A DNA stretch of 64,000 bases from Acidimicrobiales bacterium (GCA_035316325.1 DATHJB010000212.1:1-64000), one strand, 5' to 3'. Counted from the stretch's first letter, positions 1 through 64,000 are shown. The notes: a model not told the origin generated them from the sequence alone. Translations and numbers: made by a program.

Positions 1-144
1 CCGGTCCCCCCGGTCGTGATCCCGCCGATCCCGCCGGTGCCTCCGGTTCCGCCGGTCCCGCCGATGCCGCCGTGCCCTCCGGCACCCCCGGCACCGCCGT
101 GCCCGCCGGCTCCCTGCCCCCCTCCGATGCCGCCCTGCGTCTGA
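1..144 (+). CDS. C-terminal end of a proline-rich protein (5' end outside window)
   Basis: The frame is open from base 1 to a TGA at 142-144 and encodes 47 residues, mostly Pro-Pro-X triplets with Val, Ile, Met, Cys and Ala, ending PPCV. The codons are strongly biased, and a textbook intrinsic terminator starts 16 nt after the stop, which supports a real gene end. A low-complexity Pro/Cys tail of this kind is typical of extracellular or cell-wall-spanning proteins, and the following genes are also surface proteins. Nothing of the catalytic or structural part lies in the window, so no function can be given. Confidence 0.55.
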   Translation, partial: PVPPVVIPPIPPVPPVPPVPPMPPCPPAPPAPPCPPAPCPPPMPPCV

Positions 145-159
145 CGAGGTAGCAGTCCC

Positions 160-203
160 GCGGCGTCCCGGGTGGCTTCGGCTGCCCGGGACGCCGCATT
201 TTT
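160..203 (+). terminator. Intrinsic terminator, 13-bp perfect stem plus U-tract
   Basis: GCGGCGTCCCGGG at 160-172 pairs perfectly with CCCGGGACGCCGC at 185-197 across a 12-nt loop containing TTCG. It is followed directly by ATTTTT (198-203). This is the clearest rho-independent terminator in the window. It closes the proline-rich gene ending at 144 and separates it from the gene starting at 233. Confidence 0.9.
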
Positions 204-232
204 CGCCCCCGACCCACCCAGGAGATCTCCCC

Positions 233-709
233 ATGTCGTCACGTCTCGCCCGCGGCGCGATCGTCGCCCTGCTCCTCTCCGAGGTGCTCGCCCTCACCGG
301 CGGCGCTGCGCTCGCCGCACCCCGCCCCGATGCCGCCGACACCACCGCGACCAGTGCCGACGCCGTCGGCTCGGAGGCCCACGAGGGCTCCGGCGTCCTC
401 GTCGTGGAGGGCCGCCATCCCACCGGTCCGACCGACGTCCACTTCGTGGTCCGCCTCACCTGGAGCGGCGACGGCCACCCGGCCGACCCGGCCACCACGG
501 CCCTGACCGCGTCGATCCTCGGCCCCCAGGGCCCGCTGCCTCCGGTCGTCCTGACCCCCTGGGACGCCGACGGCCGCTACGCCGGCACCGTGTCGTTCCC
601 CTCGCCGGGCATGTGGACCGTCCGCTTCTCGGCCCCCAACCCGGCCATCCAGTTCGACAGCCTCGAGCTCGTCCCTCCCGCCGTGCCCCCGGCGCTGCCG
701 TTCGCCTGA
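233..709 (+). CDS. Secreted CopC/FixH-like beta-sandwich protein
   Basis: 158 aa. The ATG at 233 follows an AGGAG-type ribosome site at about 220-226. Residues 1-28 form a Sec signal peptide (MSSRLARG, hydrophobic core, cleavage after GGAALA). The mature part is about 130 aa, rich in beta-strand residues, with the pattern VHFVVRLTW...DGRYAGTVSFPSPGMWTVRF. The last motif is typical of FixH/YtkA/CopC-like immunoglobulin-type folds, where a strand pair ends in 'G.W.V.'. Family assignment is by pattern only. The gene lies between an upstream terminator and a 51-bp palindrome shared with the convergent protease gene. It is probably monocistronic and extracytoplasmic. Confidence 0.72.
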   Translation: MSSRLARGAIVALLLSEVLALTGGAALAAPRPDAADTTATSADAVGSEAHEGSGVLVVEGRHPTGPTDVHFVVRLTWSGDGHPADPATTALTASILGPQGPLPPVVLTPWDADGRYAGTVSFPSPGMWTVRFSAPNPAIQFDSLELVPPAVPPALPFA

Positions 710-720
710 CCCCCCGACCA

Positions 721-771
721 CGAAACTTCGACAGAGATGGTCGCTATGTCGCCATCTCTGTCGAAGTTTCG
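721..771. repeat. 51-bp palindromic repeat, copy 1 (perfect 20-bp stem)
   Basis: The left arm CGAAACTTCGACAGAGATGG (721-740) is the exact reverse complement of the right arm (752-771), around the 11-nt centre TCGCTATGTCG. Two diverged copies of the same length lie at 12558-12608 and 22926-22976. All three sit between convergent genes. Here the element lies 11 nt past the stop of the + gene and contains the stop codon of the - strand protease, so it supplies that protein's last residues. A bidirectional terminator or a REP/MITE-type element are the plausible roles. Confidence 0.85.
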
Positions 772-1937
772 GGTGGGCGGGTGGTCGTGGTGGTCGGCGG
801 AGGGGGCTCGGGCTCGTTGCAGCTGGTGATCTCGGCCGTCGCCTCGGCCTCGCAGCGGTCCCTTCCGGCCCCTCCGAGCAGGCGGTTCCCGCCCGACATG
901 TCGGTGAGCGAGTCCTCGCCGGCGTCGCCCGACAGCACGTCGTCGGCGGCCCCGCCGTCGAGGGTGTCGTCGCCCGGCCCGCCGTAGAGCCGGTCGGCGC
1001 CGTAGCCGCCGCGGATGGCGTCGTTCCCATCCTCGCCGCAGATCAGGTCGTCACCCCCGCCCCCGTTGATCACGTCGTCGCCGGGGGTGCCCATGATCAC
1101 GTCGTTGCCCGGCGTGCCGGTGAGCGGGCCCGCGCCGGGTCGCATCACCAGCGTGGCCCGGCGGGTGTCGCACCGCGGCGGCGGGGGCGGCACGGCGAAG
1201 ACCTCCGCCATCAGGTCGTACAGCGCCCGGTCGTTCTCCCGCAGCCAGGCCCGCCGGTAGGTCGGCCCGCGAGCGGCCTCGAACCACGAGGTCACGCCCT
1301 CGGCGAAGTACTCCCGCCGGGTCGAGGCCGAGTAGGTCGGGTTGTCGCCCACCATGCCGGTGGGGAACCGCGCACCGGCCGCATCGTAAGCGCTGTCGAG
1401 CATCTGGGACTGGGTCGGCGTGAGGCTGCACTCGATGCCGTGGCCCACCTCGTGCACCAGGATCTTGCCCACGTCGCTGCCGCCCTGGGGGCTCGGGACC
1501 AGCAGCTCCTCGCCGAGGGCGATCTCGAGCGGCCCGTCGATGCAGGACGGCGGGCCGAGGCCGCGGAGGGTGTCGTAGGTGCGGGTCTCGGTGTAGCCGT
1601 CGAAGGGGTTCGGGTCGGGGAGCCGGGCGCCCCTCAGGTTCGACCAGGGCGGCAGGTCGGTCAGCCGCCAGTCCTCGGGGATGACGTGGATGCGGATCTC
1701 CGTGTCGGCCATCCGCAGCCCATTGACCGGGTTGACCAGGTCGAGCACCTCGTCGAGCCGGGAGTTGACCGCCGGCAGCGCGGCCGGGTCGGGCTCGTAG
1801 AGCCACACGCTGCGGGGGATCGGGGCCGAGGCCACGGGCGGGGTCGTCGCGACGCTCGCCGAGGGGAGCAGCGCCTGGCCCACGAGCGCGACGACCAGGC
1901 AGGCGGGGCGGGCAACTGCTGGTCGGGCCAGGAACAC
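744..1937 (-). CDS. Secreted zinc metalloprotease with C-terminal RTX calcium-binding repeats
   Basis: 397 aa from a GTG start at 1937. There is an N-terminal signal peptide (about residues 1-30). The catalytic zinc motif HEVGH is at 162-166, with a second conserved segment YFAEGVTSWF at 210-219 whose Glu213 could be the third ligand of a gluzincin-type site. Residues 275-365 contain repeated GGxGxDxLxG/GTPGDDVI nonapeptides that bind calcium in RTX proteins. A Pro/Thr-rich tail follows, and its last eight residues (ETSTEMAT) are encoded by the palindromic repeat. The HExxH-plus-RTX arrangement recalls serralysin-type secreted proteases, but the core sequence is not a serralysin. It is divergent from the chaplin-like gene at 2038. 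Substrate unknown. Confidence 0.8.
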   Translation of the reverse strand: MFLARPAVARPACLVVALVGQALLPSASVATTPPVASAPIPRSVWLYEPDPAALPAVNSRLDEVLDLVNPVNGLRMADTEIRIHVIPEDWRLTDLPPWSNLRGARLPDPNPFDGYTETRTYDTLRGLGPPSCIDGPLEIALGEELLVPSPQGGSDVGKILVHEVGHGIECSLTPTQSQMLDSAYDAAGARFPTGMVGDNPTYSASTRREYFAEGVTSWFEAARGPTYRRAWLRENDRALYDLMAEVFAVPPPPPRCDTRRATLVMRPGAGPLTGTPGNDVIMGTPGDDVINGGGGDDLICGEDGNDAIRGGYGADRLYGGPGDDTLDGGAADDVLSGDAGEDSLTDMSGGNRLLGGAGRDRCEAEATAEITSCNEPEPPPPTTTTTRPPETSTEMAT

Positions 1938-2037
1938 CCGGATGCAGTACCCGGGGATGCACCCTCGCTACCACTCTCGGTACTAAGGTGCCCGCTCTGG
2001 GTGGTCCGGTACGACTCATCCTTAGCTAGGAGTCAGA

Positions 2038-2691
2038 GTGCACATCTTGGTCGAGAAGCTGGCAAGGACAGCGCTTCTTGCGGCAGGGCTGCTGCTGGTC
2101 GTCGGCGTAGCTCCTGCCCAGGCCCAGGACGCTCCGTCCGGGTCGTCGAGTGACGGCGTGCTCGCGGGGAACGTGGTGAACGTCGACCTCGACGTGCCCG
2201 TCACGATCTGCGGGCTGCTCAGCGCCCTGTTCGGCACCGGCGTCAACGGCTGCACCACGCTGCCCATCTCCATCGGCAGCGACGCCGCCGGTTCCGGGGC
2301 GCAGGGCGACGGCGTGGTGTCGGGCAACGCGTTGACCCTCGACGCCGACATCCCCATCAGCCTCGGTGGCCCGGGGGCCACAACGTGCCAGCCGAACTGC
2401 GCGCCGACCACCTGCTGCGTCCCGCCGACCACGTGCTGCGTCCCCCCGACCACCTGCTACTGCACCACCACGTCGACGTCCACATCGACGACCACCTCGT
2501 CGTCCACCACCAGCTCCTCCACGTCGACGCCGAGCAGCTCGGTGCCGCCGAGCACCGCCCCTCCCAGCGTGCGGCACCTCCCGGTCACCGGTGGCGACCT
2601 GGGGCACCAGCTGCCGATCGGTGCCGGGCTCGTCGGCGCCGGTGCGCTGTTCGTGTGGGTGTCGCGCCGCCGGATGGCCCGGATCGACTGA
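2038..2691 (+). CDS. Chaplin-like cell-wall protein with LPVTG sortase anchor
   Basis: 217 aa from a GTG at 2038, with AGGAG at 2028-2032. The signal peptide is residues 1-29. Two chaplin-like segments follow: DGVLAGNVVNVDLDVPVTIC near residue 39, with the hydrophobic GLLSALFGTG part and a Cys pair, and DGVVSGNALTLDADIPISLG near residue 91. Next come three tandem 21-bp repeats encoding PTTCCVP, a Thr/Ser-rich stalk, LPVTG near residue 190, a transmembrane helix and a RRR tail. Chaplins coat actinobacterial cell walls and aerial structures, and the long forms are sortase-anchored exactly like this. A chaplin family member or a convergent Cys-rich surface protein are both possible. Confidence 0.75.
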   Translation: MHILVEKLARTALLAAGLLLVVGVAPAQAQDAPSGSSSDGVLAGNVVNVDLDVPVTICGLLSALFGTGVNGCTTLPISIGSDAAGSGAQGDGVVSGNALTLDADIPISLGGPGATTCQPNCAPTTCCVPPTTCCVPPTTCYCTTTSTSTSTTTSSSTTSSSTSTPSSSVPPSTAPPSVRHLPVTGGDLGHQLPIGAGLVGAGALFVWVSRRRMARID

Positions 2692-2735
2692 CCAGCGCGG
2701 GCGGCACGCGCGGTCCAAATTGAACGAACGTACAA

Positions 2736-2759
2736 GTTCCTGGACAGTTAGCCAGGAAC
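2736..2759. promoter_or_regulatory. Inverted repeat upstream of the ATP-grasp gene
   Basis: GTTCCTGG (2736-2743) and CCAGGAAC (2752-2759) form a perfect 8-bp inverted repeat around an 8-nt spacer. It lies 45 nt after the chaplin-like gene and 36 nt before the ATP-grasp start at 2796. A nearby GAAC-N6-GTTC pair (2726-2739) overlaps its left arm. No T-tract follows. Position favours an operator for the two-gene ATP-grasp unit; a weak terminator is the alternative. Confidence 0.5.
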
Positions 2760-2795
2760 GCCGATACGCTGCGCGTGCTGACAGAGGGGGTCGGG

Positions 2796-4079
2796 ATGCA
2801 CGCGGGAGTGCTACGGCTGGGAACGTTCGACGCAGAGCAGGTCTGGCGACCTGACGACCTCGTCGACCTGCCCGGCATCGTCGATCCGCACGCCGCCGAC
2901 GTGGTGCGGGCCATGGACGAGGCGCTCGCCGTGCTGTGCTCACCCGACGACGTTCTGGTCACCAACGAGCGCCTGCCCCAGCGGTTCCGGGGCACGCTGG
3001 CCGCTGCCGGCTTCGTGTCCGGGCACACCTCGCCGTGCTGCTCGGGGCAGACGGTCGAGGCCCGCCTGCTGGCCCACGATTCGCAGCTGGCGCTCCTGCC
3101 CCGCCAGGTGGAGCCCTACGCCTGGCTGCCGGAGACCATCGAGCTGGCCCGGCGCCTCGGCTCGCCCCTGGGACCGCCGCCCGCCGCCGCCGCCGTGCGC
3201 ACGGTCAACTCCAAGACCTGGTCGAACGGGCTGGTCACCGAGCTGGGGCTCGCCGGGGCCGGCGTGGTGGCCCGCTCGGCGGCCGAGCTGCAGGCCGCGG
3301 TGACCGCTCTCGGGTCGGGGACCGTGGTGGTCAAGGACCCGTTCGGCGTGTCCGGGCGGGGCTGCGTACCGGTGGCGTCGCCGCGGGTGCTGAGCGCGAT
3401 CGCCCGCGCCGTGGCCCGGCAGGAGGCCGACGGTCGACGGGTCGAGCTGCTCGTCCAGCCGTGGCTGCCGAAGCAGGCCGACGTGTCGGCCCACTTCGAC
3501 CTCGCCCCGGACGGCACGATGACCTGGCGCGGTCACGTGGAGGCCCGGGCCGGCACCCGCTTCGGCTACAGCGGCTCCCGACCCGCACCCGCGGCGCTGG
3601 TCCGGCACCTGGCCGGCCACGGGCACCGCGAGACGATGGGCGCGGTCGGCGAGCGGCTGGCGGCGGCGGGCTACCACGGTCCGGTCTGTGTCGACGCGCT
3701 CGTCCTCGAGGACGGCCGGCTGGTGCCGCTGCTGGAGATCAACGCCCGGCTCTCGATGGGCCGCCTGTGCCTCGACCTCGACCGCCGCGTGCAGGTCGAC
3801 GGCCTGCGGGCGGCCATCGCCGTGCGCGAGGTGGAGGTGCCCGACGACCACGACCACTCCCGCCTCGCCGACGCCCTGGAGCGGGCCGACTGCCTGGTCC
3901 GCCAGGGCACCCCGGGGATCCTGCCGCTGACCGCCAGCACGGTGCGCCCGCCTCGCGGCCGGTTCGTGTACGCCGTGGTCGCCAGCTCCGACGCTCACGC
4001 CGCCGGGCTCGAGCATCTGCTCGACGGCTGCCTCGCCGACCTCGGGCTTGCCCAGGTCGGCGGTGTCCGCGCCGCCTGA
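2796..4079 (+). CDS. ATP-grasp domain ligase
   Basis: 427 aa. The ATG at 2796 is chosen because GAGGGGG (2784-2790) lies 5 nt before it; an in-frame GTG at 2775 lacks such a site. The central part shows ATP-grasp features: a lysine in a beta strand (VVVKDPFGVSGRG, the nucleotide loop), LLVQPWLPK, and the metal-binding strand VPLLEINARLSMGR near the C-terminus. These enzymes form acyl-phosphate intermediates and ligate a carboxylate to an amine or thiol. The downstream gene is a free-standing condensation domain 29 nt away on the same strand, so both probably act on one amide or ester product. Substrates cannot be read from the sequence. Confidence 0.8.
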   Translation: MHAGVLRLGTFDAEQVWRPDDLVDLPGIVDPHAADVVRAMDEALAVLCSPDDVLVTNERLPQRFRGTLAAAGFVSGHTSPCCSGQTVEARLLAHDSQLALLPRQVEPYAWLPETIELARRLGSPLGPPPAAAAVRTVNSKTWSNGLVTELGLAGAGVVARSAAELQAAVTALGSGTVVVKDPFGVSGRGCVPVASPRVLSAIARAVARQEADGRRVELLVQPWLPKQADVSAHFDLAPDGTMTWRGHVEARAGTRFGYSGSRPAPAALVRHLAGHGHRETMGAVGERLAAAGYHGPVCVDALVLEDGRLVPLLEINARLSMGRLCLDLDRRVQVDGLRAAIAVREVEVPDDHDHSRLADALERADCLVRQGTPGILPLTASTVRPPRGRFVYAVVASSDAHAAGLEHLLDGCLADLGLAQVGGVRAA

Positions 4080-4108
4080 CGTCGCCGCCTGTGGCAGCTT
4101 GGGGCGCC

Positions 4109-5386
4109 ATGGAGCGCTGGCCCGCCTCGGTCTTCCAGCGGTCGTTGGTGCAGCTGGACGGCCTCATGCCCGGGGTGATGACCCACCCGACGGAGACCAC
4201 GAGCGTCACCGTGCGCGTGCGGGGCCCGCTCGACGTCGACGTGCTCGACCGCGCCTACGCCGAGCTGGTCGACCGGCACGAGCTGCTGCGCACCCGCCTC
4301 GTGGCGGACGGCGACGAGGTGTGGCAGGAGGTGCTCCCGACGGGTGAGGCCCGGCTCGAGCGCCTGGTGGCGGGCGACGAGCGCCCGGTCGCCGGGGGGC
4401 CGAGCTGGCCGATCCCCGTGGACGAGCCGCCGCTGGTGCGCGGGGGAGTGGTGCGGGTGGACGACGCCGAGCACCTCGTCGGGCTCACCCTGCACCACGC
4501 GGTCGCCGACCAGTCGTCGGCGGCGCTGGCGATGCGCGATCTGGCCGCCGTCTACACGGCCCGGCGGCGGGGCGAGGGGCCACCGCCCGTCCCGCTGCAG
4601 CACGGCGCCTACGCCGTCTGGCAGCGCAAGCGGCTGGCGGAACGGGCCGACCACGACCATCGGGGCTGGGCCACGGCGCTGGACGGCCTGGTGCCGCCGA
4701 CCTACCGCCGGGCGCTACCGTTCGAGCCCGGTCGCCCGCCGTCGGGCCGGCAGCTGAGCCGGCCGCTGCTCGACGCCGAGGAGCTCGCGGCGCTGGCCGC
4801 CTGGGCCGAGCGGTCCCAGGGCACGACGTTCGCGGCGCTGCTGGCGGCCTACGCCCGCACCCTTGCGTCGACCACCGACGCCCGCGACCTACCGGTCATG
4901 TCGGCGTTCGAGCAGCGGGACCACCCGGCGATCCGCAACCTGCCCGGGCCCTTCCTCTACGCGACCCTGCTGCGGATCGGCGTGGTCGACGGCGAGCCGT
5001 CGCCGGCGCTGGTGACCCGGGTGCGCGACGTGGTCGCCGCCGCCTACTCGCGGGCGCAGGTCACGGTGCAGGACCTGGCGACGCTCGCCCCGGCCCTCGT
5101 GCCGGGCGTGCTCGGCGTCGAGCCGTCGTGGTTCCGGGTGTTCCTCTACCTGCCGTGCGAGGCGATCACCTCGGCGTTCCGCTTCGGCGACGCCGTGGGC
5201 CGGGTGGCGGCGAACGAGGGGAGGAACACGCAGTCGCTGGCCTACGGGGCCCACCTCGGCGTGCACCACGACCCCCAGGGCGGCCTCGTCGCCCGCCTCG
5301 CCTACGACGGCACCGACTTCGACCAGCCAGCGGCCGACGCCCTCCTCGCTACCTTCGCCGCCGAGGTGCGCCGCCTGCTCGGCTGA
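4109..5386 (+). CDS. Free-standing condensation-domain protein
   Basis: 425 aa from the ATG at 4109 (an in-frame GTG at 4091 is also possible). The active-site motif of the NRPS condensation/acyltransferase superfamily is clear: TLHHAVADQSS (HHxxxDQ, near residue 130). An N-terminal ELVDRHELLRTRL segment is typical of the first half of C domains. No adenylation or carrier domain accompanies it. Stand-alone members transfer acyl or aminoacyl groups from carrier proteins or CoA to alcohols or amines. Together with the ATP-grasp gene upstream it forms a minimal two-gene biosynthetic unit. The stop codon lies in a 14-bp palindrome shared with the convergent gene. Confidence 0.8.
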   Translation: MERWPASVFQRSLVQLDGLMPGVMTHPTETTSVTVRVRGPLDVDVLDRAYAELVDRHELLRTRLVADGDEVWQEVLPTGEARLERLVAGDERPVAGGPSWPIPVDEPPLVRGGVVRVDDAEHLVGLTLHHAVADQSSAALAMRDLAAVYTARRRGEGPPPVPLQHGAYAVWQRKRLAERADHDHRGWATALDGLVPPTYRRALPFEPGRPPSGRQLSRPLLDAEELAALAAWAERSQGTTFAALLAAYARTLASTTDARDLPVMSAFEQRDHPAIRNLPGPFLYATLLRIGVVDGEPSPALVTRVRDVVAAAYSRAQVTVQDLATLAPALVPGVLGVEPSWFRVFLYLPCEAITSAFRFGDAVGRVAANEGRNTQSLAYGAHLGVHHDPQGGLVARLAYDGTDFDQPAADALLATFAAEVRRLLG

Positions 5387-5393
5387 TCAGCCG
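5380..5393. other. 14-bp perfect palindrome over the stop codon between convergent genes
   Basis: CGGCTGATCAGCCG is self-complementary and spans the TGA of the condensation-domain gene. Only 8 nt separate the two convergent stops. It could act as a short bidirectional terminator at RNA level with a minimal loop, but no T-run follows on either strand. Confidence 0.3.
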
Positions 5394-5394
5394 A

Positions 5395-7026
5395 TCACCT
5401 GATCCCCAGTTCCGCCAGGTTCGGCTGCGACGGGTGGCGGTCGCCGGCGGGGCCGGTCGCGAAGTCGGTGACGACGTTGGCGACCATCTGGCGGAGCTGG
5501 CACTCCCAGCGGGCCGGGGTCAGGTCCGCGGGCGCGCACAGCGGGCCGAGCCGGGGCTCGAAGCCCAGCGTGCCGGTGTTGAGCACCCCGGCCCCGCCGG
5601 GTGCCGTGTAGTACGCCATGTCGGAGTGGCTGGCCTCGCCCCGGCACGTGAGCGGCGAGTGGGCGAGCACCTGGATGCCCGGCGGCGTCGGGGCCGAGGG
5701 CGTCACCCGGTCGTACTCCTCCCGCACCACGTCGGGCCAGTGCTGGCCGGAGGTCACGTTGGTGCCCTCGAACATCCACGCCGCGGCGTCGACGATCACC
5801 ATGTCGGCCCGCATCCCACCCTCGTTGCACTCGTAGTAGGTGCCGGTGAGGGAGCTCTCCGGCCGGGCGGCGGGCCCCTCCCGCCAGCTGGTGGTCACCC
5901 GGTCGGGGTCGACGCCGTTCAGCGGGTCGGCGTCGGCCGAGCGGTAGTTCACCTGGTGGCGGTAGGGGCCGATCAGCGACGGCTCCAGCCGGATGCGCCG
6001 GTACACGGCGTTGGCGCCGAGGAACACGATGTTGACGCCCGCGTCGCGGGCCGCCTCCAGCCCGTCGCGCATCTCCAGCGAGTAGTACTCGTCGTGGACG
6101 CCGGAGACGATCACCTTGTGGTCGCGCATCAGCTCGGGCCGGGCGTGCTGGTCGACGTTGGTGGTGTAGCTCACGTCGAGCCCCAGCGACTCGACCATCA
6201 CCCCCACGTTGTAGCTGTCGCCGAGGATGCCCGACATGGCCCAACCGGTGTCCATGGGCCGGTCGAAGCTCACCACGGTCGAGCGCCCGCCGTCGCCCCC
6301 GTAGAGGCTGTGGCCGCCCCAGCGGTTGTAGGCCTGCAGGGTGGTGACGTCGCTGATCACCAGCACGTCGCTCCGGCTGCGGTCGTCGCGCACCACGAAG
6401 GGCACGAACGACGCCGACCCGGTGGTCGGGACGAGCTTGAACAGGTACTGGCCGCCGAGCCAGTCGTCGCCCACCGCGACGCTCAGCGACGGCGCCCAGT
6501 TGCTGCAGTCGACCATCTTGCTGGCGGCCACGACCTCGCAGTCGGGCTGGTCACGGCCGGGGATCGGGGGAGACTGCCACACCTGCCGGGCGCCGGCCCC
6601 GCCGTAGTGGCCCAGGCGGTAGGCGGTGACGAGGAAGCTCGGGGCGCGGGTGTCGACGTAGAGCCGCACGGTGTCGCCCTGCTGGCCGCTGACCCGGTCG
6701 GTGAAGCCCTCGGCGCCGCGGGGCCGCTCGTCGCCGTCGTCGATGGGCCACTCGGGGTTGCCGGGCCGGGCGTTCTCCTCCCGGATGCGGGCGGCGCCCC
6801 GGCTCGTCTCGTCCTCGGCGTCCTCCTCGTCCGGCGCGGCAGCGGCGACGGGCGCGGGCCCGGCGGCCAGGTCCCGGAGCGGCGCCGGGCCTCCGGCCGA
6901 CGAGGTGTCGTCCTGGTCGGTCAGCCGCCACGCCCCCAGGGCGGCCAGCAGCACGAGACCGACGGCGAGGACGGTGACGGTGAGGTCGGTGGTGGGGCGC
7001 CGCGGGCGGAGGTGGGCGGGCGACAC
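5395..7026 (-). CDS. Membrane-anchored N,N-dimethylformamidase large-subunit-like protein
   Basis: 543 aa from a GTG at 7026. Residues about 14-33 form a single hydrophobic segment after a basic N-terminus (uncleaved anchor or signal). An acidic linker (residues 45-95) follows. The rest matches the layout of the C-terminal domain of DMF hydrolase beta subunits: DVLVISDVTTLQAYNRWGG, a Ser-Leu-Tyr-Gly stretch, VIVSGVHDEYYSLEMRDGLE and NIVFLGANAVYRRI. The secreted homologues in Actinomycetota have no known substrate. Amide or formamide hydrolysis is inferred from the family only. It sits alone and is convergent with the condensation-domain gene. Confidence 0.72.
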   Translation of the reverse strand: MSPAHLRPRRPTTDLTVTVLAVGLVLLAALGAWRLTDQDDTSSAGGPAPLRDLAAGPAPVAAAAPDEEDAEDETSRGAARIREENARPGNPEWPIDDGDERPRGAEGFTDRVSGQQGDTVRLYVDTRAPSFLVTAYRLGHYGGAGARQVWQSPPIPGRDQPDCEVVAASKMVDCSNWAPSLSVAVGDDWLGGQYLFKLVPTTGSASFVPFVVRDDRSRSDVLVISDVTTLQAYNRWGGHSLYGGDGGRSTVVSFDRPMDTGWAMSGILGDSYNVGVMVESLGLDVSYTTNVDQHARPELMRDHKVIVSGVHDEYYSLEMRDGLEAARDAGVNIVFLGANAVYRRIRLEPSLIGPYRHQVNYRSADADPLNGVDPDRVTTSWREGPAARPESSLTGTYYECNEGGMRADMVIVDAAAWMFEGTNVTSGQHWPDVVREEYDRVTPSAPTPPGIQVLAHSPLTCRGEASHSDMAYYTAPGGAGVLNTGTLGFEPRLGPLCAPADLTPARWECQLRQMVANVVTDFATGPAGDRHPSQPNLAELGIR

Positions 7027-7107
7027 AGGGGCTCCTGGCTGCCCGCCTCGTCTGGATCAGCCGGCCACGCTAGCCAACCCGATGTGGTCGTTCGGCCACG
7101 GAGCGCG

Positions 7108-8007
7108 TCAGATGCCGCGCGAGCGCATCGAGTAGGTGCGCCAGGGTCGGTAGCCGAGGCGACCGTAGAAGTCGACCCGCACGACCCAGTCGATCAGGCA
7201 CCGGTGGACGCCGCGGTCGACCAGCAGCCGGGTGGCCGCCGCCACCATCGCCGTGCCGATGCCGCGACCCTCCTGCTCGGGCATCACGCCGACGCAGCCG
7301 ATGGCACCGCAGCGGTCGCCCAGCAGCGGCCAGTACGGCGAGGCGGTGCGGCCCGGGCCGTCGAGCAGCAGCGACCCCAGGATCGACCCGTGACGGTCGC
7401 GGGCGATGAGCACCCCGTCGTGGGGCTCCCGGAAGTAGCGCGACCACTGGGGGAAGTGGGTGTCCTCGAAGGCGATCACGTCGGCCATCAGGCGGGGCCC
7501 GGCCGGCGCCACGTCGACGCCGTCGGGCGGCGGGTAGCCCTCCATCCGCTCGACCACGTCGGAGGCTCGGAGGTCCTGCACCAGGTCGGTGGTGCGGTCG
7601 TCCTCCGCCCAGCCCAGCCGCTCGAAGAACGCCAGCGCCGCGGTGCACGACGTCGGCACGCCCGGCCAGACGTAGTGGTCGCCGCCGCTGCCCACCCGCA
7701 CCGCGGCGAGGCCGTCCCGGCGGAAGTCGTCGAGGGCCCGCCCGACGAGCCGGGTGCCGTGGCCCCGGCGCTGCTCGGCGGGTTCCACCGCCAGGAAGGT
7801 GATGGAACCACGGGGGTCGACGGCGATCATCCCGACCAGCGATCGGTTCACCAGCAGCACGTGGCCAGCCCCCAGCCGGTCGACCGCGTCGGGCAGCACG
7901 GGCCAGTCGTCGCCCAGCGCGGACGCCCACAGCCGGGCGACCGCGGCCCGGTCGCGATGGGGGTCGAACGGTCGCAACGAGGGGCTACGCATCGACCGGG
8001 CCGCCAT
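7108..8007 (-). CDS. Tandem GNAT acetyltransferase
   Basis: 299 aa from the ATG at 8007 (MAARSMRSPSLRPFDP). Two GNAT units are visible: an N-terminal one with FLAVEPAEQRRGHGTRLV (acetyl-CoA loop R-x-x-G-x-G/A, here RRGHGT) and a C-terminal one with CVGVMPEQEGRGIGTAMV (GRGIGT) followed by FYGRLGYRPW. The duplicated GNAT layout, with FFERLGW ending the first unit, fits aminoglycoside- or peptide-type N-acetyltransferases of unknown substrate. It is divergent from the small GNAT gene at 8066, with a 58-nt shared promoter region. Confidence 0.75.
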   Translation of the reverse strand: MAARSMRSPSLRPFDPHRDRAAVARLWASALGDDWPVLPDAVDRLGAGHVLLVNRSLVGMIAVDPRGSITFLAVEPAEQRRGHGTRLVGRALDDFRRDGLAAVRVGSGGDHYVWPGVPTSCTAALAFFERLGWAEDDRTTDLVQDLRASDVVERMEGYPPPDGVDVAPAGPRLMADVIAFEDTHFPQWSRYFREPHDGVLIARDRHGSILGSLLLDGPGRTASPYWPLLGDRCGAIGCVGVMPEQEGRGIGTAMVAAATRLLVDRGVHRCLIDWVVRVDFYGRLGYRPWRTYSMRSRGI

Positions 8008-8065
8008 GGGCCCAGCCTCACATCGTTCGCTGCGAGAACGCCAACAGGCCGGTAGGTTCCCCGCC

Positions 8066-8371
8066 GTGACCACCGAGGTGACCGACAGCAAGGACAGATC
8101 CCGCTACGAGCTCACCGTCGACGGTGAGCTGGCCGGCTTCGCGGCCTACCGCGACATGAAGGGCACCCGGGTGTTCACCCACACCGAGGTGTTCCCCGCC
8201 TTCGGTGGGCGCGGGCTCGGCAGCATCCTGGTGCGGAGCTCGCTCGACGAAGTGCGCGGCCGCGGGGGCACGCTGGTGGCGCTGTGCCCCTTCGTCGACC
8301 GCTTCGTGAGGGAGCACGCCGAGTACGGCGACCTGGTGGACGCCGACCTCGACGTGCGCCTGCGGGACTAG
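8066..8371 (+). CDS. Small GNAT-type N-acetyltransferase (YjdJ-like)
   Basis: 101 aa from a GTG at 8066. The single-domain sequence has RYELTVDGELAGFAAYR, then FTHTEVFPAFGGRGLGSILVRSSLDEVRGRGGTLVALCPFVDRFVREH. This is the compact acetyl-CoA-binding family typified by YjdJ/GTLF3B: GGRGLGS is the pyrophosphate loop, and LCPFV...REH is the conserved C-terminal half with its Cys. The physiological substrate of the family is unknown. It is convergent with the YegP-like gene, 11 nt away. Confidence 0.8.
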   Translation: MTTEVTDSKDRSRYELTVDGELAGFAAYRDMKGTRVFTHTEVFPAFGGRGLGSILVRSSLDEVRGRGGTLVALCPFVDRFVREHAEYGDLVDADLDVRLRD

Positions 8372-8382
8372 TCCGGCCGAAC

Positions 8383-8568
8383 TCAGTCGAGGACGGTGAT
8401 CGGCCCGTCGTAGGTGCCGCTGAGCAGCTTCGCCAGCGTCGACTCGGCGTCGCCCTTGGCGTTGTAGCCCTGGCCGCCGTCGGTGGCCACGACCTCGCCG
8501 TTCGACGCCTTCACCCGGAAGGCCCACTTGCCGTCGTTGCGCTTGTAGATCTCGCCCTTACCCGCCAT
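8383..8568 (-). CDS. YegP/DUF1508-family small protein
   Basis: 61 aa from ATG 8568. Most of the chain is one DUF1508 unit: GEIYKRNDGKWAFRVKASNG followed by EVVATDGGQGYNAKGDAEST. The FEIY...W.W.LKA.NGE.I..S..Y..K motif defines the YegP fold, a small beta-beta-alpha domain often linked to stress responses. The start lies 2 nt after the stop of the serine hydrolase, so the two are probably cotranscribed. Confidence 0.85.
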   Translation of the reverse strand: MAGKGEIYKRNDGKWAFRVKASNGEVVATDGGQGYNAKGDAESTLAKLLSGTYDGPITVLD

Positions 8569-8570
8569 GT

Positions 8571-9776
8571 CTACTCCCCGTGGTCGTCGTCAGGTCCGAC
8601 GCCGGAAGTTAGCGCACCGGGTCGAACGCAGACAGCGGCGCGGCTCGAGATTCCGATGCCCCGCCGTGGTTGCCGCAGTTCGTGCAGGTCGTTGCCGTTG
8701 GTGAGGTAGCAGAACGACAGGCCGCTGTCCGGGTCGGCCCAGGCGATCTGGCCGCCGGCACCGTTGTGGCCGAACGTGCGAGGCGACTGGGTGTGGCCGA
8801 AGCCCCGGAAGGGCGCCCGACCGTCGTCGCCGGCGACGATCACGCCGAGCGCCCGGTTGGCGGGCGTGTGGGTGAGCGGGTCGGGGAAGTCGTTGCGGAC
8901 GGTGCCGGTGGCGTCGGCCAGCACCTCGGGGTCCCACAGGCCTGCCTGGTTGTGGAGCAGGCCCTGGTAGAAGAGCGCCACCACGGCTGCGGTGGTGACG
9001 CCGCCCCCGCCGGGGAGGCCGACCACCCGGGCCTCGGGCCGGTTGAGCTGGAGCAGCACCTGGTCGGTGACCTCGCCGACCGGCAGCTCCTCGATCCCGA
9101 ACGCCGCCTTCAGCTCCTCGGCCGAGGCGTGCTCGCCGCACAGCTCGAGGTCGGCGATGCCGTCCTGGTCGTCGAGGGCGAGGCCGAGGATGCGGGGCAG
9201 CCCCAGCGGCTCGGTGACCCGGGCGTGGACGACGTCGCGGAAGTCCTGGCCGGTGACGGTCTCGATCAGCTCGGCGAGCACCCAGTGCGCCGAGGTGGCG
9301 TGGTACTCGTAGGCCGTGCCCGGCTCCCAGTTGAGTCGCCAGCGGCCGAACGCCTCCCGGCGGCCGGCGCTGGTGTCCCAGGCGGGCGGCCCGAGCGGCG
9401 CCAGCGGGAAGCCGGAGGTGTGGAGCATCACCTGCTCGATCGTGATGCCGTCCTTCCCGTTGGTGGCGAACTCCGGGATGAGGTCGGCCACCCGCCGGCT
9501 CACGTCGATCGACCCCTCGGCGATCAGCTGCCACACGGTGCTGGCGACCAACGCCTTGGTGGCCGAGAAGATGCCGTAGCGGGTGTCGTTCGTGCGCGGC
9601 CCGAACGTCTCGAACGCCACCAGCCGGCCGTGGCGCGCCAGCGCCCACTGGCACGACGGCAGCAACCCGTCGTCGACCTCCCGGCGCACCCGGGCGCGCA
9701 GCTCGTCGAGCTTGGCGGTGTCGATGCCCAGCGAGGCCGGGTCGGCGACCGTGAGATCGGCAGGGATAACGGTCAT
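8571..9776 (-). CDS. Serine hydrolase, beta-lactamase-fold esterase (EstB-like)
   Basis: 401 aa, ATG at 9776, no signal peptide. The class C beta-lactamase/esterase signature is present: S71-A-T-K74 in GIFSATKALVAS, the Tyr motif in GTAYEYHATSAHW near residue 158, a GHNGAGGQ third motif near residue 340, and the NDLHELRQPRRG...SRAAVC ending characteristic of EstB-type proteins. Family members are cytoplasmic or periplasmic carboxylesterases rather than true beta-lactamases. It precedes the YegP-like gene by 2 nt. Confidence 0.85.
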   Translation of the reverse strand: MTVIPADLTVADPASLGIDTAKLDELRARVRREVDDGLLPSCQWALARHGRLVAFETFGPRTNDTRYGIFSATKALVASTVWQLIAEGSIDVSRRVADLIPEFATNGKDGITIEQVMLHTSGFPLAPLGPPAWDTSAGRREAFGRWRLNWEPGTAYEYHATSAHWVLAELIETVTGQDFRDVVHARVTEPLGLPRILGLALDDQDGIADLELCGEHASAEELKAAFGIEELPVGEVTDQVLLQLNRPEARVVGLPGGGGVTTAAVVALFYQGLLHNQAGLWDPEVLADATGTVRNDFPDPLTHTPANRALGVIVAGDDGRAPFRGFGHTQSPRTFGHNGAGGQIAWADPDSGLSFCYLTNGNDLHELRQPRRGIGISSRAAVCVRPGALTSGVGPDDDHGE

Positions 9777-9950
9777 TCCCGCACGTTAGAGGCCGAGCGG
9801 GTGGCGTGCTCCTGCAGCCCACGGGTCCGGTACTTGGCGGCCGAGGACCAGCTCAACTGCGAGGCCTCCGGCAGCACAGCACGTCGGGGATCGAGACAAG
9901 GCGGACCGTGCCTCGGCCGCTCTGGATACTTGTCAGAGACAGTGTTCAGG

Positions 9951-10403
9951 TCAGGTGCCCGGCGGTGGGAAGGCGTCCCGGAACGTGAAGGCCTCGGCGG
10001 TCGGGCCGTGCTCCCGGAGCAGGGCGATGCGGTCGACCGCGTCGAACGGGGTGGGCTCGGTGCCGACCGGCACCCACCACAGCGCCAGGTAGGCGTCGCT
10101 CAGCGCCTCGAACCACTCGCGCCGGCGTCGCAGGTAGGCGCGGTGGTCGGACCGGTAGGCGAACGTCCGCAACGCCTCGATCGACTCCCACACGCTGAGG
10201 TTCACGATCATCAGGTCGTCGTCGTACGGGCGGATGTCGGTGGCGTTGCCGGACTCGGTCTGCAGCCGCCACACGAAGCCGGGCGCGGCGTCCGCCAGGG
10301 CGTTGACCGGGTCGAGGGCGGCGAAGAAGTCGGCCACGAGCGGTGACCCCTCGGGTGCCCGCAGGCGGCCGATGTTCACCTGGGCGACATGGTGCGTCGA
10401 CAC
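9951..10403 (-). CDS. DUF3291-family protein
   Basis: 150 aa, ATG 10403. It matches the DUF3291 pattern along its whole length: HHVAQVNIGRLRAP, FFAALDPVNALADAAPGFVWRLQ, the segment from residue 50 with DDDLMIVNLSVWES, and FAYRSDHRAYLRRRREWF. The family has a dimeric alpha-beta barrel shape like antibiotic-biosynthesis monooxygenases, with no established reaction. It is divergent from the membrane protein at 10465, with a 61-nt intergenic region. The 174 nt on its 3' side (9777-9950) show nothing I can identify. Confidence 0.85.
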   Translation of the reverse strand: MSTHHVAQVNIGRLRAPEGSPLVADFFAALDPVNALADAAPGFVWRLQTESGNATDIRPYDDDLMIVNLSVWESIEALRTFAYRSDHRAYLRRRREWFEALSDAYLALWWVPVGTEPTPFDAVDRIALLREHGPTAEAFTFRDAFPPPGT

Positions 10404-10464
10404 TCGGCCAGGTTAGGGGGCGTGGCGTGGCGCTAACGTCGTCGGCTGCGACTGGGGGTTGCTT

Positions 10465-12549
10465 ATGGGAGCGGTGCTCGCCGACGACGAGCTCCGGGAC
10501 GACGATGGGGCGCCGGAGACCGGGACAACCGAACGGGCGGCCGCGGCCGAGGGGCCGACCGTCCACCGCTGGAGCGACCTCGACCGGCGAGGGCGCTGGA
10601 TCGCGGCCGCGTTCACCGCCGCGCTGCTCCTCGCCCCGACGCTGGCGTTCGCCCGCTACCTGCCCGACTGGGTGCCGGCCGGCGACCCCGCCTTCATGGG
10701 CCTGCGGGCCCTCGACGTGGGGACGGGACGCACCCCGCTCGTCGGCCAGCCGTCGACGTCGGCCGACTACGTCGACGGCCACCTGGTGCACCACCTCGGG
10801 CCGTCGCACTTCTACCTGCTGGCGCCGTTCATGCGCCTGCTCGGGCCGGCCACCGGGATGCTGCTGGTGTCGACGCTGATCACCGGGGGATCGGTGCTGG
10901 TGGCGGCCTGGGCGATGTTCCGCCAGCTCGGGCCGGCCGCCGGGGCGATCGCCGCCGTGGTGCTCGGCACCACCACCTTCACCACCGGTGCCTCGTCGCT
11001 GGCGAACCCGGTCAGCTCCAGCATCTCGGGCTACCCGCTGCTGTGCTCGGCCGTGCTGCTCTGGTGCCTCCTGTGCGGCGACCTGCGGCTCCTGCCGCTC
11101 ACCGCGCTGTTCGTGTCGTTCACCGCGCAGCAGCACCTCGCCGTGCTGCCGGCCCTGGCGTTGATGACCGGCGCCGGCGTGGCGGGGTTCCTGGTGCTGG
11201 AGCTGCCGCGGTGGCGCCGGCTGGTGCGCCCGGCGCTGGTCGCGGCGGGCGTGGCGCTGCTGGTCTGGTCGCCGGTGATCGTGCAGGAGCTGTTCGGCAC
11301 CGACGGGAACCTGTCGGGGCTGCGGCGGTTCGCCGCCAGCTCCAGCCGCCCCAAGCTGGGGCTCGACGACGCGTCCCGCCACGTCCTGCACACCCTCGGC
11401 CTGCCACCGCTGCTGGGTCGGACCCAGCTCGACGGCACCTGGTTCTTCGGTTCGCCGTCGTTGCTCACCTGGTTGTCGGCCGGTGCCGTGGTGGCCGCGC
11501 TGCTGGCGGCTGCGGTGCGGTGGCGGCGGGCCGGCGACCGTCGCCGGGCGATGCTGGTGGCGATGGCCGTGGCCGCGGCGCTGGGCGGGCTCGTCAACGG
11601 CTCGTCGGTGCCGGTGGGGATCGAGCAGTACCGGCTGCCCTTCTACCACTGGGCCTTCGTCCTGGCGTTCTTCGTCACGACCGCGCTGGTGCTGCTGGTC
11701 GGCGACGTCGCCACCGCGTCGTGGCTGCCCCGCCGGCCCCGGCTGGGTGACCTGCGGGCCGCCGTGTTGCCGGGCCTCGGCCTACTGGCCGTGGCGTTGC
11801 CCGCAGTCGTCAACCCCAGCCTGGAGCGTCGCTCGAACACCCTGCTGGCGGCCTACTCACCGGTCACCCGGAGCGTCCTCGACGACCTGGACGACGGCGT
11901 GATGGAGTCGCAGGACCGCCTCGACGGGCCGGTGGCGGTGCTGTCCCGGGGCGAAGGCACGTACGTCGGGCTGCGGGAGGCGCTGGCCCTCGATCTGTAC
12001 GACCGGGGGCTCGACGTCCGGCACCCGTGGGCCTCGGTGTCGTTCGTCGACTGGCCGCACCTGGCGCACGCCTCGGACGTCCAAGCCGGTCTGGTGCTGG
12101 TGGTCGACAAGGCGTTCAAGGTCGACCAGGCCGTGGTCGACGGGGTGCCCGGTGAGCTGCTGGTCGACATCGACGGCCGGACGCCCGTCGACGAGGAGGC
12201 CTGGGAGGGACTGCTCGCCGAGGCCGAGGCCACCGACGAGGTCGTGCTCGGGCCGGCGGCGGAGCAGCTGATCGAGGGCCAGGCGTCCGAGGCCGGCCGG
12301 ATCATGGTGCGCGAGCACCTGACGGGGTTCACCGGCGACGGCGCCGAGGTCGCGCTGGGCGACCGCCGCAACCTGGAGCTCCTGCTGGAGACGCCGCTGG
12401 AGCAGCCGGACTTCGACCCCGACCTGATCCGACGGATGCTGCGGTCGCTGCCGGAGCCGAGCGACAACGCCGTGGACTGGCGCCTGCGGATCTTCCTCCT
12501 CGACCGCGAGGAGCTGCTCGCCTGGGCCCCGGACGAGCTGCTGCCCTAG
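10465..12549 (+). CDS. Polytopic membrane protein, GT-C-type glycosyltransferase-like (paralogue A)
   Basis: 694 aa; ATG 10465 preceded by GGGGG at 10454-10458. After a soluble N-terminus of about 45 residues there are roughly ten transmembrane helices up to residue 450, then a 240-residue soluble C-terminal domain. The first extramembrane loop has WVPAGDPAFMGLRALDVGTG, a position where GT-C enzymes carry their acidic catalytic residue. The gene at 13753-15741 has the equivalent WIPTGDDAFSGIRAWDVFTA, then the same H-L-G-P / H-P-G-P motif, so the two are paralogues. A lipid-linked sugar donor and an envelope glycan or protein acceptor are inferred. It ends at palindrome copy 2. Confidence 0.7.
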   Translation: MGAVLADDELRDDDGAPETGTTERAAAAEGPTVHRWSDLDRRGRWIAAAFTAALLLAPTLAFARYLPDWVPAGDPAFMGLRALDVGTGRTPLVGQPSTSADYVDGHLVHHLGPSHFYLLAPFMRLLGPATGMLLVSTLITGGSVLVAAWAMFRQLGPAAGAIAAVVLGTTTFTTGASSLANPVSSSISGYPLLCSAVLLWCLLCGDLRLLPLTALFVSFTAQQHLAVLPALALMTGAGVAGFLVLELPRWRRLVRPALVAAGVALLVWSPVIVQELFGTDGNLSGLRRFAASSSRPKLGLDDASRHVLHTLGLPPLLGRTQLDGTWFFGSPSLLTWLSAGAVVAALLAAAVRWRRAGDRRRAMLVAMAVAAALGGLVNGSSVPVGIEQYRLPFYHWAFVLAFFVTTALVLLVGDVATASWLPRRPRLGDLRAAVLPGLGLLAVALPAVVNPSLERRSNTLLAAYSPVTRSVLDDLDDGVMESQDRLDGPVAVLSRGEGTYVGLREALALDLYDRGLDVRHPWASVSFVDWPHLAHASDVQAGLVLVVDKAFKVDQAVVDGVPGELLVDIDGRTPVDEEAWEGLLAEAEATDEVVLGPAAEQLIEGQASEAGRIMVREHLTGFTGDGAEVALGDRRNLELLLETPLEQPDFDPDLIRRMLRSLPEPSDNAVDWRLRIFLLDREELLAWAPDELLP

Positions 12550-12557
12550 TTCCCCAT

Positions 12558-12608
12558 CGAATCCACGACAGAAGTGGTTGCTATTGCGCCATCTCTGTCG
12601 AGGTTTCG
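12558..12608. repeat. 51-bp palindromic repeat, copy 2
   Basis: Arms CGAATCCACGACAGAAGTGG (12558-12577) and CCATCTCTGTCGAGGTTTCG (12589-12608) surround TTGCTATTGCG. 16 of 20 arm positions can pair, and the right arm differs from copy 1 at one base. It sits between the convergent ends at 12549 and 12611, filling the intergenic gap almost exactly. Confidence 0.85.
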
Positions 12609-12610
12609 GG

Positions 12611-13756
12611 TCAGTCGGTGACGTAGGAGCGGCGGTTGCCCTTGCCGCCGACGGGCTTCCGGGTGCCGCCGGCGACCGGGACGACCTCGAGGTCGGCGGC
12701 GCCGAGCAGCTCGGCCAGCGCGGCGAGGCGCCCGTCCACCCGGGTGCGCACCGCGGGGGTCCACGGCGCCAGCTCCTCCATGTCCACCTGCATCGTGCGA
12801 CCGACGAAGCGGCTGTTCCACGACCCGACCGCCCCGCCCCCGGCGAGCACCACGCCCAGGCCGTTGCCGGCGTCGTCGTAGAGGCGGTCGAGCACCTCGG
12901 GCGGGCCGAACCGGCTCCGGCCGGTCGACGGGTAGCCCATCGTGTAGGCGTCCCACACCGGCAGGAGGTCGACGTGGTCGGGCGGCAGCGGCTCGACGGC
13001 GGCGAACGCGGCCTCGTCGTCGGCCCGCAGCAGCAGGCCCGGTGCCACCTCGACGGTGGCGACCCTGGCGAGGGCGGCCGCGGCCCGCGGCTTCGTCGAC
13101 GACGTCCACCAGGCGAAGTCCTCCGCCCGGGCGGGGCCGAACGCCCGCAGGTACTCGCCGGCCAGCCAGGCCCGGGCGTCGTCGGGGTCGACGGCGTCGA
13201 TAGGGCGACCGAGCCAGGCGTCGGTCGACACCCAGCCGATGGCGTTCGACCGCAGCCCCGAGCCGCCCACCCGCACGACCGTGCCCTCCATGGAGGCGAT
13301 CTGCACGACGCCCCGCACCAGCGCCGACGACCAGCCCAGCGCGGCCTGCAGCTGCTTCGACGTGAGCGGCGTGGTCGCCACCGCCCGCACCTGGTCGCGG
13401 AGGGCGGGGTGGTCGTCGAGGGTGTAGCCGTGCGGCTCGAGGTGCCAGGCGAACCTGGCCAGCGGCGGCCGCGTCGCCGCCATGACCCGGGCGACCGTGG
13501 CGGTCGGCACGAGGTGGGCGGACGACCGCATGGCCGGCACCCGCACGGCCAGCCGCTCCTGCTCCAGCGCGGCGAACTCGCCCGGATCGAACGTCGCCAC
13601 CCGCGCCGCCAGCGACAGAGGCCCCGACGGCTGCGCCGAGTACACCGCGACCACCTCGGTCAACGCCCCCAACAACCCACCCTCGCCCCCGAGCCCCTGC
13701 CGGCTCCGGCCGAACGCCCGGATGCGCTCCTCGATCTCCGCCGTCGGGCCGGTCAC
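12611..13756 (-). CDS. Winged-helix DNA-binding protein, HTH_42/YcaQ family
   Basis: 381 aa from the GTG at 13756, which overlaps the upstream TGA (GTGA, 13753-13756), so translation is coupled to the membrane protein before it. The chain has the features of the YcaQ/HTH_42 family: QPSGPLSLAARV, LVPTATVARVMAAT, TSKQLQAALGW, RAFGPARAEDFAWW and LLPVWDAYTMGY. Characterised relatives include interstrand crosslink DNA glycosylases (AlkZ/YcaQ). The catalytic QxQ/QxD motif of AlkZ is not obvious here, so glycosylase activity is uncertain. It ends 2 nt before palindrome copy 2. Confidence 0.75.
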   Translation of the reverse strand: MTGPTAEIEERIRAFGRSRQGLGGEGGLLGALTEVVAVYSAQPSGPLSLAARVATFDPGEFAALEQERLAVRVPAMRSSAHLVPTATVARVMAATRPPLARFAWHLEPHGYTLDDHPALRDQVRAVATTPLTSKQLQAALGWSSALVRGVVQIASMEGTVVRVGGSGLRSNAIGWVSTDAWLGRPIDAVDPDDARAWLAGEYLRAFGPARAEDFAWWTSSTKPRAAAALARVATVEVAPGLLLRADDEAAFAAVEPLPPDHVDLLPVWDAYTMGYPSTGRSRFGPPEVLDRLYDDAGNGLGVVLAGGGAVGSWNSRFVGRTMQVDMEELAPWTPAVRTRVDGRLAALAELLGAADLEVVPVAGGTRKPVGGKGNRRSYVTD

Positions 13757-15741
13757 CCGTCCTCGTCGTCCGGGGGTTCGATGTCGGAGAGGTAGACCCG
13801 GAGCGTGTGGTCCTGGGTGTCCTGGAGGTGGGCCCAGCGGTCGAGGAGGGGCTCCGGGAAGACGGTCACGTCGAGCAGGGGGTGGCCGGCGAACGCCGGC
13901 ACGCCGCCCAGCCACAGCGTCCGCAGCATGCCGCTCTCCACCAGGTACTTCGGGCTCTTCTTCACCCAGCTCTCCAGCTCGGCCATGCGTTCGGGGTTGT
14001 CGATGGCCTCGTAGACCTGCTCGGCGTCGCCGGACCACACGAGGCCGTGCGCCTCGACGAGGTCGGTGACCTCCTCGTCGAGCCGCCGCAGCTCCTGGCG
14101 CTCCGAACGGCTCAGCGGCGAGTAGGAGGCCACCAGGGTCTCGTCGTCGCGGGCCGACCGGGTCGACCCGTCGCCGGTGATCCGCAGGCGCCGGTCGGCA
14201 TCGCCCTCCTCGTAGCGGCGGTGCTCGCCGAGCTGGCGCACCAGCGTCCAGTCCTCCACGTAGAAGTCGACGCCGGCGTCCTGCAGCACGGCGAAGAGCG
14301 CCGGGCCGGCCGCGGTCGACGACTGGTGGATGGTGAGCTCCACCAGCAGCGGCCCGTCCTCGTCCTCGAGCGCCTCGGCGAGGTCGTCATCGACGGCCTT
14401 CACCGCGGCGATCGTCCACGGCGGCGACGCGGTGCCGTGGTCGACCCGGGGCAGCGTCGCCACCCCCGCCACCAGCGCCAACACCAGCCCCGGCACCGCC
14501 AGCCGGAGCACCCACGCCGGGTCGGCGGCGTCGCCGTCGTCCGCAGCACGCGACGACCGCCAGGCGGTGATCTCGTCGAGCACGGCGACGGCGACCACCA
14601 GCCACAGCACCAGGCCCATCGGCCACATCCAGCGGAAGTAGGTGGGCACCATCTCGAACAGGATCGGCGCCCGCAAGGTGGTGAGCAGGCCCAGCACGAG
14701 CGCCGCCAGGCCCATGAGCGCGCCCATGGCCACCGCCGTCGACCCCCGTCGCCGGGCCCGCCGGCCGAGGCCGGCCAGCAGCGCCGCCAGGACCACCAGC
14801 CCCAGCGCGGCCAGCCACGTCGGCAGCCCGCTGCCGTCGAGCTCGAACGACGGCTCCCCGTACGACGGCGGGAGCCAGGCCGGCGGGACGGCGAGCGTGC
14901 CGCCCAGCGCCCGCAGCGTCCGACCCAGACCCGGTGTCCGGGTGCCCTCCTGGGCCGACCGCAGGAGGCCGGTGAGGTTGCCCTGCTCGGCGGTCGTGAA
15001 CTGCTGGACGATCGGCTGCGTCCACAGCAGCAGCGTGAGCAGCGCCGCTCCGCCGCCCCAGCGCAGCACCCGCCGCCGCAGCTCGGGCCACGCCTCCCGG
15101 TCGGCCCGCCGGCGCTGCCACAGCTGCACGGCCACCACGCCCAGGCCGAACAGCGCCATGCCCGGCACCAGCAGCGAGTACGACAGGTGGGTCTCGAGCA
15201 CGTAGCTGCCGGCGACCACCATCACGAGCAGCGCCGCCCGGTCACGGGCCATCAGGCCCCACACCGCCACCAGGAACAGGGCGAACGGGAACAGGGTGGC
15301 GTAGGGGTTCCAGGGGTCGTAGAGCATCTCCGAGCCCATGCTCCAGGCCAGGCACGCGCTCAGGCCCATCGCCGCGGTCGCCGCCGGCGCACCGGCGAGG
15401 CGGTGGACGAGCCAGGCGATCCCGGCCACCGCCAGAGCGTTGATCAGCGCCATGCCCACGGCGGTCCCACCGGCGTGGCCCAGCAGCCGCACCGGCAGCG
15501 CCAGCAGGTCGAAGTGCAGGGGGCCGGGGTGGCTGACGGGCAGCGTGGTGTAGGTCGACGCCGACGACCACGTGCCCAGCAGCGGGATGTCGGCGGTGAA
15601 CACGTCCCAGGCGCGGATGCCGGAGAAGGCGTCGTCGCCGGTCGGGATCCAGCCGTCGAGGGCTCCCCGCACGCCCGCGACCACGATGGGGACGGCCGCG
15701 GCGAGCGTCGCGAGCACCGCCGCCCCTGTCGACTTCCTCAT
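13753..15741 (-). CDS. Polytopic membrane protein, GT-C-type glycosyltransferase-like (paralogue B)
   Basis: 662 aa, ATG 15741. An N-terminal helix (8-27) is followed by WIPTGDDAFSGIRAWDVFTA and SHPGPLHFDLLALPVRLLG. About ten more helices run to residue 430, then a soluble C-terminal domain with SYSPLSRSERQELRRLDEEV. It shares loop motifs, length and topology with the protein at 10465-12549. The acidic GDD in the first loop suggests a GT-C catalytic site. It is translationally coupled to the winged-helix gene downstream. A role in cell-envelope glycan assembly is inferred and not shown by any signature. Confidence 0.7.
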   Translation of the reverse strand: MRKSTGAAVLATLAAAVPIVVAGVRGALDGWIPTGDDAFSGIRAWDVFTADIPLLGTWSSASTYTTLPVSHPGPLHFDLLALPVRLLGHAGGTAVGMALINALAVAGIAWLVHRLAGAPAATAAMGLSACLAWSMGSEMLYDPWNPYATLFPFALFLVAVWGLMARDRAALLVMVVAGSYVLETHLSYSLLVPGMALFGLGVVAVQLWQRRRADREAWPELRRRVLRWGGGAALLTLLLWTQPIVQQFTTAEQGNLTGLLRSAQEGTRTPGLGRTLRALGGTLAVPPAWLPPSYGEPSFELDGSGLPTWLAALGLVVLAALLAGLGRRARRRGSTAVAMGALMGLAALVLGLLTTLRAPILFEMVPTYFRWMWPMGLVLWLVVAVAVLDEITAWRSSRAADDGDAADPAWVLRLAVPGLVLALVAGVATLPRVDHGTASPPWTIAAVKAVDDDLAEALEDEDGPLLVELTIHQSSTAAGPALFAVLQDAGVDFYVEDWTLVRQLGEHRRYEEGDADRRLRITGDGSTRSARDDETLVASYSPLSRSERQELRRLDEEVTDLVEAHGLVWSGDAEQVYEAIDNPERMAELESWVKKSPKYLVESGMLRTLWLGGVPAFAGHPLLDVTVFPEPLLDRWAHLQDTQDHTLRVYLSDIEPPDDEDG

Positions 15742-15810
15742 GCGCGGGCGAACCCTAATCGCGCCGCGTCGGGTGCCGGGAAGCGGCCCCGCCAGTCGCC
15801 CTGGTGGGCG

Positions 15811-16509
15811 TTAGCCGGGCTCCTGGGCGGCGTCGTGGATCATCTCGGCGTAGGCGGCGGCGCCGGCGACGGTGAGGTGGATGCCGTCGGGATTGAGCCA
15901 CTCGGGGTGGCCGGAGCTCACCAGGTCCCACGGCGCCACCTCGAGCGTCGGGAAGCGGAGCTCGTCGGCGTCGGCCTCCCGCAGCCACCGGTTCAGCTCC
16001 CGGGTCCGCGCCGCCCAGTCGTCGCCCAGCTGCGGCGATCGCCCGTCGGTGTTGACGGTGCCGACCACCACGCGCCGGGCGCCGGCAGCACTGGCCGCGT
16101 CGATGGCGGTGGCCGCGTCGCGCTCGGCCTCGGCCGGGGTGCCGTCGAACACGTCGTTGATGCCCAGGAACAGCAGCACCACCGACCCCGCGCCGACGTG
16201 GGGGTACAGCTCCGTCCAGGCCTCGGTGTCGAGCTCGGTGCCGCCGTAGTAGTGGGCCGAGAGCCGCAGTTCGGGGTCGGCGACGAACCGGGTGCGCACG
16301 TCGGCGACCGCCAGCTCGGTGAGGCTGTCACCGAACAGCACCACGAGCTGGTCGCCCCGGTCGTTGGCGGGCACGGACGCGAGCGCCGGGTCGACGGCGG
16401 TCGGCGTCGAGGGTGGCGCGACGGTCGCTTCGCTCTGCAGCGCGTACGCGGCTCCGCAGAGCCCGAGCATGGCGACCGCCACGAGAAGGCCTATGAGGGG
16501 TCGAGGCAT
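15811..16509 (-). CDS. Secreted SGNH/GDSL hydrolase
   Basis: 232 aa, ATG 16509. There is a signal peptide or anchor at residues 1-24. The SGNH blocks are present: block I VVLFGDSLTE (nucleophilic Ser), the Gly block HYYGGTE, block III LLFLGINDVF (Asn), and block V GIHLTVAGAAAYAEMI with the catalytic Asp-x-x-His (NPDGIHLT). Such enzymes deacylate or de-esterify lipids, sugars or peptidoglycan. It is divergent from the response-regulator gene at 16612 (102-nt intergenic region) and may share its control. Confidence 0.82.
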   Translation of the reverse strand: MPRPLIGLLVAVAMLGLCGAAYALQSEATVAPPSTPTAVDPALASVPANDRGDQLVVLFGDSLTELAVADVRTRFVADPELRLSAHYYGGTELDTEAWTELYPHVGAGSVVLLFLGINDVFDGTPAEAERDAATAIDAASAAGARRVVVGTVNTDGRSPQLGDDWAARTRELNRWLREADADELRFPTLEVAPWDLVSSGHPEWLNPDGIHLTVAGAAAYAEMIHDAAQEPG

Positions 16510-16611
16510 TCTGCGGGTGCGGTTTACAGATCGCCGCCTAAGCGGGGCATTAGGTCACGCGGTGGCGTCTTGTTCGCACGCACCGGTAGGTTCCGGATCG
16601 GAGCCGATGCC

Positions 16612-17268
16612 GTGCGTGTGCTGGTAGTAGAGGACGACGAGCAGCTGGCCGACGTGATCGCCCGCGGCCTGCGCCGCGACGCCTTCGCGGTCGACGTCGT
16701 CACCGACGGTGCGGTGGCGCTCGAGAAGGCGCAGGAGGTCACCTACGACGTGATCGTCCTCGACCGCGACATCCCCACCGTCCACGGCGACGTGGTGTGC
16801 CGCCGCCTGGTGGCCGACCGTTCCGTGGCCCGGATCCTCATGCTGACCGCCGCCGCGGCGGTGGAGGACCGGGTGGAGGGCCTGCTGCTCGGCGCCGACG
16901 ACTACCTCACCAAGCCGTTCGCCATGGCCGAGCTGGTGGCCCGGCTGCGGGCGCTGGGCCGCCGGGCGCTGCGGCCCCGACCGCCGAAGCTGACGTGGGG
17001 CGACCTGTGGCTCGACCCCGGCAGCCGCCAGGCCGCCCGCGGCGACGTGCCGCTGCAGCTCACCAACCGCGAGTTCGCGGTGCTGGAGGAGCTGCTGTGG
17101 GAGCCCGGCCAGGTGGTCAGCGCCGAGGACCTGATGGAGCGGGTGTGGGACGACCGCCTCGACCCGTTCAGCAACGCCGTCCGCGTGACGATGCTGACGC
17201 TGCGGCGCAAGCTCGGCGACCCGCCGGTCATCGCGACCGTCGTCGGGCGCGGCTACCGATTGGAGTGA
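16612..17268 (+). CDS. OmpR-family response regulator
   Basis: 218 aa from the GTG at 16612 (VRVLVVEDDEQLA). The receiver domain, residues 1-115, has the acidic pair EDD near residue 8, phospho-acceptor Asp51 in IVLDRDIP, a threonine in MLTAAA and the invariant lysine in YLTKPF. The C-terminal winged helix, residues 125-218, ends in TLRRKLGDP and VVGRGYRLE, typical of OmpR/PhoB DNA-binding domains. The histidine kinase starts 3 nt downstream, so the two form one two-component operon. The stimulus is unknown; the divergent SGNH hydrolase is a possible target. Confidence 0.92.
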   Translation: MRVLVVEDDEQLADVIARGLRRDAFAVDVVTDGAVALEKAQEVTYDVIVLDRDIPTVHGDVVCRRLVADRSVARILMLTAAAAVEDRVEGLLLGADDYLTKPFAMAELVARLRALGRRALRPRPPKLTWGDLWLDPGSRQAARGDVPLQLTNREFAVLEELLWEPGQVVSAEDLMERVWDDRLDPFSNAVRVTMLTLRRKLGDPPVIATVVGRGYRLE

Positions 17269-17271
17269 AGG

Positions 17272-18462
17272 ATGAAGATCCGGCTGAGGATCGCTCTCCT
17301 GCTGGCGGCCAGCTTCCTCACCGCCGGCGCGGTGACCCTGGCGATCGGTGCGGTCACCTACCAGCGGGCGGTGTACCGCAGCCCCGGTGAGATCACCGAC
17401 GAGCTGCTGGTGGAGCTGGGGGTCAGCCGGGAGCTCGCCACCGAGTACATCCGGGCGCACCCCGAGACGGTGGTGTCGCCGCCCGCCGGCGAAGGGCCCG
17501 AGCGCCGGCTCGACAGCGCCATCAACAAGGCGTTCCAGCGGGTGCAGCGTCGTTCGGCCGACGCCGCCGCCGACCGCGCCCGGCTGTGGAGCATGGCCGC
17601 CCTGGCGGGGATGGCGGCGGTGGCGGCGCTGGCCGGCTGGATGATCGCCGGCCGGGCGATGCGGCCGCTGCGGACGATGACGGCCCGCGCCCGGGCGGCG
17701 TCGGGCACCGACCTGAGCGGCCGGGTGGGCCTCGAAGGGCCGCACGACGAGATCCGCGAGCTGGGCGACACGTTCGACGCCATGCTCGACCGGCTGGAGC
17801 GGGCGTTCCTGGCGCAGCGGCGCTTCTCGACGCAGGTGTCCCACGAGATCCGCACGCCGCTGTCGATCATCTCCAGCGAGACCGACCTGCTGCTGCGGGA
17901 CGCGCCGTCGACGCAGGAGCGCGACGCCCTGCAGCAGATCCGCGTCGCCACCCAGCGGGCGGAGCGGATCGTGGGGGCGCTGCTGGTGCTGGCCCGCAGC
18001 GGCAGCGGCGACCTCCAGTCCGACGACCTGCGGCTCGACCTGGTGGCCGGCGACGTGCTGGGCGACGTCGTCAACGGCCCGGAGTGGCGCGTGGTGCGCG
18101 TCGACCTGCACCTCGACGCGGCGCCGGTGCGGGGCGACCGGGCGCTGCTGGAGCGGCTCGTCGCCAACCTGCTGTCCAACGCGGTGCGCCACAACCGCGG
18201 CGAGGGCGGCTGGGTGGAGATGCGCACCCGGGCCCTCGGCGACTGGTCGATCCTGGAGATCGAGAACTCGGTCCCCGTGGCCGACGAGGACAGGCCGGAG
18301 GCCGCGACGAGCGGCGTGCCGAGCAACGGCGTGGGCCTCACCGTGGTCGACTCGGTCCTGGCCGCCCACGGTGGCGATCTGGCCTGGGACCGGACCGTTC
18401 CGGGCGTGGTCACGGTCACCGTACGGCTGCCCGCCGCACCTCTTCCGGAACCGGTCGGGTGA
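17272..18462 (+). CDS. Sensor histidine kinase
   Basis: 396 aa, ATG 17272. TM1 at about 8-30, an extracytoplasmic sensor of about 75 residues, and TM2 at about 107-127. A HAMP linker follows (AGRAMRPLRTMTARAR...DEIRELGDTFDAML). The HisKA dimerisation domain carries the phospho-acceptor His191 in FSTQVSHEIRTPLS. The ATPase domain has an N-box (NLLSNAVRHN) and a degenerate G-region (NGVGLTVVDSVLAAHGG). It pairs with the response regulator 3 nt upstream. The small sensor domain has no recognisable ligand-binding family. Confidence 0.92.
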   Translation: MKIRLRIALLLAASFLTAGAVTLAIGAVTYQRAVYRSPGEITDELLVELGVSRELATEYIRAHPETVVSPPAGEGPERRLDSAINKAFQRVQRRSADAAADRARLWSMAALAGMAAVAALAGWMIAGRAMRPLRTMTARARAASGTDLSGRVGLEGPHDEIRELGDTFDAMLDRLERAFLAQRRFSTQVSHEIRTPLSIISSETDLLLRDAPSTQERDALQQIRVATQRAERIVGALLVLARSGSGDLQSDDLRLDLVAGDVLGDVVNGPEWRVVRVDLHLDAAPVRGDRALLERLVANLLSNAVRHNRGEGGWVEMRTRALGDWSILEIENSVPVADEDRPEAATSGVPSNGVGLTVVDSVLAAHGGDLAWDRTVPGVVTVTVRLPAAPLPEPVG

Positions 18463-18512
18463 GGTACGGTCGCCCCTTCCGTACGTCCCACCGCCGCTGT
18501 TCTGGAGGACCG

Positions 18513-18995
18513 ATGTCCATCAAGGTCGGAGACCGCATCCCCGACGTGAAGCTCACGACGATGACGCCCGACGGACCGCAGCCGGTCCAGAGCGGCGAGG
18601 TGCTCGGCAAGGGCAAGGTCGTGCTCTTCGCCGTGCCCGGCGCGTTCACCCCCACCTGCTCCGAGAAGCACCTCCCCGGCTTCCTGGTGCGGGCCGACGA
18701 CATCAAGGCCAAGGGCGTCGACTCCATCGCCTGCATCGCCGTCAACGACGCCTTCGTGATGGGCGCCTGGGGCGACTCGCAGGACACCGACGGCCAGCTC
18801 ACGTTCCTGGCCGACGGCAACGGCGACTTCACCGCCGAGATGGGCCTGGAGATGGACGGCAGCGGCTTCGGCCTCGGCTCCCGCTCGCAGCGCTACGCCG
18901 CGATCATCGACGACGGCGTGGTCACCGAGCTGCTGGTGGAGCCGGCACCCGGCCTCGCGGTCAGCTCGGCCGAGTCGGTCCTCTCGAAGCTCTAG
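18513..18995 (+). CDS. Prx5-type peroxiredoxin
   Basis: 160 aa, ATG 18513 with GGAGG at 18504-18508. The peroxidatic Cys49 lies in the motif PGAFTPTCSEKHLPG. The chain also has SIACIAVNDAFVMGAW and a C-terminal LVEPAPGLAVSSAESVL, all typical of the Prx5/AhpE-like thioredoxin-fold peroxidases that reduce hydrogen and alkyl peroxides using thioredoxin or glutathione-type reductants. It stands alone after the kinase gene and is followed by a strong hairpin. Confidence 0.93.
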   Translation: MSIKVGDRIPDVKLTTMTPDGPQPVQSGEVLGKGKVVLFAVPGAFTPTCSEKHLPGFLVRADDIKAKGVDSIACIAVNDAFVMGAWGDSQDTDGQLTFLADGNGDFTAEMGLEMDGSGFGLGSRSQRYAAIIDDGVVTELLVEPAPGLAVSSAESVLSKL

Positions 18996-19027
18996 CTGTA
19001 GACCCGGAAAGCGTCATCGGGCGCGCG

Positions 19028-19075
19028 AAAGTGCGCTGGTGGGGCGGCACCTTTGCCACTCACCAGCGCAGCTTT
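19028..19075. terminator. Hairpin between convergent peroxiredoxin and SHOCT genes
   Basis: AAAGTGCGCTGGTG (19028-19041) pairs with CACCAGCGCAGCTTT (19061-19075), leaving one bulged base and a 19-nt loop. It is centred between the stops at 18995 and 19088, so it can terminate both strands; the A-rich/T-rich outer ends give short U-tracts in both directions. Confidence 0.7.
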
Positions 19076-19087
19076 GGCGCTTGGGGC

Positions 19088-19360
19088 TCAATCGATCTGG
19101 AGCGAGTTGCGCAACTCGTCGCGCTTCACCTCGAAGTCATCGAGGCTGAGCTGCCCGTCGTCATAGGCGGCGTGCAGGTCGGCGAGCGCGGCGAGAACGG
19201 CTGACTGATCGGGTTGCCCGGCCGGCTGGACCGTTTCTTCTGGTTCTTCGTCTGTGGACTGTTCGGCTCGCGTTATGCGCCGCTCGATCTTGGCCTTTTG
19301 CTTGGCCTGCTTGTCGCGGTCGCGTTGGAGCTTGCCGAAAGTCGTCCTCCGTCGAGCCAC
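19088..19360 (-). CDS. SHOCT-domain small protein
   Basis: 90 aa, ATG 19360. The first 35 residues are strongly basic (MARRRTTFGKLQRDRDKQAK). A Gln/Glu-rich linker follows, and residues 55-88 match the short C-terminal oligomerisation (SHOCT) pattern LADLHAAYDDGQLSLDDFEVKRDEL. SHOCT modules mediate oligomerisation or recruit partners; the charged N-terminus might contact nucleic acid. It lies just downstream of cspA on the same strand. Confidence 0.7.
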   Translation of the reverse strand: MARRRTTFGKLQRDRDKQAKQKAKIERRITRAEQSTDEEPEETVQPAGQPDQSAVLAALADLHAAYDDGQLSLDDFEVKRDELRNSLQID

Positions 19361-19382
19361 CGTTACCTAAGTGTCCGATGGA

Positions 19383-19401
19383 GCGGTCGCCGAGCGACCG
19401 C
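19383..19401. terminator. Hairpin between cspA and the SHOCT gene
   Basis: GCGGTCG (19383-19389) and CGACCGC (19395-19401) form a perfect 7-bp stem with a 5-nt loop in the gap between the end of cspA (19437) and the start of the SHOCT gene (19360). It has no T-run, so it may only weaken readthrough or stabilise the cspA mRNA end. Confidence 0.45.
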
Positions 19402-19436
19402 AGACGTTGCTGTTGCTGTTGAATACAAGTAGCGCC

Positions 19437-19637
19437 TCAGATCACACGGACGTTCTGGGCCTCGTCGCCCTTACGGCCGGGGCCGACCTCGAACTCGACC
19501 TGCTGGCCGGCCTCGAGGGTGCGGTAGCCGCTGCCCGTGATGTTGGAAAAGTGGACGAACACGTCGTCACCGTCGTCACGTGAGATGAAGCCGTAGCCCT
19601 TCTCGGCGTTGAAGAACTTGACGGTTCCGATTGCCAT
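19437..19637 (-). CDS. cspA: Cold-shock protein CspA
   Basis: 66 aa, ATG 19637, with AGAGG about 10 nt upstream. This is the complete cold-shock OB-fold: [18 protein letters not shown] holds RNP1 (KGYGFI), and [10 protein letters not shown] holds RNP2 (VFVHF). Then come [20 protein letters not shown] and a terminal VRVI. CspA-type proteins bind single-stranded RNA/DNA and keep mRNA unstructured. The roughly 160-nt region between this start and putA probably includes a regulated 5' leader, as in other csp genes. Confidence 0.97.
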
Positions 19638-19924
19638 TTCTGCTTGCCTCTTCTGTCGGGGCCGGCCCTGTACTGGCCTCACCGGCATGTCCGGCCGCTC
19701 CGGTGAGGCTAGGCGCTCGGCGCCCTGATCCCTCAGCCCGATCGGGATCGGACGGAGGATTCACCGCCAGATAATGCCAGATACGGAGGCGACACACCTA
19801 TCAGCGAACTGGGTTACCTGAGCAGGGATTCCCCGGCGACCCGGGCTCTCCAGCCACCCCCGCCGACCACCCCGCCGCCGCCCCATGCGGTGTCGGCTTC
19901 GCCGACGCCGTTACATTCCGGACC

Positions 19925-22924
19925 ATGAGCGCCGGCCTCGACAAGGCCACCACCACGTTGGCGAGGGAGATCGCCGCGCTCGGGGACGGGACCCGTTCGG
20001 GGGCGTTCCACATGTCGTGGTGGAGCGAGCGGATGATGGAGTGGGCGATGGCCCGCCCGGCCTTCAAGACCCAGCTGTTCCGCTTCGTCGACGTGTTCCC
20101 GGCGCTCACCGACCGGGCCGACGTCGCCCGCCACATCGAGGAGTACCTCGACGGCGACGACGTGCCCGCGGCGCTGCGGGCCGGCATCCACGCCGCCGAC
20201 CGGGTACCGCTGGGCCACCACGTCGAGGCCCGGGTGGCGCAGCGCAACATCGAGCGGATGGCGCGGCAGTTCATCGTGGGCGACGGGCCCGCCGCCGCGG
20301 TGTCGGGCCTCCAGCGGCTGTGGGAGGAGGGCAGCGCCTTCACCGTCGACCTCCTGGGCGAGAAGACGATCGTCGCCTCGGAGGCCGACCGCTACGCGGC
20401 CCGGGTGGTGGAGCTGCTGTCGACGCTGGCGGCGGCGTCGGCGACCTGGCCGTCGCACCCGGTGCTCGAGGCCGACGACCTGGGCCCGCTGCCCCGGGTG
20501 AACGTGAGCATCAAGCCGACGGCGCTGTCGCCCCACCTGGCCCCGCTCACGGCTTCGGTCGGGCTGGCCGAGGCGAAGGAGCGCCTGCGGCCGATCCTGC
20601 GGCTGGCGCAGTCGCTGGGCGCATTCGTCTACTTCGACATGGAGCACTACGACGTCAAGGCGTTGACGTTGACGTTGTTCCGGGAGCTGCTGTCGGAGGA
20701 CGAGTTCGCCTCCGTCGACACCGGTGTGGTGGTGCAGGCCTACCTGCGCGACTCCTACGACGACCTCTTCGAGCTGGTCACGTGGTCGGGCCGGCGGGTG
20801 GCGGCCGGGGGTCGACCGATCGGCGTCCGGTTGGTGAAGGGCGCCTACTGGGACGCCGAGACCGTCCACGCCCGGGCCGAGGGTTGGCCGGTGCCGACCT
20901 TCGAGCGCAAGGTCGAGTCCGACGCCAACTACGAGCGCTGCACCCGCCTCCTGCTCGACCACCACGGGTCGGTGCGGGCCGCGTTCGCCTCGCACAACCT
21001 CCGCTCGCTGGCCCACGCCATCACCTACGCCCGGCGCCAGGGCATCCCCGACGGCGGCTACGAGATCCAGATGCTCTACGGGATGGCCGAGCCGATGCAC
21101 GCCGCCATCCGCCGCCTGGGCCTGCGGCTGCGGGTGTACGCCCCGGTGGGCGAGCTGGTGCCGGGCATGGCCTACCTGGTGCGGCGGCTGCTGGAGAACA
21201 CGTCGAACGACTCCTTCGTGCGGCACCGCTTCGCCGAGGGCCGGGAGCTCACCCAGCTGCTGAACCCGCCGGAGGTGAAGGACCTGCCGCTGCCCACCGA
21301 GGTGGTGCGGCGGGCGGCGACCGTCCCGACCAACCCCGGTCCCTACGCCCCGGAGCCGGTGGCCGAGTGGCGGCGGACGTCGGTGCGGACCGAGTTCGCC
21401 GCGGCCGTCGAGCGGGTGGCGCGGGGTGGGAGTGGGCTCGGGCTCGGCGCCGAGGTGACGGCCCTGCTCGACGGCGAGGAGGTGCGGACGGGGCGGACCA
21501 TCCCGTCGGTCGACCCGTCGCAGCCGTCGCTGGTGGTGGCCACGTCGACGTCGTGTGGCGCGGCCGAGGCGTCGGCGGCGGTGGACGCGGCGTCGCGGGT
21601 GGCCGAGTCGTGGCGGCGGACCCCGGTGGTCGAGCGGGCGGCGGTGCTGTTCCGGGCCGCCGAGTGGCTGCGGGCGCGGCGGCCCGACCTGGCAGTGCTC
21701 CAGTGCTTCGAGGCCGGCAAGCCGTGGGACCAGGCCGACGCCGACGTGTGCGAGGCCATCGACTTCTGCGAGTACTACGGGCGGGAGGTGCTGCGGCTCG
21801 ACTCGCTGTCGGCGCGGCTGGTGCAGTCGCCGCCGGGGGAGACCAACCGGCTGACGTACCAGGGCAAGGGCGTGGTGGTGGTGATCGCCCCGTGGAACTT
21901 CCCGCTGGCGATCCCGACCGGCATGACCACCGCGGCGCTGGTGGCCGGCAACCCGGTGATCCTCAAGCCCGCCGAGCAGACGCCGCTGATCGCCCGCTGC
22001 CTGGTGGACGCGCTGATCGCGGGGGGCGCGCCCCGGGGTGTCGTCCAGTTCCTGCCGGGCCCGGGCGAGGACGTGGGCGCCGCGCTGGTCGGCCATCCCG
22101 ACGTGGCGATGATCGCCTTCACCGGCTCCAAGGCCGTGGGGCTGGCCATCAACCAGCAGGCTGCGGAGGTGCGGGAGGGGCAGCGGCACGTCAAGCGGGT
22201 CGTCGCCGAGATGGGCGGCAAGAACCCGCTGATCGTCGACGCCGACGCCGACCTCGACCAGGCGGTGCCGGCCATCGCCACCTCGGCGTTCGGCTTCGCC
22301 GGGCAGAAGTGCTCGGCGGCCAGCCGGCTGATCGTGCTCGACGCCGTGTACGACCAGGTGGTCGACCGTCTGGTCGGCTGCACGCAGGAGCTGGTGGTGG
22401 GCCATCCCCGGCGGCCGGAGGTGCAGGTGGGGCCGGTGATCGACGCCGAGTCGCACGAGCGGCTGTCGGGCTGGGTGGCCCGGGCGTCGGCGGCGGGCCA
22501 GGTGCGGTTCCGGCGGGACGACGTGCCGCCCGACGGGTGGTTCGTCGGCCCGACGATCGTCGAGGTGGCCGACCCGCAGGCGCCGATCGCCCGGCAGGAG
22601 CTGTTCGGACCGGTGCTCACCGTGCTGCGGGCCCGCGACCTCGACGAGGCCTTCGCCCTGGCGAACGACACCGACTACGCCCTCACGGCCGGGATCTTCT
22701 CCCGCTCACCCGGGGCGATCCGCCGGGCCGCCGCCGACCTGCGGGCCGGCAACGTCTACGTCAACCGGGCGATCACCGGGGCAGTCGTCGGGCGCCAGCC
22801 GTTCGGCGGCTACGGCATGTCCGGCGTCGGCTCCAAGGCCGGCGGCCCCGACTACCTGCTCCAGTTCTCGGACCCCCGGGTGGTCACCGAGAACACCCTC
22901 CGCCAGGGCTTCGCTCCGGACTGA
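19925..22924 (+). CDS. putA: Bifunctional proline dehydrogenase / L-glutamate-gamma-semialdehyde dehydrogenase
   Basis: 999 aa, ATG 19925. Residues about 1-460 form the FAD-dependent proline dehydrogenase barrel: VNVSIKPTALSP, FVYFDMEHYDVKALT, RLVKGAYWDAE, YEIQMLYGMAEP, and RRLLENTSNDSFVR as the C-terminal FAD/proline helix. Residues about 500-999 form the aldehyde dehydrogenase: VIAPWNFPLAIPTGM, FTGSKAVG, AEMGGKNPLIVDADAD and catalytic Cys796 in FAGQKCSAASR. It converts proline to glutamate with channelled P5C. No N-terminal ribbon-helix-helix domain is present, so it does not self-regulate. It is convergent with an Lrp-type regulator; palindrome copy 3 lies between them. Confidence 0.96.
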   Translation: MSAGLDKATTTLAREIAALGDGTRSGAFHMSWWSERMMEWAMARPAFKTQLFRFVDVFPALTDRADVARHIEEYLDGDDVPAALRAGIHAADRVPLGHHVEARVAQRNIERMARQFIVGDGPAAAVSGLQRLWEEGSAFTVDLLGEKTIVASEADRYAARVVELLSTLAAASATWPSHPVLEADDLGPLPRVNVSIKPTALSPHLAPLTASVGLAEAKERLRPILRLAQSLGAFVYFDMEHYDVKALTLTLFRELLSEDEFASVDTGVVVQAYLRDSYDDLFELVTWSGRRVAAGGRPIGVRLVKGAYWDAETVHARAEGWPVPTFERKVESDANYERCTRLLLDHHGSVRAAFASHNLRSLAHAITYARRQGIPDGGYEIQMLYGMAEPMHAAIRRLGLRLRVYAPVGELVPGMAYLVRRLLENTSNDSFVRHRFAEGRELTQLLNPPEVKDLPLPTEVVRRAATVPTNPGPYAPEPVAEWRRTSVRTEFAAAVERVARGGSGLGLGAEVTALLDGEEVRTGRTIPSVDPSQPSLVVATSTSCGAAEASAAVDAASRVAESWRRTPVVERAAVLFRAAEWLRARRPDLAVLQCFEAGKPWDQADADVCEAIDFCEYYGREVLRLDSLSARLVQSPPGETNRLTYQGKGVVVVIAPWNFPLAIPTGMTTAALVAGNPVILKPAEQTPLIARCLVDALIAGGAPRGVVQFLPGPGEDVGAALVGHPDVAMIAFTGSKAVGLAINQQAAEVREGQRHVKRVVAEMGGKNPLIVDADADLDQAVPAIATSAFGFAGQKCSAASRLIVLDAVYDQVVDRLVGCTQELVVGHPRRPEVQVGPVIDAESHERLSGWVARASAAGQVRFRRDDVPPDGWFVGPTIVEVADPQAPIARQELFGPVLTVLRARDLDEAFALANDTDYALTAGIFSRSPGAIRRAAADLRAGNVYVNRAITGAVVGRQPFGGYGMSGVGSKAGGPDYLLQFSDPRVVTENTLRQGFAPD

Positions 22925-22925
22925 T

Positions 22926-22976
22926 CGAAATCTCGACAGAACTGGTGGCTATGGCGCCACCTGTGTCGAAGTTTCG
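22926..22976. repeat. 51-bp palindromic repeat, copy 3
   Basis: Arms CGAAATCTCGACAGAACTGG (22926-22945) and CCACCTGTGTCGAAGTTTCG (22957-22976) surround TGGCTATGGCG. 15 of 20 arm positions pair. It starts 2 nt after the putA stop and ends 8 nt before the convergent Lrp stop. The central GCTAT is shared by all three copies. Confidence 0.82.
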
Positions 22977-22983
22977 GTGGGTG

Positions 22984-23517
22984 TCAGCCGGCGCCGTCGG
23001 TGATCGCCAGCTCCACGAGGGGGAGCACCCGCAGGCGCAGCTGCTCGGTCATGGCGATCTGGGTGGTGCTGCGGCCGATGCCCTTCACCTCGAGGATCCG
23101 CCCGATCACCGACTGCAGGTGGTCGTTGGTGCGGGCCACCACCCGGCAGTGCAGGTCGCCCGGCCCGGTGACCGAGTGGATCTCCAGCACCTCGGGGATC
23201 TCGCGCAGGTGCTCGCACACGTCGTCGAGCCGACCCTGGGCGATCTCCAGGCTCACGAAGGCCAGCACCTCGTAGCCCATGCGACGAATGTCCAGGTCAG
23301 GGTCGAAACCGCTGATGATGCCGCGCTGTTGGAGCTTGTCGAGGCGTGCCTGTACCGTGCCCCGCGCCACGCTGAGCTGACGTGCCAGCTCCATGACCCC
23401 CGCCCGTGGCGTGTCGCACAGAGCCCGTATCAGGCGAGCGTCCAGCTCATCGATCCCCATGGGCATCATGAGCAAGGTGTCTAGCATGGGTGGGCGAAGG
23501 CTGACCACATTGTTCAC
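22984..23517 (-). CDS. Lrp/AsnC-family transcriptional regulator (putative hpd/putA regulator)
   Basis: 177 aa if the GTG at 23517 is used. Family alignment suggests the protein proper begins nearer MGIDELDARLIRAL (ATG 23460) or at MLDTLLMMPM (ATG 23487); no start has a clear ribosome site. The N-terminal HTH reads MELARQLSVARGTVQARLDKLQQRGII. The C-terminal RAM/ACT-like domain has VSLEIAQGRLDDVCEHL, LEIHSVTGPGDLHCRVVARTN and TTQIAMTEQLRLRVLPL. It binds amino-acid effectors. It is divergent from HPPD and convergent with PutA, so tyrosine and proline catabolism are candidate targets. Confidence 0.88.
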   Translation of the reverse strand: MNNVVSLRPPMLDTLLMMPMGIDELDARLIRALCDTPRAGVMELARQLSVARGTVQARLDKLQQRGIISGFDPDLDIRRMGYEVLAFVSLEIAQGRLDDVCEHLREIPEVLEIHSVTGPGDLHCRVVARTNDHLQSVIGRILEVKGIGRSTTQIAMTEQLRLRVLPLVELAITDGAG

Positions 23518-23572
23518 TCATTGATTGAACGTTTGACGTCATGCCCGTCTGGCTGTTCTCTGACTGGTCAGA
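23512..23572. promoter_or_regulatory. Divergent promoter region of the Lrp gene and hpd with palindromes
   Basis: Three symmetric motifs lie within 61 nt: GTTCA-N9-TGAAC (23512-23530), TGACGTCA (23533-23540) and TCTGACTGGTCAGA (23559-23572). The first overlaps the most upstream possible Lrp start codon, which argues that the true Lrp start is further inside. Lrp-type regulators usually bind degenerate palindromes in their own divergent promoter regions, so these are candidate operators. Confidence 0.5.
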
Positions 23573-23600
23573 TATGCGTCACCCTCGAAGGGAGCCCGTG

Positions 23601-24725
23601 ATGGTGGCCACCCAACACGAAACCGCCGCGCCGGTGCCGGCCCCGCCCGAACTGGGCGGGATCGACCACATGGAGTGGTGGGTCGGGAACGCCCGGGCGT
23701 TCGCCGGCTTCCTGGTGTCGGCGTTCGGGTTCGAACCCGTCGGCTACGCCGGGCCCGAGACCGGGAGAGCGGACCGGGTGTCGCACCTGCTGCGGCAGGG
23801 GCGCGTCCACTTCCTGGTCACGGGAGCGCTCGGGCCCGAGTCGCCGATCGCCGAGCACGTCCGCCAGCACGGCGACGGCGTGCGCGACGTGGCGTTCGTC
23901 GTGGCGGACGCCGGCGCCGCCTACGAGGCCGCGCTGCGCCGGGGCGCCCGGTCGGAGCGACCGCCGGCGGTCGACGAGGACGCGGACGGTGTCATCCACC
24001 ACGCCGCCATCCGGACGTACGGCGAGACGGTCCACACGTTCCTCGACCGCTCGGCGTTCCACGGTGTGTTCGCACCGCAGTTCGTCGCCTCGCCGCTGGA
24101 GCCGGGGGTCGGCCCGGCCGTGGGGCTCGAGCGGGTCGACCACGTGGTCGGCAACGTCGAGCGGGGGAAGCTCGACGAGTGGGTCGGGTACTACGAACGG
24201 GTGCTCGGCTTCGAGCAGCTGACCCACTTCAGCGACGACCAGATCTCCACGGAGTACTCGGCGCTGATGTCGACGGTGGTGTGGGACCACGACAAGGTGG
24301 TGCTGCCCATCAACGAGCCCGCCGACGGGCGCCGCAAGTCGCAGATCGAGGAGTACCTCGACTACTACCGGTCGCCCGGGGTGCAGCACGTGGCGCTGCG
24401 GACGCCCGACATCGTGCAGGCGGTGCGCTCCCTGCGGGCGCGGGGCGTGCGCTTCCTGCAGGTGCCGCCGGAGTACTACGACGAGGCCCGGGCCCGGATG
24501 GCGGAGGTGGAGCTCCCGTGGTCGGCGCTGGCGGAGCTGGGCATCCTCGTCGACCGCGACCAGGACGGCTACCTGCTGCAGATATTTACCGAGACCGTCT
24601 GCGACCGCCCGACGGTCTTCTTCGAGATCATCCAACGCGAGGGCGCCAAGGGCTTCGGCGAGGGCAACTTCAAGGCCCTCTTCCAAGCCATCGAACGAGC
24701 CCAGGAGGCCCGCGGCAACCTCTAG
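23601..24725 (+). CDS. hpd: 4-hydroxyphenylpyruvate dioxygenase
   Basis: 374 aa; ATG 23601 with AAGGGAG at 23588-23594. Two vicinal-oxygen-chelate halves. The iron ligands are visible: His181 (RVDHVVGNV), His263 (VQHVALRT) and Glu342 (FFEIIQREG). The family C-terminus KGFGEGNFKALFQAIE is intact. The enzyme converts 4-hydroxyphenylpyruvate to homogentisate in tyrosine breakdown. No homogentisate dioxygenase follows, so the pathway continues elsewhere. It is divergent from the Lrp regulator, which probably controls it. Confidence 0.95.
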   Translation: MVATQHETAAPVPAPPELGGIDHMEWWVGNARAFAGFLVSAFGFEPVGYAGPETGRADRVSHLLRQGRVHFLVTGALGPESPIAEHVRQHGDGVRDVAFVVADAGAAYEAALRRGARSERPPAVDEDADGVIHHAAIRTYGETVHTFLDRSAFHGVFAPQFVASPLEPGVGPAVGLERVDHVVGNVERGKLDEWVGYYERVLGFEQLTHFSDDQISTEYSALMSTVVWDHDKVVLPINEPADGRRKSQIEEYLDYYRSPGVQHVALRTPDIVQAVRSLRARGVRFLQVPPEYYDEARARMAEVELPWSALAELGILVDRDQDGYLLQIFTETVCDRPTVFFEIIQREGAKGFGEGNFKALFQAIERAQEARGNL

Positions 24726-24740
24726 CTACTGGCTACGGGG

Positions 24741-25079
24741 CTACTCGTCGCCCTCGACGAGGCGATGGATGACGACGACCGGGCCGTCGTCGGGGTCGCC
24801 GACGTTGAGCCCGTCGGGGCTGAGCTGGCCGGGATCGATGCGGATGCCGAGGCGGGAGGCCTCGATCTCCGTGCGCGCCAGGGTCGTCTCAAGGTGCGCT
24901 ATGGCTTCGTCCGGCTGCAGCCCGTCGGTGGCAGCTTCGAGATGGCCCCAGGCTTTGGCGAGGAAAGGTGCCAATTCAGCCGGCACAGGGTCGGGCGTGT
25001 GGTCGCTCAGCGTGCGTCCTCGGGCGTGGGTGGTGGTCGGAGAAGAGCACAGGCTACCCCTCGCACCGCCCCGGCACAC
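24741..25079 (-). CDS. Small hypothetical acidic protein
   Basis: Up to 112 aa from a GTG at 25079. Coding character begins around residue 25 (LSDHTPDPVPAELAPFLAKAWGHL), preceded by GAGGA in the DNA, so a non-standard CTG start at 25010 (about 89 aa) is possible. The part PVPAELAPFLAKAWGHLEAA, followed by an IAHLETTLARTEIEASRLGI helix and an acidic DPDDGPVVVIHRLVEGDE end, is protein-like and helical. I recognise no family. It is convergent with hpd, with a 15-nt gap. Confidence 0.5.
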   Translation of the reverse strand: MCRGGARGSLCSSPTTTHARGRTLSDHTPDPVPAELAPFLAKAWGHLEAATDGLQPDEAIAHLETTLARTEIEASRLGIRIDPGQLSPDGLNVGDPDDGPVVVIHRLVEGDE

Positions 25080-25127
25080 GCGGGTACGAGGCTTGTGGCA
25101 CCGGCTGCTAAGGTGACCGACTCGTCC

Positions 25128-25201
25128 GGGCCGTTAGCTCAGTTGGCTAGAGCACCTGCATGACGCGCAGGGGGTCAGGGGTTCGAATCCCTTACGGCCC
25201 A
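25128..25201 (+). tRNA. tRNA-Val (anticodon GAC)
   Basis: 74 nt with all arms: acceptor GGGCCGT/ACGGCCC, D-stem GCTC/GAGC, anticodon stem CCTGC/GCAGG enclosing ATGACGC (anticodon GAC at positions 34-36), variable GGGTC, and T-arm AGGGG-TTCGAAT-CCCTT with one G-U pair. The discriminator is A, and the genome continues CCC, so the CCA end is not encoded. A CTAAGGTG stretch at 25108-25115 may be part of the promoter. Confidence 0.95.
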
Positions 25202-25208
25202 CCCGTTT

Positions 25209-25232
25209 CGACCAGGGCACCCGCCCTGGTCG
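25209..25232 (+). terminator. Hairpin terminator after tRNA-Val
   Basis: CGACCAGGGC (25209-25218) and GCCCTGGTCG (25223-25232) form a perfect 10-bp stem with the tetraloop ACCC, 7 nt after the tRNA. The following bases (ATTCG) give only a weak U-tract. Confidence 0.75.
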
Positions 25233-25685
25233 ATTCGCGTCAGGACCGGACCCGCCATGCTGGCGTCATGCCCGAGGGCGCAGACGTCTTCTCCGGATCG
25301 ATCGTCACCATGGTGACGCAGCACCAATGGCCCTTCGACCGCGGCTGTACGGCCAGGACCACGGCGCTCCTGACGTCTCTGACCGAACACGGCTGGTCGG
25401 TGGAGATCCGAACCTTGTCATGGATCTCATGGCTCCCATCGAGGTCACGACACCGATCTCCACCGGAGCCCGGGACATGATCTGTGGACGGTGCCTTCGG
25501 GCAGTCATGGACCTTCCCGGCACCTTATTTGCAGCCGGACTGCCATTCCGCTTCGACAGTTACCAGGCCAATGGTCATGTGGAGAGCGGAGTGCCAGCCA
25601 ACGGTGAGTTCTTCATCTCATAAATAGCTATTGCGTAAGTTGAAGTGTTCATCATCGGCAGCAGCTAATGCGATATGTTTGGAAT
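25233..25685. other. Gene-poor stretch with lower GC after the tRNA
   Basis: No convincing gene lies in these 450 nt. An open frame at 25327-25623 (98 codons on +) has a composition unlike the surrounding proteins and no ribosome site. From about 25540 onward GC content falls clearly, reaching roughly 45 percent near 25620-25690, including TAAATAGCTATTGCG. The last 60 nt probably hold the promoter of the gene at 25686. The position just 3' of a tRNA and the compositional shift would fit an old integration scar, but I find no duplicated tRNA end. Confidence 0.4.
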
Positions 25686-26264
25686 ATGACCGCCGCCACG
25701 GACACATCTGAAGGCGCTGTGCGCCAGTATCTGCTCTTTCTCCAGGATCCCGGGCAGTTGAGGGATGACAAGGAGATCCAGAGGCAGACCCAGGCCGTGC
25801 TCGACGCCAGCGACCCCGTCGACAAGCTCAAGGCGCTGGCCGAGCTGGAGCGGCTGGCCAGCATCGACGAGGAGCCGATCCGCAAGGGCTTCGTCGAGCA
25901 CGCCAAGTACTGGGCCGAGGCCCAGTCGGTCCCCGTCCCGCTCTCCGCGTTCCGCGAGCTGAAGGTGCCCGACGAGGTCCTCCGGGAGGCCGGGTTCGAC
26001 GTCCCCGCGCCGCGGGGCCGCAGCGCGGGCACGGGGGATCGCCAGCGGGCCAAGGCCGTGCCGGTGGAGACCATCAAGTCCTACGTTCTCGGCCTCAAGG
26101 GGACGTTCGTGCTGACCGACGTCATGAGCGGCGTCGGCGGCAGTCAGGCGACGGTGCGCAAGGCCGTCGACGAGCTGGTGGAGTCCGGCGCCGTCGAGAA
26201 GCTCGGCCCGATGTCGGACTACTCCGGCCGCGGCCGCGCCCCGGTGCAGTACAGCCGGAGCTGA
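25686..26264 (+). CDS. Hypothetical protein with C-terminal winged-helix-like domain
   Basis: 192 aa, ATG 25686. No Shine-Dalgarno is visible, and TATGTT lies just before the start, so translation from a leaderless mRNA is possible. Residues 8-75 are helical (VRQYLLFLQDPGQLRDDKEI, then LKALAELERLASIDEEPIRK). Residues 125-190 look like a winged helix: ETIKSYVLGLKGTFVLTDVM, GSQATVRKAVDELVESGAVE, then a Gly/Arg-rich wing (YSGRGRAPVQYS). A DNA-binding or regulatory role is inferred. Its AT-rich upstream region contrasts with its GC-rich body. A clear hairpin terminator follows. Confidence 0.7.
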   Translation: MTAATDTSEGAVRQYLLFLQDPGQLRDDKEIQRQTQAVLDASDPVDKLKALAELERLASIDEEPIRKGFVEHAKYWAEAQSVPVPLSAFRELKVPDEVLREAGFDVPAPRGRSAGTGDRQRAKAVPVETIKSYVLGLKGTFVLTDVMSGVGGSQATVRKAVDELVESGAVEKLGPMSDYSGRGRAPVQYSRS

Positions 26265-26290
26265 CCCGGCGGACTTCCGCCCGCCGGGTC
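26263..26290. terminator. Bidirectional hairpin between winged-helix gene and amidase
   Basis: GACCCGGCGG (26263-26272) pairs perfectly with CCGCCGGGTC (26281-26290) around an 8-nt loop. It starts at the stop codon of the + gene and lies 25 nt before the end of the convergent amidase. Confidence 0.65.
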
Positions 26291-26315
26291 GTCAGGGGCT
26301 CACGAGGTCACGAGA

Positions 26316-27989
26316 TCACGACTCGTCGGGTGGCTGCGCGTCGGCGTCGACGGTGAACGGAGCGGCCAGGGTGCGGGCCGGCGCCCCGGCCGCGGCCGTG
26401 ACCGTCGGGTCGGGAGGACGGCGCTGGTGCCAATCGGTGAGCGCCTGGTAGGTGGCGATCACCGACAGGATCCGCTGCTCCGCGAACGGCGGCCCGCCCA
26501 GCACCGCGCCCCGGGGCACGGTGAGCCCGGTGGTCGCGTCGGTGCCGAAGCCGATCGGGAAGGAGCACACCGGGTGCCCGATCGAGTCGAAGTCGCCGAC
26601 GTTGGGCACCAGCACCAGGTCGCACTGCGTGAACAGCTGCTCCTGCGCCCGCTTGAACGCCACGTAGCGGATCTGCATCGCCTTCAGGTAGGTGGTGGCG
26701 CTGCGCAGGGTGCCGCCGAGGAAGCCGGTGAGCCGGGTGGCGAACTGCGCCACATCCTCCCGCAGGTAGGGCAGGAAGGCGTTGGTGCCCTCGCCCGTGG
26801 TCGACGACAGGAGCTGCAGGACCTCCCAGTCGTCCGGCAGCGTCACGTCCGCCACCGAGCAGCCCGGGATCGACGCCAGCTCGTCGACCAGGGCGGCCCG
26901 CAGCGCGGCCTGCTCCGGGTCCGAGGGCGTCGACCACCCCGGCAGGACCCCGACCTTCGTGCGCCAACGCAGCTCGAGTCGACGGCGCCGGGTGACCGGT
27001 GTCGCCGCGGTCACGTAGTCGGGCACCGGCGGCAGCCCGACGGTACGGGGGTCATGAGGGTCGGCGCCCGCCAGCGCCTGCAGCATGATGGCCGCGTCCT
27101 TGGCGTCACGAGCCAGCGGCCCCGTGTGGTCACGGGTGTAGGTGAGCGGGATGACGCCGTAGAGCGACGTCCGGCCGAACGTCGGCTTGAAGGCGGTGAG
27201 GCCCTGGGCCAGGCCGGGGCTGGTGATCGAGCCGCCGGTCTGCGTGCCGATCCCCGACGTCGCCAGCCGGGCGGCGACCGCCGTGGCCGTGCCACCCGAC
27301 GAGCCGCTCGGGCTCAACCGGATGTCGTCGGGGCTCCAGGCGTTGCGGGTGGTGGGGATGTTGGTGCCGGGCAGCAGGGCACGACCCGACGCCAGCGGCC
27401 CCATCTGCGCCTTGCCGATCACCAGGCCGTCCGCGGCCCGCAGCCGGGCCACGCACGTCGAGTCGTAGGCGGGCTGGAAGTCGGCGAAGATCGGGCTGTT
27501 GCCGGTCGTGAGCAGGTCGGCGGTGTAGTAGTTGTCCTTCGGAGCCATGGCCGTGCCCCACAGCAGGGCGCCCCGGCCGGGTCGTCGTCCGAGGGCGCCG
27601 GCCGCGGCGAGCAGCGACTCCCGCGACGGCCGGTCGTTGAAGGCCAGGTAGATCGACTCGAAGCGGTCGAGCCGGTCGAGGTAGGCCTCCATCAGGTCGG
27701 TGGGCGTGAGCCGCCGGCGCTCGAAGGCGGCGAGCGCCTCGGCGATGGTGAGCTCGGTGGGATCGTCGAGGGCCTCCTGGCGGACGGTGTCGGCGGCCGG
27801 CTGCCGGTAGCTCGCCGCGGTCCGGTCGGCGGCGGACACGGGGCGCGGCGCCAGCAGGGTGCCGGCCGACGCGGCCGTGCTGATCCACGCCGCCCGCTCG
27901 AGCAGCCAGCGCCGGCCGACGACGGTGTCCTGCGGCGGCGGCTGGTCGACGGGGGCATCGGTCTCGACGCTGGGGACGGTGTCGGTCAT
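26316..27989 (-). CDS. Tat-exported amidase (amidase-signature family)
   Basis: 557 aa from ATG 27989, which overlaps the upstream stop (ATGA). A twin-arginine signal is present: R26-R27-W-L-L, then a hydrophobic stretch to about residue 45 and an APRPVSAA cleavage-like site. The Ser-cisSer-Lys triad is complete: Lys151 (MAPKDNYY), Ser230/231 (SPSGSSGGTAT) and nucleophile Ser254 (GTQTGGSI). The rest follows family order (FKPTFGRTSLYGVIPL, DHTGPLARDAKDAAI). It hydrolyses an amide, probably outside the membrane. The partner gene upstream is translationally coupled. Confidence 0.88.
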   Translation of the reverse strand: MTDTVPSVETDAPVDQPPPQDTVVGRRWLLERAAWISTAASAGTLLAPRPVSAADRTAASYRQPAADTVRQEALDDPTELTIAEALAAFERRRLTPTDLMEAYLDRLDRFESIYLAFNDRPSRESLLAAAGALGRRPGRGALLWGTAMAPKDNYYTADLLTTGNSPIFADFQPAYDSTCVARLRAADGLVIGKAQMGPLASGRALLPGTNIPTTRNAWSPDDIRLSPSGSSGGTATAVAARLATSGIGTQTGGSITSPGLAQGLTAFKPTFGRTSLYGVIPLTYTRDHTGPLARDAKDAAIMLQALAGADPHDPRTVGLPPVPDYVTAATPVTRRRRLELRWRTKVGVLPGWSTPSDPEQAALRAALVDELASIPGCSVADVTLPDDWEVLQLLSSTTGEGTNAFLPYLREDVAQFATRLTGFLGGTLRSATTYLKAMQIRYVAFKRAQEQLFTQCDLVLVPNVGDFDSIGHPVCSFPIGFGTDATTGLTVPRGAVLGGPPFAEQRILSVIATYQALTDWHQRRPPDPTVTAAAGAPARTLAAPFTVDADAQPPDES

Positions 27990-28243
27990 CGGTCCAGCTC
28001 CGTCCACTCGGCGAACGGTGCGGGGTAGAGCACGGCGACGTCGGCCTGCGCGTCGAGACCGGCGAACTCGGTGATGTCGACTTCGCCGCGCAGCGTGCTG
28101 CGGGCGCTGGACAGGCAGCGGGTCTGGTCGACGACCGCTGCCGGGTCGTCGACGGGGAGGACGGAGATGTCGATGCCGAGCAGTGCCCAGTAGGTCTTCG
28201 CCAGGGCGTCGAGCTCTGTATCTGTGGGTGGGGAGACGGCCAT
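27986..28243 (-). CDS. Small protein coupled to the amidase (AtzG/GatC-like candidate)
   Basis: 85 aa from ATG 28243 (in-frame alternatives: GTG 28276, ATG 28267; none has a good ribosome site). Its stop overlaps the amidase start by 4 nt. The pattern LDALAKTYWALLGIDIS...VVDQTRCLSSARSTL, then a C-terminal PAPFAEW, resembles AtzG-like GatC-type subunits that precede AtzE amidases (helix with ALLGL, a second helix, and an A-P-V-F-x-P tail). No signal peptide is present, so it would either stay inside as a folding partner or travel with the folded amidase through Tat. Family assignment is tentative. Confidence 0.6.
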   Translation of the reverse strand: MAVSPPTDTELDALAKTYWALLGIDISVLPVDDPAAVVDQTRCLSSARSTLRGEVDITEFAGLDAQADVAVLYPAPFAEWTELDR

Positions 28244-28324
28244 GGACGCAATGTCCGGGTGGCGCATTTCCGGCACGTGGGCCGCCGGTGAACGCCGTGG
28301 GGCAGGTGCCTTGAGCCTCCGTGA

Positions 28325-30163
28325 TCACAAGTCGGAGGCGGTCACGTAGCAGTGGTCGCTGGCCTGCATGTCGCAGTACGTGGCGTCGGTGGCCTGCCGG
28401 GCACCCGAGGAGACGTGGTAGATCGCGTCGATCTGGTCCGAGGCCGGCGGGCGGTGGGCGCTGCTCGTCGGCCGGGTGGTGAGCGACCGGTAGCCCTGCT
28501 CCGCGAGCAGCTCCTCGGACGCCGCCCGCCCCAGGTTGAAGTCGCCGGCCAGCACCTTGTCGACGTCGGCCCCGTAGCGCTCGACGGCCCGCCCCATGTA
28601 CTCCACCACCTGCCGGGTGGCCACGGTCGGCCCGCGGCGCGGCGACTCGAGGTGGGTGCTGCAGTACACCCGCCGCTGCTCGCCCAGCCCGCCGACCGCG
28701 CACGCCATGCCCCGGCACTCGTGATGGCGGCGGTCGCAGGGCACGGCGGTCTGGGCGGTGAACTCGTCCCACGTGGCCAGCCGCGGCTCCAGGCCGGCGT
28801 CGACCATCACCACGTTGCCGAACTGCTTCACGGCCCCCGAGCAGTTGGTGGTGGTGCCCAGGGCGACGTAACCGGCCGCGGCCCGATACCCGGGCAGCCG
28901 GCCCGTGAGGTGGGCGACGTCGTCGTAGCAGGCCTCGTTGAGCGACAGCGCCTCGGGCCGCTCGTGTTCGACGAACCAGGCCACGACGTCACGGCTGTGC
29001 GCCCGCACCCCGTCGCCGCAGGCGGCCGAGCAGAGGTTGTAGTGGTGCACGCCCTGCGGTGGCGACGCCATCGGGGCCGGGGCGACCGCCGCGGCCCCGG
29101 TCGCGGCTCGGGCCGCCGGCACGAGCTCCACCGCGCAGGACGTGACGCCACCGCCTTCCCGGTAGCTGGTGGCGCACCAGAACAGTGACCCGCCGGAGTC
29201 GTCGATCTGGAGGGCGGTCGGCATGCGGCCGACCTCGACGCCGGGAACGACCAGGCCCGTGGCGTGCGGCCCGTCGCCGCCGGCCACCAGCAGCGACCCG
29301 TCGTCGCCCACCGAGTAGCGGCTGCCGGTGCTGGTCGTGGCCCAGGCGAGCGACGCCGGCCGCCCGGCACCCACCGACTGCCAGCCACCCTCACCCGGCG
29401 ACCACCGGGCCACGGTGGAGTCACCCCCACGGGTCTCGTAGCCGCCCGGGGCGCAGTGGGCGTTGCGCCCGTAGGGCATCGACGTGTCGCCGCCCTCGAC
29501 GGGCGCCCACGCCGAGCCGTCCCACCGCAGCAGCCGCAACGAGAACGTGGTCGACGTGGGCGACCCGTTGCCGTGCGGCGCGGCCGTGGCGTCGGCGGTC
29601 AGGTCGTAGAGGTCGCCGTCGACCAGGCACGGCTCGCCGCCGGTCCATGGCACCTCGTCGAGGATCCGCCCCCGCACGACGTCGACCTGGGTGAGCAGCC
29701 CGTCGGCGTTGACCCACAGCGTGTCGCCCTCGGCGCCGACGAGCGCGGCGCCGTCGAGCCCGGACGGCCACCCCGACGACTGCCGCAACGTGACCGTCCG
29801 CTCGTGGCGGCCCCGGCCGTCGAGCACGGTGACCTCGGCGATCCGGTGCTCGCACCCCGACCCGTCGCAGCGGATGCCGCCGAACACCACCCGCCCGGCC
29901 ACCGAGGTGCCGAACGGCGTCGAGTACCGGGGGAGCGAGGCGGCCCGGCTGACCGACCCGTCGCCCGCCACCCGCACCAGGTCGCCGGTGCGGTCGAGCA
30001 CGAAGCCCACGCCGTCGCCGGCGACGACCACCGCCAGCGCCCGCTCGCGGGCGAGGTCGGGCGCGCTGCCGGGGGCCAGCGTGTCGATGGGGACCGACAC
30101 GAGCAGCGCTCCCAGGCCGTAGGCGGTGAGCAGGCGCACGCGCAGGAACCTGCGGAATCCCAC
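28325..30163 (-). CDS. Secreted two-domain protein: propeller-like N-half plus endonuclease/exonuclease/phosphatase domain
   Basis: 612 aa, ATG 30163. There is a signal peptide or anchor at 1-33. Residues about 35-350 are repetitive beta strands with aromatic-rich WxxG turns (RWDGSAWAPVEGGD, RWSPGEGGWQSVGAG), as in propellers. Residues about 370-612 carry EEP superfamily motifs: HHYNLCSAAC, a Glu in LSLNEACYDD, GNVVMV, CSTHLESP, LAGDFNLGR (catalytic Asp-x-Asn), QIDAIYH, and the final SDHCYV (Asp-His). The enzyme should cleave a phosphodiester or phosphomonoester outside the cell (DNase or phosphatase). Four or more Cys residues in the EEP part could form disulfides. Confidence 0.78.
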   Translation of the reverse strand: MGFRRFLRVRLLTAYGLGALLVSVPIDTLAPGSAPDLARERALAVVVAGDGVGFVLDRTGDLVRVAGDGSVSRAASLPRYSTPFGTSVAGRVVFGGIRCDGSGCEHRIAEVTVLDGRGRHERTVTLRQSSGWPSGLDGAALVGAEGDTLWVNADGLLTQVDVVRGRILDEVPWTGGEPCLVDGDLYDLTADATAAPHGNGSPTSTTFSLRLLRWDGSAWAPVEGGDTSMPYGRNAHCAPGGYETRGGDSTVARWSPGEGGWQSVGAGRPASLAWATTSTGSRYSVGDDGSLLVAGGDGPHATGLVVPGVEVGRMPTALQIDDSGGSLFWCATSYREGGGVTSCAVELVPAARAATGAAAVAPAPMASPPQGVHHYNLCSAACGDGVRAHSRDVVAWFVEHERPEALSLNEACYDDVAHLTGRLPGYRAAAGYVALGTTTNCSGAVKQFGNVVMVDAGLEPRLATWDEFTAQTAVPCDRRHHECRGMACAVGGLGEQRRVYCSTHLESPRRGPTVATRQVVEYMGRAVERYGADVDKVLAGDFNLGRAASEELLAEQGYRSLTTRPTSSAHRPPASDQIDAIYHVSSGARQATDATYCDMQASDHCYVTASDL

Positions 30164-30267
30164 ACCCGGAGGGGACCACGCGCCGGTGGCGCCTCCCTGG
30201 CCGCTCCGTGACCACCGCCCGACGCCGAGGCGAACCTCTCGCCAACTCGGTCACCGCCACCCGACGG

Positions 30268-32667
30268 TCAGAGCACGCCGGACGCTCGGGCGGCGCGGAC
30301 GGCGGCGGCGCGGGAGCCGACGCCGAGCTTGCGGTACAGCGAGCGGACGTGGGTCTTCAGGGTGTTGGTGGTGATGTCGAGCTGGGTGGCGATCTCGGGG
30401 TTGGTCAGGTCGCTGGGCAGGTAGCGGAGCACGCTCAGCTCGCGGCGGCTCAGTGTCAGGTCGGTCCCGCCGGCCAACGACAGGTGCCGCTGCAGGCCGT
30501 CCAGGGAGACGACCAGCGGCAGCAGCTGCCGGCGGGTCTCGGCCAGGCTGCGCAGGACGGGCAGCAGCTCGGGGGCCTCTTCGACGAACACGTGGCAGAA
30601 CCCCTCGCGGGCCCCGGCGCTGGCGGCGTCGAGCAGCCGCCGGTCGCGGACGTCGTGGTCGGCGCGCAGCCCGGCGATCCGGGCCGCCCGCAGGTCGGTG
30701 ACCAGCCGGGTGCGCAGGTCCGGCACGGGGACGGCGTCGAGCAGGTCGGTCGCCGCCCGCAGGTCCCGCTGGGCCAGCGCCCGGGTGACGTCGAGCAGCT
30801 GCCGGTCGATCCCGGGACGCAGCCCGTCGATCAACGGCGAGGCGCCGTTGACGTCGCCCACCTCGATCCGCAGCTGCGCTTCCAGCACGTCGAGCACCGG
30901 TCGCACCGACTTGGGCACCGGCTGTTCCCCGTCTCTCCGCCGCAGCTCCTCGACGACGGCGAGTCCTGCGGCGGGACCACCCCGGGCCGCCCGCACCCGG
31001 GCCAGCTCCACCCGGGCGACCACCACCCCGGTCAGCCAGCCGCGCTCCCCGTACCCGTCGACGGTCGCCAGCAGCAGCGCCTCGGCCTCGCCGAACGCAC
31101 CCTGCTCGACCAGCACCCGCGCCAGTGCCACCCGCGCCTCGTTTCCGGCGGCGTGGAAGGGCACCCCGAGCGCCTCGCCCGTACCGAGGGACTGCCGGGC
31201 CAGGCTCTCGGCCCGGAGGAGCGCACCCTGGCGCTCGGCGCTCCGCGCCCGCAGCGCCGGCACGAGCAGCCCCCGGATCAGCTCCGACGAGCGGGTGTCG
31301 TCGAGGAGCGCGCAGTAGGCCTCGGCCTCGTCGTGCTGGTCGAGCTGCACGTGGTTGATCGCCAGGTTGGCCACCAGCCGACGACGCAGGGGCGGGTTGG
31401 CGTCGCCGAGCCGGGCCAGCGCTTCGTTGCCGACCTCGATCGTCCGCACGGGGTCGTCGTCGAACGAGTGCCAGATCGAGCGAGCGGCCGCCAGCAGGCC
31501 GCGCGCCGGGTCGTCGCGGGGTGCGTGCCGCAGGGCGCGGTCGGCCCGGTCCATCCAGTCGGCCGCGTGGTCGATCCAGCCGGTGCGGGTGAGCACCGCG
31601 GCGACGTAGACCATGCGGGTGGGCGTCTCGGCGATCCAACCCGGCGGGAACACCGCGCTCCAGTCGACCCCGCGGCCGATGCCGTCGCTGGTGGTCATGA
31701 ACTGGACGTCGGCCGCCAGCAGGTCGAGGGCGTGCTCACCGTCGCCGGCGGCGACGAGGTGGCCGACGGCGTCGGGTCTGTCCTGGTCGAGGAACCAGCC
31801 GGCGGCCCGGTGGTGCAGGGTGCGCACCTCGGCCCCGCCCCGCTCCCGCAGCCGGGCCCGCAGCAGCTCGGCGAACAGGGGCTGGTAGCGGAACCACACC
31901 TCCTCGTCGTCGAGCGGCAGCAGGAACAGGTTGGCCCGGCGCACCCGGTCGAGCAGCCGCCCGGCGTCGGCCGACCCGGTGACGACGCGGCACAGGTCGG
32001 CGGTGAAGCGGGCCAGCACCGACGTGGTGGTCAGGAACTCGCGGACGTCGTCGGGCTGGTCGGCCAGGAGCTCGTCGAGCAGCGCCCGGCCGGCCGGCGT
32101 GGCGACGGACCCGGTGGCCGGGGTGGCGGTCAGGAGCCGGAGCCCCGCCGCCCAGCCCTCGGAGCGCTCGGCCAGGTCGTGCAGCTCGGCCCGGTCGGCA
32201 GGGGAGAGCGGGTCGTGGGCGAACGCCGCCGCCACCTCGTCGGGCCGGAAGCGCAGGTCGTCCGGCCCGATCTCCGCCAGCAGGCCCTGCGCCCGCCAGC
32301 GCGCGATGGGCAGGTCGAGCCGGCGGCGGGTGGTGACCAGCAGCCGCACGTGGCGCGGCACCGCCTCCACCAGGTGCCCCAGCGCCTCCAGCGCCGCCGG
32401 GTCGTCGACCAGCTGCATGTCCTCGATCACGACGACGGTGGTCTCGTCGGGTGAGCCGATGCGGTCGGCTCGGGGGAGCCCGCCGGCCGTGAGGTGGTGG
32501 CCGTCGACCCAGGTGACCCGGCACTCGCCCGTCGCCGCGAACTGCTCGACGGCCACGGTCTTGCCGTAGCCGAAGGGCGCCTGGACGATCGTCAGCGTGC
32601 TCGCCGTGGCCCGGCGGATCAGGTCGACCACTCGCTGACGCCGCACGAGCAGCATCTCGTGGTGCAT
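30268..32667 (-). CDS. LAL1: MalT-like LuxR-family ATPase regulator
   Basis: 799 aa, ATG 32667. The N-terminal STAND ATPase has Walker A with Lys36 (APFGYGKT) and Walker B TTVVVIEDMQLVDD. A long alpha-helical MalT-type middle follows. The C-terminal LuxR HTH is residues about 735-799 (LSRRELSVLRYLPSDLTNPE, then TNTLKTHVRSLYRKLGVGSR). It is most similar to LAL2: both begin MHH and share WS.VFP..W and (D/T)HA..W. The 30-bp triple-hexamer element (32821-32850) lies 153 nt upstream, pointing toward the gene, with a 15-bp hairpin between. It is one of four such regulators in 11 kb. Effector unknown. Confidence 0.9.
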   Translation of the reverse strand: MHHEMLLVRRQRVVDLIRRATASTLTIVQAPFGYGKTVAVEQFAATGECRVTWVDGHHLTAGGLPRADRIGSPDETTVVVIEDMQLVDDPAALEALGHLVEAVPRHVRLLVTTRRRLDLPIARWRAQGLLAEIGPDDLRFRPDEVAAAFAHDPLSPADRAELHDLAERSEGWAAGLRLLTATPATGSVATPAGRALLDELLADQPDDVREFLTTTSVLARFTADLCRVVTGSADAGRLLDRVRRANLFLLPLDDEEVWFRYQPLFAELLRARLRERGGAEVRTLHHRAAGWFLDQDRPDAVGHLVAAGDGEHALDLLAADVQFMTTSDGIGRGVDWSAVFPPGWIAETPTRMVYVAAVLTRTGWIDHAADWMDRADRALRHAPRDDPARGLLAAARSIWHSFDDDPVRTIEVGNEALARLGDANPPLRRRLVANLAINHVQLDQHDEAEAYCALLDDTRSSELIRGLLVPALRARSAERQGALLRAESLARQSLGTGEALGVPFHAAGNEARVALARVLVEQGAFGEAEALLLATVDGYGERGWLTGVVVARVELARVRAARGGPAAGLAVVEELRRRDGEQPVPKSVRPVLDVLEAQLRIEVGDVNGASPLIDGLRPGIDRQLLDVTRALAQRDLRAATDLLDAVPVPDLRTRLVTDLRAARIAGLRADHDVRDRRLLDAASAGAREGFCHVFVEEAPELLPVLRSLAETRRQLLPLVVSLDGLQRHLSLAGGTDLTLSRRELSVLRYLPSDLTNPEIATQLDITTNTLKTHVRSLYRKLGVGSRAAAVRAARASGVL

Positions 32668-32740
32668 CAGCCACCAAGCGTAGCTATCGGCCCCTTCCGT
32701 CAGGCAGGTCGCATCACCGACGGTGGCAGAAGAGGGAGGG

Positions 32741-32791
32741 AGGGCTCGGCGTCGGAGCTGGGGGGAGGGTTGGGGCCCGACGCCGAGCCCT
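32741..32791 (-). promoter_or_regulatory. Long hairpin in the LAL1 leader
   Basis: AGGGCTCGGCGTCGG (32741-32755) and CCGACGCCGAGCCCT (32777-32791) form a perfect 15-bp stem with a 21-nt loop. It sits 29 nt downstream of the composite element and 73 nt before the LAL1 start. The flank CGCAGAGGGCTCGGCGTCG resembles the equivalent place before the 85-aa ORF at 41279 (CGCAAAGCGGCTGGGCGTCG). It could be a 5'-leader structure, or a LAL2 terminator lacking a T-run. Confidence 0.7.
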
Positions 32792-32820
32792 CTGCGCTGA
32801 GATCAGTGTGGGGGCACGAC

Positions 32821-32850
32821 GGGTGAGAGGGCGTCACTCGCAGAGGGTGA
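32821..32850 (-). promoter_or_regulatory. Triple-hexamer composite element E1 (LAL1)
   Basis: On the + strand: GGGTGA-N7-TCACTC-N5-GGGTGA. Read toward LAL1 this is TCACCC-N5-GAGTGA-N7-TCACCC, with one mismatch from the common pattern. It lies between LAL2 (stop 32865) and LAL1. Confidence 0.85.
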
Positions 32851-32864
32851 TCGTGCGGACGTCG

Positions 32865-35363
32865 CTACAACAGCGCCGTGCGGCGGGCCGCGGTCACGGC
32901 GTCGGGCCGCGACTGCACGCCCAGCTTGCGATACAGCGACCGCACGTGGCTCTTGACCGTGTTGGCGGAGACGCCCAGCTCGCCGGCGATCTCGTGGTGG
33001 GTCATACCGCTGGGCAGGTAGCGCAGCACGGCGATCTCCCGTTCCGACAGCCGGGTGCGGCTCGGCCGGCCCCGCCGGGCGGCCACGGCGTCGACCCGGG
33101 CCACCAGCCGGTGCAGCTCGTGGTGGCGGACGGTCAGGCGGCGCAGCGCCGGCAGCAGCTGGCCGGCTTCGGACAGGAAGGTGGCGCCGAAGCCCTCGGT
33201 GCTGCCGACTTGAGCAGCCAGAAGCAGGTGCCGGTCGCGCTCGGCTCCGTCGCCGCGGGCCGCGGCCAGGCGGGCGGCGCACAGGTCGCGGACCAGGCGG
33301 TCGCGGGGGTTCGCCGGCTCCAGCTCGGCGAGCAGGGTGGTCGCCGTGGCGCGGTCGTCGCGGGTCAGTGCCAGCCGCAGCGCCAGCAGGTCGCGCTGGA
33401 TGCCGGGCAGCACGCCGCGGAGGTGAGCCGCGGCCCCGTCGACGTCGCCGTCGGCCAGGCGGAGCCGCGCCTCGTGCCGGTCGAGGGTGGCGTAGAGCTC
33501 CGGGCCGACGGGGTGATCCCGCAGGCTGCGCCGGATCTCGGCGAGCATCCCGACGCCCGTGCACGGGTCCCAGCGGGCGGCCCGGATCTGCGCGAGCTCG
33601 GCACGGTAGAGGGCGGCCAGGGCGGGCCAGCCCAGGCTGTCGGCCATCTCGGCGGCCCGGCCCACGAGGCGCTCCGCCTCGTCGAACTCGCCGCGCTCGG
33701 TCAGCACGCCGGCCAGGGTCACCTGGGCGTCACGCATGCCGGGGTGGTCGGGGATGCCCATCGCCTCGGCGGTCCGCAGCACGCGGCGGGCCTGGTCCTC
33801 GGCGGTGCGGAGCTGCCCCCGGCGCAGCGCCTGGCGGGCCCGGAAGGCCGGTGCCATCAGGCTGCGCATGATCTCCGACGAGCGCGGCACGTCGAGCTCG
33901 TCGGTGAGGGCGGCGGCGCCGTCGACGTCGTCGAGCAGCATCCGGGTGGTGATCATGACCACCCGCACCCGCTCGTGGAAGGCCGTGGCCTCGGGCGGCA
34001 GGGGCAGCTCGAGCGCCTGTGCGCCCAGCTCCTCGGCGCGTCGGGCGTGCAGGGTCACCCCGTTCCACAGGGCCTGGGCCGACAGCAGCAGGCCCCGGGT
34101 GGGGTGGTCGTCGGGCGCCCCGGCGAGCGCCTCCTCGGCCCGGGTGAGCCACTCGGTGGCGTGGTCGAACCGGCCGCTGCGACCCACCAGGGCGGCGAAG
34201 TGCAGCATCCGCTCCGGCGACTCCTCCACCCAGGCGGCGGGGAACACCGTGCTCCAGTCGGTGCCGACGAGGTGACCCCACCCGGCGTCGTAGGGGTCGT
34301 CGGCGACCAGCGCGAACGCCTCGCCCAGGTCGTCCGCGTTTCCGGCCAGCTGGTGCACGGCGCCCCGGGAGTCGTGCCGGGCCGCGAACCACCCGGCCGC
34401 GCTGCGGCGCAGCGACCGGGCCGTGCCGGGGTGCCGGCGGTCGAGCTCGGCCCGCAGCAGCTCGGCGAAGAGGCGCCGGTAGCGGAACCAGGCGCGGTCG
34501 TCGTCGAGGGAAACCACGGACAGGCCGGCCTCGTCGGCTTCGCGCAGCATCCGGCCGGCGTCGGGACGACCGGTCACCACCCGGCACAGGTCGGCCGAGA
34601 ACCGGCCCAGCACGGACGTGGTGAGCAGGAAGTCCTTCATCTCGGGCGACTGGGCGCCCAGCGTGCGGTGGGTGAGGTCGCGGGCCGCGTCACCGTCGAG
34701 GTCGCAGCCGGCGGGTGAGGTGGCCAGGAGCTGGACGCCCGCGGGCCAGCCCTCGGCCCGGTCGGTGAGGGCGGCGACGACCTCGTCGCGCACGTCGGGG
34801 ACGCCCAGCTCGTTGAGCAGCCGGGCGGTGTCGTCGGGCCCGAAGCGCAGGTCGTCGGCGTCGAGCTCGGCGACGCGGCCCTGGGTCCGCCACCTTCCTG
34901 TGGGAAGGTGCAGGTCGCGCTGGGTGGCAACGACGAGGCGCAGGGTGGGTGGTAGCAGCTCCACGAACCGGGCGAGCTGGCGGGCGAGGGTCGGGTCGAG
35001 GACCCCGTCGAGTCCGTCGAGCACCATGACCGTGGTGTCGGGGAGGGCCGCCGCCAGGTCGCACAGCCGGTCGGCCACCAGGTGGTCGTCCGGTCCCGCC
35101 TCACCCTGGAGGGCCCGGGCGATCTCACCCCAGAAGTCGGCGGGGTGAGGTGAGGCCCACACCGTGGGCAGGCCGGCGGTGTCGGCGAACTGGCGCAGCG
35201 CCTCGGTCTTGCCGTAGCCCGCCGGCGCCCGAACCAGGGTGAGCGGCCGGGTGGTGGCCGCACGCAGGTGTTCCACCACGTCAGGCCGCTTCAGGAGCAG
35301 CTCACCAGGGTCACCCGATGGAGGTGATTGAGACTCACCCTGTTGCTCGCCACCGTGATGCAT
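32865..35363 (-). CDS. LAL2: MalT-like LuxR-family ATPase regulator
   Basis: 832 aa from ATG 35363 (MHHGGEQQ), preceded by GGGAG; the frame is open to 35495, but that would run into the divergent LAL3 start region. The ATPase has Lys52 (RAPAGYGKTEAL) and Walker B TVMVLDGLDGVLD. The helical sensor region contains WSTVFPAAWVEESPERMLHF. The C-terminal LuxR HTH has LSEREIAVLRYLPSGMTHHE and ANTVKSHVRSLYRKLGVQSR. Composite element E2 overlaps its codons 8-18, an unusual place for an operator. It sits head-to-head with LAL3, 88 nt apart. Confidence 0.9.
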   Translation of the reverse strand: MHHGGEQQGESQSPPSGDPGELLLKRPDVVEHLRAATTRPLTLVRAPAGYGKTEALRQFADTAGLPTVWASPHPADFWGEIARALQGEAGPDDHLVADRLCDLAAALPDTTVMVLDGLDGVLDPTLARQLARFVELLPPTLRLVVATQRDLHLPTGRWRTQGRVAELDADDLRFGPDDTARLLNELGVPDVRDEVVAALTDRAEGWPAGVQLLATSPAGCDLDGDAARDLTHRTLGAQSPEMKDFLLTTSVLGRFSADLCRVVTGRPDAGRMLREADEAGLSVVSLDDDRAWFRYRRLFAELLRAELDRRHPGTARSLRRSAAGWFAARHDSRGAVHQLAGNADDLGEAFALVADDPYDAGWGHLVGTDWSTVFPAAWVEESPERMLHFAALVGRSGRFDHATEWLTRAEEALAGAPDDHPTRGLLLSAQALWNGVTLHARRAEELGAQALELPLPPEATAFHERVRVVMITTRMLLDDVDGAAALTDELDVPRSSEIMRSLMAPAFRARQALRRGQLRTAEDQARRVLRTAEAMGIPDHPGMRDAQVTLAGVLTERGEFDEAERLVGRAAEMADSLGWPALAALYRAELAQIRAARWDPCTGVGMLAEIRRSLRDHPVGPELYATLDRHEARLRLADGDVDGAAAHLRGVLPGIQRDLLALRLALTRDDRATATTLLAELEPANPRDRLVRDLCAARLAAARGDGAERDRHLLLAAQVGSTEGFGATFLSEAGQLLPALRRLTVRHHELHRLVARVDAVAARRGRPSRTRLSEREIAVLRYLPSGMTHHEIAGELGVSANTVKSHVRSLYRKLGVQSRPDAVTAARRTALL
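35311..35340 (+). promoter_or_regulatory. Triple-hexamer composite element E2 (LAL3, inside the LAL2 5' end)
   Basis: TCACCC-N5-AGGTGA-N7-TCACCC on the + strand, one mismatch in the middle hexamer. It is 111 nt before the LAL3 start and oriented toward it. It lies inside the beginning of the LAL2 coding region, so protein bound here could also block LAL2 transcription. Confidence 0.85.
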
Positions 35364-35383
35364 CGATAGGTCGCTCCCAGCTC

Positions 35384-35406
35384 CGTTCCACCCGCCGGTG
35401 TGAACG
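35384..35406 (+). promoter_or_regulatory. Hairpin in the LAL2/LAL3 divergent region
   Basis: CGTTCCACC (35384-35392) and GGTGTGAACG (35397-35406) can pair over 9 bp with a single bulged T and a 4-nt loop, 43 nt downstream of element E2 and 45 nt before the LAL3 start. It is shorter than the hairpins of the other three leaders. Confidence 0.4.
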
Positions 35407-35451
35407 AACAACGGTGCGATCGTGATCGGCAGAGTATCGGGGAGAGGATCG

Positions 35452-38040
35452 ATGGCCACGGTGAACGCGATCGAGAGCAGCTGGCGAGTGGTCACCCCGG
35501 TCGGCCCGGAGCTGCCCGCCCTGCCCGAGCGCTACATCGCCCGCCCCCGGCTCGAGCAGCGCCTGACCGAAGCCATCGCCCGGTCCAGGGTGGTGGCGAT
35601 GGTGGCGCCGGCGGTGTCGGGCAAGACCACCCTCGTCGCCGGGTGGAGCGCCACCGAGGCGGCGCCGCCGCTCGCCTACGTGGCCCTCGACTCCTACGAC
35701 AACGAGCTCACCCGCTTCTGCAGCAAGCTCGTCGGCGGGCTCCAGCACGTCCACCCCGGCTTCGGCGCCTCGGCCCTCTCGGAGCTGGCCGCCACCAGCG
35801 ACGCCCGGCGCTTCCTCGACATGCTGCTCCCCGAGCTGACCGGGCTCGGCCGAACCGTCGTGATGCTCGACGGCCTGGAGGCGGTGACCGGCCCCGACGT
35901 CAACACGGTGATCGGCGACATCCTCGTCGGCCTGCCCGACCCGCTGCGGGTGGTCCTCTCCAGCCGGTCGGAGCCGCTGCTGCGGCTGGGCCTGCTGCGG
36001 GCTCGGGGCCAGCTGGCGGAGATCCCCGCCACCGACCTGGCCTTCGACGTCCGGGAGACCGCCTCGTTCCTGGCCACCTTCGACACCGTGCCGTTCGGCC
36101 CCGACGAGACCCTGGCCCTGCACGAGCGCACCGAGGGCTGGACCGGCGGCGTGAAGCTGGCCGCCCTGGCCGCCGCCCAGCACGCCGACCCGCTGGCGGC
36201 GATCCGCGGCTTCACCGGCAGCAACCGCTACGTGGCCGACCTGCTCGGCCGCGAGGTGCTCGAGCCGCAGCCACCCGAGACCCGCGACTTCCTGGAGGTC
36301 ACCTCGGTGCTGCGGGAGCTCGACGCCGAGCTGTGCGACCTGGTCACCCAGGGGACCGGCAGCGGGGCGATGCTCGAGAGCCTGGAGCGCGCCGGCATGT
36401 TCCTCGAAGCCGTCGACGACGAGCGCACGCGCTTCCGCTACGCACCCCTGTTCCGGGAGTTCCTGCAGCGGGAGCTGCACGTCCTCGACCCCGAGCGCCA
36501 GCGGGCCGCCCACCGGACCGCGGCCGTCGAGCTGGAGGAGCGCGGCGACGTGACCGCCGCCATCGACCACTACGTCGCCGGCGGGCAGGAGGGCGACGGC
36601 GTGCGGCTGGTGCTGCAGCACGGGCAGCGGTACGCCGCCGACGGCGAGGTGGAGGTGCTGCGGTCGTGGCTCACCGTCCTCCCGGACCACGCGCTCACCG
36701 GCGACGTCCGCCGGATGCTGGAGATCGGGCGGCTGTGCCTGATCCCGGGCCTGCGCGACGAGGCCGGCATGTGGCTGGAGCGGGCCCGCCTGCGGCTCGA
36801 CGAGTCCGACGACGCCGAGCTGGTGGCCCGCCACGCCCTGTTCGTCGGCTACGCCCAGGCCCAGCTGGGCGACCTGGAGGGGGCGACCAGCCAGGGCCAC
36901 CGCGTGCTGGCCAAGGCGTCGGCGCTGCAAGGCCACGAGCAGGACTGGTTGCGTGCCCGCGCCCACCACCTCATCGCTGCCGCCTGTGCGAGCCTCGACG
37001 AGTTCGAGGCCGCCCGCCGTCATCGGGCCGCCGCCCCCAACGAGACCCGCGGCGAGGTGCCCACCGACTCCTACAGCGCCTGGCTCTGCTACCGCGAGGG
37101 CCGTCTCGACCGGGCGGTCGAGCACGCCAACCGCATCCTCGGCGAGAACGACTGGCCCTGGCAGTGGGCCACCGTGCTGATCGCCCGGGCCGGCGTCCTG
37201 CGGGAGCGCAACCAGCTCGACGAGGCCGAGGAGGACCTGGGCCGGGCCATCGAGCTGGCCCGGCGTTGGGACCGGCCCCGGGCCACGGTGTTCGGGTCGA
37301 TCGAGCAGGCCCAGGTCCACTACGCCCGGGGGCGCTCGACCGCCGCGTTCGAGGCGCTCGCCGCGGCCCGTCCCGAGGTGCACGGCGCCTACATCGGCCA
37401 GCTGCTCGACGCCACCGAGGCAGCGCTCTGGCTGCGCGAGGGCGACGTCGAGCGCAGCCTCACCATCCGCCACGAGCTGCCCGAAACCCGGCTCACCGCC
37501 CTGCTCGACATCCGCACGGCCATCGTCGAGGGCCGCCTGGAGCAGGCGCAGGCACTGGTCGCCGCCAACGAGGGCGGGGCCCGCTCCGTCCACGACCGCA
37601 TCTCCATGCGGCTGCTCCAGGCCCGGACCCTGCTGGCCCGCGACCCGGCTGCAGCGGGCGACGCCCTCCGCTGGGCGATCGACATCGGGCGCCGGGAGCG
37701 CTTCGTGCAGGTCTACGTGGAGGACCTCGGTCCGCTGCACGGCCTCCTGCGCCAACTGGCCGCCACGGGCGACGACCCCTACGTCTTCGGCCTGCTGGCG
37801 GCCATGGCCCAGTCCGACGAGGACGTGCCCGACCACGCCCACATCTCGGAGTCGCTGAGCTCGCGTGAGCAGGTGGTGCTGCGGTACCTGCCCACCAACC
37901 TCTCCAACAAGCGCATCGCCGCCGAGCTGCACATGTCGGTCAACACGCTGAAGACCCACCTCAAGAGCGTCTACCGGAAGCTCGGTGTGGGCTCGCGCGA
38001 CGAGGCCGTCGCCCACGCCCGCCACCTGCGACTTCTGTGA
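35452..38040 (+). CDS. LAL3: MalT-like LuxR-family ATPase regulator
   Basis: 862 aa, ATG 35452 with GGAGAGG at 35441-35447. Walker A Lys58 (APAVSGKTTLVAGW), Walker B TVVMLDGLEAV. The middle is a long TPR-like helical domain. The C-terminal HTH has SSREQVVLRYLPTNLSNKRI and VNTLKTHLKSVYRKLGVGSR. It is the close paralogue of LAL4: same P-loop position, same GSNRYVADLL/GSSRYVAELL and LERAGMFLEA/LERSGMFVEA, and nearly the same recognition helix. Element E2 lies 111 nt upstream. LAL3 and LAL4 have AVSGK rather than the GYGK of LAL1 and LAL2, marking two subfamilies. Confidence 0.92.
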   Translation: MATVNAIESSWRVVTPVGPELPALPERYIARPRLEQRLTEAIARSRVVAMVAPAVSGKTTLVAGWSATEAAPPLAYVALDSYDNELTRFCSKLVGGLQHVHPGFGASALSELAATSDARRFLDMLLPELTGLGRTVVMLDGLEAVTGPDVNTVIGDILVGLPDPLRVVLSSRSEPLLRLGLLRARGQLAEIPATDLAFDVRETASFLATFDTVPFGPDETLALHERTEGWTGGVKLAALAAAQHADPLAAIRGFTGSNRYVADLLGREVLEPQPPETRDFLEVTSVLRELDAELCDLVTQGTGSGAMLESLERAGMFLEAVDDERTRFRYAPLFREFLQRELHVLDPERQRAAHRTAAVELEERGDVTAAIDHYVAGGQEGDGVRLVLQHGQRYAADGEVEVLRSWLTVLPDHALTGDVRRMLEIGRLCLIPGLRDEAGMWLERARLRLDESDDAELVARHALFVGYAQAQLGDLEGATSQGHRVLAKASALQGHEQDWLRARAHHLIAAACASLDEFEAARRHRAAAPNETRGEVPTDSYSAWLCYREGRLDRAVEHANRILGENDWPWQWATVLIARAGVLRERNQLDEAEEDLGRAIELARRWDRPRATVFGSIEQAQVHYARGRSTAAFEALAAARPEVHGAYIGQLLDATEAALWLREGDVERSLTIRHELPETRLTALLDIRTAIVEGRLEQAQALVAANEGGARSVHDRISMRLLQARTLLARDPAAAGDALRWAIDIGRRERFVQVYVEDLGPLHGLLRQLAATGDDPYVFGLLAAMAQSDEDVPDHAHISESLSSREQVVLRYLPTNLSNKRIAAELHMSVNTLKTHLKSVYRKLGVGSRDEAVAHARHLRLL

Positions 38041-38061
38041 TGACCTGGGCATATGTCCAAG

Positions 38062-38091
38062 TCACCCCGGCAGGGTGACGGGGATTCACCC
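38062..38091 (+). promoter_or_regulatory. Triple-hexamer composite element E3 (LAL4)
   Basis: TCACCC-N5-GGGTGA-N7-TCACCC, a perfect match in all three hexamers, on the + strand toward LAL4. It lies 21 nt after the LAL3 stop and 244 nt before the LAL4 start. Confidence 0.88.
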
Positions 38092-38180
38092 CCGGGCTCG
38101 CCATGCTGGGGACGCTTCCGAGGGCCGGCGGTGTGGATCCCCCATGGTGCCCGGCGGAATCTCGGCGGCAATGCGTAGGC

Positions 38181-38260
38181 GGCGGCGGTCCGTCACCCCG
38201 GTTGGCCAGCGGCGGCACGACCGGCGTCGACGGACCGCTGCCACTACTCGGTAGCGTTTT
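38181..38260 (+). promoter_or_regulatory. Long hairpin plus mini-hairpin/T-run in the LAL4 leader
   Basis: GGCGGCGGTCCGTC (38181-38194) pairs with GACGGACCGCTGCC (38229-38242): 13 Watson-Crick pairs and one G-U, 34-nt loop. It is followed by CTAC-TCG-GTAG (38244-38254) and CG-TTTT (38255-38260). This may be a LAL3 terminator or an attenuator-like leader for LAL4. Confidence 0.55.
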
Positions 38261-38335
38261 GTGAGGTCAGGATCATCGTCGTTCCGCGGGGCGGCGCCGG
38301 CACTCGTGGTGGGCACGACGAGCGGAGGTGTCACC

Positions 38336-40942
38336 GTGGCCGGCTGGGATTGGGTAGATACGAACTGGCGACTCGTGGAGCCCGGCGCACCAGTGGTGCC
38401 GAGCCTGCCCCGGTACTACGTGCCACGGCCGCGGCTGCACCGCCTCCTGGACCACGCGCTGGAGGACGCCAAGGTCACGCTGCTCCGGGCGCCCGCGGTG
38501 TCGGGCAAGAGCACGCTGATCAGCGGGTGGCACGCCGAGGGCGGCCGGCCGGCGATGGCGTACGTGTCGCTCGAACGCCTCGACAACGACCCCACCCGCT
38601 TCTGGGACCGCGTGTTCCACGAGCTCCGGCTGGGGGTCGGCCGCCGCAACGGCGACCTCGTCGACATCGACACCGGCACGCACGCCCGGCAGCTCCTCCA
38701 GCTGCACCTCCCCGAACTGGTCGGCCGCGAGCGGTCGGTGCTCGTGCTCGACCGGGCCGACGTGCTCACCGACCCCGACACCTGCCAGGTGCTCGGCGAG
38801 TTCCTGCTCGACCTGCCGGCCTCGCTGCGGGTGATCCTGTCCGGTCGGGCGGAGCCGGCGCCGGCGCTGCGGGCCGGGCTGCTGCGGGCCCGGGGCCAGA
38901 TGACCGAGATCCACGCCGACGACCTCGCCTTCACGCGTGACGAGATGGTGGAGTTCTTCACCCACTTCGCCGACCTCGACCTGGGCGCCGACCATGTCGA
39001 CGCCCTCTACGAGCGGACCGAGGGCTGGATCGGCGGCGTCACCCTCGCCGGCCTCGCCCTCCTGCGCCACGTCGACACCGGCGCGCACGTCCACCACCTG
39101 ACCGGCAGCAGCCGCTACGTCGCCGAGCTGCTGGCGGCCGAGGTGTTCGACCCGCAACCGCCCGAGGTGCGCGAGTTCATGCTGGCCACCTCGGTGCTCG
39201 ACGTCATGGACGGTCCGCTCGCCGACGTCGTCTCCGGCGTCACCGGCGGGGCGGCCACGCTCGACAAGCTGGAGCGCTCCGGCATGTTCGTCGAGGCGAT
39301 GGACGAGCAGCGGACGTCGTTCCGCTACCGGCCGCTGTTCCAGGAGTTCCTGCGCCATCGCCTGCGGCTACTCGACCCCGACCGCGAGGTGGCGGCCCAC
39401 CTCGCCGCGGCCCAGGAGCTCGAGAGCCGCGGCGACATCGGGCCGGCGATCTCGCACTTCGTCGGCGCCGGCGAGTCCGACCACGCGATCCGCCTGCTGC
39501 TGTCCCACGGCGAGCGCGTCGCTGCCGCCGGCAACGTCGACGAGCTGCGCAGCTGGCTGGCGGCGCTCCCCGACCGGGCCCTCACGGGTGACGTCTACCA
39601 GCTGCTGCAGGTGTGCGAGCTGTGCGCGATGGTCGGCATGCGCGAGGAGGTCGTCCTGTGGCTCGAACGGGCCCGCTGGCGCCTCGAGGGCAGCGACGAC
39701 CAGCTCATGAGCGCTCTACGCGCCCTGATCTCGGGGTACGCCAACGCCGGCTACGGGAGGTTCGAGGCCGCGCTGGTCGACGGCCACCGCGTGCTGTTGC
39801 TCGAGACGGGCGGCGGCCCCGCCGATGCCGAGCTGCGCATGCGCGCCCACCACCTCCTGGTCGGCATCTACGCCGCGCTCGACCAGCTCGACGAGGCCCG
39901 CCACCATCGGGCCGAGGCCCCGTCCGATGCGACGGGCAACGTGCTGTCGCACGCCCTCAGCTCGTGGCTGTCGTTCCGGGAGGGTCGCCTCGAGCACGCG
40001 GTGACCTACGCCGAGGAGCTGATCGCCCAGAGCCGCAAGCCGTGGGAGGACGCCATGCCGCTGGTCACCCGCGGGGCGGTGCGGCGGGAGCGCAACCAAC
40101 TGGTCGAGGCCGACGCCGACCTGCTCGCCGGGGTCGAGGCCGGTCGCCGCTGGGCCCGCACCAGCATCGAGCTGTTGGGCTCGATCGAGCTGGCCCTGCT
40201 GCGGTTCGCCCAGCGCCGCCAGTCGGAGGCCTTCGCCATCCTCACCGACGCCCGGCCCAAGGCCCACGGCTCCTACCTGCTGCAGCGGGTGGAGCAGACC
40301 GAGGCGTCCCTGTGGCTGCGGGCCGGCGACGTCGAGCGCAGCCTCTTCGGCCGGGAGGAGCTACCCGACGGCCGGCTCACCGCCGAGCTGGACGTCCGGC
40401 TGGCGCTGGCGGTCGGGCCGACGGACGAGGTGCCCGAGCGGCTCGCCGTGTTCGAGGCCGGCATGCAGTCGCTGCAGGAGCGCATCACCGCCCAGCTGCT
40501 GCGGGCCCGGCTGGCGCTCGCCTGGGACGACGACACCAAGGCCGAGCACCACCTGCGCACCGCCATCGAGTGGGCCCGGCGGGAGCAGTTCGTGCAGCTG
40601 TTCGCCGAGGACCTGCCGGCGTTGGAGCCCGTGCTGCGCGGGCTGGTGAGCGGCTACGACGACGCCTATCCCTTCAGCCTGCTGGCGGCGATCGCCGAGC
40701 GGGACCCGGTGCTGCCGGTGAACGGGTCCGTGGTGATGGTGGGGGACTACGAGTCGTTGAGCGACCGGGAGCAGATCGTGCTCCGCTACCTGCCGACCGC
40801 CCTGTCCAACAAGCGGATCGCCGCCGAGCTGCACATGTCGGTCAACACGCTCAAGACCCACCTCAAGAGCATCTACCGCAAGCTCGGTGCCGGCTCACGG
40901 GGCGAGTCCGTGGCCCACGCCCGTGAGCTGCATTTGCTTTGA
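38336..40942 (+). CDS. LAL4: MalT-like LuxR-family ATPase regulator
   Basis: 868 aa from GTG 38336, chosen because GGAGG (38324-38328) lies 7 nt before it. Walker A Lys58 (APAVSGKSTLISGW), Walker B SVLVLDRADVL. The helical middle aligns with LAL3 throughout. The C-terminal HTH has SDREQIVLRYLPTALSNKRI and VNTLKTHLKSIYRKLGAGSR, almost identical to LAL3. The gene follows element E3 and a long structured leader of 295 nt. It is convergent with the 85-aa ORF. LAL3 and LAL4 are a tandem duplication. Confidence 0.92.
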   Translation: MAGWDWVDTNWRLVEPGAPVVPSLPRYYVPRPRLHRLLDHALEDAKVTLLRAPAVSGKSTLISGWHAEGGRPAMAYVSLERLDNDPTRFWDRVFHELRLGVGRRNGDLVDIDTGTHARQLLQLHLPELVGRERSVLVLDRADVLTDPDTCQVLGEFLLDLPASLRVILSGRAEPAPALRAGLLRARGQMTEIHADDLAFTRDEMVEFFTHFADLDLGADHVDALYERTEGWIGGVTLAGLALLRHVDTGAHVHHLTGSSRYVAELLAAEVFDPQPPEVREFMLATSVLDVMDGPLADVVSGVTGGAATLDKLERSGMFVEAMDEQRTSFRYRPLFQEFLRHRLRLLDPDREVAAHLAAAQELESRGDIGPAISHFVGAGESDHAIRLLLSHGERVAAAGNVDELRSWLAALPDRALTGDVYQLLQVCELCAMVGMREEVVLWLERARWRLEGSDDQLMSALRALISGYANAGYGRFEAALVDGHRVLLLETGGGPADAELRMRAHHLLVGIYAALDQLDEARHHRAEAPSDATGNVLSHALSSWLSFREGRLEHAVTYAEELIAQSRKPWEDAMPLVTRGAVRRERNQLVEADADLLAGVEAGRRWARTSIELLGSIELALLRFAQRRQSEAFAILTDARPKAHGSYLLQRVEQTEASLWLRAGDVERSLFGREELPDGRLTAELDVRLALAVGPTDEVPERLAVFEAGMQSLQERITAQLLRARLALAWDDDTKAEHHLRTAIEWARREQFVQLFAEDLPALEPVLRGLVSGYDDAYPFSLLAAIAERDPVLPVNGSVVMVGDYESLSDREQIVLRYLPTALSNKRIAAELHMSVNTLKTHLKSIYRKLGAGSRGESVAHARELHLL

Positions 40943-40949
40943 CAGCGGC

Positions 40950-40965
40950 GGCGGCCCCGGCCGCC
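40950..40965. terminator. Short GC-rich hairpin after LAL4
   Basis: GGCGGC and GCCGCC form a 6-bp stem with loop CCCG, 8 nt past the LAL4 stop and 57 nt from the convergent 85-aa ORF. There is no T-run. Confidence 0.35.
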
Positions 40966-41021
40966 CGCCACCGCTTGGGGCGGCGGCGGGGAGGTCGGTA
41001 TGGGCTGTAACCGGTCAGTGG

Positions 41022-41279
41022 TCAGTAGATCGTGCTGCGGTCGTCGAGGACGACGGCCGCCCGGTGCACCAGCTTTCCGGCGTGCCCGATGCGTCCGGCC
41101 GTCGCGGAATCGAGCTCGAGCATCGCCGTCCAGGTGTCCCGCAGCTCACGCTCGAGTCGGTTCAGTCGGCTCGACAGGCGGGGGAGGTCCGCTGCGGGCT
41201 CGGCGACGCGGAGATGGCGCCGGCTCTTGCGGGTGCGTCCTGACGACGCAGGCACTTCGAGGGGCTCCGCCGCTGACAT
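41022..41279 (-). CDS. 85-aa hypothetical protein under element E4
   Basis: ATG 41279 with GGAGG about 8 nt upstream, a strong ribosome site. The N-terminal 30 residues are basic (SSGRTRKSRRHLR). Residues 31-65 form an amphipathic helix (LSSRLNRLERELRDTWTAML), and the rest is mixed. No family recognised. Its leader copies the LAL1 layout: element E4 110 nt upstream in the same orientation, a 14-bp hairpin between, and a similar sequence at the hairpin foot. It is therefore probably an output or partner of the LAL circuit. Confidence 0.65.
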   Translation of the reverse strand: MSAAEPLEVPASSGRTRKSRRHLRVAEPAADLPRLSSRLNRLERELRDTWTAMLELDSATAGRIGHAGKLVHRAAVVLDDRSTIY

Positions 41280-41309
41280 GGGACAAACCTCCAGGGGGTG
41301 TGGAGTTGG

Positions 41310-41356
41310 GGCTGGGCGTCGCCATCGAGGAACAGGCAGCGAGGCGACGCCCAGCC
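41310..41356 (-). promoter_or_regulatory. Long hairpin in the leader of the 85-aa ORF
   Basis: GGCTGGGCGTCGCC (41310-41323) and GGCGACGCCCAGCC (41343-41356) form a perfect 14-bp stem with a 19-nt loop, 30 nt before the start at 41279 and 33 nt downstream of element E4. Confidence 0.75.
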
Positions 41357-41389
41357 GCTTTGCGTTGCATCACACGGTCGCAACGCATC

Positions 41390-41419
41390 GGGTGAGCGGC
41401 AATCACCCGGGTGGGGTGA
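41390..41419 (-). promoter_or_regulatory. Triple-hexamer composite element E4 (85-aa ORF)
   Basis: On the + strand GGGTGA-N7-TCACCC-N5-GGGTGA, a perfect match in all three hexamers. Read on the minus strand it points toward the 85-aa ORF, like the other elements toward their genes. It lies 13 nt after the end of the 58-aa membrane ORF. Confidence 0.88.
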
Positions 41420-41432
41420 AAGCCGAATTGCC

Positions 41433-41609
41433 TCAGGAGGCAGCCAGCGCGTCCCAGAAGGCCGGGAACGCGAACGCAGCGAGGCCAGCCCCGACGAGCG
41501 AGACCTTCCCCCACGCATAGCCGACTGCCGACAGGACGAACAGCACCACTGCTGCTCCGTAGAACAGCATCTTGACTGTGGGATCCATAGCGGCAACTGC
41601 AAACAACAT
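41433..41609 (-). CDS. Small membrane protein, 58 aa
   Basis: ATG 41609 with AAAGGAC about 8 nt upstream. The sequence is almost entirely hydrophobic: a helix at about 13-31 (KMLFYGAAVVLFVLSAVGYA) and a second at about 36-54 (SLVGAGLAAFAFPAFWDAL). Such two-helix miniproteins are common in Actinomycetota, without known function. It is next to element E4 and divergent from the peptidase gene at 41726. Base composition upstream (AACAACATCTTTGTG) is less GC-rich than the neighbourhood. Confidence 0.65.
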   Translation of the reverse strand: MLFAVAAMDPTVKMLFYGAAVVLFVLSAVGYAWGKVSLVGAGLAAFAFPAFWDALAAS

Positions 41610-41725
41610 CTTTGTGTCCTTTCGCCTTGTAACTCCGCACAGCGATTTACCCGCTGCTCCCCAATCCATCCGGTGCGTCTACGCTCCATGGGTTCATCCC
41701 GCATCCCGTCGTCTCTGGGGAGATC

Positions 41726-43909
41726 GTGCGTTCACAAGCAGTCGTCGTGGCTTTGCTCACCGTGGGCCTGGGTGTCCCCCTGGCGGCGTCGCCGGCCGCA
41801 GCCGAGGTGGCGGTGCCCGCCGCGCCGGCCCAGGAGGACGGCCTCGAGACCCGCACGAAGGCCACCTACGTGGTCGATCCGGCGGCCGCCGCCATCCGGG
41901 TGACCGTCGAGGTGACGCTCGCCAACCAGATCCCCGACCGGAACCGCAACGGGGTGATCGAGCAGGCCTACTTCTCCGAGATCGGCGTGCCGGTGCTCAC
42001 CGAGGCCGCCAACTTCGTCGCCGCCGGGGGCGCCGGTCCGCTGACGGTGACCGCCCAGGACATCGGCAACCCCTACGTGCGCTCGGCGCTGGTCGACCTC
42101 GAGCCGAACCTCTTCTACGGGCAGAGCCAGACGGTGAAGCTCACCTACGACCTCCCCAACCAGCGGCCCCGGTCCCCGGGCGTGTCGCGGGCCAACGACG
42201 CCTTCGTGGCCTTCCCGGCGTTCACGTTCGGCGACGCCGGGCTCAGCAGCGTCGAGGTGCGGCTGCCGAAGCGCTACGAGGTCGAGGTGGTGGGCGCCGA
42301 GCTGGAGGAGACCACCCAGGGCGACCAGAAGATCCTCTCCGCCCAGAGCATCGAGGACCCCGACGGCTTCATCGCCTTCGTGGTGGGCACCGACGAGGCG
42401 AAGCTCGTCAGCAAGCCGGCCGACACCGACGGCGCCGAGGTGGTGGTGCGCGCCTGGCCCGACGACGCCGAGTGGGCCGACTTCGCCGCCAAGCAGGTCG
42501 CCGACGCCAAGCCCGTTCTGGAGGAGCTCGTCGGCCTGCCGTGGCCCCGCGACGACGAGCTGGCGATCGTCGAGTCCGCCAGCCCCTACGCCTACGGGTA
42601 CGCCGGCTGGTACGACGAGGCCGACCACGCGATCAGCGTGGGTGACGAGCTGGACCCGCGGGTGATGGTGCACGAGCTGAGCCACGTGTGGTTCAACTCG
42701 CGGCTGTTCGCCGACCGCTGGGTGGCCGAGGGCTTCGCCGAGGAGTACGCCACCACGGCGCTGGAGGAGCTGGACCAGCCCCAGGACGGCCCCGCTGCCC
42801 CCGACCGGCGGGCCGCGGGCGCGGTCGCCCTCAACGACTGGTCGGACCCGTTCCTGCTCGACGAGACCAGCGAGGCCACGGAGCTGTACGGCTACGCGGC
42901 CTCGTGGTACATCGTCGACCAGATCGCCCAGGAGGTCGGGGTCGAGAAGCTGCGCGGCGTGCTCGACGCCGTCGCCGACCAGCGCATCACCTACACCGGC
43001 GACCCGGACCCCGAGTCGTTCGTGGGGGTCGCCGACTGGCAGCGGCTGCTCGACCTGCTGGAGGGCCAGGCCGGGTCGGCCAAGGCCCCGGAGCTGTGGG
43101 ACACGTTCGTGGTCAACGACGAGCAGCGGGCCGAGCTCGCCGCCCGGACGACCGCGCGCACCACCTACGACGAGCTGGTGGCGAGCGGCGACGGCTGGAC
43201 CCCGCCGCTGGAGGTGCGCCGGGCGATGGCCGAGTGGAACTTCGGCGCCCTCGACGACGCGGTCGCCGAGGCGGAGGACGTGCTCGCCGTGCGCGACGAC
43301 ATCGAGGCCGCGCTCGCCGGGCTCGACGTCGAGGACCTGGGGTTGGAGGAGGCCTACGAGACCGCCGAGGGGACGCAGACCGTGCTGCCCGTCGCCCGGG
43401 AAACCCTCGACGCCGCCGAGGCCTACGCCGCCGCCGACGGGCAGATGGACGAGGGCGTCGGCTTCCTCGGCGAGGTCGGGCTGCTGTGGTCGGGCACCGA
43501 CGGCCGGCTCGACACCGCCCGGCGCGAGCTGGAGGCGGGCGATCCGGGGGCGTCGCTGCGGGCCAGCGCCGCGGTCGAGCAGAGCCTCGACGACGCGGCC
43601 CGCGACGGTGCCCTGCGGGTGGGCGGAGTGGTGCTGGTGGGCGGCGGCGGGCTGTTCGCCCTGTGGCGGATCCGCCGCTGGCGGCGTCGGCGCCGCAAGG
43701 GCAAGGTGGAGCGGGCCGAGCGCTCGGCCGAGGCGAAGCTGGCGGCCCTGCCGTCCCTCCCGCAGGTGGAGCCCCTCTCGTCGCTGACGGGCAAGCCACG
43801 GACGCCGCCTCCGTTGCCGCCGATGCCCCCGACCGGCCCCACGGCCCGGACGTCACCTCCAGCCGAGGACCCCGACACCCCGGCTCCTCGCCGCTTCACC
43901 GAGCTCTGA
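41726..43909 (+). CDS. Membrane-anchored HExxH metallopeptidase
   Basis: 727 aa from GTG 41726 with GGGGAGA at 41717-41723. Signal peptide 1-25. A beta-rich N-terminal domain precedes the catalytic helix HELSH (316-320) and WVAEGFAEEYA (Glu335 or Glu339 as third zinc ligand), a gluzincin arrangement like M1/peptidase-MA enzymes. A helical C-terminal part (residues 480-630) leads to one transmembrane helix (VGGVVLVGGGGLFALW), a basic RIRRWRRRRRKGK stop-transfer and a proline-rich cytoplasmic tail. It probably processes cell-surface peptides. Confidence 0.8.
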   Translation: MRSQAVVVALLTVGLGVPLAASPAAAEVAVPAAPAQEDGLETRTKATYVVDPAAAAIRVTVEVTLANQIPDRNRNGVIEQAYFSEIGVPVLTEAANFVAAGGAGPLTVTAQDIGNPYVRSALVDLEPNLFYGQSQTVKLTYDLPNQRPRSPGVSRANDAFVAFPAFTFGDAGLSSVEVRLPKRYEVEVVGAELEETTQGDQKILSAQSIEDPDGFIAFVVGTDEAKLVSKPADTDGAEVVVRAWPDDAEWADFAAKQVADAKPVLEELVGLPWPRDDELAIVESASPYAYGYAGWYDEADHAISVGDELDPRVMVHELSHVWFNSRLFADRWVAEGFAEEYATTALEELDQPQDGPAAPDRRAAGAVALNDWSDPFLLDETSEATELYGYAASWYIVDQIAQEVGVEKLRGVLDAVADQRITYTGDPDPESFVGVADWQRLLDLLEGQAGSAKAPELWDTFVVNDEQRAELAARTTARTTYDELVASGDGWTPPLEVRRAMAEWNFGALDDAVAEAEDVLAVRDDIEAALAGLDVEDLGLEEAYETAEGTQTVLPVARETLDAAEAYAAADGQMDEGVGFLGEVGLLWSGTDGRLDTARRELEAGDPGASLRASAAVEQSLDDAARDGALRVGGVVLVGGGGLFALWRIRRWRRRRRKGKVERAERSAEAKLAALPSLPQVEPLSSLTGKPRTPPPLPPMPPTGPTARTSPPAEDPDTPAPRRFTEL

Positions 43910-43918
43910 GCCCGAGGC

Positions 43919-44269
43919 ATGCTGCGCCCACCGTGGCCGCGGAGGCCGAGGTACCTAGCCGCTGCCAAGAAGGTTCCGCCCAGGTACCAGCCGTGGCTGG
44001 TCGACCAGATCGGGACTCGATCTCCCCCGCAGTTCGGCTTGTACCGTGCCGGCTACCGGATGACCTATGTGGTTTTCGTCGCCGTCCTGGCCGTGCTCTG
44101 GGACGCGGTGATCCTCGGCGCCGCCCTGGTGCTGGTGGCCGTGATCATCACCGTTGTCCGGGCCGCATCGCCGAGCTACAGCGAGCGATCGAGGGCGGCG
44201 TTGGCGAGGTACGACGGACTGCCCATGGCGCCCTACGGCCCCGTACGTCACTCCGGGGAGCTGAGGTAG
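43919..44269 (+). CDS. Small hypothetical membrane protein
   Basis: 116 aa from ATG 43919, 9 nt after the peptidase stop; ribosome site weak. The N-terminal 47 residues are basic and aromatic (RYLAAAKKVPPRYQPWLVDQ), one or two transmembrane helices span 48-83, and a polar tail follows. No family recognised. Its end overlaps the convergent DUF5655 gene by 22 nt. Internal starts such as ATG 44060 are possible. Confidence 0.5.
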   Translation: MLRPPWPRRPRYLAAAKKVPPRYQPWLVDQIGTRSPPQFGLYRAGYRMTYVVFVAVLAVLWDAVILGAALVLVAVIITVVRAASPSYSERSRAALARYDGLPMAPYGPVRHSGELR

Positions 44270-44661
44270 GCCTCGGTCACCCAGTCCCGGACGTCGGCGT
44301 CGACGTCGTCGGCGGTGCGCAGGTTCACGGTGTGCCAGTAGTGGGCGCCGGCCGGCTCGACCTTGCGGGCGATCCGGCGGCTCTCGACGCGGTGGGGGAG
44401 CGAGAAGCCGAGGGCGACCCACCGGGTCATCGGGGTGAGGACGGCGAAGGTCTGGGACCGCTTCAGGTAGATGCCGACCGACAGCGGCTCCACGTGCACG
44501 TCGCCGACGGAGTCGAGGTGGGCCATCACCGCCTCGAAGATCGGTCGCTCCCGCTCGGGGCCGGTGGAGAAGTACTCCTCCAGCGTCATCGCCGGGGTGC
44601 ACTCGTGGCCCTGCCCGGGGCGGCGGAACCGCCGTTGGCACCTCGGGCAGGTCCAGGCCAT
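44248..44661 (-). CDS. DUF5655 protein with N-terminal zinc-ribbon-like motif
   Basis: 137 aa, ATG 44661. The N-terminus MAWTCPRCQRRFRRPGQGHEC has CPxC-x(12)-H-x-C, a likely zinc site. Residues 25-137 match DUF5655: LEEYFSTGPERERPIFEAVM, VHVEPLSVGIYLKRSQTFAV, and a WVALGFSLPHRVESRRI half ending in VTEAYLSSPE. The domain is common in Actinomycetota as a small alpha/beta protein of unknown function. It lies 14 nt downstream of the Lrp gene on the same strand. Confidence 0.8.
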   Translation of the reverse strand: MAWTCPRCQRRFRRPGQGHECTPAMTLEEYFSTGPERERPIFEAVMAHLDSVGDVHVEPLSVGIYLKRSQTFAVLTPMTRWVALGFSLPHRVESRRIARKVEPAGAHYWHTVNLRTADDVDADVRDWVTEAYLSSPE

Positions 44662-44675
44662 TCCGTCGGGTCCCG

Positions 44676-45122
44676 TCAGCGGTCGAACTTGGTGGTGAGG
44701 ACGATCGCCGAGGTGGTGCGCTCGACGCCGGAGATGCCGCCGATGCGGTCGAGCACCGAGTCGATCTCGGCGGTGGTCTCGGCGGCCACCACCGCGATCA
44801 GGTCGAAGGGGCCGCTCACCGTGTGGAGCGTACGGACCCCGTCGATCTTGCGCAGGGTCTGCTGCACGTGGTCGCTGCGCTTCGGGTCGACGGTCACGGC
44901 GACGTGGGCGGTCACCCGCCGGCCGGTGGCGGCGGGGCCGAGGCGGACCGTGTAGCCGGCCACCACGCCGCCGCGCTCCAGGCGCCGGATGCGCTCCTGC
45001 ACCGTCGAGCGCGCCACCCGCAGGCGCTGGGCCAGGGCGGTGACCGATTGGCGGGCGTCCTCCACCAGCAGGTCGAAGATCCGGGTGTCGAGGGCGTCCA
45101 CCCCGCCAGTCTGGCGGGACAT
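44676..45122 (-). CDS. Lrp/AsnC-family regulator of the lysine-catabolic operon
   Basis: 148 aa from ATG 45122 (MSRQTGGVDALDTRIFDLL); a GTG at 45101 is an alternative. N-terminal HTH: SVTALAQRLRVARSTVQERI. C-terminal RAM domain: VAVTVDPKRSDHVQQTL, VRTLHTVSGPFDLIAVVAAE and TTSAIVLTTKF. It faces the operon beginning at 45204 across an 81-nt divergent promoter region containing an inverted pair of half sites, so control of 2-aminoadipate/lysine breakdown, with lysine or an intermediate as effector, is a reasonable inference. Confidence 0.88.
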   Translation of the reverse strand: MSRQTGGVDALDTRIFDLLVEDARQSVTALAQRLRVARSTVQERIRRLERGGVVAGYTVRLGPAATGRRVTAHVAVTVDPKRSDHVQQTLRKIDGVRTLHTVSGPFDLIAVVAAETTAEIDSVLDRIGGISGVERTTSAIVLTTKFDR

Positions 45123-45130
45123 CCGGCGAT

Positions 45131-45181
45131 GTGACGGTTCCGGCGCGTCAGAGTGGGCAACGTGCCACGCCAAACTGTCAC
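45131..45181. promoter_or_regulatory. Divergent operator candidate between Lrp gene and lysine operon
   Basis: GTGACGGTT (45131-45139) and AACTGTCAC (45173-45181) are inverted copies with one mismatch. Their centres are 42 bp apart, four helical turns, as expected for an Lrp-type octamer wrapping DNA. Confidence 0.5.
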
Positions 45182-45203
45182 AGGGTCGTCGTAACGTTCG
45201 GCC

Positions 45204-46313
45204 ATGAGCGACGACACCACCCCGGTCCTCGTCATCGGCGCCGGCCACATCGGCAGCGCCATCGCCTCCCTGCTCGACCGCACGTCCGACTACCAGGTCA
45301 CGATCCTCGACCGCGACGAGCGGGCCCTCGCCACGGCGACCGCCAACCGCCCCGGTGTCCGCACCGTGGCGGGCGACTCCACCGACGGCGCCCTGCTCAC
45401 CCGTCTCGCCGGCGAGCATGCGATGGTGCTCAGCGCCGCGCCGTTCCACCTCACCACCACGGTCGCCACCGTGGCCCGCAACGCCGGCGCCCACTACTTC
45501 GACCTCACGGAGGACCGTTCGTCCTCGCGTGCGGTGCGGGCGCTCGCCGCCGACGCCCGCTCCGTCCTCATGCCCCAGTGCGGGCTGGCGCCCGGCTTCA
45601 TCTCCGTGGTCGCCGCCTCGCTGGCCGGCCGCTTCGACGAGCTGCGCTCCGTGTCGCTGCGGGTCGGGGCGCTGCCGCAGTTCCCCACCAACGCCCTCAA
45701 GTACAACCTCACCTGGTCCACCGACGGGCTCATCAACGAGTACTGCAACCCGTGTGAGGCCGTCGTCGACGGGGAGCTACGGGAGGTGCCGGCTCTCGAA
45801 GAGGTCGAGGCGTTCTCGCTCGACGGCGTCACCTACGAGGCGTTCAACACGTCGGGCGGGCTGGGCACGCTGGCCGAGACCCTGGCGGGGCGGGTCGAGA
45901 CCCTCAACTACAAGACCGTCCGCTACCCGGGGCACCGCGACGTGATCTCGCTGCTGGTGCGAGACCTGCGCCTGGCCCGCCGCCGCGACGTGCTCAAGGA
46001 CGTGCTGGAGACCGCGATCCCGGTGACCCACCAGGACGTGGTGCTCGTGTTCGTCAGCGTGTCGGGCATCCGGGACGGCGTGCTCACCCAGGAGACGTTC
46101 GCCCGCAAGGTGTACGCCTCCGAGGTCGACGGCGAGCCCTACTCGGCCATCCAGCTCACTACCGCGGCCGGCATCTGCGCCATGGCCGACCTGGTGCGGC
46201 AGGAGAAGCTGCCGACCACCGGCTTCGTCCGCCAGGAGGACTGCTCGCTGGAGGAGTTCCTGGCCAACCGGTTCGGGGCCCTCTACCTGCGGGGCACGGC
46301 GGTGAGCACATGA
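45204..46313 (+). CDS. Saccharopine dehydrogenase / lysine 6-dehydrogenase-like oxidoreductase
   Basis: 369 aa, ATG 45204. N-terminal Rossmann fold VLVIGAGHIGSAIASLL with an acidic residue after strand 2 (ILDRDERAL, NAD preference). Family landmarks: MPQCGLAPGFISV and the C-terminal lobe motif TVRYPGHRDVISLL. It is shorter than classical LYS9-type saccharopine dehydrogenases (about 450 aa) and close to bacterial lysine 6-dehydrogenase. Its product would be 2-aminoadipate semialdehyde, the substrate of the next gene, which overlaps it by 4 nt. It is first in a three-gene operon. Confidence 0.85.
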   Translation: MSDDTTPVLVIGAGHIGSAIASLLDRTSDYQVTILDRDERALATATANRPGVRTVAGDSTDGALLTRLAGEHAMVLSAAPFHLTTTVATVARNAGAHYFDLTEDRSSSRAVRALAADARSVLMPQCGLAPGFISVVAASLAGRFDELRSVSLRVGALPQFPTNALKYNLTWSTDGLINEYCNPCEAVVDGELREVPALEEVEAFSLDGVTYEAFNTSGGLGTLAETLAGRVETLNYKTVRYPGHRDVISLLVRDLRLARRRDVLKDVLETAIPVTHQDVVLVFVSVSGIRDGVLTQETFARKVYASEVDGEPYSAIQLTTAAGICAMADLVRQEKLPTTGFVRQEDCSLEEFLANRFGALYLRGTAVST

Positions 46314-47836
46314 GCGCGCACGCCGACGAGATCCTCGCGGCGGTCGGGCTCGATCCGGCCGGGCTGCGGGAGGGCGACCTCGTCACCTCCAGTCCGGTCG
46401 ACGGGGTCGAGGTGGCCCGTCTGCGGACCACCTCGGCCGACGAGCTCGACGCCGTGCTCGACCGGGCGGTCGCCACCTTCGGGCGCTGGCGCAACGTGCC
46501 GGCGCCCAAGCGGGGCGAGCTGGTGCGCCTCTTCGGCGAGGAGCTGCGGGCGTCGAAGGAGCCGCTCGCCGCGCTGGTGACGCTGGAGTGCGGGAAGATC
46601 CTGGCCGAGGCCCGCGGCGAGGTGCAGGAGATGATCGACATCTGCGACTTCGCCGTCGGGAAGTCGCGGCAGCTCTACGGCCGCACCATCGCCTCCGAGC
46701 GGCCCGGCCACCGCATGATGGAGACGTGGCACCCGCGGGGCGTGGTGGGCGTGATCTCGGCGTTCAACTTCCCCGTCGCCGTGTGGGCCTGGAACGCCGC
46801 GCTGGCGCTGGTGTGCGGTGACCCGATCGTGTGGAAGCCGTCGGAGAAGACGCCGCTGTGCGCGCTGGCGACGCAGCGGATCCTCGACCGGGCGATCGCC
46901 CGGTTCGCCGAGGAGTCGGGCGGCGACGACGACTGGTCGGGCCTCTCGGCGGTGGTGCTGGGGGAGCGCGGTGTCGGCCAGCAGCTGGTGGCGGACCCTC
47001 GGGTGGCGCTGGTGTCGGCCACGGGGTCGGTGCCGATGGGGCGGGCCGTCGGGCCGGTGGTGGCCGAGCGCTTCGGCAGCTCGCTGTTGGAGCTGGGTGG
47101 CAACAACGCGATGGTCGTCACGCCGTCGGCCGACCTCGACCTGGCGGTGCGGGCCATCGTGTTCTCCGCCGTGGGCACCGCCGGGCAGCGCTGCACGTCG
47201 CTGCGGCGACTGATCGTCCACCACTCGATCGCCGACGACCTCGTCGCCCGGCTGCAGTCGGTGTACGAGGGGCTGCCGATCGGCGACCCGTTCGCGGCGT
47301 CGACGCTGGTCGGCCCGCTGATCGACGGCGCCGCCCTCGAGGCGATGGACAAGGCGCTCGCCGCGGCCCAGGCCGACGGCGGGGTGGTGCACGGCGGCGG
47401 TCGGGCGCTGGCGTCCGAGCACCCGGGCGCGGCCTACGCCCGTCCGGCGCTGGTGGAGATGCCGGGCCAGACCGACCTGGTGCGCCGGGAGACGTTCGCC
47501 CCCGTCCTCTACGTGCTGCGCTACGACGACCTCGACGAGGCGATCGCCCTCAACAACGGGGTCACGCAGGGCCTGTCGTCGTGCATCTTCACCCTCGACG
47601 TGCGCGAGGCCGAGCGCTTCGTCGCCGCCGACGGGTCCGACTGCGGGATCGCCAACGTCAACATCGGGCCGTCCGGGGCGGAGATCGGCGGCGCGTTCGG
47701 CGGCGAGAAGGAGACCGGTGGGGGCCGCGAGTCCGGCTCCGACGCCTGGCGCGCCTACATGCGGCGCTCGACGGCGACCGTCAACTTCTCCACGGATCTG
47801 CCCTTGGCGCAGGGCATCGAGTTCGAGGTGGGCTAG
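46310..47836 (+). CDS. ALDH7-like 2-aminoadipate semialdehyde dehydrogenase
   Basis: 508 aa, ATG 46310 overlapping the upstream stop (ATGA). Aldehyde-dehydrogenase fold with Glu261 in LELGGNNAMV and catalytic Cys295 in AGQRCTSLRR. The double Asn (GGNNA) and FNFPVAVWAWNAALALVCGD are hallmarks of the antiquitin (ALDH7A1) branch, which oxidises 2-aminoadipate semialdehyde. The C-terminal IGGAFGGEKETGGGRESGSD is also antiquitin-like. Between a lysine-dehydrogenase-like gene and HglS, the lysine catabolic assignment is well supported by context. Confidence 0.92.
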   Translation: MSAHADEILAAVGLDPAGLREGDLVTSSPVDGVEVARLRTTSADELDAVLDRAVATFGRWRNVPAPKRGELVRLFGEELRASKEPLAALVTLECGKILAEARGEVQEMIDICDFAVGKSRQLYGRTIASERPGHRMMETWHPRGVVGVISAFNFPVAVWAWNAALALVCGDPIVWKPSEKTPLCALATQRILDRAIARFAEESGGDDDWSGLSAVVLGERGVGQQLVADPRVALVSATGSVPMGRAVGPVVAERFGSSLLELGGNNAMVVTPSADLDLAVRAIVFSAVGTAGQRCTSLRRLIVHHSIADDLVARLQSVYEGLPIGDPFAASTLVGPLIDGAALEAMDKALAAAQADGGVVHGGGRALASEHPGAAYARPALVEMPGQTDLVRRETFAPVLYVLRYDDLDEAIALNNGVTQGLSSCIFTLDVREAERFVAADGSDCGIANVNIGPSGAEIGGAFGGEKETGGGRESGSDAWRAYMRRSTATVNFSTDLPLAQGIEFEVG

Positions 47837-47847
47837 CGGCAGTGGCC

Positions 47848-48864
47848 ATGGACGAGCTGCTCGCTGCCCTCGTCGGCGGGGACCGGGCCAACCGGTTGCT
47901 CTCGACAGCCCTCCTGCCGGAAGCATTGGCAGGGGAGGAGCAACCGCGCGGCCAGGTCGACCGGGCGACCGCGGCTGTGGCGTTGGGCCTGGTGCTGCTG
48001 GACGATCTGCTGGACCGGGTGCACTCCGGGGCCCGCTACGTCGACGCCCAGCGCGACGTGCGGCGGCGGATCGTGCTCGACCACGGCGCCGTGCGGACCG
48101 TCGACGGGCCCACCGGGGCGCTGCCGCCGGGCGCCGAGTCGCTGCGCCGGGTGCTGGTGCCGCTGGGCTACGAGGAGAGCGGGATCTACCCGCTCGACCG
48201 CATCCACATGACCGGCAAGGCGTTCACCCACCGCGACCTGCCCGAGGGCGTGTTGCAGTACTTCGTGTCGGAGCTGCACGTCGACCGGCTGCCCCCGTCG
48301 GCCCAGGAGGCCGTCCACCGGGTGGTCGGCTCGTCGGTCGACCCGTTGGCCCCTGACGTCGCCGGACTGCTCGACCGCCTGGCCGCCCGGGGTCGGCTGC
48401 CGCTCGACGACGCCGTGCGGCTGGTGCGGGGCGCGGCCCGGTGCTTCGGCCGCCACCACCCGGATCCCCGGCTCGACGACTACGAGCTGCTGCTGGAGCA
48501 CTCGGCGGAGATGGCGTGGATCGCCACCGAGGGCACCGCCTTCAACCACGCCACCGACCGGGTGCCCGACGTCGATGCCCTGGCGGTGTCGCTGTGGCAG
48601 CGGGGCGGCTGGCCGCTGAAGTCGACCGTGGAGCGGTCGGGCAGTGGGCGGGTGCGCCAGACGGCGCTGCACGCCGACACGGTGGTGCGGCGCTTCCGCC
48701 TGTCGGGTGACGGCGGCGGCAGCAGCAGCGGCGAGGTGGAGCGCGAGGTGCCGGGGTCGTTCTTCGAGTTCATCTCCCGCGACCAGTTGCCCGACGGTTC
48801 GGGCCTCGACCTGGCGTTCGACGCCGCCAACGCCTCGGGCATCTTCGCCATGACCCGGAGGTGA
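47848..48864 (+). CDS. hglS: 2-oxoadipate dioxygenase/decarboxylase (HglS, DUF1338)
   Basis: 338 aa, ATG 47848 (in-frame GTG at 47842). The DUF1338/HglS metal triad can be placed: His79 in LDHGAVRTVDG, His234 in FNHATDRVPD and Glu307 in FFEFISRDQL. HglS converts 2-oxoadipate plus O2 to D-2-hydroxyglutarate and CO2. It starts 11 nt after the ALDH gene. The aminotransferase that would turn 2-aminoadipate into 2-oxoadipate is not in the window. The protein is shorter than the Pseudomonas enzyme, mainly in the middle. Confidence 0.88.
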   Translation: MDELLAALVGGDRANRLLSTALLPEALAGEEQPRGQVDRATAAVALGLVLLDDLLDRVHSGARYVDAQRDVRRRIVLDHGAVRTVDGPTGALPPGAESLRRVLVPLGYEESGIYPLDRIHMTGKAFTHRDLPEGVLQYFVSELHVDRLPPSAQEAVHRVVGSSVDPLAPDVAGLLDRLAARGRLPLDDAVRLVRGAARCFGRHHPDPRLDDYELLLEHSAEMAWIATEGTAFNHATDRVPDVDALAVSLWQRGGWPLKSTVERSGSGRVRQTALHADTVVRRFRLSGDGGGSSSGEVEREVPGSFFEFISRDQLPDGSGLDLAFDAANASGIFAMTRR

Positions 48865-48895
48865 TATCCGCCCGCTCCCGGGGGAGAGTGGGGGC

Positions 48896-49867
48896 GTGGG
48901 TGGAGGACGGGTGGCGGTCGCGCTCCTGGCGCTGGTCTTCATGGCCGGCGCGTCGTCGTGCTCCGGCGACGACAGCGACGACGGCGGGCCCGAGCCGACC
49001 GTCGACGGCGGGCTGACCGTCGACCCGACGGGCCGCTTCGGCATCCCCGCCGACGAGACGCCGTCGGGCCTGGAGCTGTGCGCGGTCGAGGGCCCCTCGA
49101 CGGCACACGTCGATGCCCCGCAGGTGGCGCTCTACGGCGAGGTCGACCGGGAGGACCCCTACGCCGGGCCGATGCTGGGGGTGGTCTGGGGGCCGGAGGA
49201 CCAGGTCGATCCCGCCGGCGACGGGGAGCCGACGCCGGTGGAGGTGCGGGCGACGTCGGGCGTGCTGGCGCCCATCACCGTGTTCCAGCAGACGGTGCTG
49301 CCCGAGCTGGGGACGGTGGTCGCCTGGCGGGAGGCGGGCCGGGCGGTCGGGCTCTACGGGCGGCGGTGGTCACCCGACCGGGCCGACGAGCTGGTGGCGC
49401 TGGCCGACGCGCTCACGTTCGGCGACGGCCTGTTCCAGCTGCCCGACGCGGCGCTGCCCGCCGGCTACGGGCTCGTCTACCTGGGCTCGGCGGCGTCGCT
49501 GTCGCTGCTGCTGCCCCTCGAGACCGACTACCGGGTGCTGTACCGGACCGGCGAGGGCGAGGGGACCGGCGTGGTGAGCGTGTACGGGCTGGAGGGGACG
49601 GTCGAGGAGTTCGAGGCGTTCCGGTTCCTTACCCGGGAGCTGTCGGAGGCCGACGTCCACGGCGTCGAGATGCTCACCGGCAACGCCTGGGGTGACACGG
49701 GCCCGGCGGTGGCCACCTGGCGCGAGCCCGACGGCCGCATCCTGCGGATCGTCGGCACCGGCGTCGACCTCCCCGTCATCACCGAGCTGGCCCAGTACAC
49801 CCGCCAACTCACCCCCGCCGAGTGGTCCGACCTCGAATCCGCCGTCACCTCCTGCCCCGACGACTGA
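48896..49867 (+). CDS. Predicted lipoprotein of unknown function
   Basis: 323 aa from GTG 48896 (GTG 48911 also possible). Signal peptide with a lipobox-like MAGASSC, then an acidic, Gly-rich linker (SGDDSDDGG). The mature part is a two-lobed alpha/beta sequence with YGEVDREDPYAGPMLGVVWG and GLYGRRWSPDRADELVALAD; no family recognised. It ends with a stretch resembling a small alpha/beta domain (TWREPDGRILRIVGTGVDLP). It follows the lysine operon by 31 nt but has no evident link to it. It is convergent with the DUF4143 gene. Confidence 0.7.
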   Translation: MGGGRVAVALLALVFMAGASSCSGDDSDDGGPEPTVDGGLTVDPTGRFGIPADETPSGLELCAVEGPSTAHVDAPQVALYGEVDREDPYAGPMLGVVWGPEDQVDPAGDGEPTPVEVRATSGVLAPITVFQQTVLPELGTVVAWREAGRAVGLYGRRWSPDRADELVALADALTFGDGLFQLPDAALPAGYGLVYLGSAASLSLLLPLETDYRVLYRTGEGEGTGVVSVYGLEGTVEEFEAFRFLTRELSEADVHGVEMLTGNAWGDTGPAVATWREPDGRILRIVGTGVDLPVITELAQYTRQLTPAEWSDLESAVTSCPDD

Positions 49868-49876
49868 CCCGGTCCC

Positions 49877-51163
49877 TCACGGGCCCAGGAGCGCGGCGGG
49901 TACGACGGCGATGCCGTCCGGGCGCCGGTAGGCCTCGGTGCCCGTCGTCACGACGACGGCGTCCAGCAGGTCGTCGCCGATCTGGTCGCGGAGCCACAGG
50001 AGGTGCCGGAGATCCTGGTTGTCGACCGTTTGCGAGAGCTTGACCTCGATGGCGACGACACGGTGATCACCCCGCTCCACGATCAGGTCGATCTCGTGCT
50101 CGCCGCCACGGGTGCGGAGGTGCTTCACCTGGGCCTCCGCGGCCTGCGCCGCAACCCGCACCCCCAGTGTGACGAGCGACTCGAAGAGCGCACCGAGCAG
50201 CGCTCCTCGCCGCGGAATGGTCGGTCCGAGTGGCTGGGCGTCGAGCAGGGCGGCCATGTCGGCGCCCAGGAGTCGGGCGGCCAGCGCCGGGTCCGCCAGG
50301 TGATGCTTGGGCGGCGAGGAGAGCCTGGCGAGGGGATTGCGGCTGGGCAGCCAGGCGGGCAGCGCGTCGATGATCCAGAGCCGTTCCAACATGTCGCGGT
50401 AGGGCTGCGTGGTGCTTTTGGCCGGCTTGTGCCCCTCGCCGCTCGTGGCGGCGTCACGGATGGTCTCGTACGACGCGGTCGTCGCGGTGGCGGCGGCGTA
50501 AGCCGTCATCCAGCGTCGGAGCAACGACGGGTTGCGGACCGACAGCCCGACCTCCGGTAGGTCGTGCTCGGCGATGCGGGTGAGGTACCCGTCGAGCTGA
50601 GTTCGGAGGGCACGGCCGCTGAGCCCCCGAAGCCCCGGGAAGCCCGATCCGACGATCTCGTCGACGTAGGCGACCAGCCTGACGTCCGTCCCACCTTCGA
50701 TCGCTGGCCTGTGGCCGGCCAACAGCGCGGCCAAGCTGACGGTCGGCTGGCCGATGCCTCGCTCGTGGAGCGTCAGGGGTCGCATGCGCAGGCTCACGAT
50801 GCGCCCGGCTCCCGAGTGCGTGGGATGCTCAGTCGGAGTCGTCGAGCCGGTGAGGAGGAACTGCCCCGGTGCGGCGTCGGCATCGACGGCCCGTCGCACG
50901 AGGTCCCACGATCGGGGCAGCAGCTGCCACTCGTCGATGAGGATCGGCGGGTCGCCGTCCACCAGCCGGCCGGGGTCGGCCTCGATGAGCTGGCGACGTT
51001 CGGGCTCGTCGAGGCGATTGACAGTTCTGGCTCGGCGGGAGGCGGTCTCCGTCTTCCCGACCGCACGCGGGCCTTCGAGCGAGATCGCCGGGAGGGCAGG
51101 CAGCAGTAGGTCGAGCTCGTTGTCGACGACCCGGGGAAGGTAGTCGGTCGTCCCTGGTGGCAT
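49877..51163 (-). CDS. AAA/DUF4143-family ATPase
   Basis: 428 aa, ATG 51163. N-terminal P-loop SLEGPRAVGKTETASR and Walker B PPILIDEWQLLP, with sensor-like FLLTGST; then a winged-helix region around residues 215-260 and the C-terminal DUF4143 domain, a PD-(D/E)xK-like fold with EHEIDLIVERGDHRVVAIEVKLS (Asp, Glu-x-Lys). This widespread, horizontally mobile family has no settled function; toxin-antitoxin and defence roles have been suggested. Three 23-bp direct repeats run up to its start codon, probably an autoregulatory site. Confidence 0.88.
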   Translation of the reverse strand: MPPGTTDYLPRVVDNELDLLLPALPAISLEGPRAVGKTETASRRARTVNRLDEPERRQLIEADPGRLVDGDPPILIDEWQLLPRSWDLVRRAVDADAAPGQFLLTGSTTPTEHPTHSGAGRIVSLRMRPLTLHERGIGQPTVSLAALLAGHRPAIEGGTDVRLVAYVDEIVGSGFPGLRGLSGRALRTQLDGYLTRIAEHDLPEVGLSVRNPSLLRRWMTAYAAATATTASYETIRDAATSGEGHKPAKSTTQPYRDMLERLWIIDALPAWLPSRNPLARLSSPPKHHLADPALAARLLGADMAALLDAQPLGPTIPRRGALLGALFESLVTLGVRVAAQAAEAQVKHLRTRGGEHEIDLIVERGDHRVVAIEVKLSQTVDNQDLRHLLWLRDQIGDDLLDAVVVTTGTEAYRRPDGIAVVPAALLGP

Positions 51164-51233
51164 GGCTCTACGCTACCGATTGGCGTATCGCTGCACTACC
51201 GAATGGCGGATCTCTGCGCTACCGACCGGCGGA
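51164..51233. repeat. Three tandem 23-bp direct repeats at the DUF4143 start
   Basis: CTACCGA starts at 51173, 51196 and 51219, exactly 23 bp apart, each followed by [T/A/C]xGGCG. Read on the minus strand the unit is CGCCxxTCGGTAG followed by C/T-G-x-A-G. The last copy touches the ATG at 51163. This is the right place and periodicity (about two helical turns) for repressor binding. Confidence 0.75.
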
Positions 51234-51236
51234 GGG

Positions 51237-53678
51237 TCACGGTTCGAGGCGGGACTTGGCGGTGGCGGCGGTGAGGGGGTCGGAGGTGTCGTGGGCCGTG
51301 TCGTGGGCGGTGTGCCAGAGCGAGCGGGCGGCGGTGGGGTCCTCGTGGAGGTGGGCGACGTCGCCGGCGTAGAGGAGGCAGCGGGCCAGCAGCGGGGTGG
51401 CGGGGCGGTCGGCCAGGTAGGTGGTCAGCTCGGTGAGCATCTCGTCGGCCTGGTCGGGGCGGGGCGGGTCGAACGAGAGGAGCGCCGCCGCGGCGTTGAG
51501 CCGGACCTCGGCCGCCCCGGCCTCGTCGCCCAGCCGCCCGTACACCCGCAGCGCCTCCTGCCAGGCTCGCACCGCGTCCTGCTCCTGGCCCAGCGTGGCG
51601 TACACCAGCACGACGTTGGCGAGGGCGGCGGCGTAGCCCCGCTCGTCGACGTCCTCGAGGGCGTTGGCCGCCTCGACCAGGTAGTGGCGGGCCTGCTCGG
51701 TGTGGCCGCTGCGACGCAGGGCCTCGCCCAGGTTCAGGTCGGTGATGCCCCGGCCCACCCGGTCGCCCGAGCCGCGGTGCCGCCGGGCGTCGGTCAGGTC
51801 CTCCAGCGCCTCCTCGGTGCGGCCGAGGTGCAGCTTGGCCACGCCCCGGTTGGTGAGCGCCTGCGACTGGCCCCGGTGACCGCGGAGCCGCAGGGCCGCG
51901 CCCAGCTCGTCGATCGCCTTGGTCCACTGGCCCCGCCGCAGCGCCACCGCCCCGAGCCCGTTGTGCGCCCAACCCTCGGCGTCGGGGAAGCGCGAGGCCG
52001 CCGCGATCACCCGCACCGACTCGCACAGCGCCCGCCAGCGCTTCTCGCTGCCCCACCGCTCGTACCAGGCCCGCAGCCCCCGGGCCAGGCGGAACCAGGC
52101 GCGGCGGGCCCGCCACGGCGGCGCTACGACGTCGGCCCCGCGGGTCGGCGCCGGCGCCATCACCACCCGGTGGAGCAGGTGCCAGTGCCGGGAGAACCAC
52201 TCCTCGGCGGCGGCAGCGACGGCCTGCTCCCGGGGCGTGCGTGCGGTCGCCAGCGTGAGCCGCTCGGCCTGCTCCGACGCCCGGCGGGCCAGGTGGCGGA
52301 CCAGGCGGGTGTAGGCCCGGCGCCGCTGCGCCGCCGGCTCGTCGTGGTGCAGGTGCAGGCGGGCCAGCCGGGCCAGCTCGGGGTGGAGTCGCCGCATGTC
52401 GTCGCCCCGCTGCTGCAGGAAGCCGGCGGCCGACAGCTCGTCGAGACACGCCGTGGTCCGGCGGGCCAGCCGTCGTCCGGCCAGCGCGGCGACGGCGTCG
52501 GGCGTGAGGAAGTCGTCCACCATCGACAGCAGCCGCACCAGGCGCCGGGCCGGTTCGCCCAGGGTGCAGTAGGCGACGTGGGCGCGGCAGGCGGCGTCGA
52601 TCGAGTCGCGGCGTTCGACCGACGCGTACGGCGGCGCGTCGAGGGTCCGCCGCAGCGCCTGGGCCAGGCCGGCCGCCGCCGTCTGGCGCCGGTCGCCCCA
52701 ACCGCCCAGCTCGTGGAGGGCCTTGGGCTGGCCGGCGAAGAGCCGGGCGATGGTCGCCACGGCCTGCTTGTACTCGGCCTTCGGCTCGGTGTGCAGTCGG
52801 GGGTGGGCTCGCTCGAAGAGGTCGACGGCGTCGCGGAGCGGGAGGGGTCGCACGTCGAGCGTCTGGGCCGCGGTCCGCCCCCGCAGCGCCGGGCCGCCGG
52901 CGACCAGGAGGTGGCAGCCGGCGCCGAGGATGGGGCGGATCTGCTCGGGGCGGTCGACGTTGTCGAGCAGGAACAGGATGCGCCGCCCGGCCACCAGGCG
53001 CTGCAGGTCGGCCGCAGCCTGCACGTCGCTCTCGGACGGCGGCAGCTCGCCGACCTCGGCCAGCCGGGCCATCAGCTCCATGGTCTGGCGGGCGGTCAGG
53101 GGCTCGGGCGACGTGCGCAGGTCGACGTACACCCGGCCCTCCCGCAGCAGGCCGGCGTCCCAGGAGTCGTGGCCCGCCCGGCACATCAGCCACGACGTGC
53201 CGACGCCCCGGTCACCGACCAGGACCACGACCGGCGACCGTTGGATCAGCCCGCGGGTGCGTCCTGGCCCGGGCGACGTGCCCACGATCCGGTCGAGCTC
53301 GGCGGTGCGGCCCACGAACCCGGCGACGGGCGGCAGGTTGTGGGGGTGGCGGGCCGGCTCGGCGGCGGATGACCGGCGGGACTCCACGGACAGCATGGGA
53401 GCGGCTGGCTCGACGGGGTCGGCGAGGGCCCGGCGCAGGCGGCCCACGAGCCAGCGGACGAGCGGCGGCAGCGCCGTGACCAGCAGGAGACCGGCGATCA
53501 GCACGCCCACCGGGACGGGCCCGAGCTTGTCGCCGAGACCCTCGAGCAGCCCCTCCCGCGCCAGGGCGAGGCCACCGGCTCCGAGCGCGGCGAGCCCGGT
53601 GGCCACCTGCCGGCGGCGGCGGAGGTCGCCCTCGTGGTCACGGTCGCCGTCGCCGTCGGGAGGCTCCATGTCGCTCAC
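51237..53678 (-). CDS. STAND-type NTPase with TPR repeats and degenerate P-loop
   Basis: 813 aa from GTG 53678, overlapping the permease stop (GTGA); an ATG at 53669 is an alternative. Residues 25-75 contain two hydrophobic segments (membrane anchor). The NB-ARC-like ATPase begins at GFVGRTAELDRI (about 120). The P-loop reads GDRGVGTSWL with Thr161 where the catalytic Lys belongs; Walker B RRILFLLDNVD is normal. Residues about 560-800 are TPR-like repeats (GLGAVALRRGQWTKAIDELG, ALTNRGVAKLHLGRTEEALE, DLNLGEALRRSGHTEQARHY). It is the last gene of the ABC operon and may sense the transporter or its cargo. Confidence 0.82.
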   Translation of the reverse strand: MSDMEPPDGDGDRDHEGDLRRRRQVATGLAALGAGGLALAREGLLEGLGDKLGPVPVGVLIAGLLLVTALPPLVRWLVGRLRRALADPVEPAAPMLSVESRRSSAAEPARHPHNLPPVAGFVGRTAELDRIVGTSPGPGRTRGLIQRSPVVVLVGDRGVGTSWLMCRAGHDSWDAGLLREGRVYVDLRTSPEPLTARQTMELMARLAEVGELPPSESDVQAAADLQRLVAGRRILFLLDNVDRPEQIRPILGAGCHLLVAGGPALRGRTAAQTLDVRPLPLRDAVDLFERAHPRLHTEPKAEYKQAVATIARLFAGQPKALHELGGWGDRRQTAAAGLAQALRRTLDAPPYASVERRDSIDAACRAHVAYCTLGEPARRLVRLLSMVDDFLTPDAVAALAGRRLARRTTACLDELSAAGFLQQRGDDMRRLHPELARLARLHLHHDEPAAQRRRAYTRLVRHLARRASEQAERLTLATARTPREQAVAAAAEEWFSRHWHLLHRVVMAPAPTRGADVVAPPWRARRAWFRLARGLRAWYERWGSEKRWRALCESVRVIAAASRFPDAEGWAHNGLGAVALRRGQWTKAIDELGAALRLRGHRGQSQALTNRGVAKLHLGRTEEALEDLTDARRHRGSGDRVGRGITDLNLGEALRRSGHTEQARHYLVEAANALEDVDERGYAAALANVVLVYATLGQEQDAVRAWQEALRVYGRLGDEAGAAEVRLNAAAALLSFDPPRPDQADEMLTELTTYLADRPATPLLARCLLYAGDVAHLHEDPTAARSLWHTAHDTAHDTSDPLTAATAKSRLEP

Positions 53679-55453
53679 CGCAGGGCCCCGCTCACCAGGC
53701 CGCTGACGATGCGGCGGCGGACGACGAGCACCAGCAGCAGCGGCACCACCGAGGCGATCACGGCGCTCGCCGCCAGCGCCCCGCTGCTGGCCACGAACTG
53801 CCGGGACTGGCCGTGCAGCACCACCCCCAGCGGCGCGGCGTTGGGGCCGCCGAAGAGGAGGCCGACCACGAAGTCGTTCCACACCTGCACGAACTCCAGG
53901 ACGAAGACCGCGATGGCCGTCGTCACCGCCGAGGGCGCCAGGTTCCACACCACCTCCCACTCGCGGCGACCCGCCAGCCGGGCCCGCCGCAGCCGGTCGA
54001 GCTCGACGTCGGACAGGGCGTTGCGCAGCAGCAGCACCGCGAACGGCAGCCCCAGGGCGACGTGCACGAGGCCGAGGCCGAACGTGGTGTCGGTGAGGTG
54101 CAGCGTGCGCAGGACGTCGTCGATCGGGCCGGCGACCACCTGCACCGGCACCACCGCCGCGCCCAGCAGGACGAAGCCGGCGAGCTGGGCGGGGACGGTC
54201 GGCGTCCAGGCGATGGCCGATGCCGCCAGCAGCGCCACCCCGGTCACCACGCACGCCACCACCAGCGCCAGGGCGCCCGTCAGCAGCAGCGAGCGCCACA
54301 GGTCGTCGCCCTGCAGCGCCACCCGGTACGACTCCAGGCTGGTCGGCCGGTGCCACCAACCGGACACGGCGGCGTCGCGAGGGGTCTGCCACGCCGTGCC
54401 CAGCAGCACCGCCAGCGGGAACAGCCACAGCACCGACGCCGCCAGCAGCACCGTGCGACGTGTGGCCTGCCGCCACGCCGGGGGCAAGTCCCCGGCGGTC
54501 GGGTCGTCGGCGGCGGCGACCTCGTCGTCGGTCAGCAGCAGCGGCGGCGGCCACTTCTGGCGCGACCACCAGGCCGCCCCGGTCACGGCCAGGATCACGA
54601 TCGCCAGCCAGATGACGCCCAGCGCCGCCGATGGCCCCGTGGTGGTGCCTTCCGAGGTCTGCCACTGCAGCACCCCCAGCACCGAGGCCTCGTCGAGCAC
54701 CGAGCCGGGTGCCATCACGAGGATCAGGTCGAACGACCGGACCGTCGCCAGCGCCACCAGCGCGAACACGATGGCGTACGTGCGGCGCAGCACCGGTCGC
54801 CAGCGGGCGTCGAGGAACACCTCGCGCCGCCCGCCGCCGTGGGCGAGCACCGCGTCGGCCAGCTCGGGCCGCACCCGGTCGAGCGCGGTGCGGAACACCA
54901 CCAGCGCCAGGCCGACCCAGGCCCACACGAACGCCGACATCAGCGCCACCGTCACCAGCCGCGGCCCCAGGAACGACAGGCCCACCGAGCCGCTCACCGG
55001 GCCGCGGGCGGGGTCCGGGTCGTAGACGAGGCGGAACACGATGCCGGTCACCACCAGTGGCAGCGCGATGGGTGCCACCAGCACGAACGTGGCCAGGCGA
55101 CCGGTGCGCCCGCGCCGCGACACGATCGCCAGGGCGAACCCGAGGGTGGTGACGACCGCCGGGACGAGGGCGCCCCACAGCAGCGTGCGGCCGATCACCG
55201 TCCCGGCGCCGTGCAGCTCCAGGGCCGTCCGGAAGTGGCGCAGGCCCACGAAGCCGAGGTCGTCGTCGGTCACGCTGGCCACGACGATCCGCAGCACCGG
55301 CCATGCCACGAACAGCCCCAGCACGAGCGTGGCGGGGGCGAGCAGCATCGCCGACGTCGCCGCTCGCGGGTAGGCGCGCCCCCGCCGCTCCGGCCCGACG
55401 TCGGGCACCAGCCGGGTCTGGCCCAGCAGCCGGGGCGGGGCCGGGTCAGCCAC
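53675..55453 (-). CDS. Fused MalF-MalG-type ABC sugar permease
   Basis: 592 aa from GTG 55453, overlapping the solute-binding gene by 8 nt. Two permease halves in one chain. Half 1 (about 30-300) contains a MalF-like EAA loop (DAVLAHGGGRREVFLDARWR). Half 2 (about 340-592) contains a MalG-like EAA loop (DRLRRARLAGRREWEVVWNL) and the ending VLEFVQVWNDFVVGLLFGG. The halves are joined by a cytoplasmic linker. Separate genes are the norm for CUT1 importers, so the fusion is unusual. The substrate is probably an oligosaccharide or similar, by family. Confidence 0.86.
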   Translation of the reverse strand: MADPAPPRLLGQTRLVPDVGPERRGRAYPRAATSAMLLAPATLVLGLFVAWPVLRIVVASVTDDDLGFVGLRHFRTALELHGAGTVIGRTLLWGALVPAVVTTLGFALAIVSRRGRTGRLATFVLVAPIALPLVVTGIVFRLVYDPDPARGPVSGSVGLSFLGPRLVTVALMSAFVWAWVGLALVVFRTALDRVRPELADAVLAHGGGRREVFLDARWRPVLRRTYAIVFALVALATVRSFDLILVMAPGSVLDEASVLGVLQWQTSEGTTTGPSAALGVIWLAIVILAVTGAAWWSRQKWPPPLLLTDDEVAAADDPTAGDLPPAWRQATRRTVLLAASVLWLFPLAVLLGTAWQTPRDAAVSGWWHRPTSLESYRVALQGDDLWRSLLLTGALALVVACVVTGVALLAASAIAWTPTVPAQLAGFVLLGAAVVPVQVVAGPIDDVLRTLHLTDTTFGLGLVHVALGLPFAVLLLRNALSDVELDRLRRARLAGRREWEVVWNLAPSAVTTAIAVFVLEFVQVWNDFVVGLLFGGPNAAPLGVVLHGQSRQFVASSGALAASAVIASVVPLLLVLVVRRRIVSGLVSGALR

Positions 55454-56774
55454 AGGCACGCGGGTCGATCCCCCGGGTGTCGGTGTAGCTGTGGGCGGCG
55501 TCGTCGAGGCGGCGGGTGACGTCGGCGACGACCTCGTCGCGCGCGGCGCCAGGTCGGGTGGCGGCGGCGAAGAAGTCCTGCAGGATGCGCCAGCTGCCCT
55601 GACCCTCGCCGCCGCCCAGCGGCCCGGCCAGGAGGTCGGAGAGGTCGAAGCGCAGGTCGTCGCCGGCGGTGAGCAGCTCCTGGGCGAGCAGGCGCTGCAC
55701 GTCGTCGTGGTAGTGCTCGGCCTCGTGGGCCAGGACGTTGGGGGCGAGGAAGCCACCGGCCCGCAGCCAGGGGGCGAACGTGTCGGCGTCGGTCAGCCAG
55801 TGCAGCAGCTCGCGGGCGTCGTCGGTGTCGCTGAGCAGCACCGCGGCGTCGCCGCCCACCACCAACGGGCGGTCGTCGCGGCGGCCGGTGGGCGACGGGA
55901 AGCGGAAGAACCCGGGTTCCCGGTCGTCGTCGGTGGCGAAGCGCTCGATCACTGCCGTGACGAAGTCACCCTCGAACATCGCCAGCGCGGTGCCGGCCGC
56001 GAACACCTGCACCACCGACTCCTCGTTCTGGGTCAGCAGCGCCCGCGACGGTCCGCCGGGGAAGGCGCCGGGCACGCTCCACATGTCGTACAGGTCGCCG
56101 AACGACCGGGTGACCTCGGGCTCCGACCACCGTGGCCGGCCCCGGGAGAGGGCGTGGTACTGCTCGCAGTCGGTGCGGGCGGCCAGCAGGTTCTCCAGCC
56201 AGTCGGTGAGCACCCAGCCGTCGGCGGCGCCGATCGCCAGCGGGGCGGGGCCGTCGTCGCTCCGGGACGCCTCGGCCAGCCGCTCGACCTGGGCGACCAG
56301 CCCGGTCCACGAGGTGGGCGCGTCGAACGGCTCCGACGGCTGCTGCCAGAACAGCGACTTGTGCGTCGCCTTGACCCAGACCCCGTAGAGGGTGCCGTCC
56401 ACTCGGAGCAGGTCCCGCCAGGGGTCGGGGAAGCGCCGCCTCAAGGCCGACGTCTCCGGGATCTCCACCAGCCACCCCTCGTCCACGTAGGTGGGCAGCA
56501 GGCCCGGGCGGGACAGCACCGCGATGTCGGGGCTGTTGCCGGCCCGGTGGCGGGCGCGCAGGAAGGCGTCGATCTCGTCGCCGGCGCTGGTCACGTCGAC
56601 CCGGCCGGGGTAGGCGTCGAGCACCTCACGGAAGCGGTCGAGCTCGCCGCCGCTCCACACCACCGCCACCTCGAGGCGACGACCCCGTCCCCGGGTGCAG
56701 CCGGTGAGCGCGGGGAGGACACCCGCGGTCGCGGTGGCCGCCGCGCCCGCCAGGAGCGCCCGCCGGGAGATCAT
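55446..56774 (-). CDS. ABC extracellular solute-binding protein (family 1), lipoprotein
   Basis: 442 aa, ATG 56774 (ATGA overlap with the upstream ATPase-like gene). Arg4-Arg5 start a Tat-like signal, with a lipobox ending at Cys26 (PALTGC). The rest follows the family-1 sugar-binding layout: DIAVLSRPGLLPTYVDEGWL, DGTLYGVWVKATHKSLFWQQ, GAADGWVLTDWLENLLAART, AAGTALAMFEGDF, and GGDAAVLLSDTDDARELLHW. It captures ligand on the outer membrane face and delivers it to the fused permease encoded next. Confidence 0.9.
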   Translation of the reverse strand: MISRRALLAGAAATATAGVLPALTGCTRGRGRRLEVAVVWSGGELDRFREVLDAYPGRVDVTSAGDEIDAFLRARHRAGNSPDIAVLSRPGLLPTYVDEGWLVEIPETSALRRRFPDPWRDLLRVDGTLYGVWVKATHKSLFWQQPSEPFDAPTSWTGLVAQVERLAEASRSDDGPAPLAIGAADGWVLTDWLENLLAARTDCEQYHALSRGRPRWSEPEVTRSFGDLYDMWSVPGAFPGGPSRALLTQNEESVVQVFAAGTALAMFEGDFVTAVIERFATDDDREPGFFRFPSPTGRRDDRPLVVGGDAAVLLSDTDDARELLHWLTDADTFAPWLRAGGFLAPNVLAHEAEHYHDDVQRLLAQELLTAGDDLRFDLSDLLAGPLGGGEGQGSWRILQDFFAAATRPGAARDEVVADVTRRLDDAAHSYTDTRGIDPRACG

Positions 56775-57409
56775 GCGAGCGCCGTCGCCGGCGCGCAGCG
56801 GTCGAGGTTGCTCTGCAGGACGGCGTCGTCGGTGCAGACCACCACCGCCAGCGCATCGCCCGACGGCAGCCGGACCTGGGTGAACACCGCGTGCTCCCGG
56901 AGGGCCAGCGCGTCGGCCTCGGGCAGGTCGACCACCAGCGCCGTCGGCGGGTAGCGCAGCACCGCCCGGGCGATGGCGGCCCGCAGGCGCTGGTCGGGGG
57001 TGACGGCGTGGGGCAGGCGGCTCTGCACGCTCACCAGCTCCAGCTGGGTGGTGAGCTCCACCACCTCGTCGTCGACCAGCCCCCGGATCTGCTCGGCGGG
57101 GTCGAGCCGGTACCGGTAGGTGATGTTGTCGACGATGCTCAGGTGGGGGAGGAGGCCGCCGCCGGCGGGGACGTAGCCGATCCTCCGGGCCGGGGGTGCC
57201 ACCGCGGTGACGTCGCGGTCGCCGGTGACGATCCGGCCGGCGACCGGCGGCGTCAGGCCGGCGATCGTGCGGGCGAACGCCCGGCCGACGGGCCGTGAGG
57301 GCACGGCCACACCCACGACCTCGCCGCGGTCGGCGGCGGCCGTGACGTGGAAGCGGGCGCCGCTCGGCGACGCGCGCACGGTCAGATCGTCGAGCTGCAG
57401 CGCTGCCAT
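56771..57409 (-). CDS. Degenerate ABC ATPase (pseudo-NBD)
   Basis: 212 aa, ATG 57409, first gene of the importer operon. It keeps the overall ABC subunit order but lacks the catalytic residues. The P-loop is VPSRPVGRAF (Arg43 replaces Lys, Ala replaces Ser/Thr). The Q-loop is YVPAGGGLLPHLSIVDNI (Gln to Ala). The signature is VTPDQRLRAAIARAVL in place of LSGGQ. Walker B is ALVVDLPEAD, with Leu in place of the catalytic Glu. It is shorter than MalK-type subunits (about 370 aa) and has no OB-fold regulatory domain. It is unlikely to hydrolyse ATP; a housekeeping MsiK-like ATPase elsewhere may drive the transporter. Confidence 0.85.
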   Translation of the reverse strand: MAALQLDDLTVRASPSGARFHVTAAADRGEVVGVAVPSRPVGRAFARTIAGLTPPVAGRIVTGDRDVTAVAPPARRIGYVPAGGGLLPHLSIVDNITYRYRLDPAEQIRGLVDDEVVELTTQLELVSVQSRLPHAVTPDQRLRAAIARAVLRYPPTALVVDLPEADALALREHAVFTQVRLPSGDALAVVVCTDDAVLQSNLDRCAPATALA

Positions 57410-57446
57410 GTCACCCCCGCTCGCCTCGGGTGCAGCGCCGCCTACG

Positions 57447-58286
57447 TTACGTCGTCGCTTTGGGTCGGGAGGACGCAGGGACCTTCGGAGTGGCGTCGCG
57501 GTCCTGGTTGGCCCAGCGAACGAAGAGGCCCGCCAGCACCGGCCACAGCAGCGGCAGGTTGCCGATCTTCATGATCGCCCCGGCCGCCTGCTGGTCGTCC
57601 AGCGCGTCGAAGCCGTTCACCCGGGGGGCCAGCTCGTACACCGCGTACAGCGGCGTCTCCGAGAACGTGAGGAAGCCGCCCGGCACCATCGGCACGAGGC
57701 CCGCGGCCAGGAACAGGTACACGCCGCGGACCGGCAGCGACGGCTTGAGCTCGGCGAGCGGGCCGCACACCGGCAGCCACAGCAGCAGCCCCGACACCAG
57801 CCACGCGACGTCGAGGGCGAACGAGCCGACCTGGCTGGTGCGCAGGTTGTCGACGGTGATCGGGGCGTGGGTGCTGATCAGCACCACGTTGAACACCAGC
57901 CCGGCCACCAGCGGTCGGGCCAGCAGGCTCACCAGCCGGGAGGCCCGCAGCTTCGACAGCACCCGCCGCAGCATCCACTCGGGCAGGCCCAGCACCAGCA
58001 GCGGCGCGGCCGCCATCGTGTAGAGCACGTACTGGGTCATGTGGGCGGTGGCCAGGTAGCCGGCGCCGAGCGAACCCAGCGGCCAGTCGGTGGACAGCCA
58101 CAGCACCGCCCAGCCGCCGAGGAAGGCCCAGCGCCGGTTGCGGTCGGTGGCGCTGTCGACCGCGGGGGCGAGTCGCCACGCCAGCACGTAGCCCACCAGC
58201 AGCAGGCCCATGAACAGCCAGATGCCGGGGTACGCCCGGGGCGACCAGCTCCACGGGTCGGTCGATGCCGCGCACCACCAGGTCAC
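57447..58286 (-). CDS. ctaG: Cytochrome c oxidase assembly protein, CtaG (caa3) family
   Basis: 279 aa, ATG 58286 (ATGA overlap with SCO1). About seven transmembrane helices with the family features: WSTDWPLGSL, TAHMTQYVLYTMAAAPLLVLG (His-Met copper-type segment), NVVLISTHAPI, PVPGGF-like MVPGGFLTFSETPLYAVYEL and a C-terminal helix pair. CtaG proteins help metallate the CuB site of caa3-type oxidases. It ends a four-gene copper/oxidase run. Confidence 0.88.
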   Translation of the reverse strand: MTWWCAASTDPWSWSPRAYPGIWLFMGLLLVGYVLAWRLAPAVDSATDRNRRWAFLGGWAVLWLSTDWPLGSLGAGYLATAHMTQYVLYTMAAAPLLVLGLPEWMLRRVLSKLRASRLVSLLARPLVAGLVFNVVLISTHAPITVDNLRTSQVGSFALDVAWLVSGLLLWLPVCGPLAELKPSLPVRGVYLFLAAGLVPMVPGGFLTFSETPLYAVYELAPRVNGFDALDDQQAAGAIMKIGNLPLLWPVLAGLFVRWANQDRDATPKVPASSRPKATT

Positions 58287-58966
58287 TTCGGGTACTCCTC
58301 CAGCAGGCGGGGGAGGTCGGCGGCCCAGTCTTCCCGGCGGGTGCCGAAGGGGTAGACGAGGTGCGCCTGGTCGTCGGGGGAGAAGGCCAGGATCTGGGCG
58401 GCGTGGCCCACCTCGTACTCGCCGTCGTCGCTGGTCTGGCGCACCGATCCGGCGACGAACGAGGCCCGCTCGGCGGCGGCGATCTCGTCGATGGTGCCGG
58501 TGAGCCCGACGAAGCTCCCGTCGAAGCCGTCGAGCCAGTCGCGGAGGCGCTCGGGGGTGTCGCGCTCGGGGTCGGTGGTGACGAACACGACGACCGGCTT
58601 CGGCATGCCCGGCATCGCGAGGGCGCCGCTGAGGATCGCCATGTGGCCGGGGCAGACGTCGGGGCAGCTGGTGTAGCCGAAGAACAGCAGGGTGAGCCGG
58701 CCCTGGGTCTCCTGGGCGAAGTCGTAGGGCCGGCCCGCGGTGTCGGTCAGCGTGAACTCGGGCCGGGCGGTGGCCGGTTCCTGCACGGTGCCGTGCCAGT
58801 CGGAGCCGCTGTCGTCGGCGTTGCCTCGCGCGACCGCGGCGATGCCGCCGATGCCGAGCAGCACCACGGCCGCGACCGCGGCGGCGATCACCGTGAGGCG
58901 GGTGCGGGGCTCGGGCGGGGGCTTGGGCTCAGGCGGGGATGCGACGGTGGGGGTGTCGACACTCAT
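58283..58966 (-). CDS. SCO1/SenC copper chaperone
   Basis: 227 aa, ATG 58966, sharing one base with the DUF305 stop. A proline-rich cytoplasmic N-terminus, one transmembrane anchor (about 24-46), then a thioredoxin-like domain with the copper ligands Cys101 and Cys105 (GYTSCPDVCPGH) and a late His (YEVGHAAQILAF). It delivers copper to the CuA site of cytochrome oxidase, in line with ctaG next to it. Confidence 0.93.
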   Translation of the reverse strand: MSVDTPTVASPPEPKPPPEPRTRLTVIAAAVAAVVLLGIGGIAAVARGNADDSGSDWHGTVQEPATARPEFTLTDTAGRPYDFAQETQGRLTLLFFGYTSCPDVCPGHMAILSGALAMPGMPKPVVVFVTTDPERDTPERLRDWLDGFDGSFVGLTGTIDEIAAAERASFVAGSVRQTSDDGEYEVGHAAQILAFSPDDQAHLVYPFGTRREDWAADLPRLLEEYPK

Positions 58967-59589
58967 CAGGGGGCCTCGGCGTCACCGTACCGAACACCCC
59001 TGTCCGCGAGCAGATCCGTCATCTCGGCGATCTCGGCCGACTGCGCCTCGACCATGCCGTCGGCGAGGCGGCGCACGAACGGCTCGCCGGCCTCGGCGGC
59101 GGCGGACTCGGCCATGTGGATGCCGCCCTCGTGGTGGCGGATCATCAGCTCGAGGAACTGCGTCTCCGCCTCGACGCCCTCGGCCGCGGTGAGCGCCGCG
59201 ACCTCCTCGTCGCTCGCCAGGCCCGGCATGGGCTCGCCGGCCGGGTGGTCCATCCACTGCATCGGCGGGTCGACGCTGGTGGGCCGGCGACCCCACACGT
59301 CGAGCCAGCCACGCAGCTCGCCGATCTGGGCCTGCTGCGTGAGGGCGATGTCCCGGGCGACCTGGCGGATCGTCGGGTCGTCGGTGCGGTCGCGCACCAG
59401 CTCGGCCAGCTCGACGGCCTGGTCGTGGTGGACGCCCATGTCGCGGGCGAAGCCCACGTCGACCGAGCCCTCGCCGGGCGGCTCGTCGCGGGCGAGCCAC
59501 CAGCCGGTGGCGACGCCGAGCAGCGCGGCGACGAGCACCGCGGCGCCCACCAGCCCAGCCGGTCCGGCCAGCCGGCGCGCGCCGGTCAT
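58966..59589 (-). CDS. DUF305 membrane-anchored His/Met-rich protein
   Basis: 207 aa, ATG 59589 (ATGA overlap with the DUF3105 gene). N-terminal helix 13-33. The DUF305 double ferritin-like pattern is present: DVGFARDMGVHHDQAVELAE, and FLELMIRHHEGGIHMAESAA, each with HH(D/E)x and Met residues. DUF305 proteins are often encoded beside copper or oxidase genes and are thought to bind metal. The mature part faces the outside. Confidence 0.9.
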   Translation of the reverse strand: MTGARRLAGPAGLVGAAVLVAALLGVATGWWLARDEPPGEGSVDVGFARDMGVHHDQAVELAELVRDRTDDPTIRQVARDIALTQQAQIGELRGWLDVWGRRPTSVDPPMQWMDHPAGEPMPGLASDEEVAALTAAEGVEAETQFLELMIRHHEGGIHMAESAAAEAGEPFVRRLADGMVEAQSAEIAEMTDLLADRGVRYGDAEAP

Positions 59590-60149
59590 TCCGTGAACGT
59601 GGTGCCGCTGTGGCAGGGAGCGTTGGGCTCGGGTGCGTCGAGCGACTTGCGGAAGCGGGTGATGAACTCGTCGGCCCGGGGGTCGGGCAGCGCGTCGAGC
59701 TGGATCTGCGCGCCCCAGGCCGAGATGACGACCGGCGCCGGCAGCTCGCCGTCGGCCCACGGGGACGCCAGCGTGTCGGGCTGCTCGGCGTAGGCCTGGA
59801 CGAGCGCCACCTGGTCGGCGGGCAGGTCGGGACGGAAGGTGATCCACACGGCGCCGTGCTCCAGCGAGTGGACGCCGGCCTCGGTGACGATCGGCTGGTC
59901 GTAGAAGGCGCAGGTCTGCCACACCTGGGCGTGGTCGCCGCCCACCGGGGGGATCTGGGCGTAGTCGACGCGGTGGTCGACGTGGTTGCGGCTCAGCCCG
60001 TCGTAGGTGACGACCTCGCCCCGCGGCACCGAGGAGGTCGGGCCGCCGGCGCTGTCGTCGGTGCCGCCCGTCTCGTCGTCGTCGTCGCCCGAGCACGCCG
60101 CCCCGACGAGCAACAGCACGACCAGTGTCCACGAGAATCCCCGGCGCAT
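59586..60149 (-). CDS. DUF3105 lipoprotein
   Basis: 187 aa, ATG 60149. Lipobox LVGAACSG at residues 13-20 and an acidic linker. The DUF3105 domain carries NHVDHRVDYAQIPPVGGDHA, QTCAFYDQPI, GVHSLEHGAVWITFRPDL and a late PCHSGT. Conserved His and Cys residues suggest metal binding. It starts the four-gene oxidase/copper run and is divergent from the cyclase gene, 23 nt apart. Confidence 0.9.
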   Translation of the reverse strand: MRRGFSWTLVVLLLVGAACSGDDDDETGGTDDSAGGPTSSVPRGEVVTYDGLSRNHVDHRVDYAQIPPVGGDHAQVWQTCAFYDQPIVTEAGVHSLEHGAVWITFRPDLPADQVALVQAYAEQPDTLASPWADGELPAPVVISAWGAQIQLDALPDPRADEFITRFRKSLDAPEPNAPCHSGTTFTE

Positions 60150-60172
60150 CGCCGAACGATATCTTTCGCCGC

Positions 60173-61099
60173 ATGGCGCTACCCCCTCGGCTCAAGGCGC
60201 TCGCGGCGCGCGTGGCGAACACCGGCCGCTGGGGCGACGACGACGAGCGCGGCACCCTCAACCTCCTCACCGCCGAGGCGGTGCTGCGGGGCGTGCGGGC
60301 GGTGCGGCAGGGCAAGGTGTTCTCGCTGGCCATCCCGTTCGACGAGGACGGCCCGCAGACCGGCGCCATCCCCGGCCGCGACAACCCCGTGCGGCGGATG
60401 CTGACGGTCAACTCGGCGTTCACCGGCGACCCGTCCGACTTCTGCACCAGCGACGACACGGTCACGATGGGCGTGCAGGCGTCGACCCACTGGGACGCCC
60501 TGGCCCACGTCAGCTACGAGGGTCGCCTCTACAACGGCATCCCCGCCGCCTCGGTGGACGAGTCGGGCGCCGGGCGGCTGGGCATCGACCGCTTCGGCCC
60601 GGTCGTCGGGCGGGGGATCCTGGCCGACGTGGCCCGGGTGCACGGCGTCGACCACTTCGACGAGGCCTACCCGATCACCGGCGACGACCTCGACGCCGCC
60701 GTCGACAAGGCCGGCGTGCGCGTGGAGCCGGGCGACGTGCTGCTGGTGCGCACCGGGCAGATGCACTGGCTGCGGGAGGGCGACCGGCGGCGCTTCGGCC
60801 ACCCGGCGCCGGGCCTGTCGACGCAGTCGGTGGAGTGGCTCCGCGACCACGACGTCGCCGCCGTCGCCACCGACACGCTCGCCCTCGAGGTGTTCCCCGG
60901 CGAGGACCCGGCGGTGCTCCTCCCGGTACACATGCTGCACCTGGTCGACATGGGCCTGGCGCAGGGCCAGCTGTGGTCGCTCGACGCCCTCGCCGCCGAC
61001 TGCGCCACCGACGGCCAGTACGACTTCCTCCTCTGCGCCACGCCCCTGCCGCTCACGCGCGCGGTCGGCGGTCCTGTCGCCCCGACCGCGGTCAAATAG
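60173..61099 (+). CDS. Cyclase-family metal-dependent hydrolase (kynurenine-formamidase-like fold)
   Basis: 308 aa, ATG 60173. The fingerprint of the cyclase family (HxGTHxDxPxH) appears as MGVQASTHWDALAHVSY, with the motif relaxed as in the larger bacterial members. N-terminal RWGDDDERGTLNLLT and late PVHMLHLVDMGLAQGQLW complete the pattern. Relatives hydrolyse N-formylkynurenine or isatin; this subgroup of about 300 aa has no proven substrate. No tryptophan-pathway genes are adjacent. Confidence 0.83.
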   Translation: MALPPRLKALAARVANTGRWGDDDERGTLNLLTAEAVLRGVRAVRQGKVFSLAIPFDEDGPQTGAIPGRDNPVRRMLTVNSAFTGDPSDFCTSDDTVTMGVQASTHWDALAHVSYEGRLYNGIPAASVDESGAGRLGIDRFGPVVGRGILADVARVHGVDHFDEAYPITGDDLDAAVDKAGVRVEPGDVLLVRTGQMHWLREGDRRRFGHPAPGLSTQSVEWLRDHDVAAVATDTLALEVFPGEDPAVLLPVHMLHLVDMGLAQGQLWSLDALAADCATDGQYDFLLCATPLPLTRAVGGPVAPTAVK

Positions 61100-61222
61100 T
61101 CAGGAGATCCGGCTCGAATCGGGCAGGAAGGGGTCCGAAGGGGTACCGCAGTAGCGGGATTGTCGCGCGGGGTAGTGTGCGGGGAAGGCAAACCAGAGCG
61201 CGGGCACCCCCTGGGGAGATCG

Positions 61223-64000
61223 ATGCATCCGGAGACACCGGAGGAGCAGGCGTACTTCGATCACGCCCTCGACCTGCGCGAGCGGCTGGACGCCAACCTC
61301 GACCGTGCCGCCTCGTTGGTCGCGGATCCGAAGACCGCCGCCGAGCTGCGTCGCCGCGTCGGCGCCCTCGGGGTGGTCGACCCGGCCCAGTCGGTCGCCT
61401 TCGGGCGGATCGACGTCGACCGCACGCCGTACTACATCGGCCGCGGCGCCATCTGGGACGAGAAGAACGACCTCGTGGTCGTCAACTGGCAGGCGCCGGT
61501 GGCGGCGCCCTTCTACACGGCGACACCCGACGATCCGGGTGGGCTGGACCGGCGCCGCATCTTCCGCTGCCGCGAGAACCGGATCCTCGACATCGAGGAG
61601 CTGGTGTTCGCCGGGGTGGAGGAGATGATCGCGTCGAACGGCGCCCGCGCTCACGACCACGACCACGATCGCGATCAGGACTACGAGCGCGACCACGACC
61701 GCGATCAGGACTACGAGCGCGACTACGAGCGTGACGCCGCCGCCGCCCACCACAGCGACAGCGACGAGCCCGACCTGTCCCGCCACGGCCTGGTCATGAC
61801 CGACACCCTGCTGGAGGCGCTCAGCCGCGAGCGCTCCGGCGAGCTGGCCGACATCGTGGCCACCATCCAGGCCGCCCAGTACGACGTCATCACCCGCGAC
61901 GCCGAGCAGCTGCTGATCGTGCAGGGCGGGCCGGGCACCGGGAAGACCGTCGTCGGGCTCCACCGGGTGTCGTGGCTGCTCTACAACCGTCGCGACCAGC
62001 TCGCCGAGAAGGACGTGCTGATCGTCGGTCCCAACAAGGGCTTCATCCGCTACATCTCCGCGGTCCTGCCGGCGCTGGGTGACGACTCGGTGGTGCAGCT
62101 GCCGCTCACGGGCCTGGGGCCGCGGGTGAAGCTGGCACGGGTCGACCCCGTCGTCGTGCGGCGCCTCAAGGGCGACCGCCGGATGCTGCGCCTGATCCTG
62201 CGGGCCATCCGCAACCGCGAGCGGGTGTCGCGGCGGATCGTGGAGTTCACCGTCGAGCGGCGGCAGGTGCAGTTCGAGGGCGAGAAGCTGGCGGTGCGGG
62301 CGCGGCAGCTGGCGGGCCAGCCCCACAACGACATCCGCCGGGGCCTGCGGTCGTTCGTGATCGACGAGGTGCAGCGGCAGCTCACCACCCAGCGGACCAC
62401 CCACGACCGGGGCTCCTACGAGATCGACCTGCGGGGCGAGGCCGGCCGCGAGATCGACGACTACCTGGAGCGGGTGTGGCCCCACCTGACGCCGCAGAGC
62501 TTCCTGGTGGAGCTGTTCTCCACCCGGAGCCGGCTCGAGGCGGCCGGCGCGGGCCTGCTCACCAGCGAAGAGATCGACCTGCTGCTGTTGCCCCGCGACC
62601 TGCCCGTGGCCGACTGGCCCTGGGCGATCGACGACATCCCGCTGCTCGACCTGGCGGAGACGCTGCTCAACGGCCCGCCGCCCACCTACGACCACGTGGT
62701 GGTGGACGAGGCGCAGGACCTGTCGCCGATGCAGTTCGAGTCGATCCGGCGCCGCTCCCGCACCGGCTGGATGACCGTGCTGGGCGACCTGGCCCAGGCC
62801 ACCAGCCCGTGGGCCCCGGCGTCGTGGGAGGAGGTGGCGCTGCACCTGCGGCGCGACCGGGTGCCCATCGAGCTGGCGGAGCTGTCGCTCGGGTACCGGC
62901 TGCCGAGCGAGGTGCACGAGGTGGCGATGCGTCTCCTCCCCGAGATCGCGCCCCGGCTGAAGCGACCCGACCCGCTGCGGTCGAGCGGCTATCCGGTGGC
63001 GGTCACGGCCGCTCGCCCGGATCAGCTGGCCGACGCCACGGTGCACGTGGTGCGGGGGTTGATCGGCCACGGCCTGGTGGGGGTGGTCACGTCCGAGCGC
63101 GACCGGGCGGCCGTCACCGACGCGCTGGTCGCCGCGGGCGTGCCGTGCAGCGCCGAGCTGCAGTCGGGCTCGCCGTCGCACGTCGTGGCGCTGGGCGCCG
63201 AGCAGGCCAAGGGCCTCGAGTTCGACAACGTCGTGGTGGTGGAGCCGGCGCAGGTGGCGGCCGAGTCGCCCCAGGGCCTGCGGGCGCTGTTCGTGGCGCT
63301 GACCCGCCCGACCCGCCGCCTCGCCCTGGTCCACGCCGAGCCCCTGCCCAAGGTGCTGGGCCTCGACAGCGACCTGCCCGCCCCGGTCAACACCGACACC
63401 GACCCGTTCGGCATGGCCCTCTCGCTTGCGGAGCCTTCCGAGGCGTTCGGCACCGGGGCGCTCGGCCCGCCGCCGTCGCCCCCGCCCCCGCCGCCGTCCT
63501 CTCCCGGCCGTGGCTTCCTGGCCCCGCCCGACCCGTTCCCGTCGCGGCACGAGATCCAGGCGCAGCCGGCCGCCGCCGCGGCGCCGACGACCACCGATCC
63601 CTACGCCCCGACCGAGTACGACGTCCCGATCCAGCCGCCCGCCGCCGCGCCGCCGCCTGCCCCGCCCGCGTACCTGGCCCCCGGTCGCAACAACGGCGTC
63701 GGGCCCGGCCCCGGCGTCGAGCACCCGCTGCCCCCGCCACCCCCTCCACCCCCGCCCCCGCCGCCGCTGCTGGCCCCGACATCGACGAGGTCCGTGTCCG
63801 AGCCCACCCCCATCGACCTGCGGGTCGAACCGTTCCATCGGGACGCCTTCGCCGGCCTCGACCAGGAGATGGCCCGCGCCGTCGCCGCCAAGCTGTCCGA
63901 GGCTCTGCGCCGTTACGCCACGCCTGCTCTGATCCCCCTCGTGGTCGAGCAGATGGCCGAGCTCCTCGGCGAAGACGACGCACCAACCGAAGATGGGTGA
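61223..64000 (+). CDS. helD: HelD-like RNA-polymerase-associated helicase with charged insertion and proline-rich tail
   Basis: 925 aa from ATG 61223 with GGGGAGA at 61213-61219; the TGA is the last codon of the window. The N-terminal coiled coil (EEQAYFDHALDLRERLDANL) matches the HelD arm. A UvrD-like ATPase follows: GGPGTGKT (235-242), VVVDEAQDLSP (Walker B), GDLAQAT, LSLGYRLPSEV and GLEFDNVVVVEP. Two odd features: residues about 143-175 are a DHDRDQDYER repeat, and residues about 740-870 are a Pro/Ala-rich linker to a terminal helix domain. HelD removes stalled or inactive RNA polymerase from DNA; some versions confer rifampicin tolerance. Confidence 0.9.
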   Translation: MHPETPEEQAYFDHALDLRERLDANLDRAASLVADPKTAAELRRRVGALGVVDPAQSVAFGRIDVDRTPYYIGRGAIWDEKNDLVVVNWQAPVAAPFYTATPDDPGGLDRRRIFRCRENRILDIEELVFAGVEEMIASNGARAHDHDHDRDQDYERDHDRDQDYERDYERDAAAAHHSDSDEPDLSRHGLVMTDTLLEALSRERSGELADIVATIQAAQYDVITRDAEQLLIVQGGPGTGKTVVGLHRVSWLLYNRRDQLAEKDVLIVGPNKGFIRYISAVLPALGDDSVVQLPLTGLGPRVKLARVDPVVVRRLKGDRRMLRLILRAIRNRERVSRRIVEFTVERRQVQFEGEKLAVRARQLAGQPHNDIRRGLRSFVIDEVQRQLTTQRTTHDRGSYEIDLRGEAGREIDDYLERVWPHLTPQSFLVELFSTRSRLEAAGAGLLTSEEIDLLLLPRDLPVADWPWAIDDIPLLDLAETLLNGPPPTYDHVVVDEAQDLSPMQFESIRRRSRTGWMTVLGDLAQATSPWAPASWEEVALHLRRDRVPIELAELSLGYRLPSEVHEVAMRLLPEIAPRLKRPDPLRSSGYPVAVTAARPDQLADATVHVVRGLIGHGLVGVVTSERDRAAVTDALVAAGVPCSAELQSGSPSHVVALGAEQAKGLEFDNVVVVEPAQVAAESPQGLRALFVALTRPTRRLALVHAEPLPKVLGLDSDLPAPVNTDTDPFGMALSLAEPSEAFGTGALGPPPSPPPPPPSSPGRGFLAPPDPFPSRHEIQAQPAAAAAPTTTDPYAPTEYDVPIQPPAAAPPPAPPAYLAPGRNNGVGPGPGVEHPLPPPPPPPPPPPPLLAPTSTRSVSEPTPIDLRVEPFHRDAFAGLDQEMARAVAAKLSEALRRYATPALIPLVVEQMAELLGEDDAPTEDG
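61661..61720 (+). repeat. 30-bp tandem repeat inside helD encoding DHDRDQDYER
   Basis: Two 30-bp units (61661-61690 and 61691-61720) differ at a single base. Flanking partial units extend the periodic stretch from about 61651 to 61735. It stays in frame and gives a run of alternating acidic, basic and Tyr residues. Confidence 0.85.

Follow-up and report, generated by a model that had tools for sequence, protein, structure and literature searches.

Four repeated elements in a cluster of MalT-like LAL genes are predicted to control promoters as part of a switch found across actinobacteria

The window, the whole stretch of 64,000 nt analysed here, lies on contig C212 of an Acidimicrobiales genome, and it carries a cluster of four LAL genes followed by a small ORF:

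30268..32667, minus strand: LAL1, 799 aa, MalT-like STAND regulator with LuxR/GerE HTH (Pfam GerE 2.9e-16, TPR_MalT 4.8e-5)
32865..35363, minus strand: LAL2, 832 aa (GerE 2.9e-17, TPR_MalT 6.9e-12; start from Shine-Dalgarno and homology to LAL1)
35452..38040, plus strand: LAL3, 862 aa (50% identity to LAL4)
38336..40942, plus strand: LAL4, 868 aa (GTG start, Shine-Dalgarno GGAGGT)
41022..41279, minus strand: 85-aa ORF (Shine-Dalgarno GGAGGT)

A GerE/LuxR HTH was identified at the C-terminus of LAL1-LAL4 with E values from 6e-14 to 3e-17. TPR_MalT was matched in all four at E values from 4.8e-5 to 6.9e-12, the Pfam gathering score being passed by LAL2 alone. The N-terminal nucleotide-binding domain has the P-loop GK[ST], which is GKT or GKS in LAL1-4, and its G and K are invariant in the alignment. 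The sequence-only reading had assigned these proteins to the MalT/LAL type, and this is borne out by a profile built from LAL1-4 and related LALs, which matches E. coli MalT in PDB (8bob residues 15-415, E 2e-74). With the NCBIfam MalT equivalog, LAL1-4 score 183-275 bits, below the curated cut-off of 537 bits. LAL1-4 are MalT-like, not MalT.

The closest pairs are LAL1/LAL2 with 44% identity and LAL3/LAL4 with 50%, and identity among the four HTH domains is 47-79%. The recognition helix NT[LV]K[TS]H[VL][RK]S[LVI]YRKL is present in all four and is near TTIKTHIRNLYQKL of E. coli MalT. The genome carries at least six LALs, with HTH domains 40-79% identical. LAL2 starts at ATG 35363 behind GGGAG.

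The same 30-bp pattern, TCACCC-N5-GGGTGA-N7-TCACCC (here called the triple), occurs four times in the window:

32821..32850, minus strand: site 1, triple before LAL1; dyad 32850-32834 with one change (GAGTGA), third hexamer 32826-32821
35311..35340, plus strand: site 2, triple before LAL3; one change (AGGTGA); inside the LAL2 N-terminal coding region
38062..38091, plus strand: site 3, triple before LAL4; perfect
41390..41419, minus strand: site 4, triple before the 85-aa ORF; perfect

The sequence-only reading had described four copies at these coordinates, with the N5 and N7 spacer lengths exact in each and the hexamers perfect in 10 of 12 cases and one change in the other 2, and all of this was reproduced. 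Allowing up to three mismatches, we counted four triple elements in the window and 0.14 on average in shuffled windows. Each copy was also said to face its downstream gene in the same orientation, at 153 nt (LAL1), 111 nt (LAL3), 244 nt (LAL4) and 110 nt (85-aa ORF), and this holds. Because LAL2 starts at ATG 35363, site 2 falls within its 5' coding region; LAL2 has no triple element of its own. When the whole genome (6.37 Mb) was scanned at no more than one mismatch, the four window elements were the only triples, the reversed control gave 0, and there was no multitude of matches lacking a relation to LAL genes. Among 60 relatives, the triple at one mismatch occurred only in G001 and G003, which belong to the same family, and in G023.

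As one motif the triple stood only in part: the four 30-bp copies are real, but the general element is just the first 17 bp, the dyad TCACCC-N5-GGGTGA. It occurs 13 times exactly in this genome, with 0 in the reversed control, and 41 times at no more than one mismatch, versus 6 in the control. Among these 41, 11 are no more than 10 kb away from the three LAL loci (p = 4e-13), and contigs C155 and C220 have several dyads each together with further LAL genes. Genes adjoining dyads belong to PLDc_N/SHOCT, SHOCT, DUF1269, DUF6325, SfLAP, DUF308, ion channel, MS-channel helix, Rv1476-like plus PspA, and FGE-sulfatase; on C45, two SulP-like transporters and an arylsulfatase adjoin dyads according to sequence inspection, with no profile support. 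One-mismatch dyads within genes (C186, C208, C211, C214, C69 and others) were put down to probable chance. Since the dyad precedes genes at distant loci too, the regulatory circuit reaches beyond the cluster; the dedicated circuit proposed earlier thus gives way to a dyad found at about ten further loci here, two of them with other LAL genes, and throughout the phylum.

Proteins of 57-94 aa recur next to LAL genes and dyads, some of them apparently interrelated, and those tested gave no Pfam match. Small ORFs near LAL genes or dyads are located as follows:

L024:6808-7014 and 9742-9960
L025:1178-1402
L032:15820-16101
L264:3718-3888
L265:3716-3892

Genes for a NarL-type response regulator and a histidine kinase (L030:4860-6508) adjoin the C155 LAL gene. 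The gene 35 nt downstream of an exact dyad at L071:6780 comes after genes like those of KdpD/KdpE-type sensor kinase and response regulator.

A phylum sample of 80 LAL loci (1.55 Mb), nearly all from actinobacterial genomes, showed the same preference. Exact dyads numbered 74 at gap 5, 8 at gap 0 and 0-3 at other gaps up to 14. At gap 5 and no more than one mismatch there were 202 dyads and 1 in the reversed control, and 70 of the 80 loci had at least one. Of the 202 dyads, 193 had a gene start no more than 500 nt downstream (median 90 nt), and only 15 were inside genes; gene calls outside the window came from a simple codon-usage caller. Among the families downstream, SHOCT and PLDc_N were each found at 20 of 129 genes, both being outside the top 25 families of 127 control genes, while DUF1269 was found 7 times versus 2 in the controls and DUF7144 13 versus 7. 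The half-sites in related loci were TCACCC/GGGTGA in 74 cases, mixed in 32 and TCATCC/GGATGA in 4, with 0 in the control, and the mixed forms link the dyad to the TCATCC/GGATGA motif known from Actinoplanes. Separately, the gap-0 palindrome TCACCCGGGTGA is mildly over-represented in the 80 loci, with 8 exact copies and 28 at no more than one mismatch.

The dyads also keep a fixed distance to a -10-like signal. Numbering the first dyad base as 0 and orienting dyads without third hexamer by the nearest gene, we located A-N3-T in 135 of 193 dyad flanks, 77 of them having it at 40/44 and 58 at 41/45; it was rare at any other offset. Each of the four window sites carries A41 and T45 and then G (CACACTG, CACCGTG, CATGCTG, GACCGTG), which gives these predicted promoter features:

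32805..32810, minus strand: site 1 -10-like CACACT(G), A41-N3-T45 register; predicted TSS about 32799
35351..35356, plus strand: site 2 -10-like CACCGT(G); predicted TSS about 35362, opposite the LAL2 start codon
38102..38107, plus strand: site 3 -10-like CATGCT(G); predicted TSS about 38113
41374..41379, minus strand: site 4 -10-like GACCGT(G); predicted TSS about 41368

For several dyad-linked genes in the window genome, the start lies 35-36 nt past the dyad, a position consistent with leaderless transcription from the predicted TSS.

For the 85-aa ORF, profile searches gave no family, only weak relatives, including one weak paralogue in the genome (C229). Its leader carries, between predicted TSS and start codon (41313-41358, minus strand), a 14-bp perfect inverted repeat GGCTGGGCGTCGCC/GGCGACGCCCAGCC with MFE -43 kcal/mol and z -3.2, and a second small hairpin overlaps part of the Shine-Dalgarno. 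An Rfam search of positions 30000-44500, the inverted repeat included, gave no match. A 78-aa ORF with a hydrophobic segment (41433-41669, minus strand), for which no family was found, immediately precedes site 4 on its strand.

The third hexamer occupies positions 24-29, downstream of the -35 region and upstream of the -10. The sequence-only reading had counted it as an equal part of the motif; instead it is a lineage variant downstream of the -35, present at no more than one mismatch at 3 of the 193 dyads in the LAL loci, and as part of the general operator it was rejected on this count. In the window genome it is exact at all four cluster sites, and the other dyads have at least two mismatches in the orientation of their own gene. 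The triple is present in 8 of the 396 genomes of the phylum sample. In another family, f131, we found it in 33 of 81 genomes, with up to 8 per genome, and the control matched none; several of these triples lie, by sequence inspection, in clusters with long P-loop LAL-like genes.

We collected 74 distinct triples, whose orientation was fixed by the third hexamer alone. A41/T45 was present in 55 of them and A40/T44 alone in 5, whereas the corresponding counts in dyad-only flanks were 56:77 (Fisher p = 1.1e-11, with lineages mixed). Within the window genome, the two registers stood at 4:0 for triples and 3:16 for dyad-only sites (hypergeometric p ~0.004). The mirrored orientation of the 74 triples had no -10 peak, with only 3 at A41/T45. 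These register counts tie the third hexamer to the promoter and to a 1-bp longer spacing.

We consider it quite likely that the four elements are promoters of the actinobacterial MalT/LAL type that depend on an activator, with the third box as an extra LAL half-site. The motif, its positions, its association with LAL genes, its spacing rules and its targets are read directly from the DNA, and from them we infer LAL binding, activation, feedback and the role of the third box. An active LAL protein, presumably ATP- and ligand-bound and multimeric, would set its HTH domains on the everted pair TCACCC-N5-GGGTGA. The occupied dyad would overlap the -35 region, RNA polymerase would be recruited by the LAL to the weak -10 (A-N3-T) 24 bp downstream of the dyad, and transcription would begin about 34 nt past the dyad. 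That predicted LAL promoters would be activated rather than repressed is carried over from Actinoplanes. With LAL1, LAL3, LAL4 and the 85-aa gene under dyad control, the cluster would feed back on itself, and LAL2, without a site, may serve as input. A scattered envelope/stress regulon may be a further target of the LALs, or may have operators in common with them. The TCACCC in third place, fixed between -35 and -10 and accompanied by a 1-bp longer spacing, would most likely be an extra LAL half-site that alters the promoter response.

A half-site in this place could block the polymerase. Autorepression, in which the third hexamer is filled at a high LAL level and blocks polymerase at the regulator genes as negative feedback, would agree with its position between -35 and -10 given by the fixed -10 register, and with its confinement to the LAL cluster in the window genome. 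But elsewhere triples precede SfLAP-like, FGE-, peroxiredoxin-, BON- and DUF7144-like effector genes, as judged by sequence inspection, which weakens the third hexamer as a mark of regulator genes only, and we regard autorepression as unlikely. It is possible, if still doubtful, that the triple represents a distinct promoter class with a STAND regulator half-site in a -35/-10 spacer 1 bp longer than in most dyad-only promoters, and acts on promoter geometry or gives a biphasic response, not only through upstream recruitment. MerR-type proteins act on promoter geometry. If the third hexamer were a relic without function, copied along with the LAL genes by promoter duplication, the paralogy of LAL3/LAL4 (50%) and of LAL1/LAL2 (44%) would be expected; yet the N5, N7 and N11 spacers vary from site to site with hexamers and -10 retained, the third hexamer is also at the promoter of the 85-aa ORF, and unrelated families have it in strict register, and such a relic is highly improbable.

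Another regulator, such as the NarL-type response regulator encoded next to the LAL gene of C155, might also bind the dyad, the LAL genes being mere targets. LuxR-type HTHs are common to both kinds of protein and a response regulator gene does adjoin one LAL locus. We take this to be very unlikely, as the dyad goes with LAL loci across the phylum, the half-site is near the MalT core, and a LAL regulator has a deletion and overexpression phenotype in Actinoplanes (PMC7567727). Some one-mismatch dyads within genes are probably chance matches, but for the set as a whole an origin as chance or structural palindromes in GC-rich DNA is refuted by the gap-5 specificity, the zero or near-zero controls, the fixed -10 and the location before genes. 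The activator-dependent LAL promoter is our preferred reading: on the sequence evidence, the four repeated elements are sites for promoter control and belong to a switch found across actinobacteria, operated by large MalT-like regulators that presumably bind them.

LAL regulators are abundant in actinobacteria, and to our knowledge the sites, targets or signals of only a few have been established. Given a dyad with a single spacer, a single position with respect to the -10 and recurrent targets, LAL regulons may become readable from sequence, and these would take in many SHOCT, DUF1269, DUF6325 and DUF7144 genes. The third box poses a testable question, namely what effect a regulator half-site between -35 and -10 has and why the -10 register is fixed. 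The four-LAL cluster with three self-directed sites would be a good system for studying feedback among STAND regulators.

Among known systems, E. coli MalT is, like the LALs here, a STAND ATPase with a C-terminal LuxR-type HTH. GGGTGA had been likened to a MalT box, and rightly, being one base off both the E. coli core GGA(T/G)GA, which is also located at the -35, and the Actinoplanes half-site GGATGA. Overall identity to E. coli MalT is 21-25% for the LALs in this genome, and LAL1-4 are below the MalT equivalog cut-off. Unlike for E. coli MalT, no maltose genes were among the targets seen here, and the site here is an everted 6-5-6 pair. IniR of mycobacteria is likewise a MalT-like STAND regulator, of an envelope-stress operon, but regulates iniBAC only and responds to trehalose; a term search of the text of that paper found no palindrome or inverted repeat (PMC5760070). 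The SARP-LAL regulators of polyene clusters in Streptomyces are LAL-type ATPase regulators as well, but their sites are heptameric direct repeats, unlike the dyad operator here (PMC5930380).

In the open-access literature we found no description of a SHOCT/LAL regulon, of a TCACCC/GGGTGA operator or of a third box with a locked -10 register. The TCACCC/GGGTGA variant, its phylum-wide link with LAL genes and its recurrent targets are apparently new with respect to that literature, and the extra third box at one fixed distance from the predicted transcription start signal looks like an undescribed variant.

The nearest system is that of Actinoplanes sp. SE50/110, where the MalT-type LAL ACSP50_3915 activates genes with TCATCC-N5-GGATGA, as found by deletion and overexpression (Droste et al. 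2020, PMC7567727). Its half-sites TCATCC/GGATGA differ from TCACCC/GGGTGA, the target genes are other than here, with a 51-gene block activated on maltose, and the consulted parts of that report describe no third hexamer (PMC7567727). In both systems a regulator of the LAL/MalT type occurs with palindromic hexamers set 5 nt apart, and targets of unclear function lie near two LAL genes (PMC7567727). In Actinoplanes the distance from the motif's 3' end to mapped TSSs is 34.4 +/- 1.0 nt, and the motif overlaps the -35 (PMC7567727). For the dyads here, the -10-like register predicts a -35 overlap and a TSS about 34 nt downstream, and the gene starts at 35-36 nt agree with this prediction. Judged by sequence, the core dyad is a close variant of the known Actinoplanes MalT operator kind.
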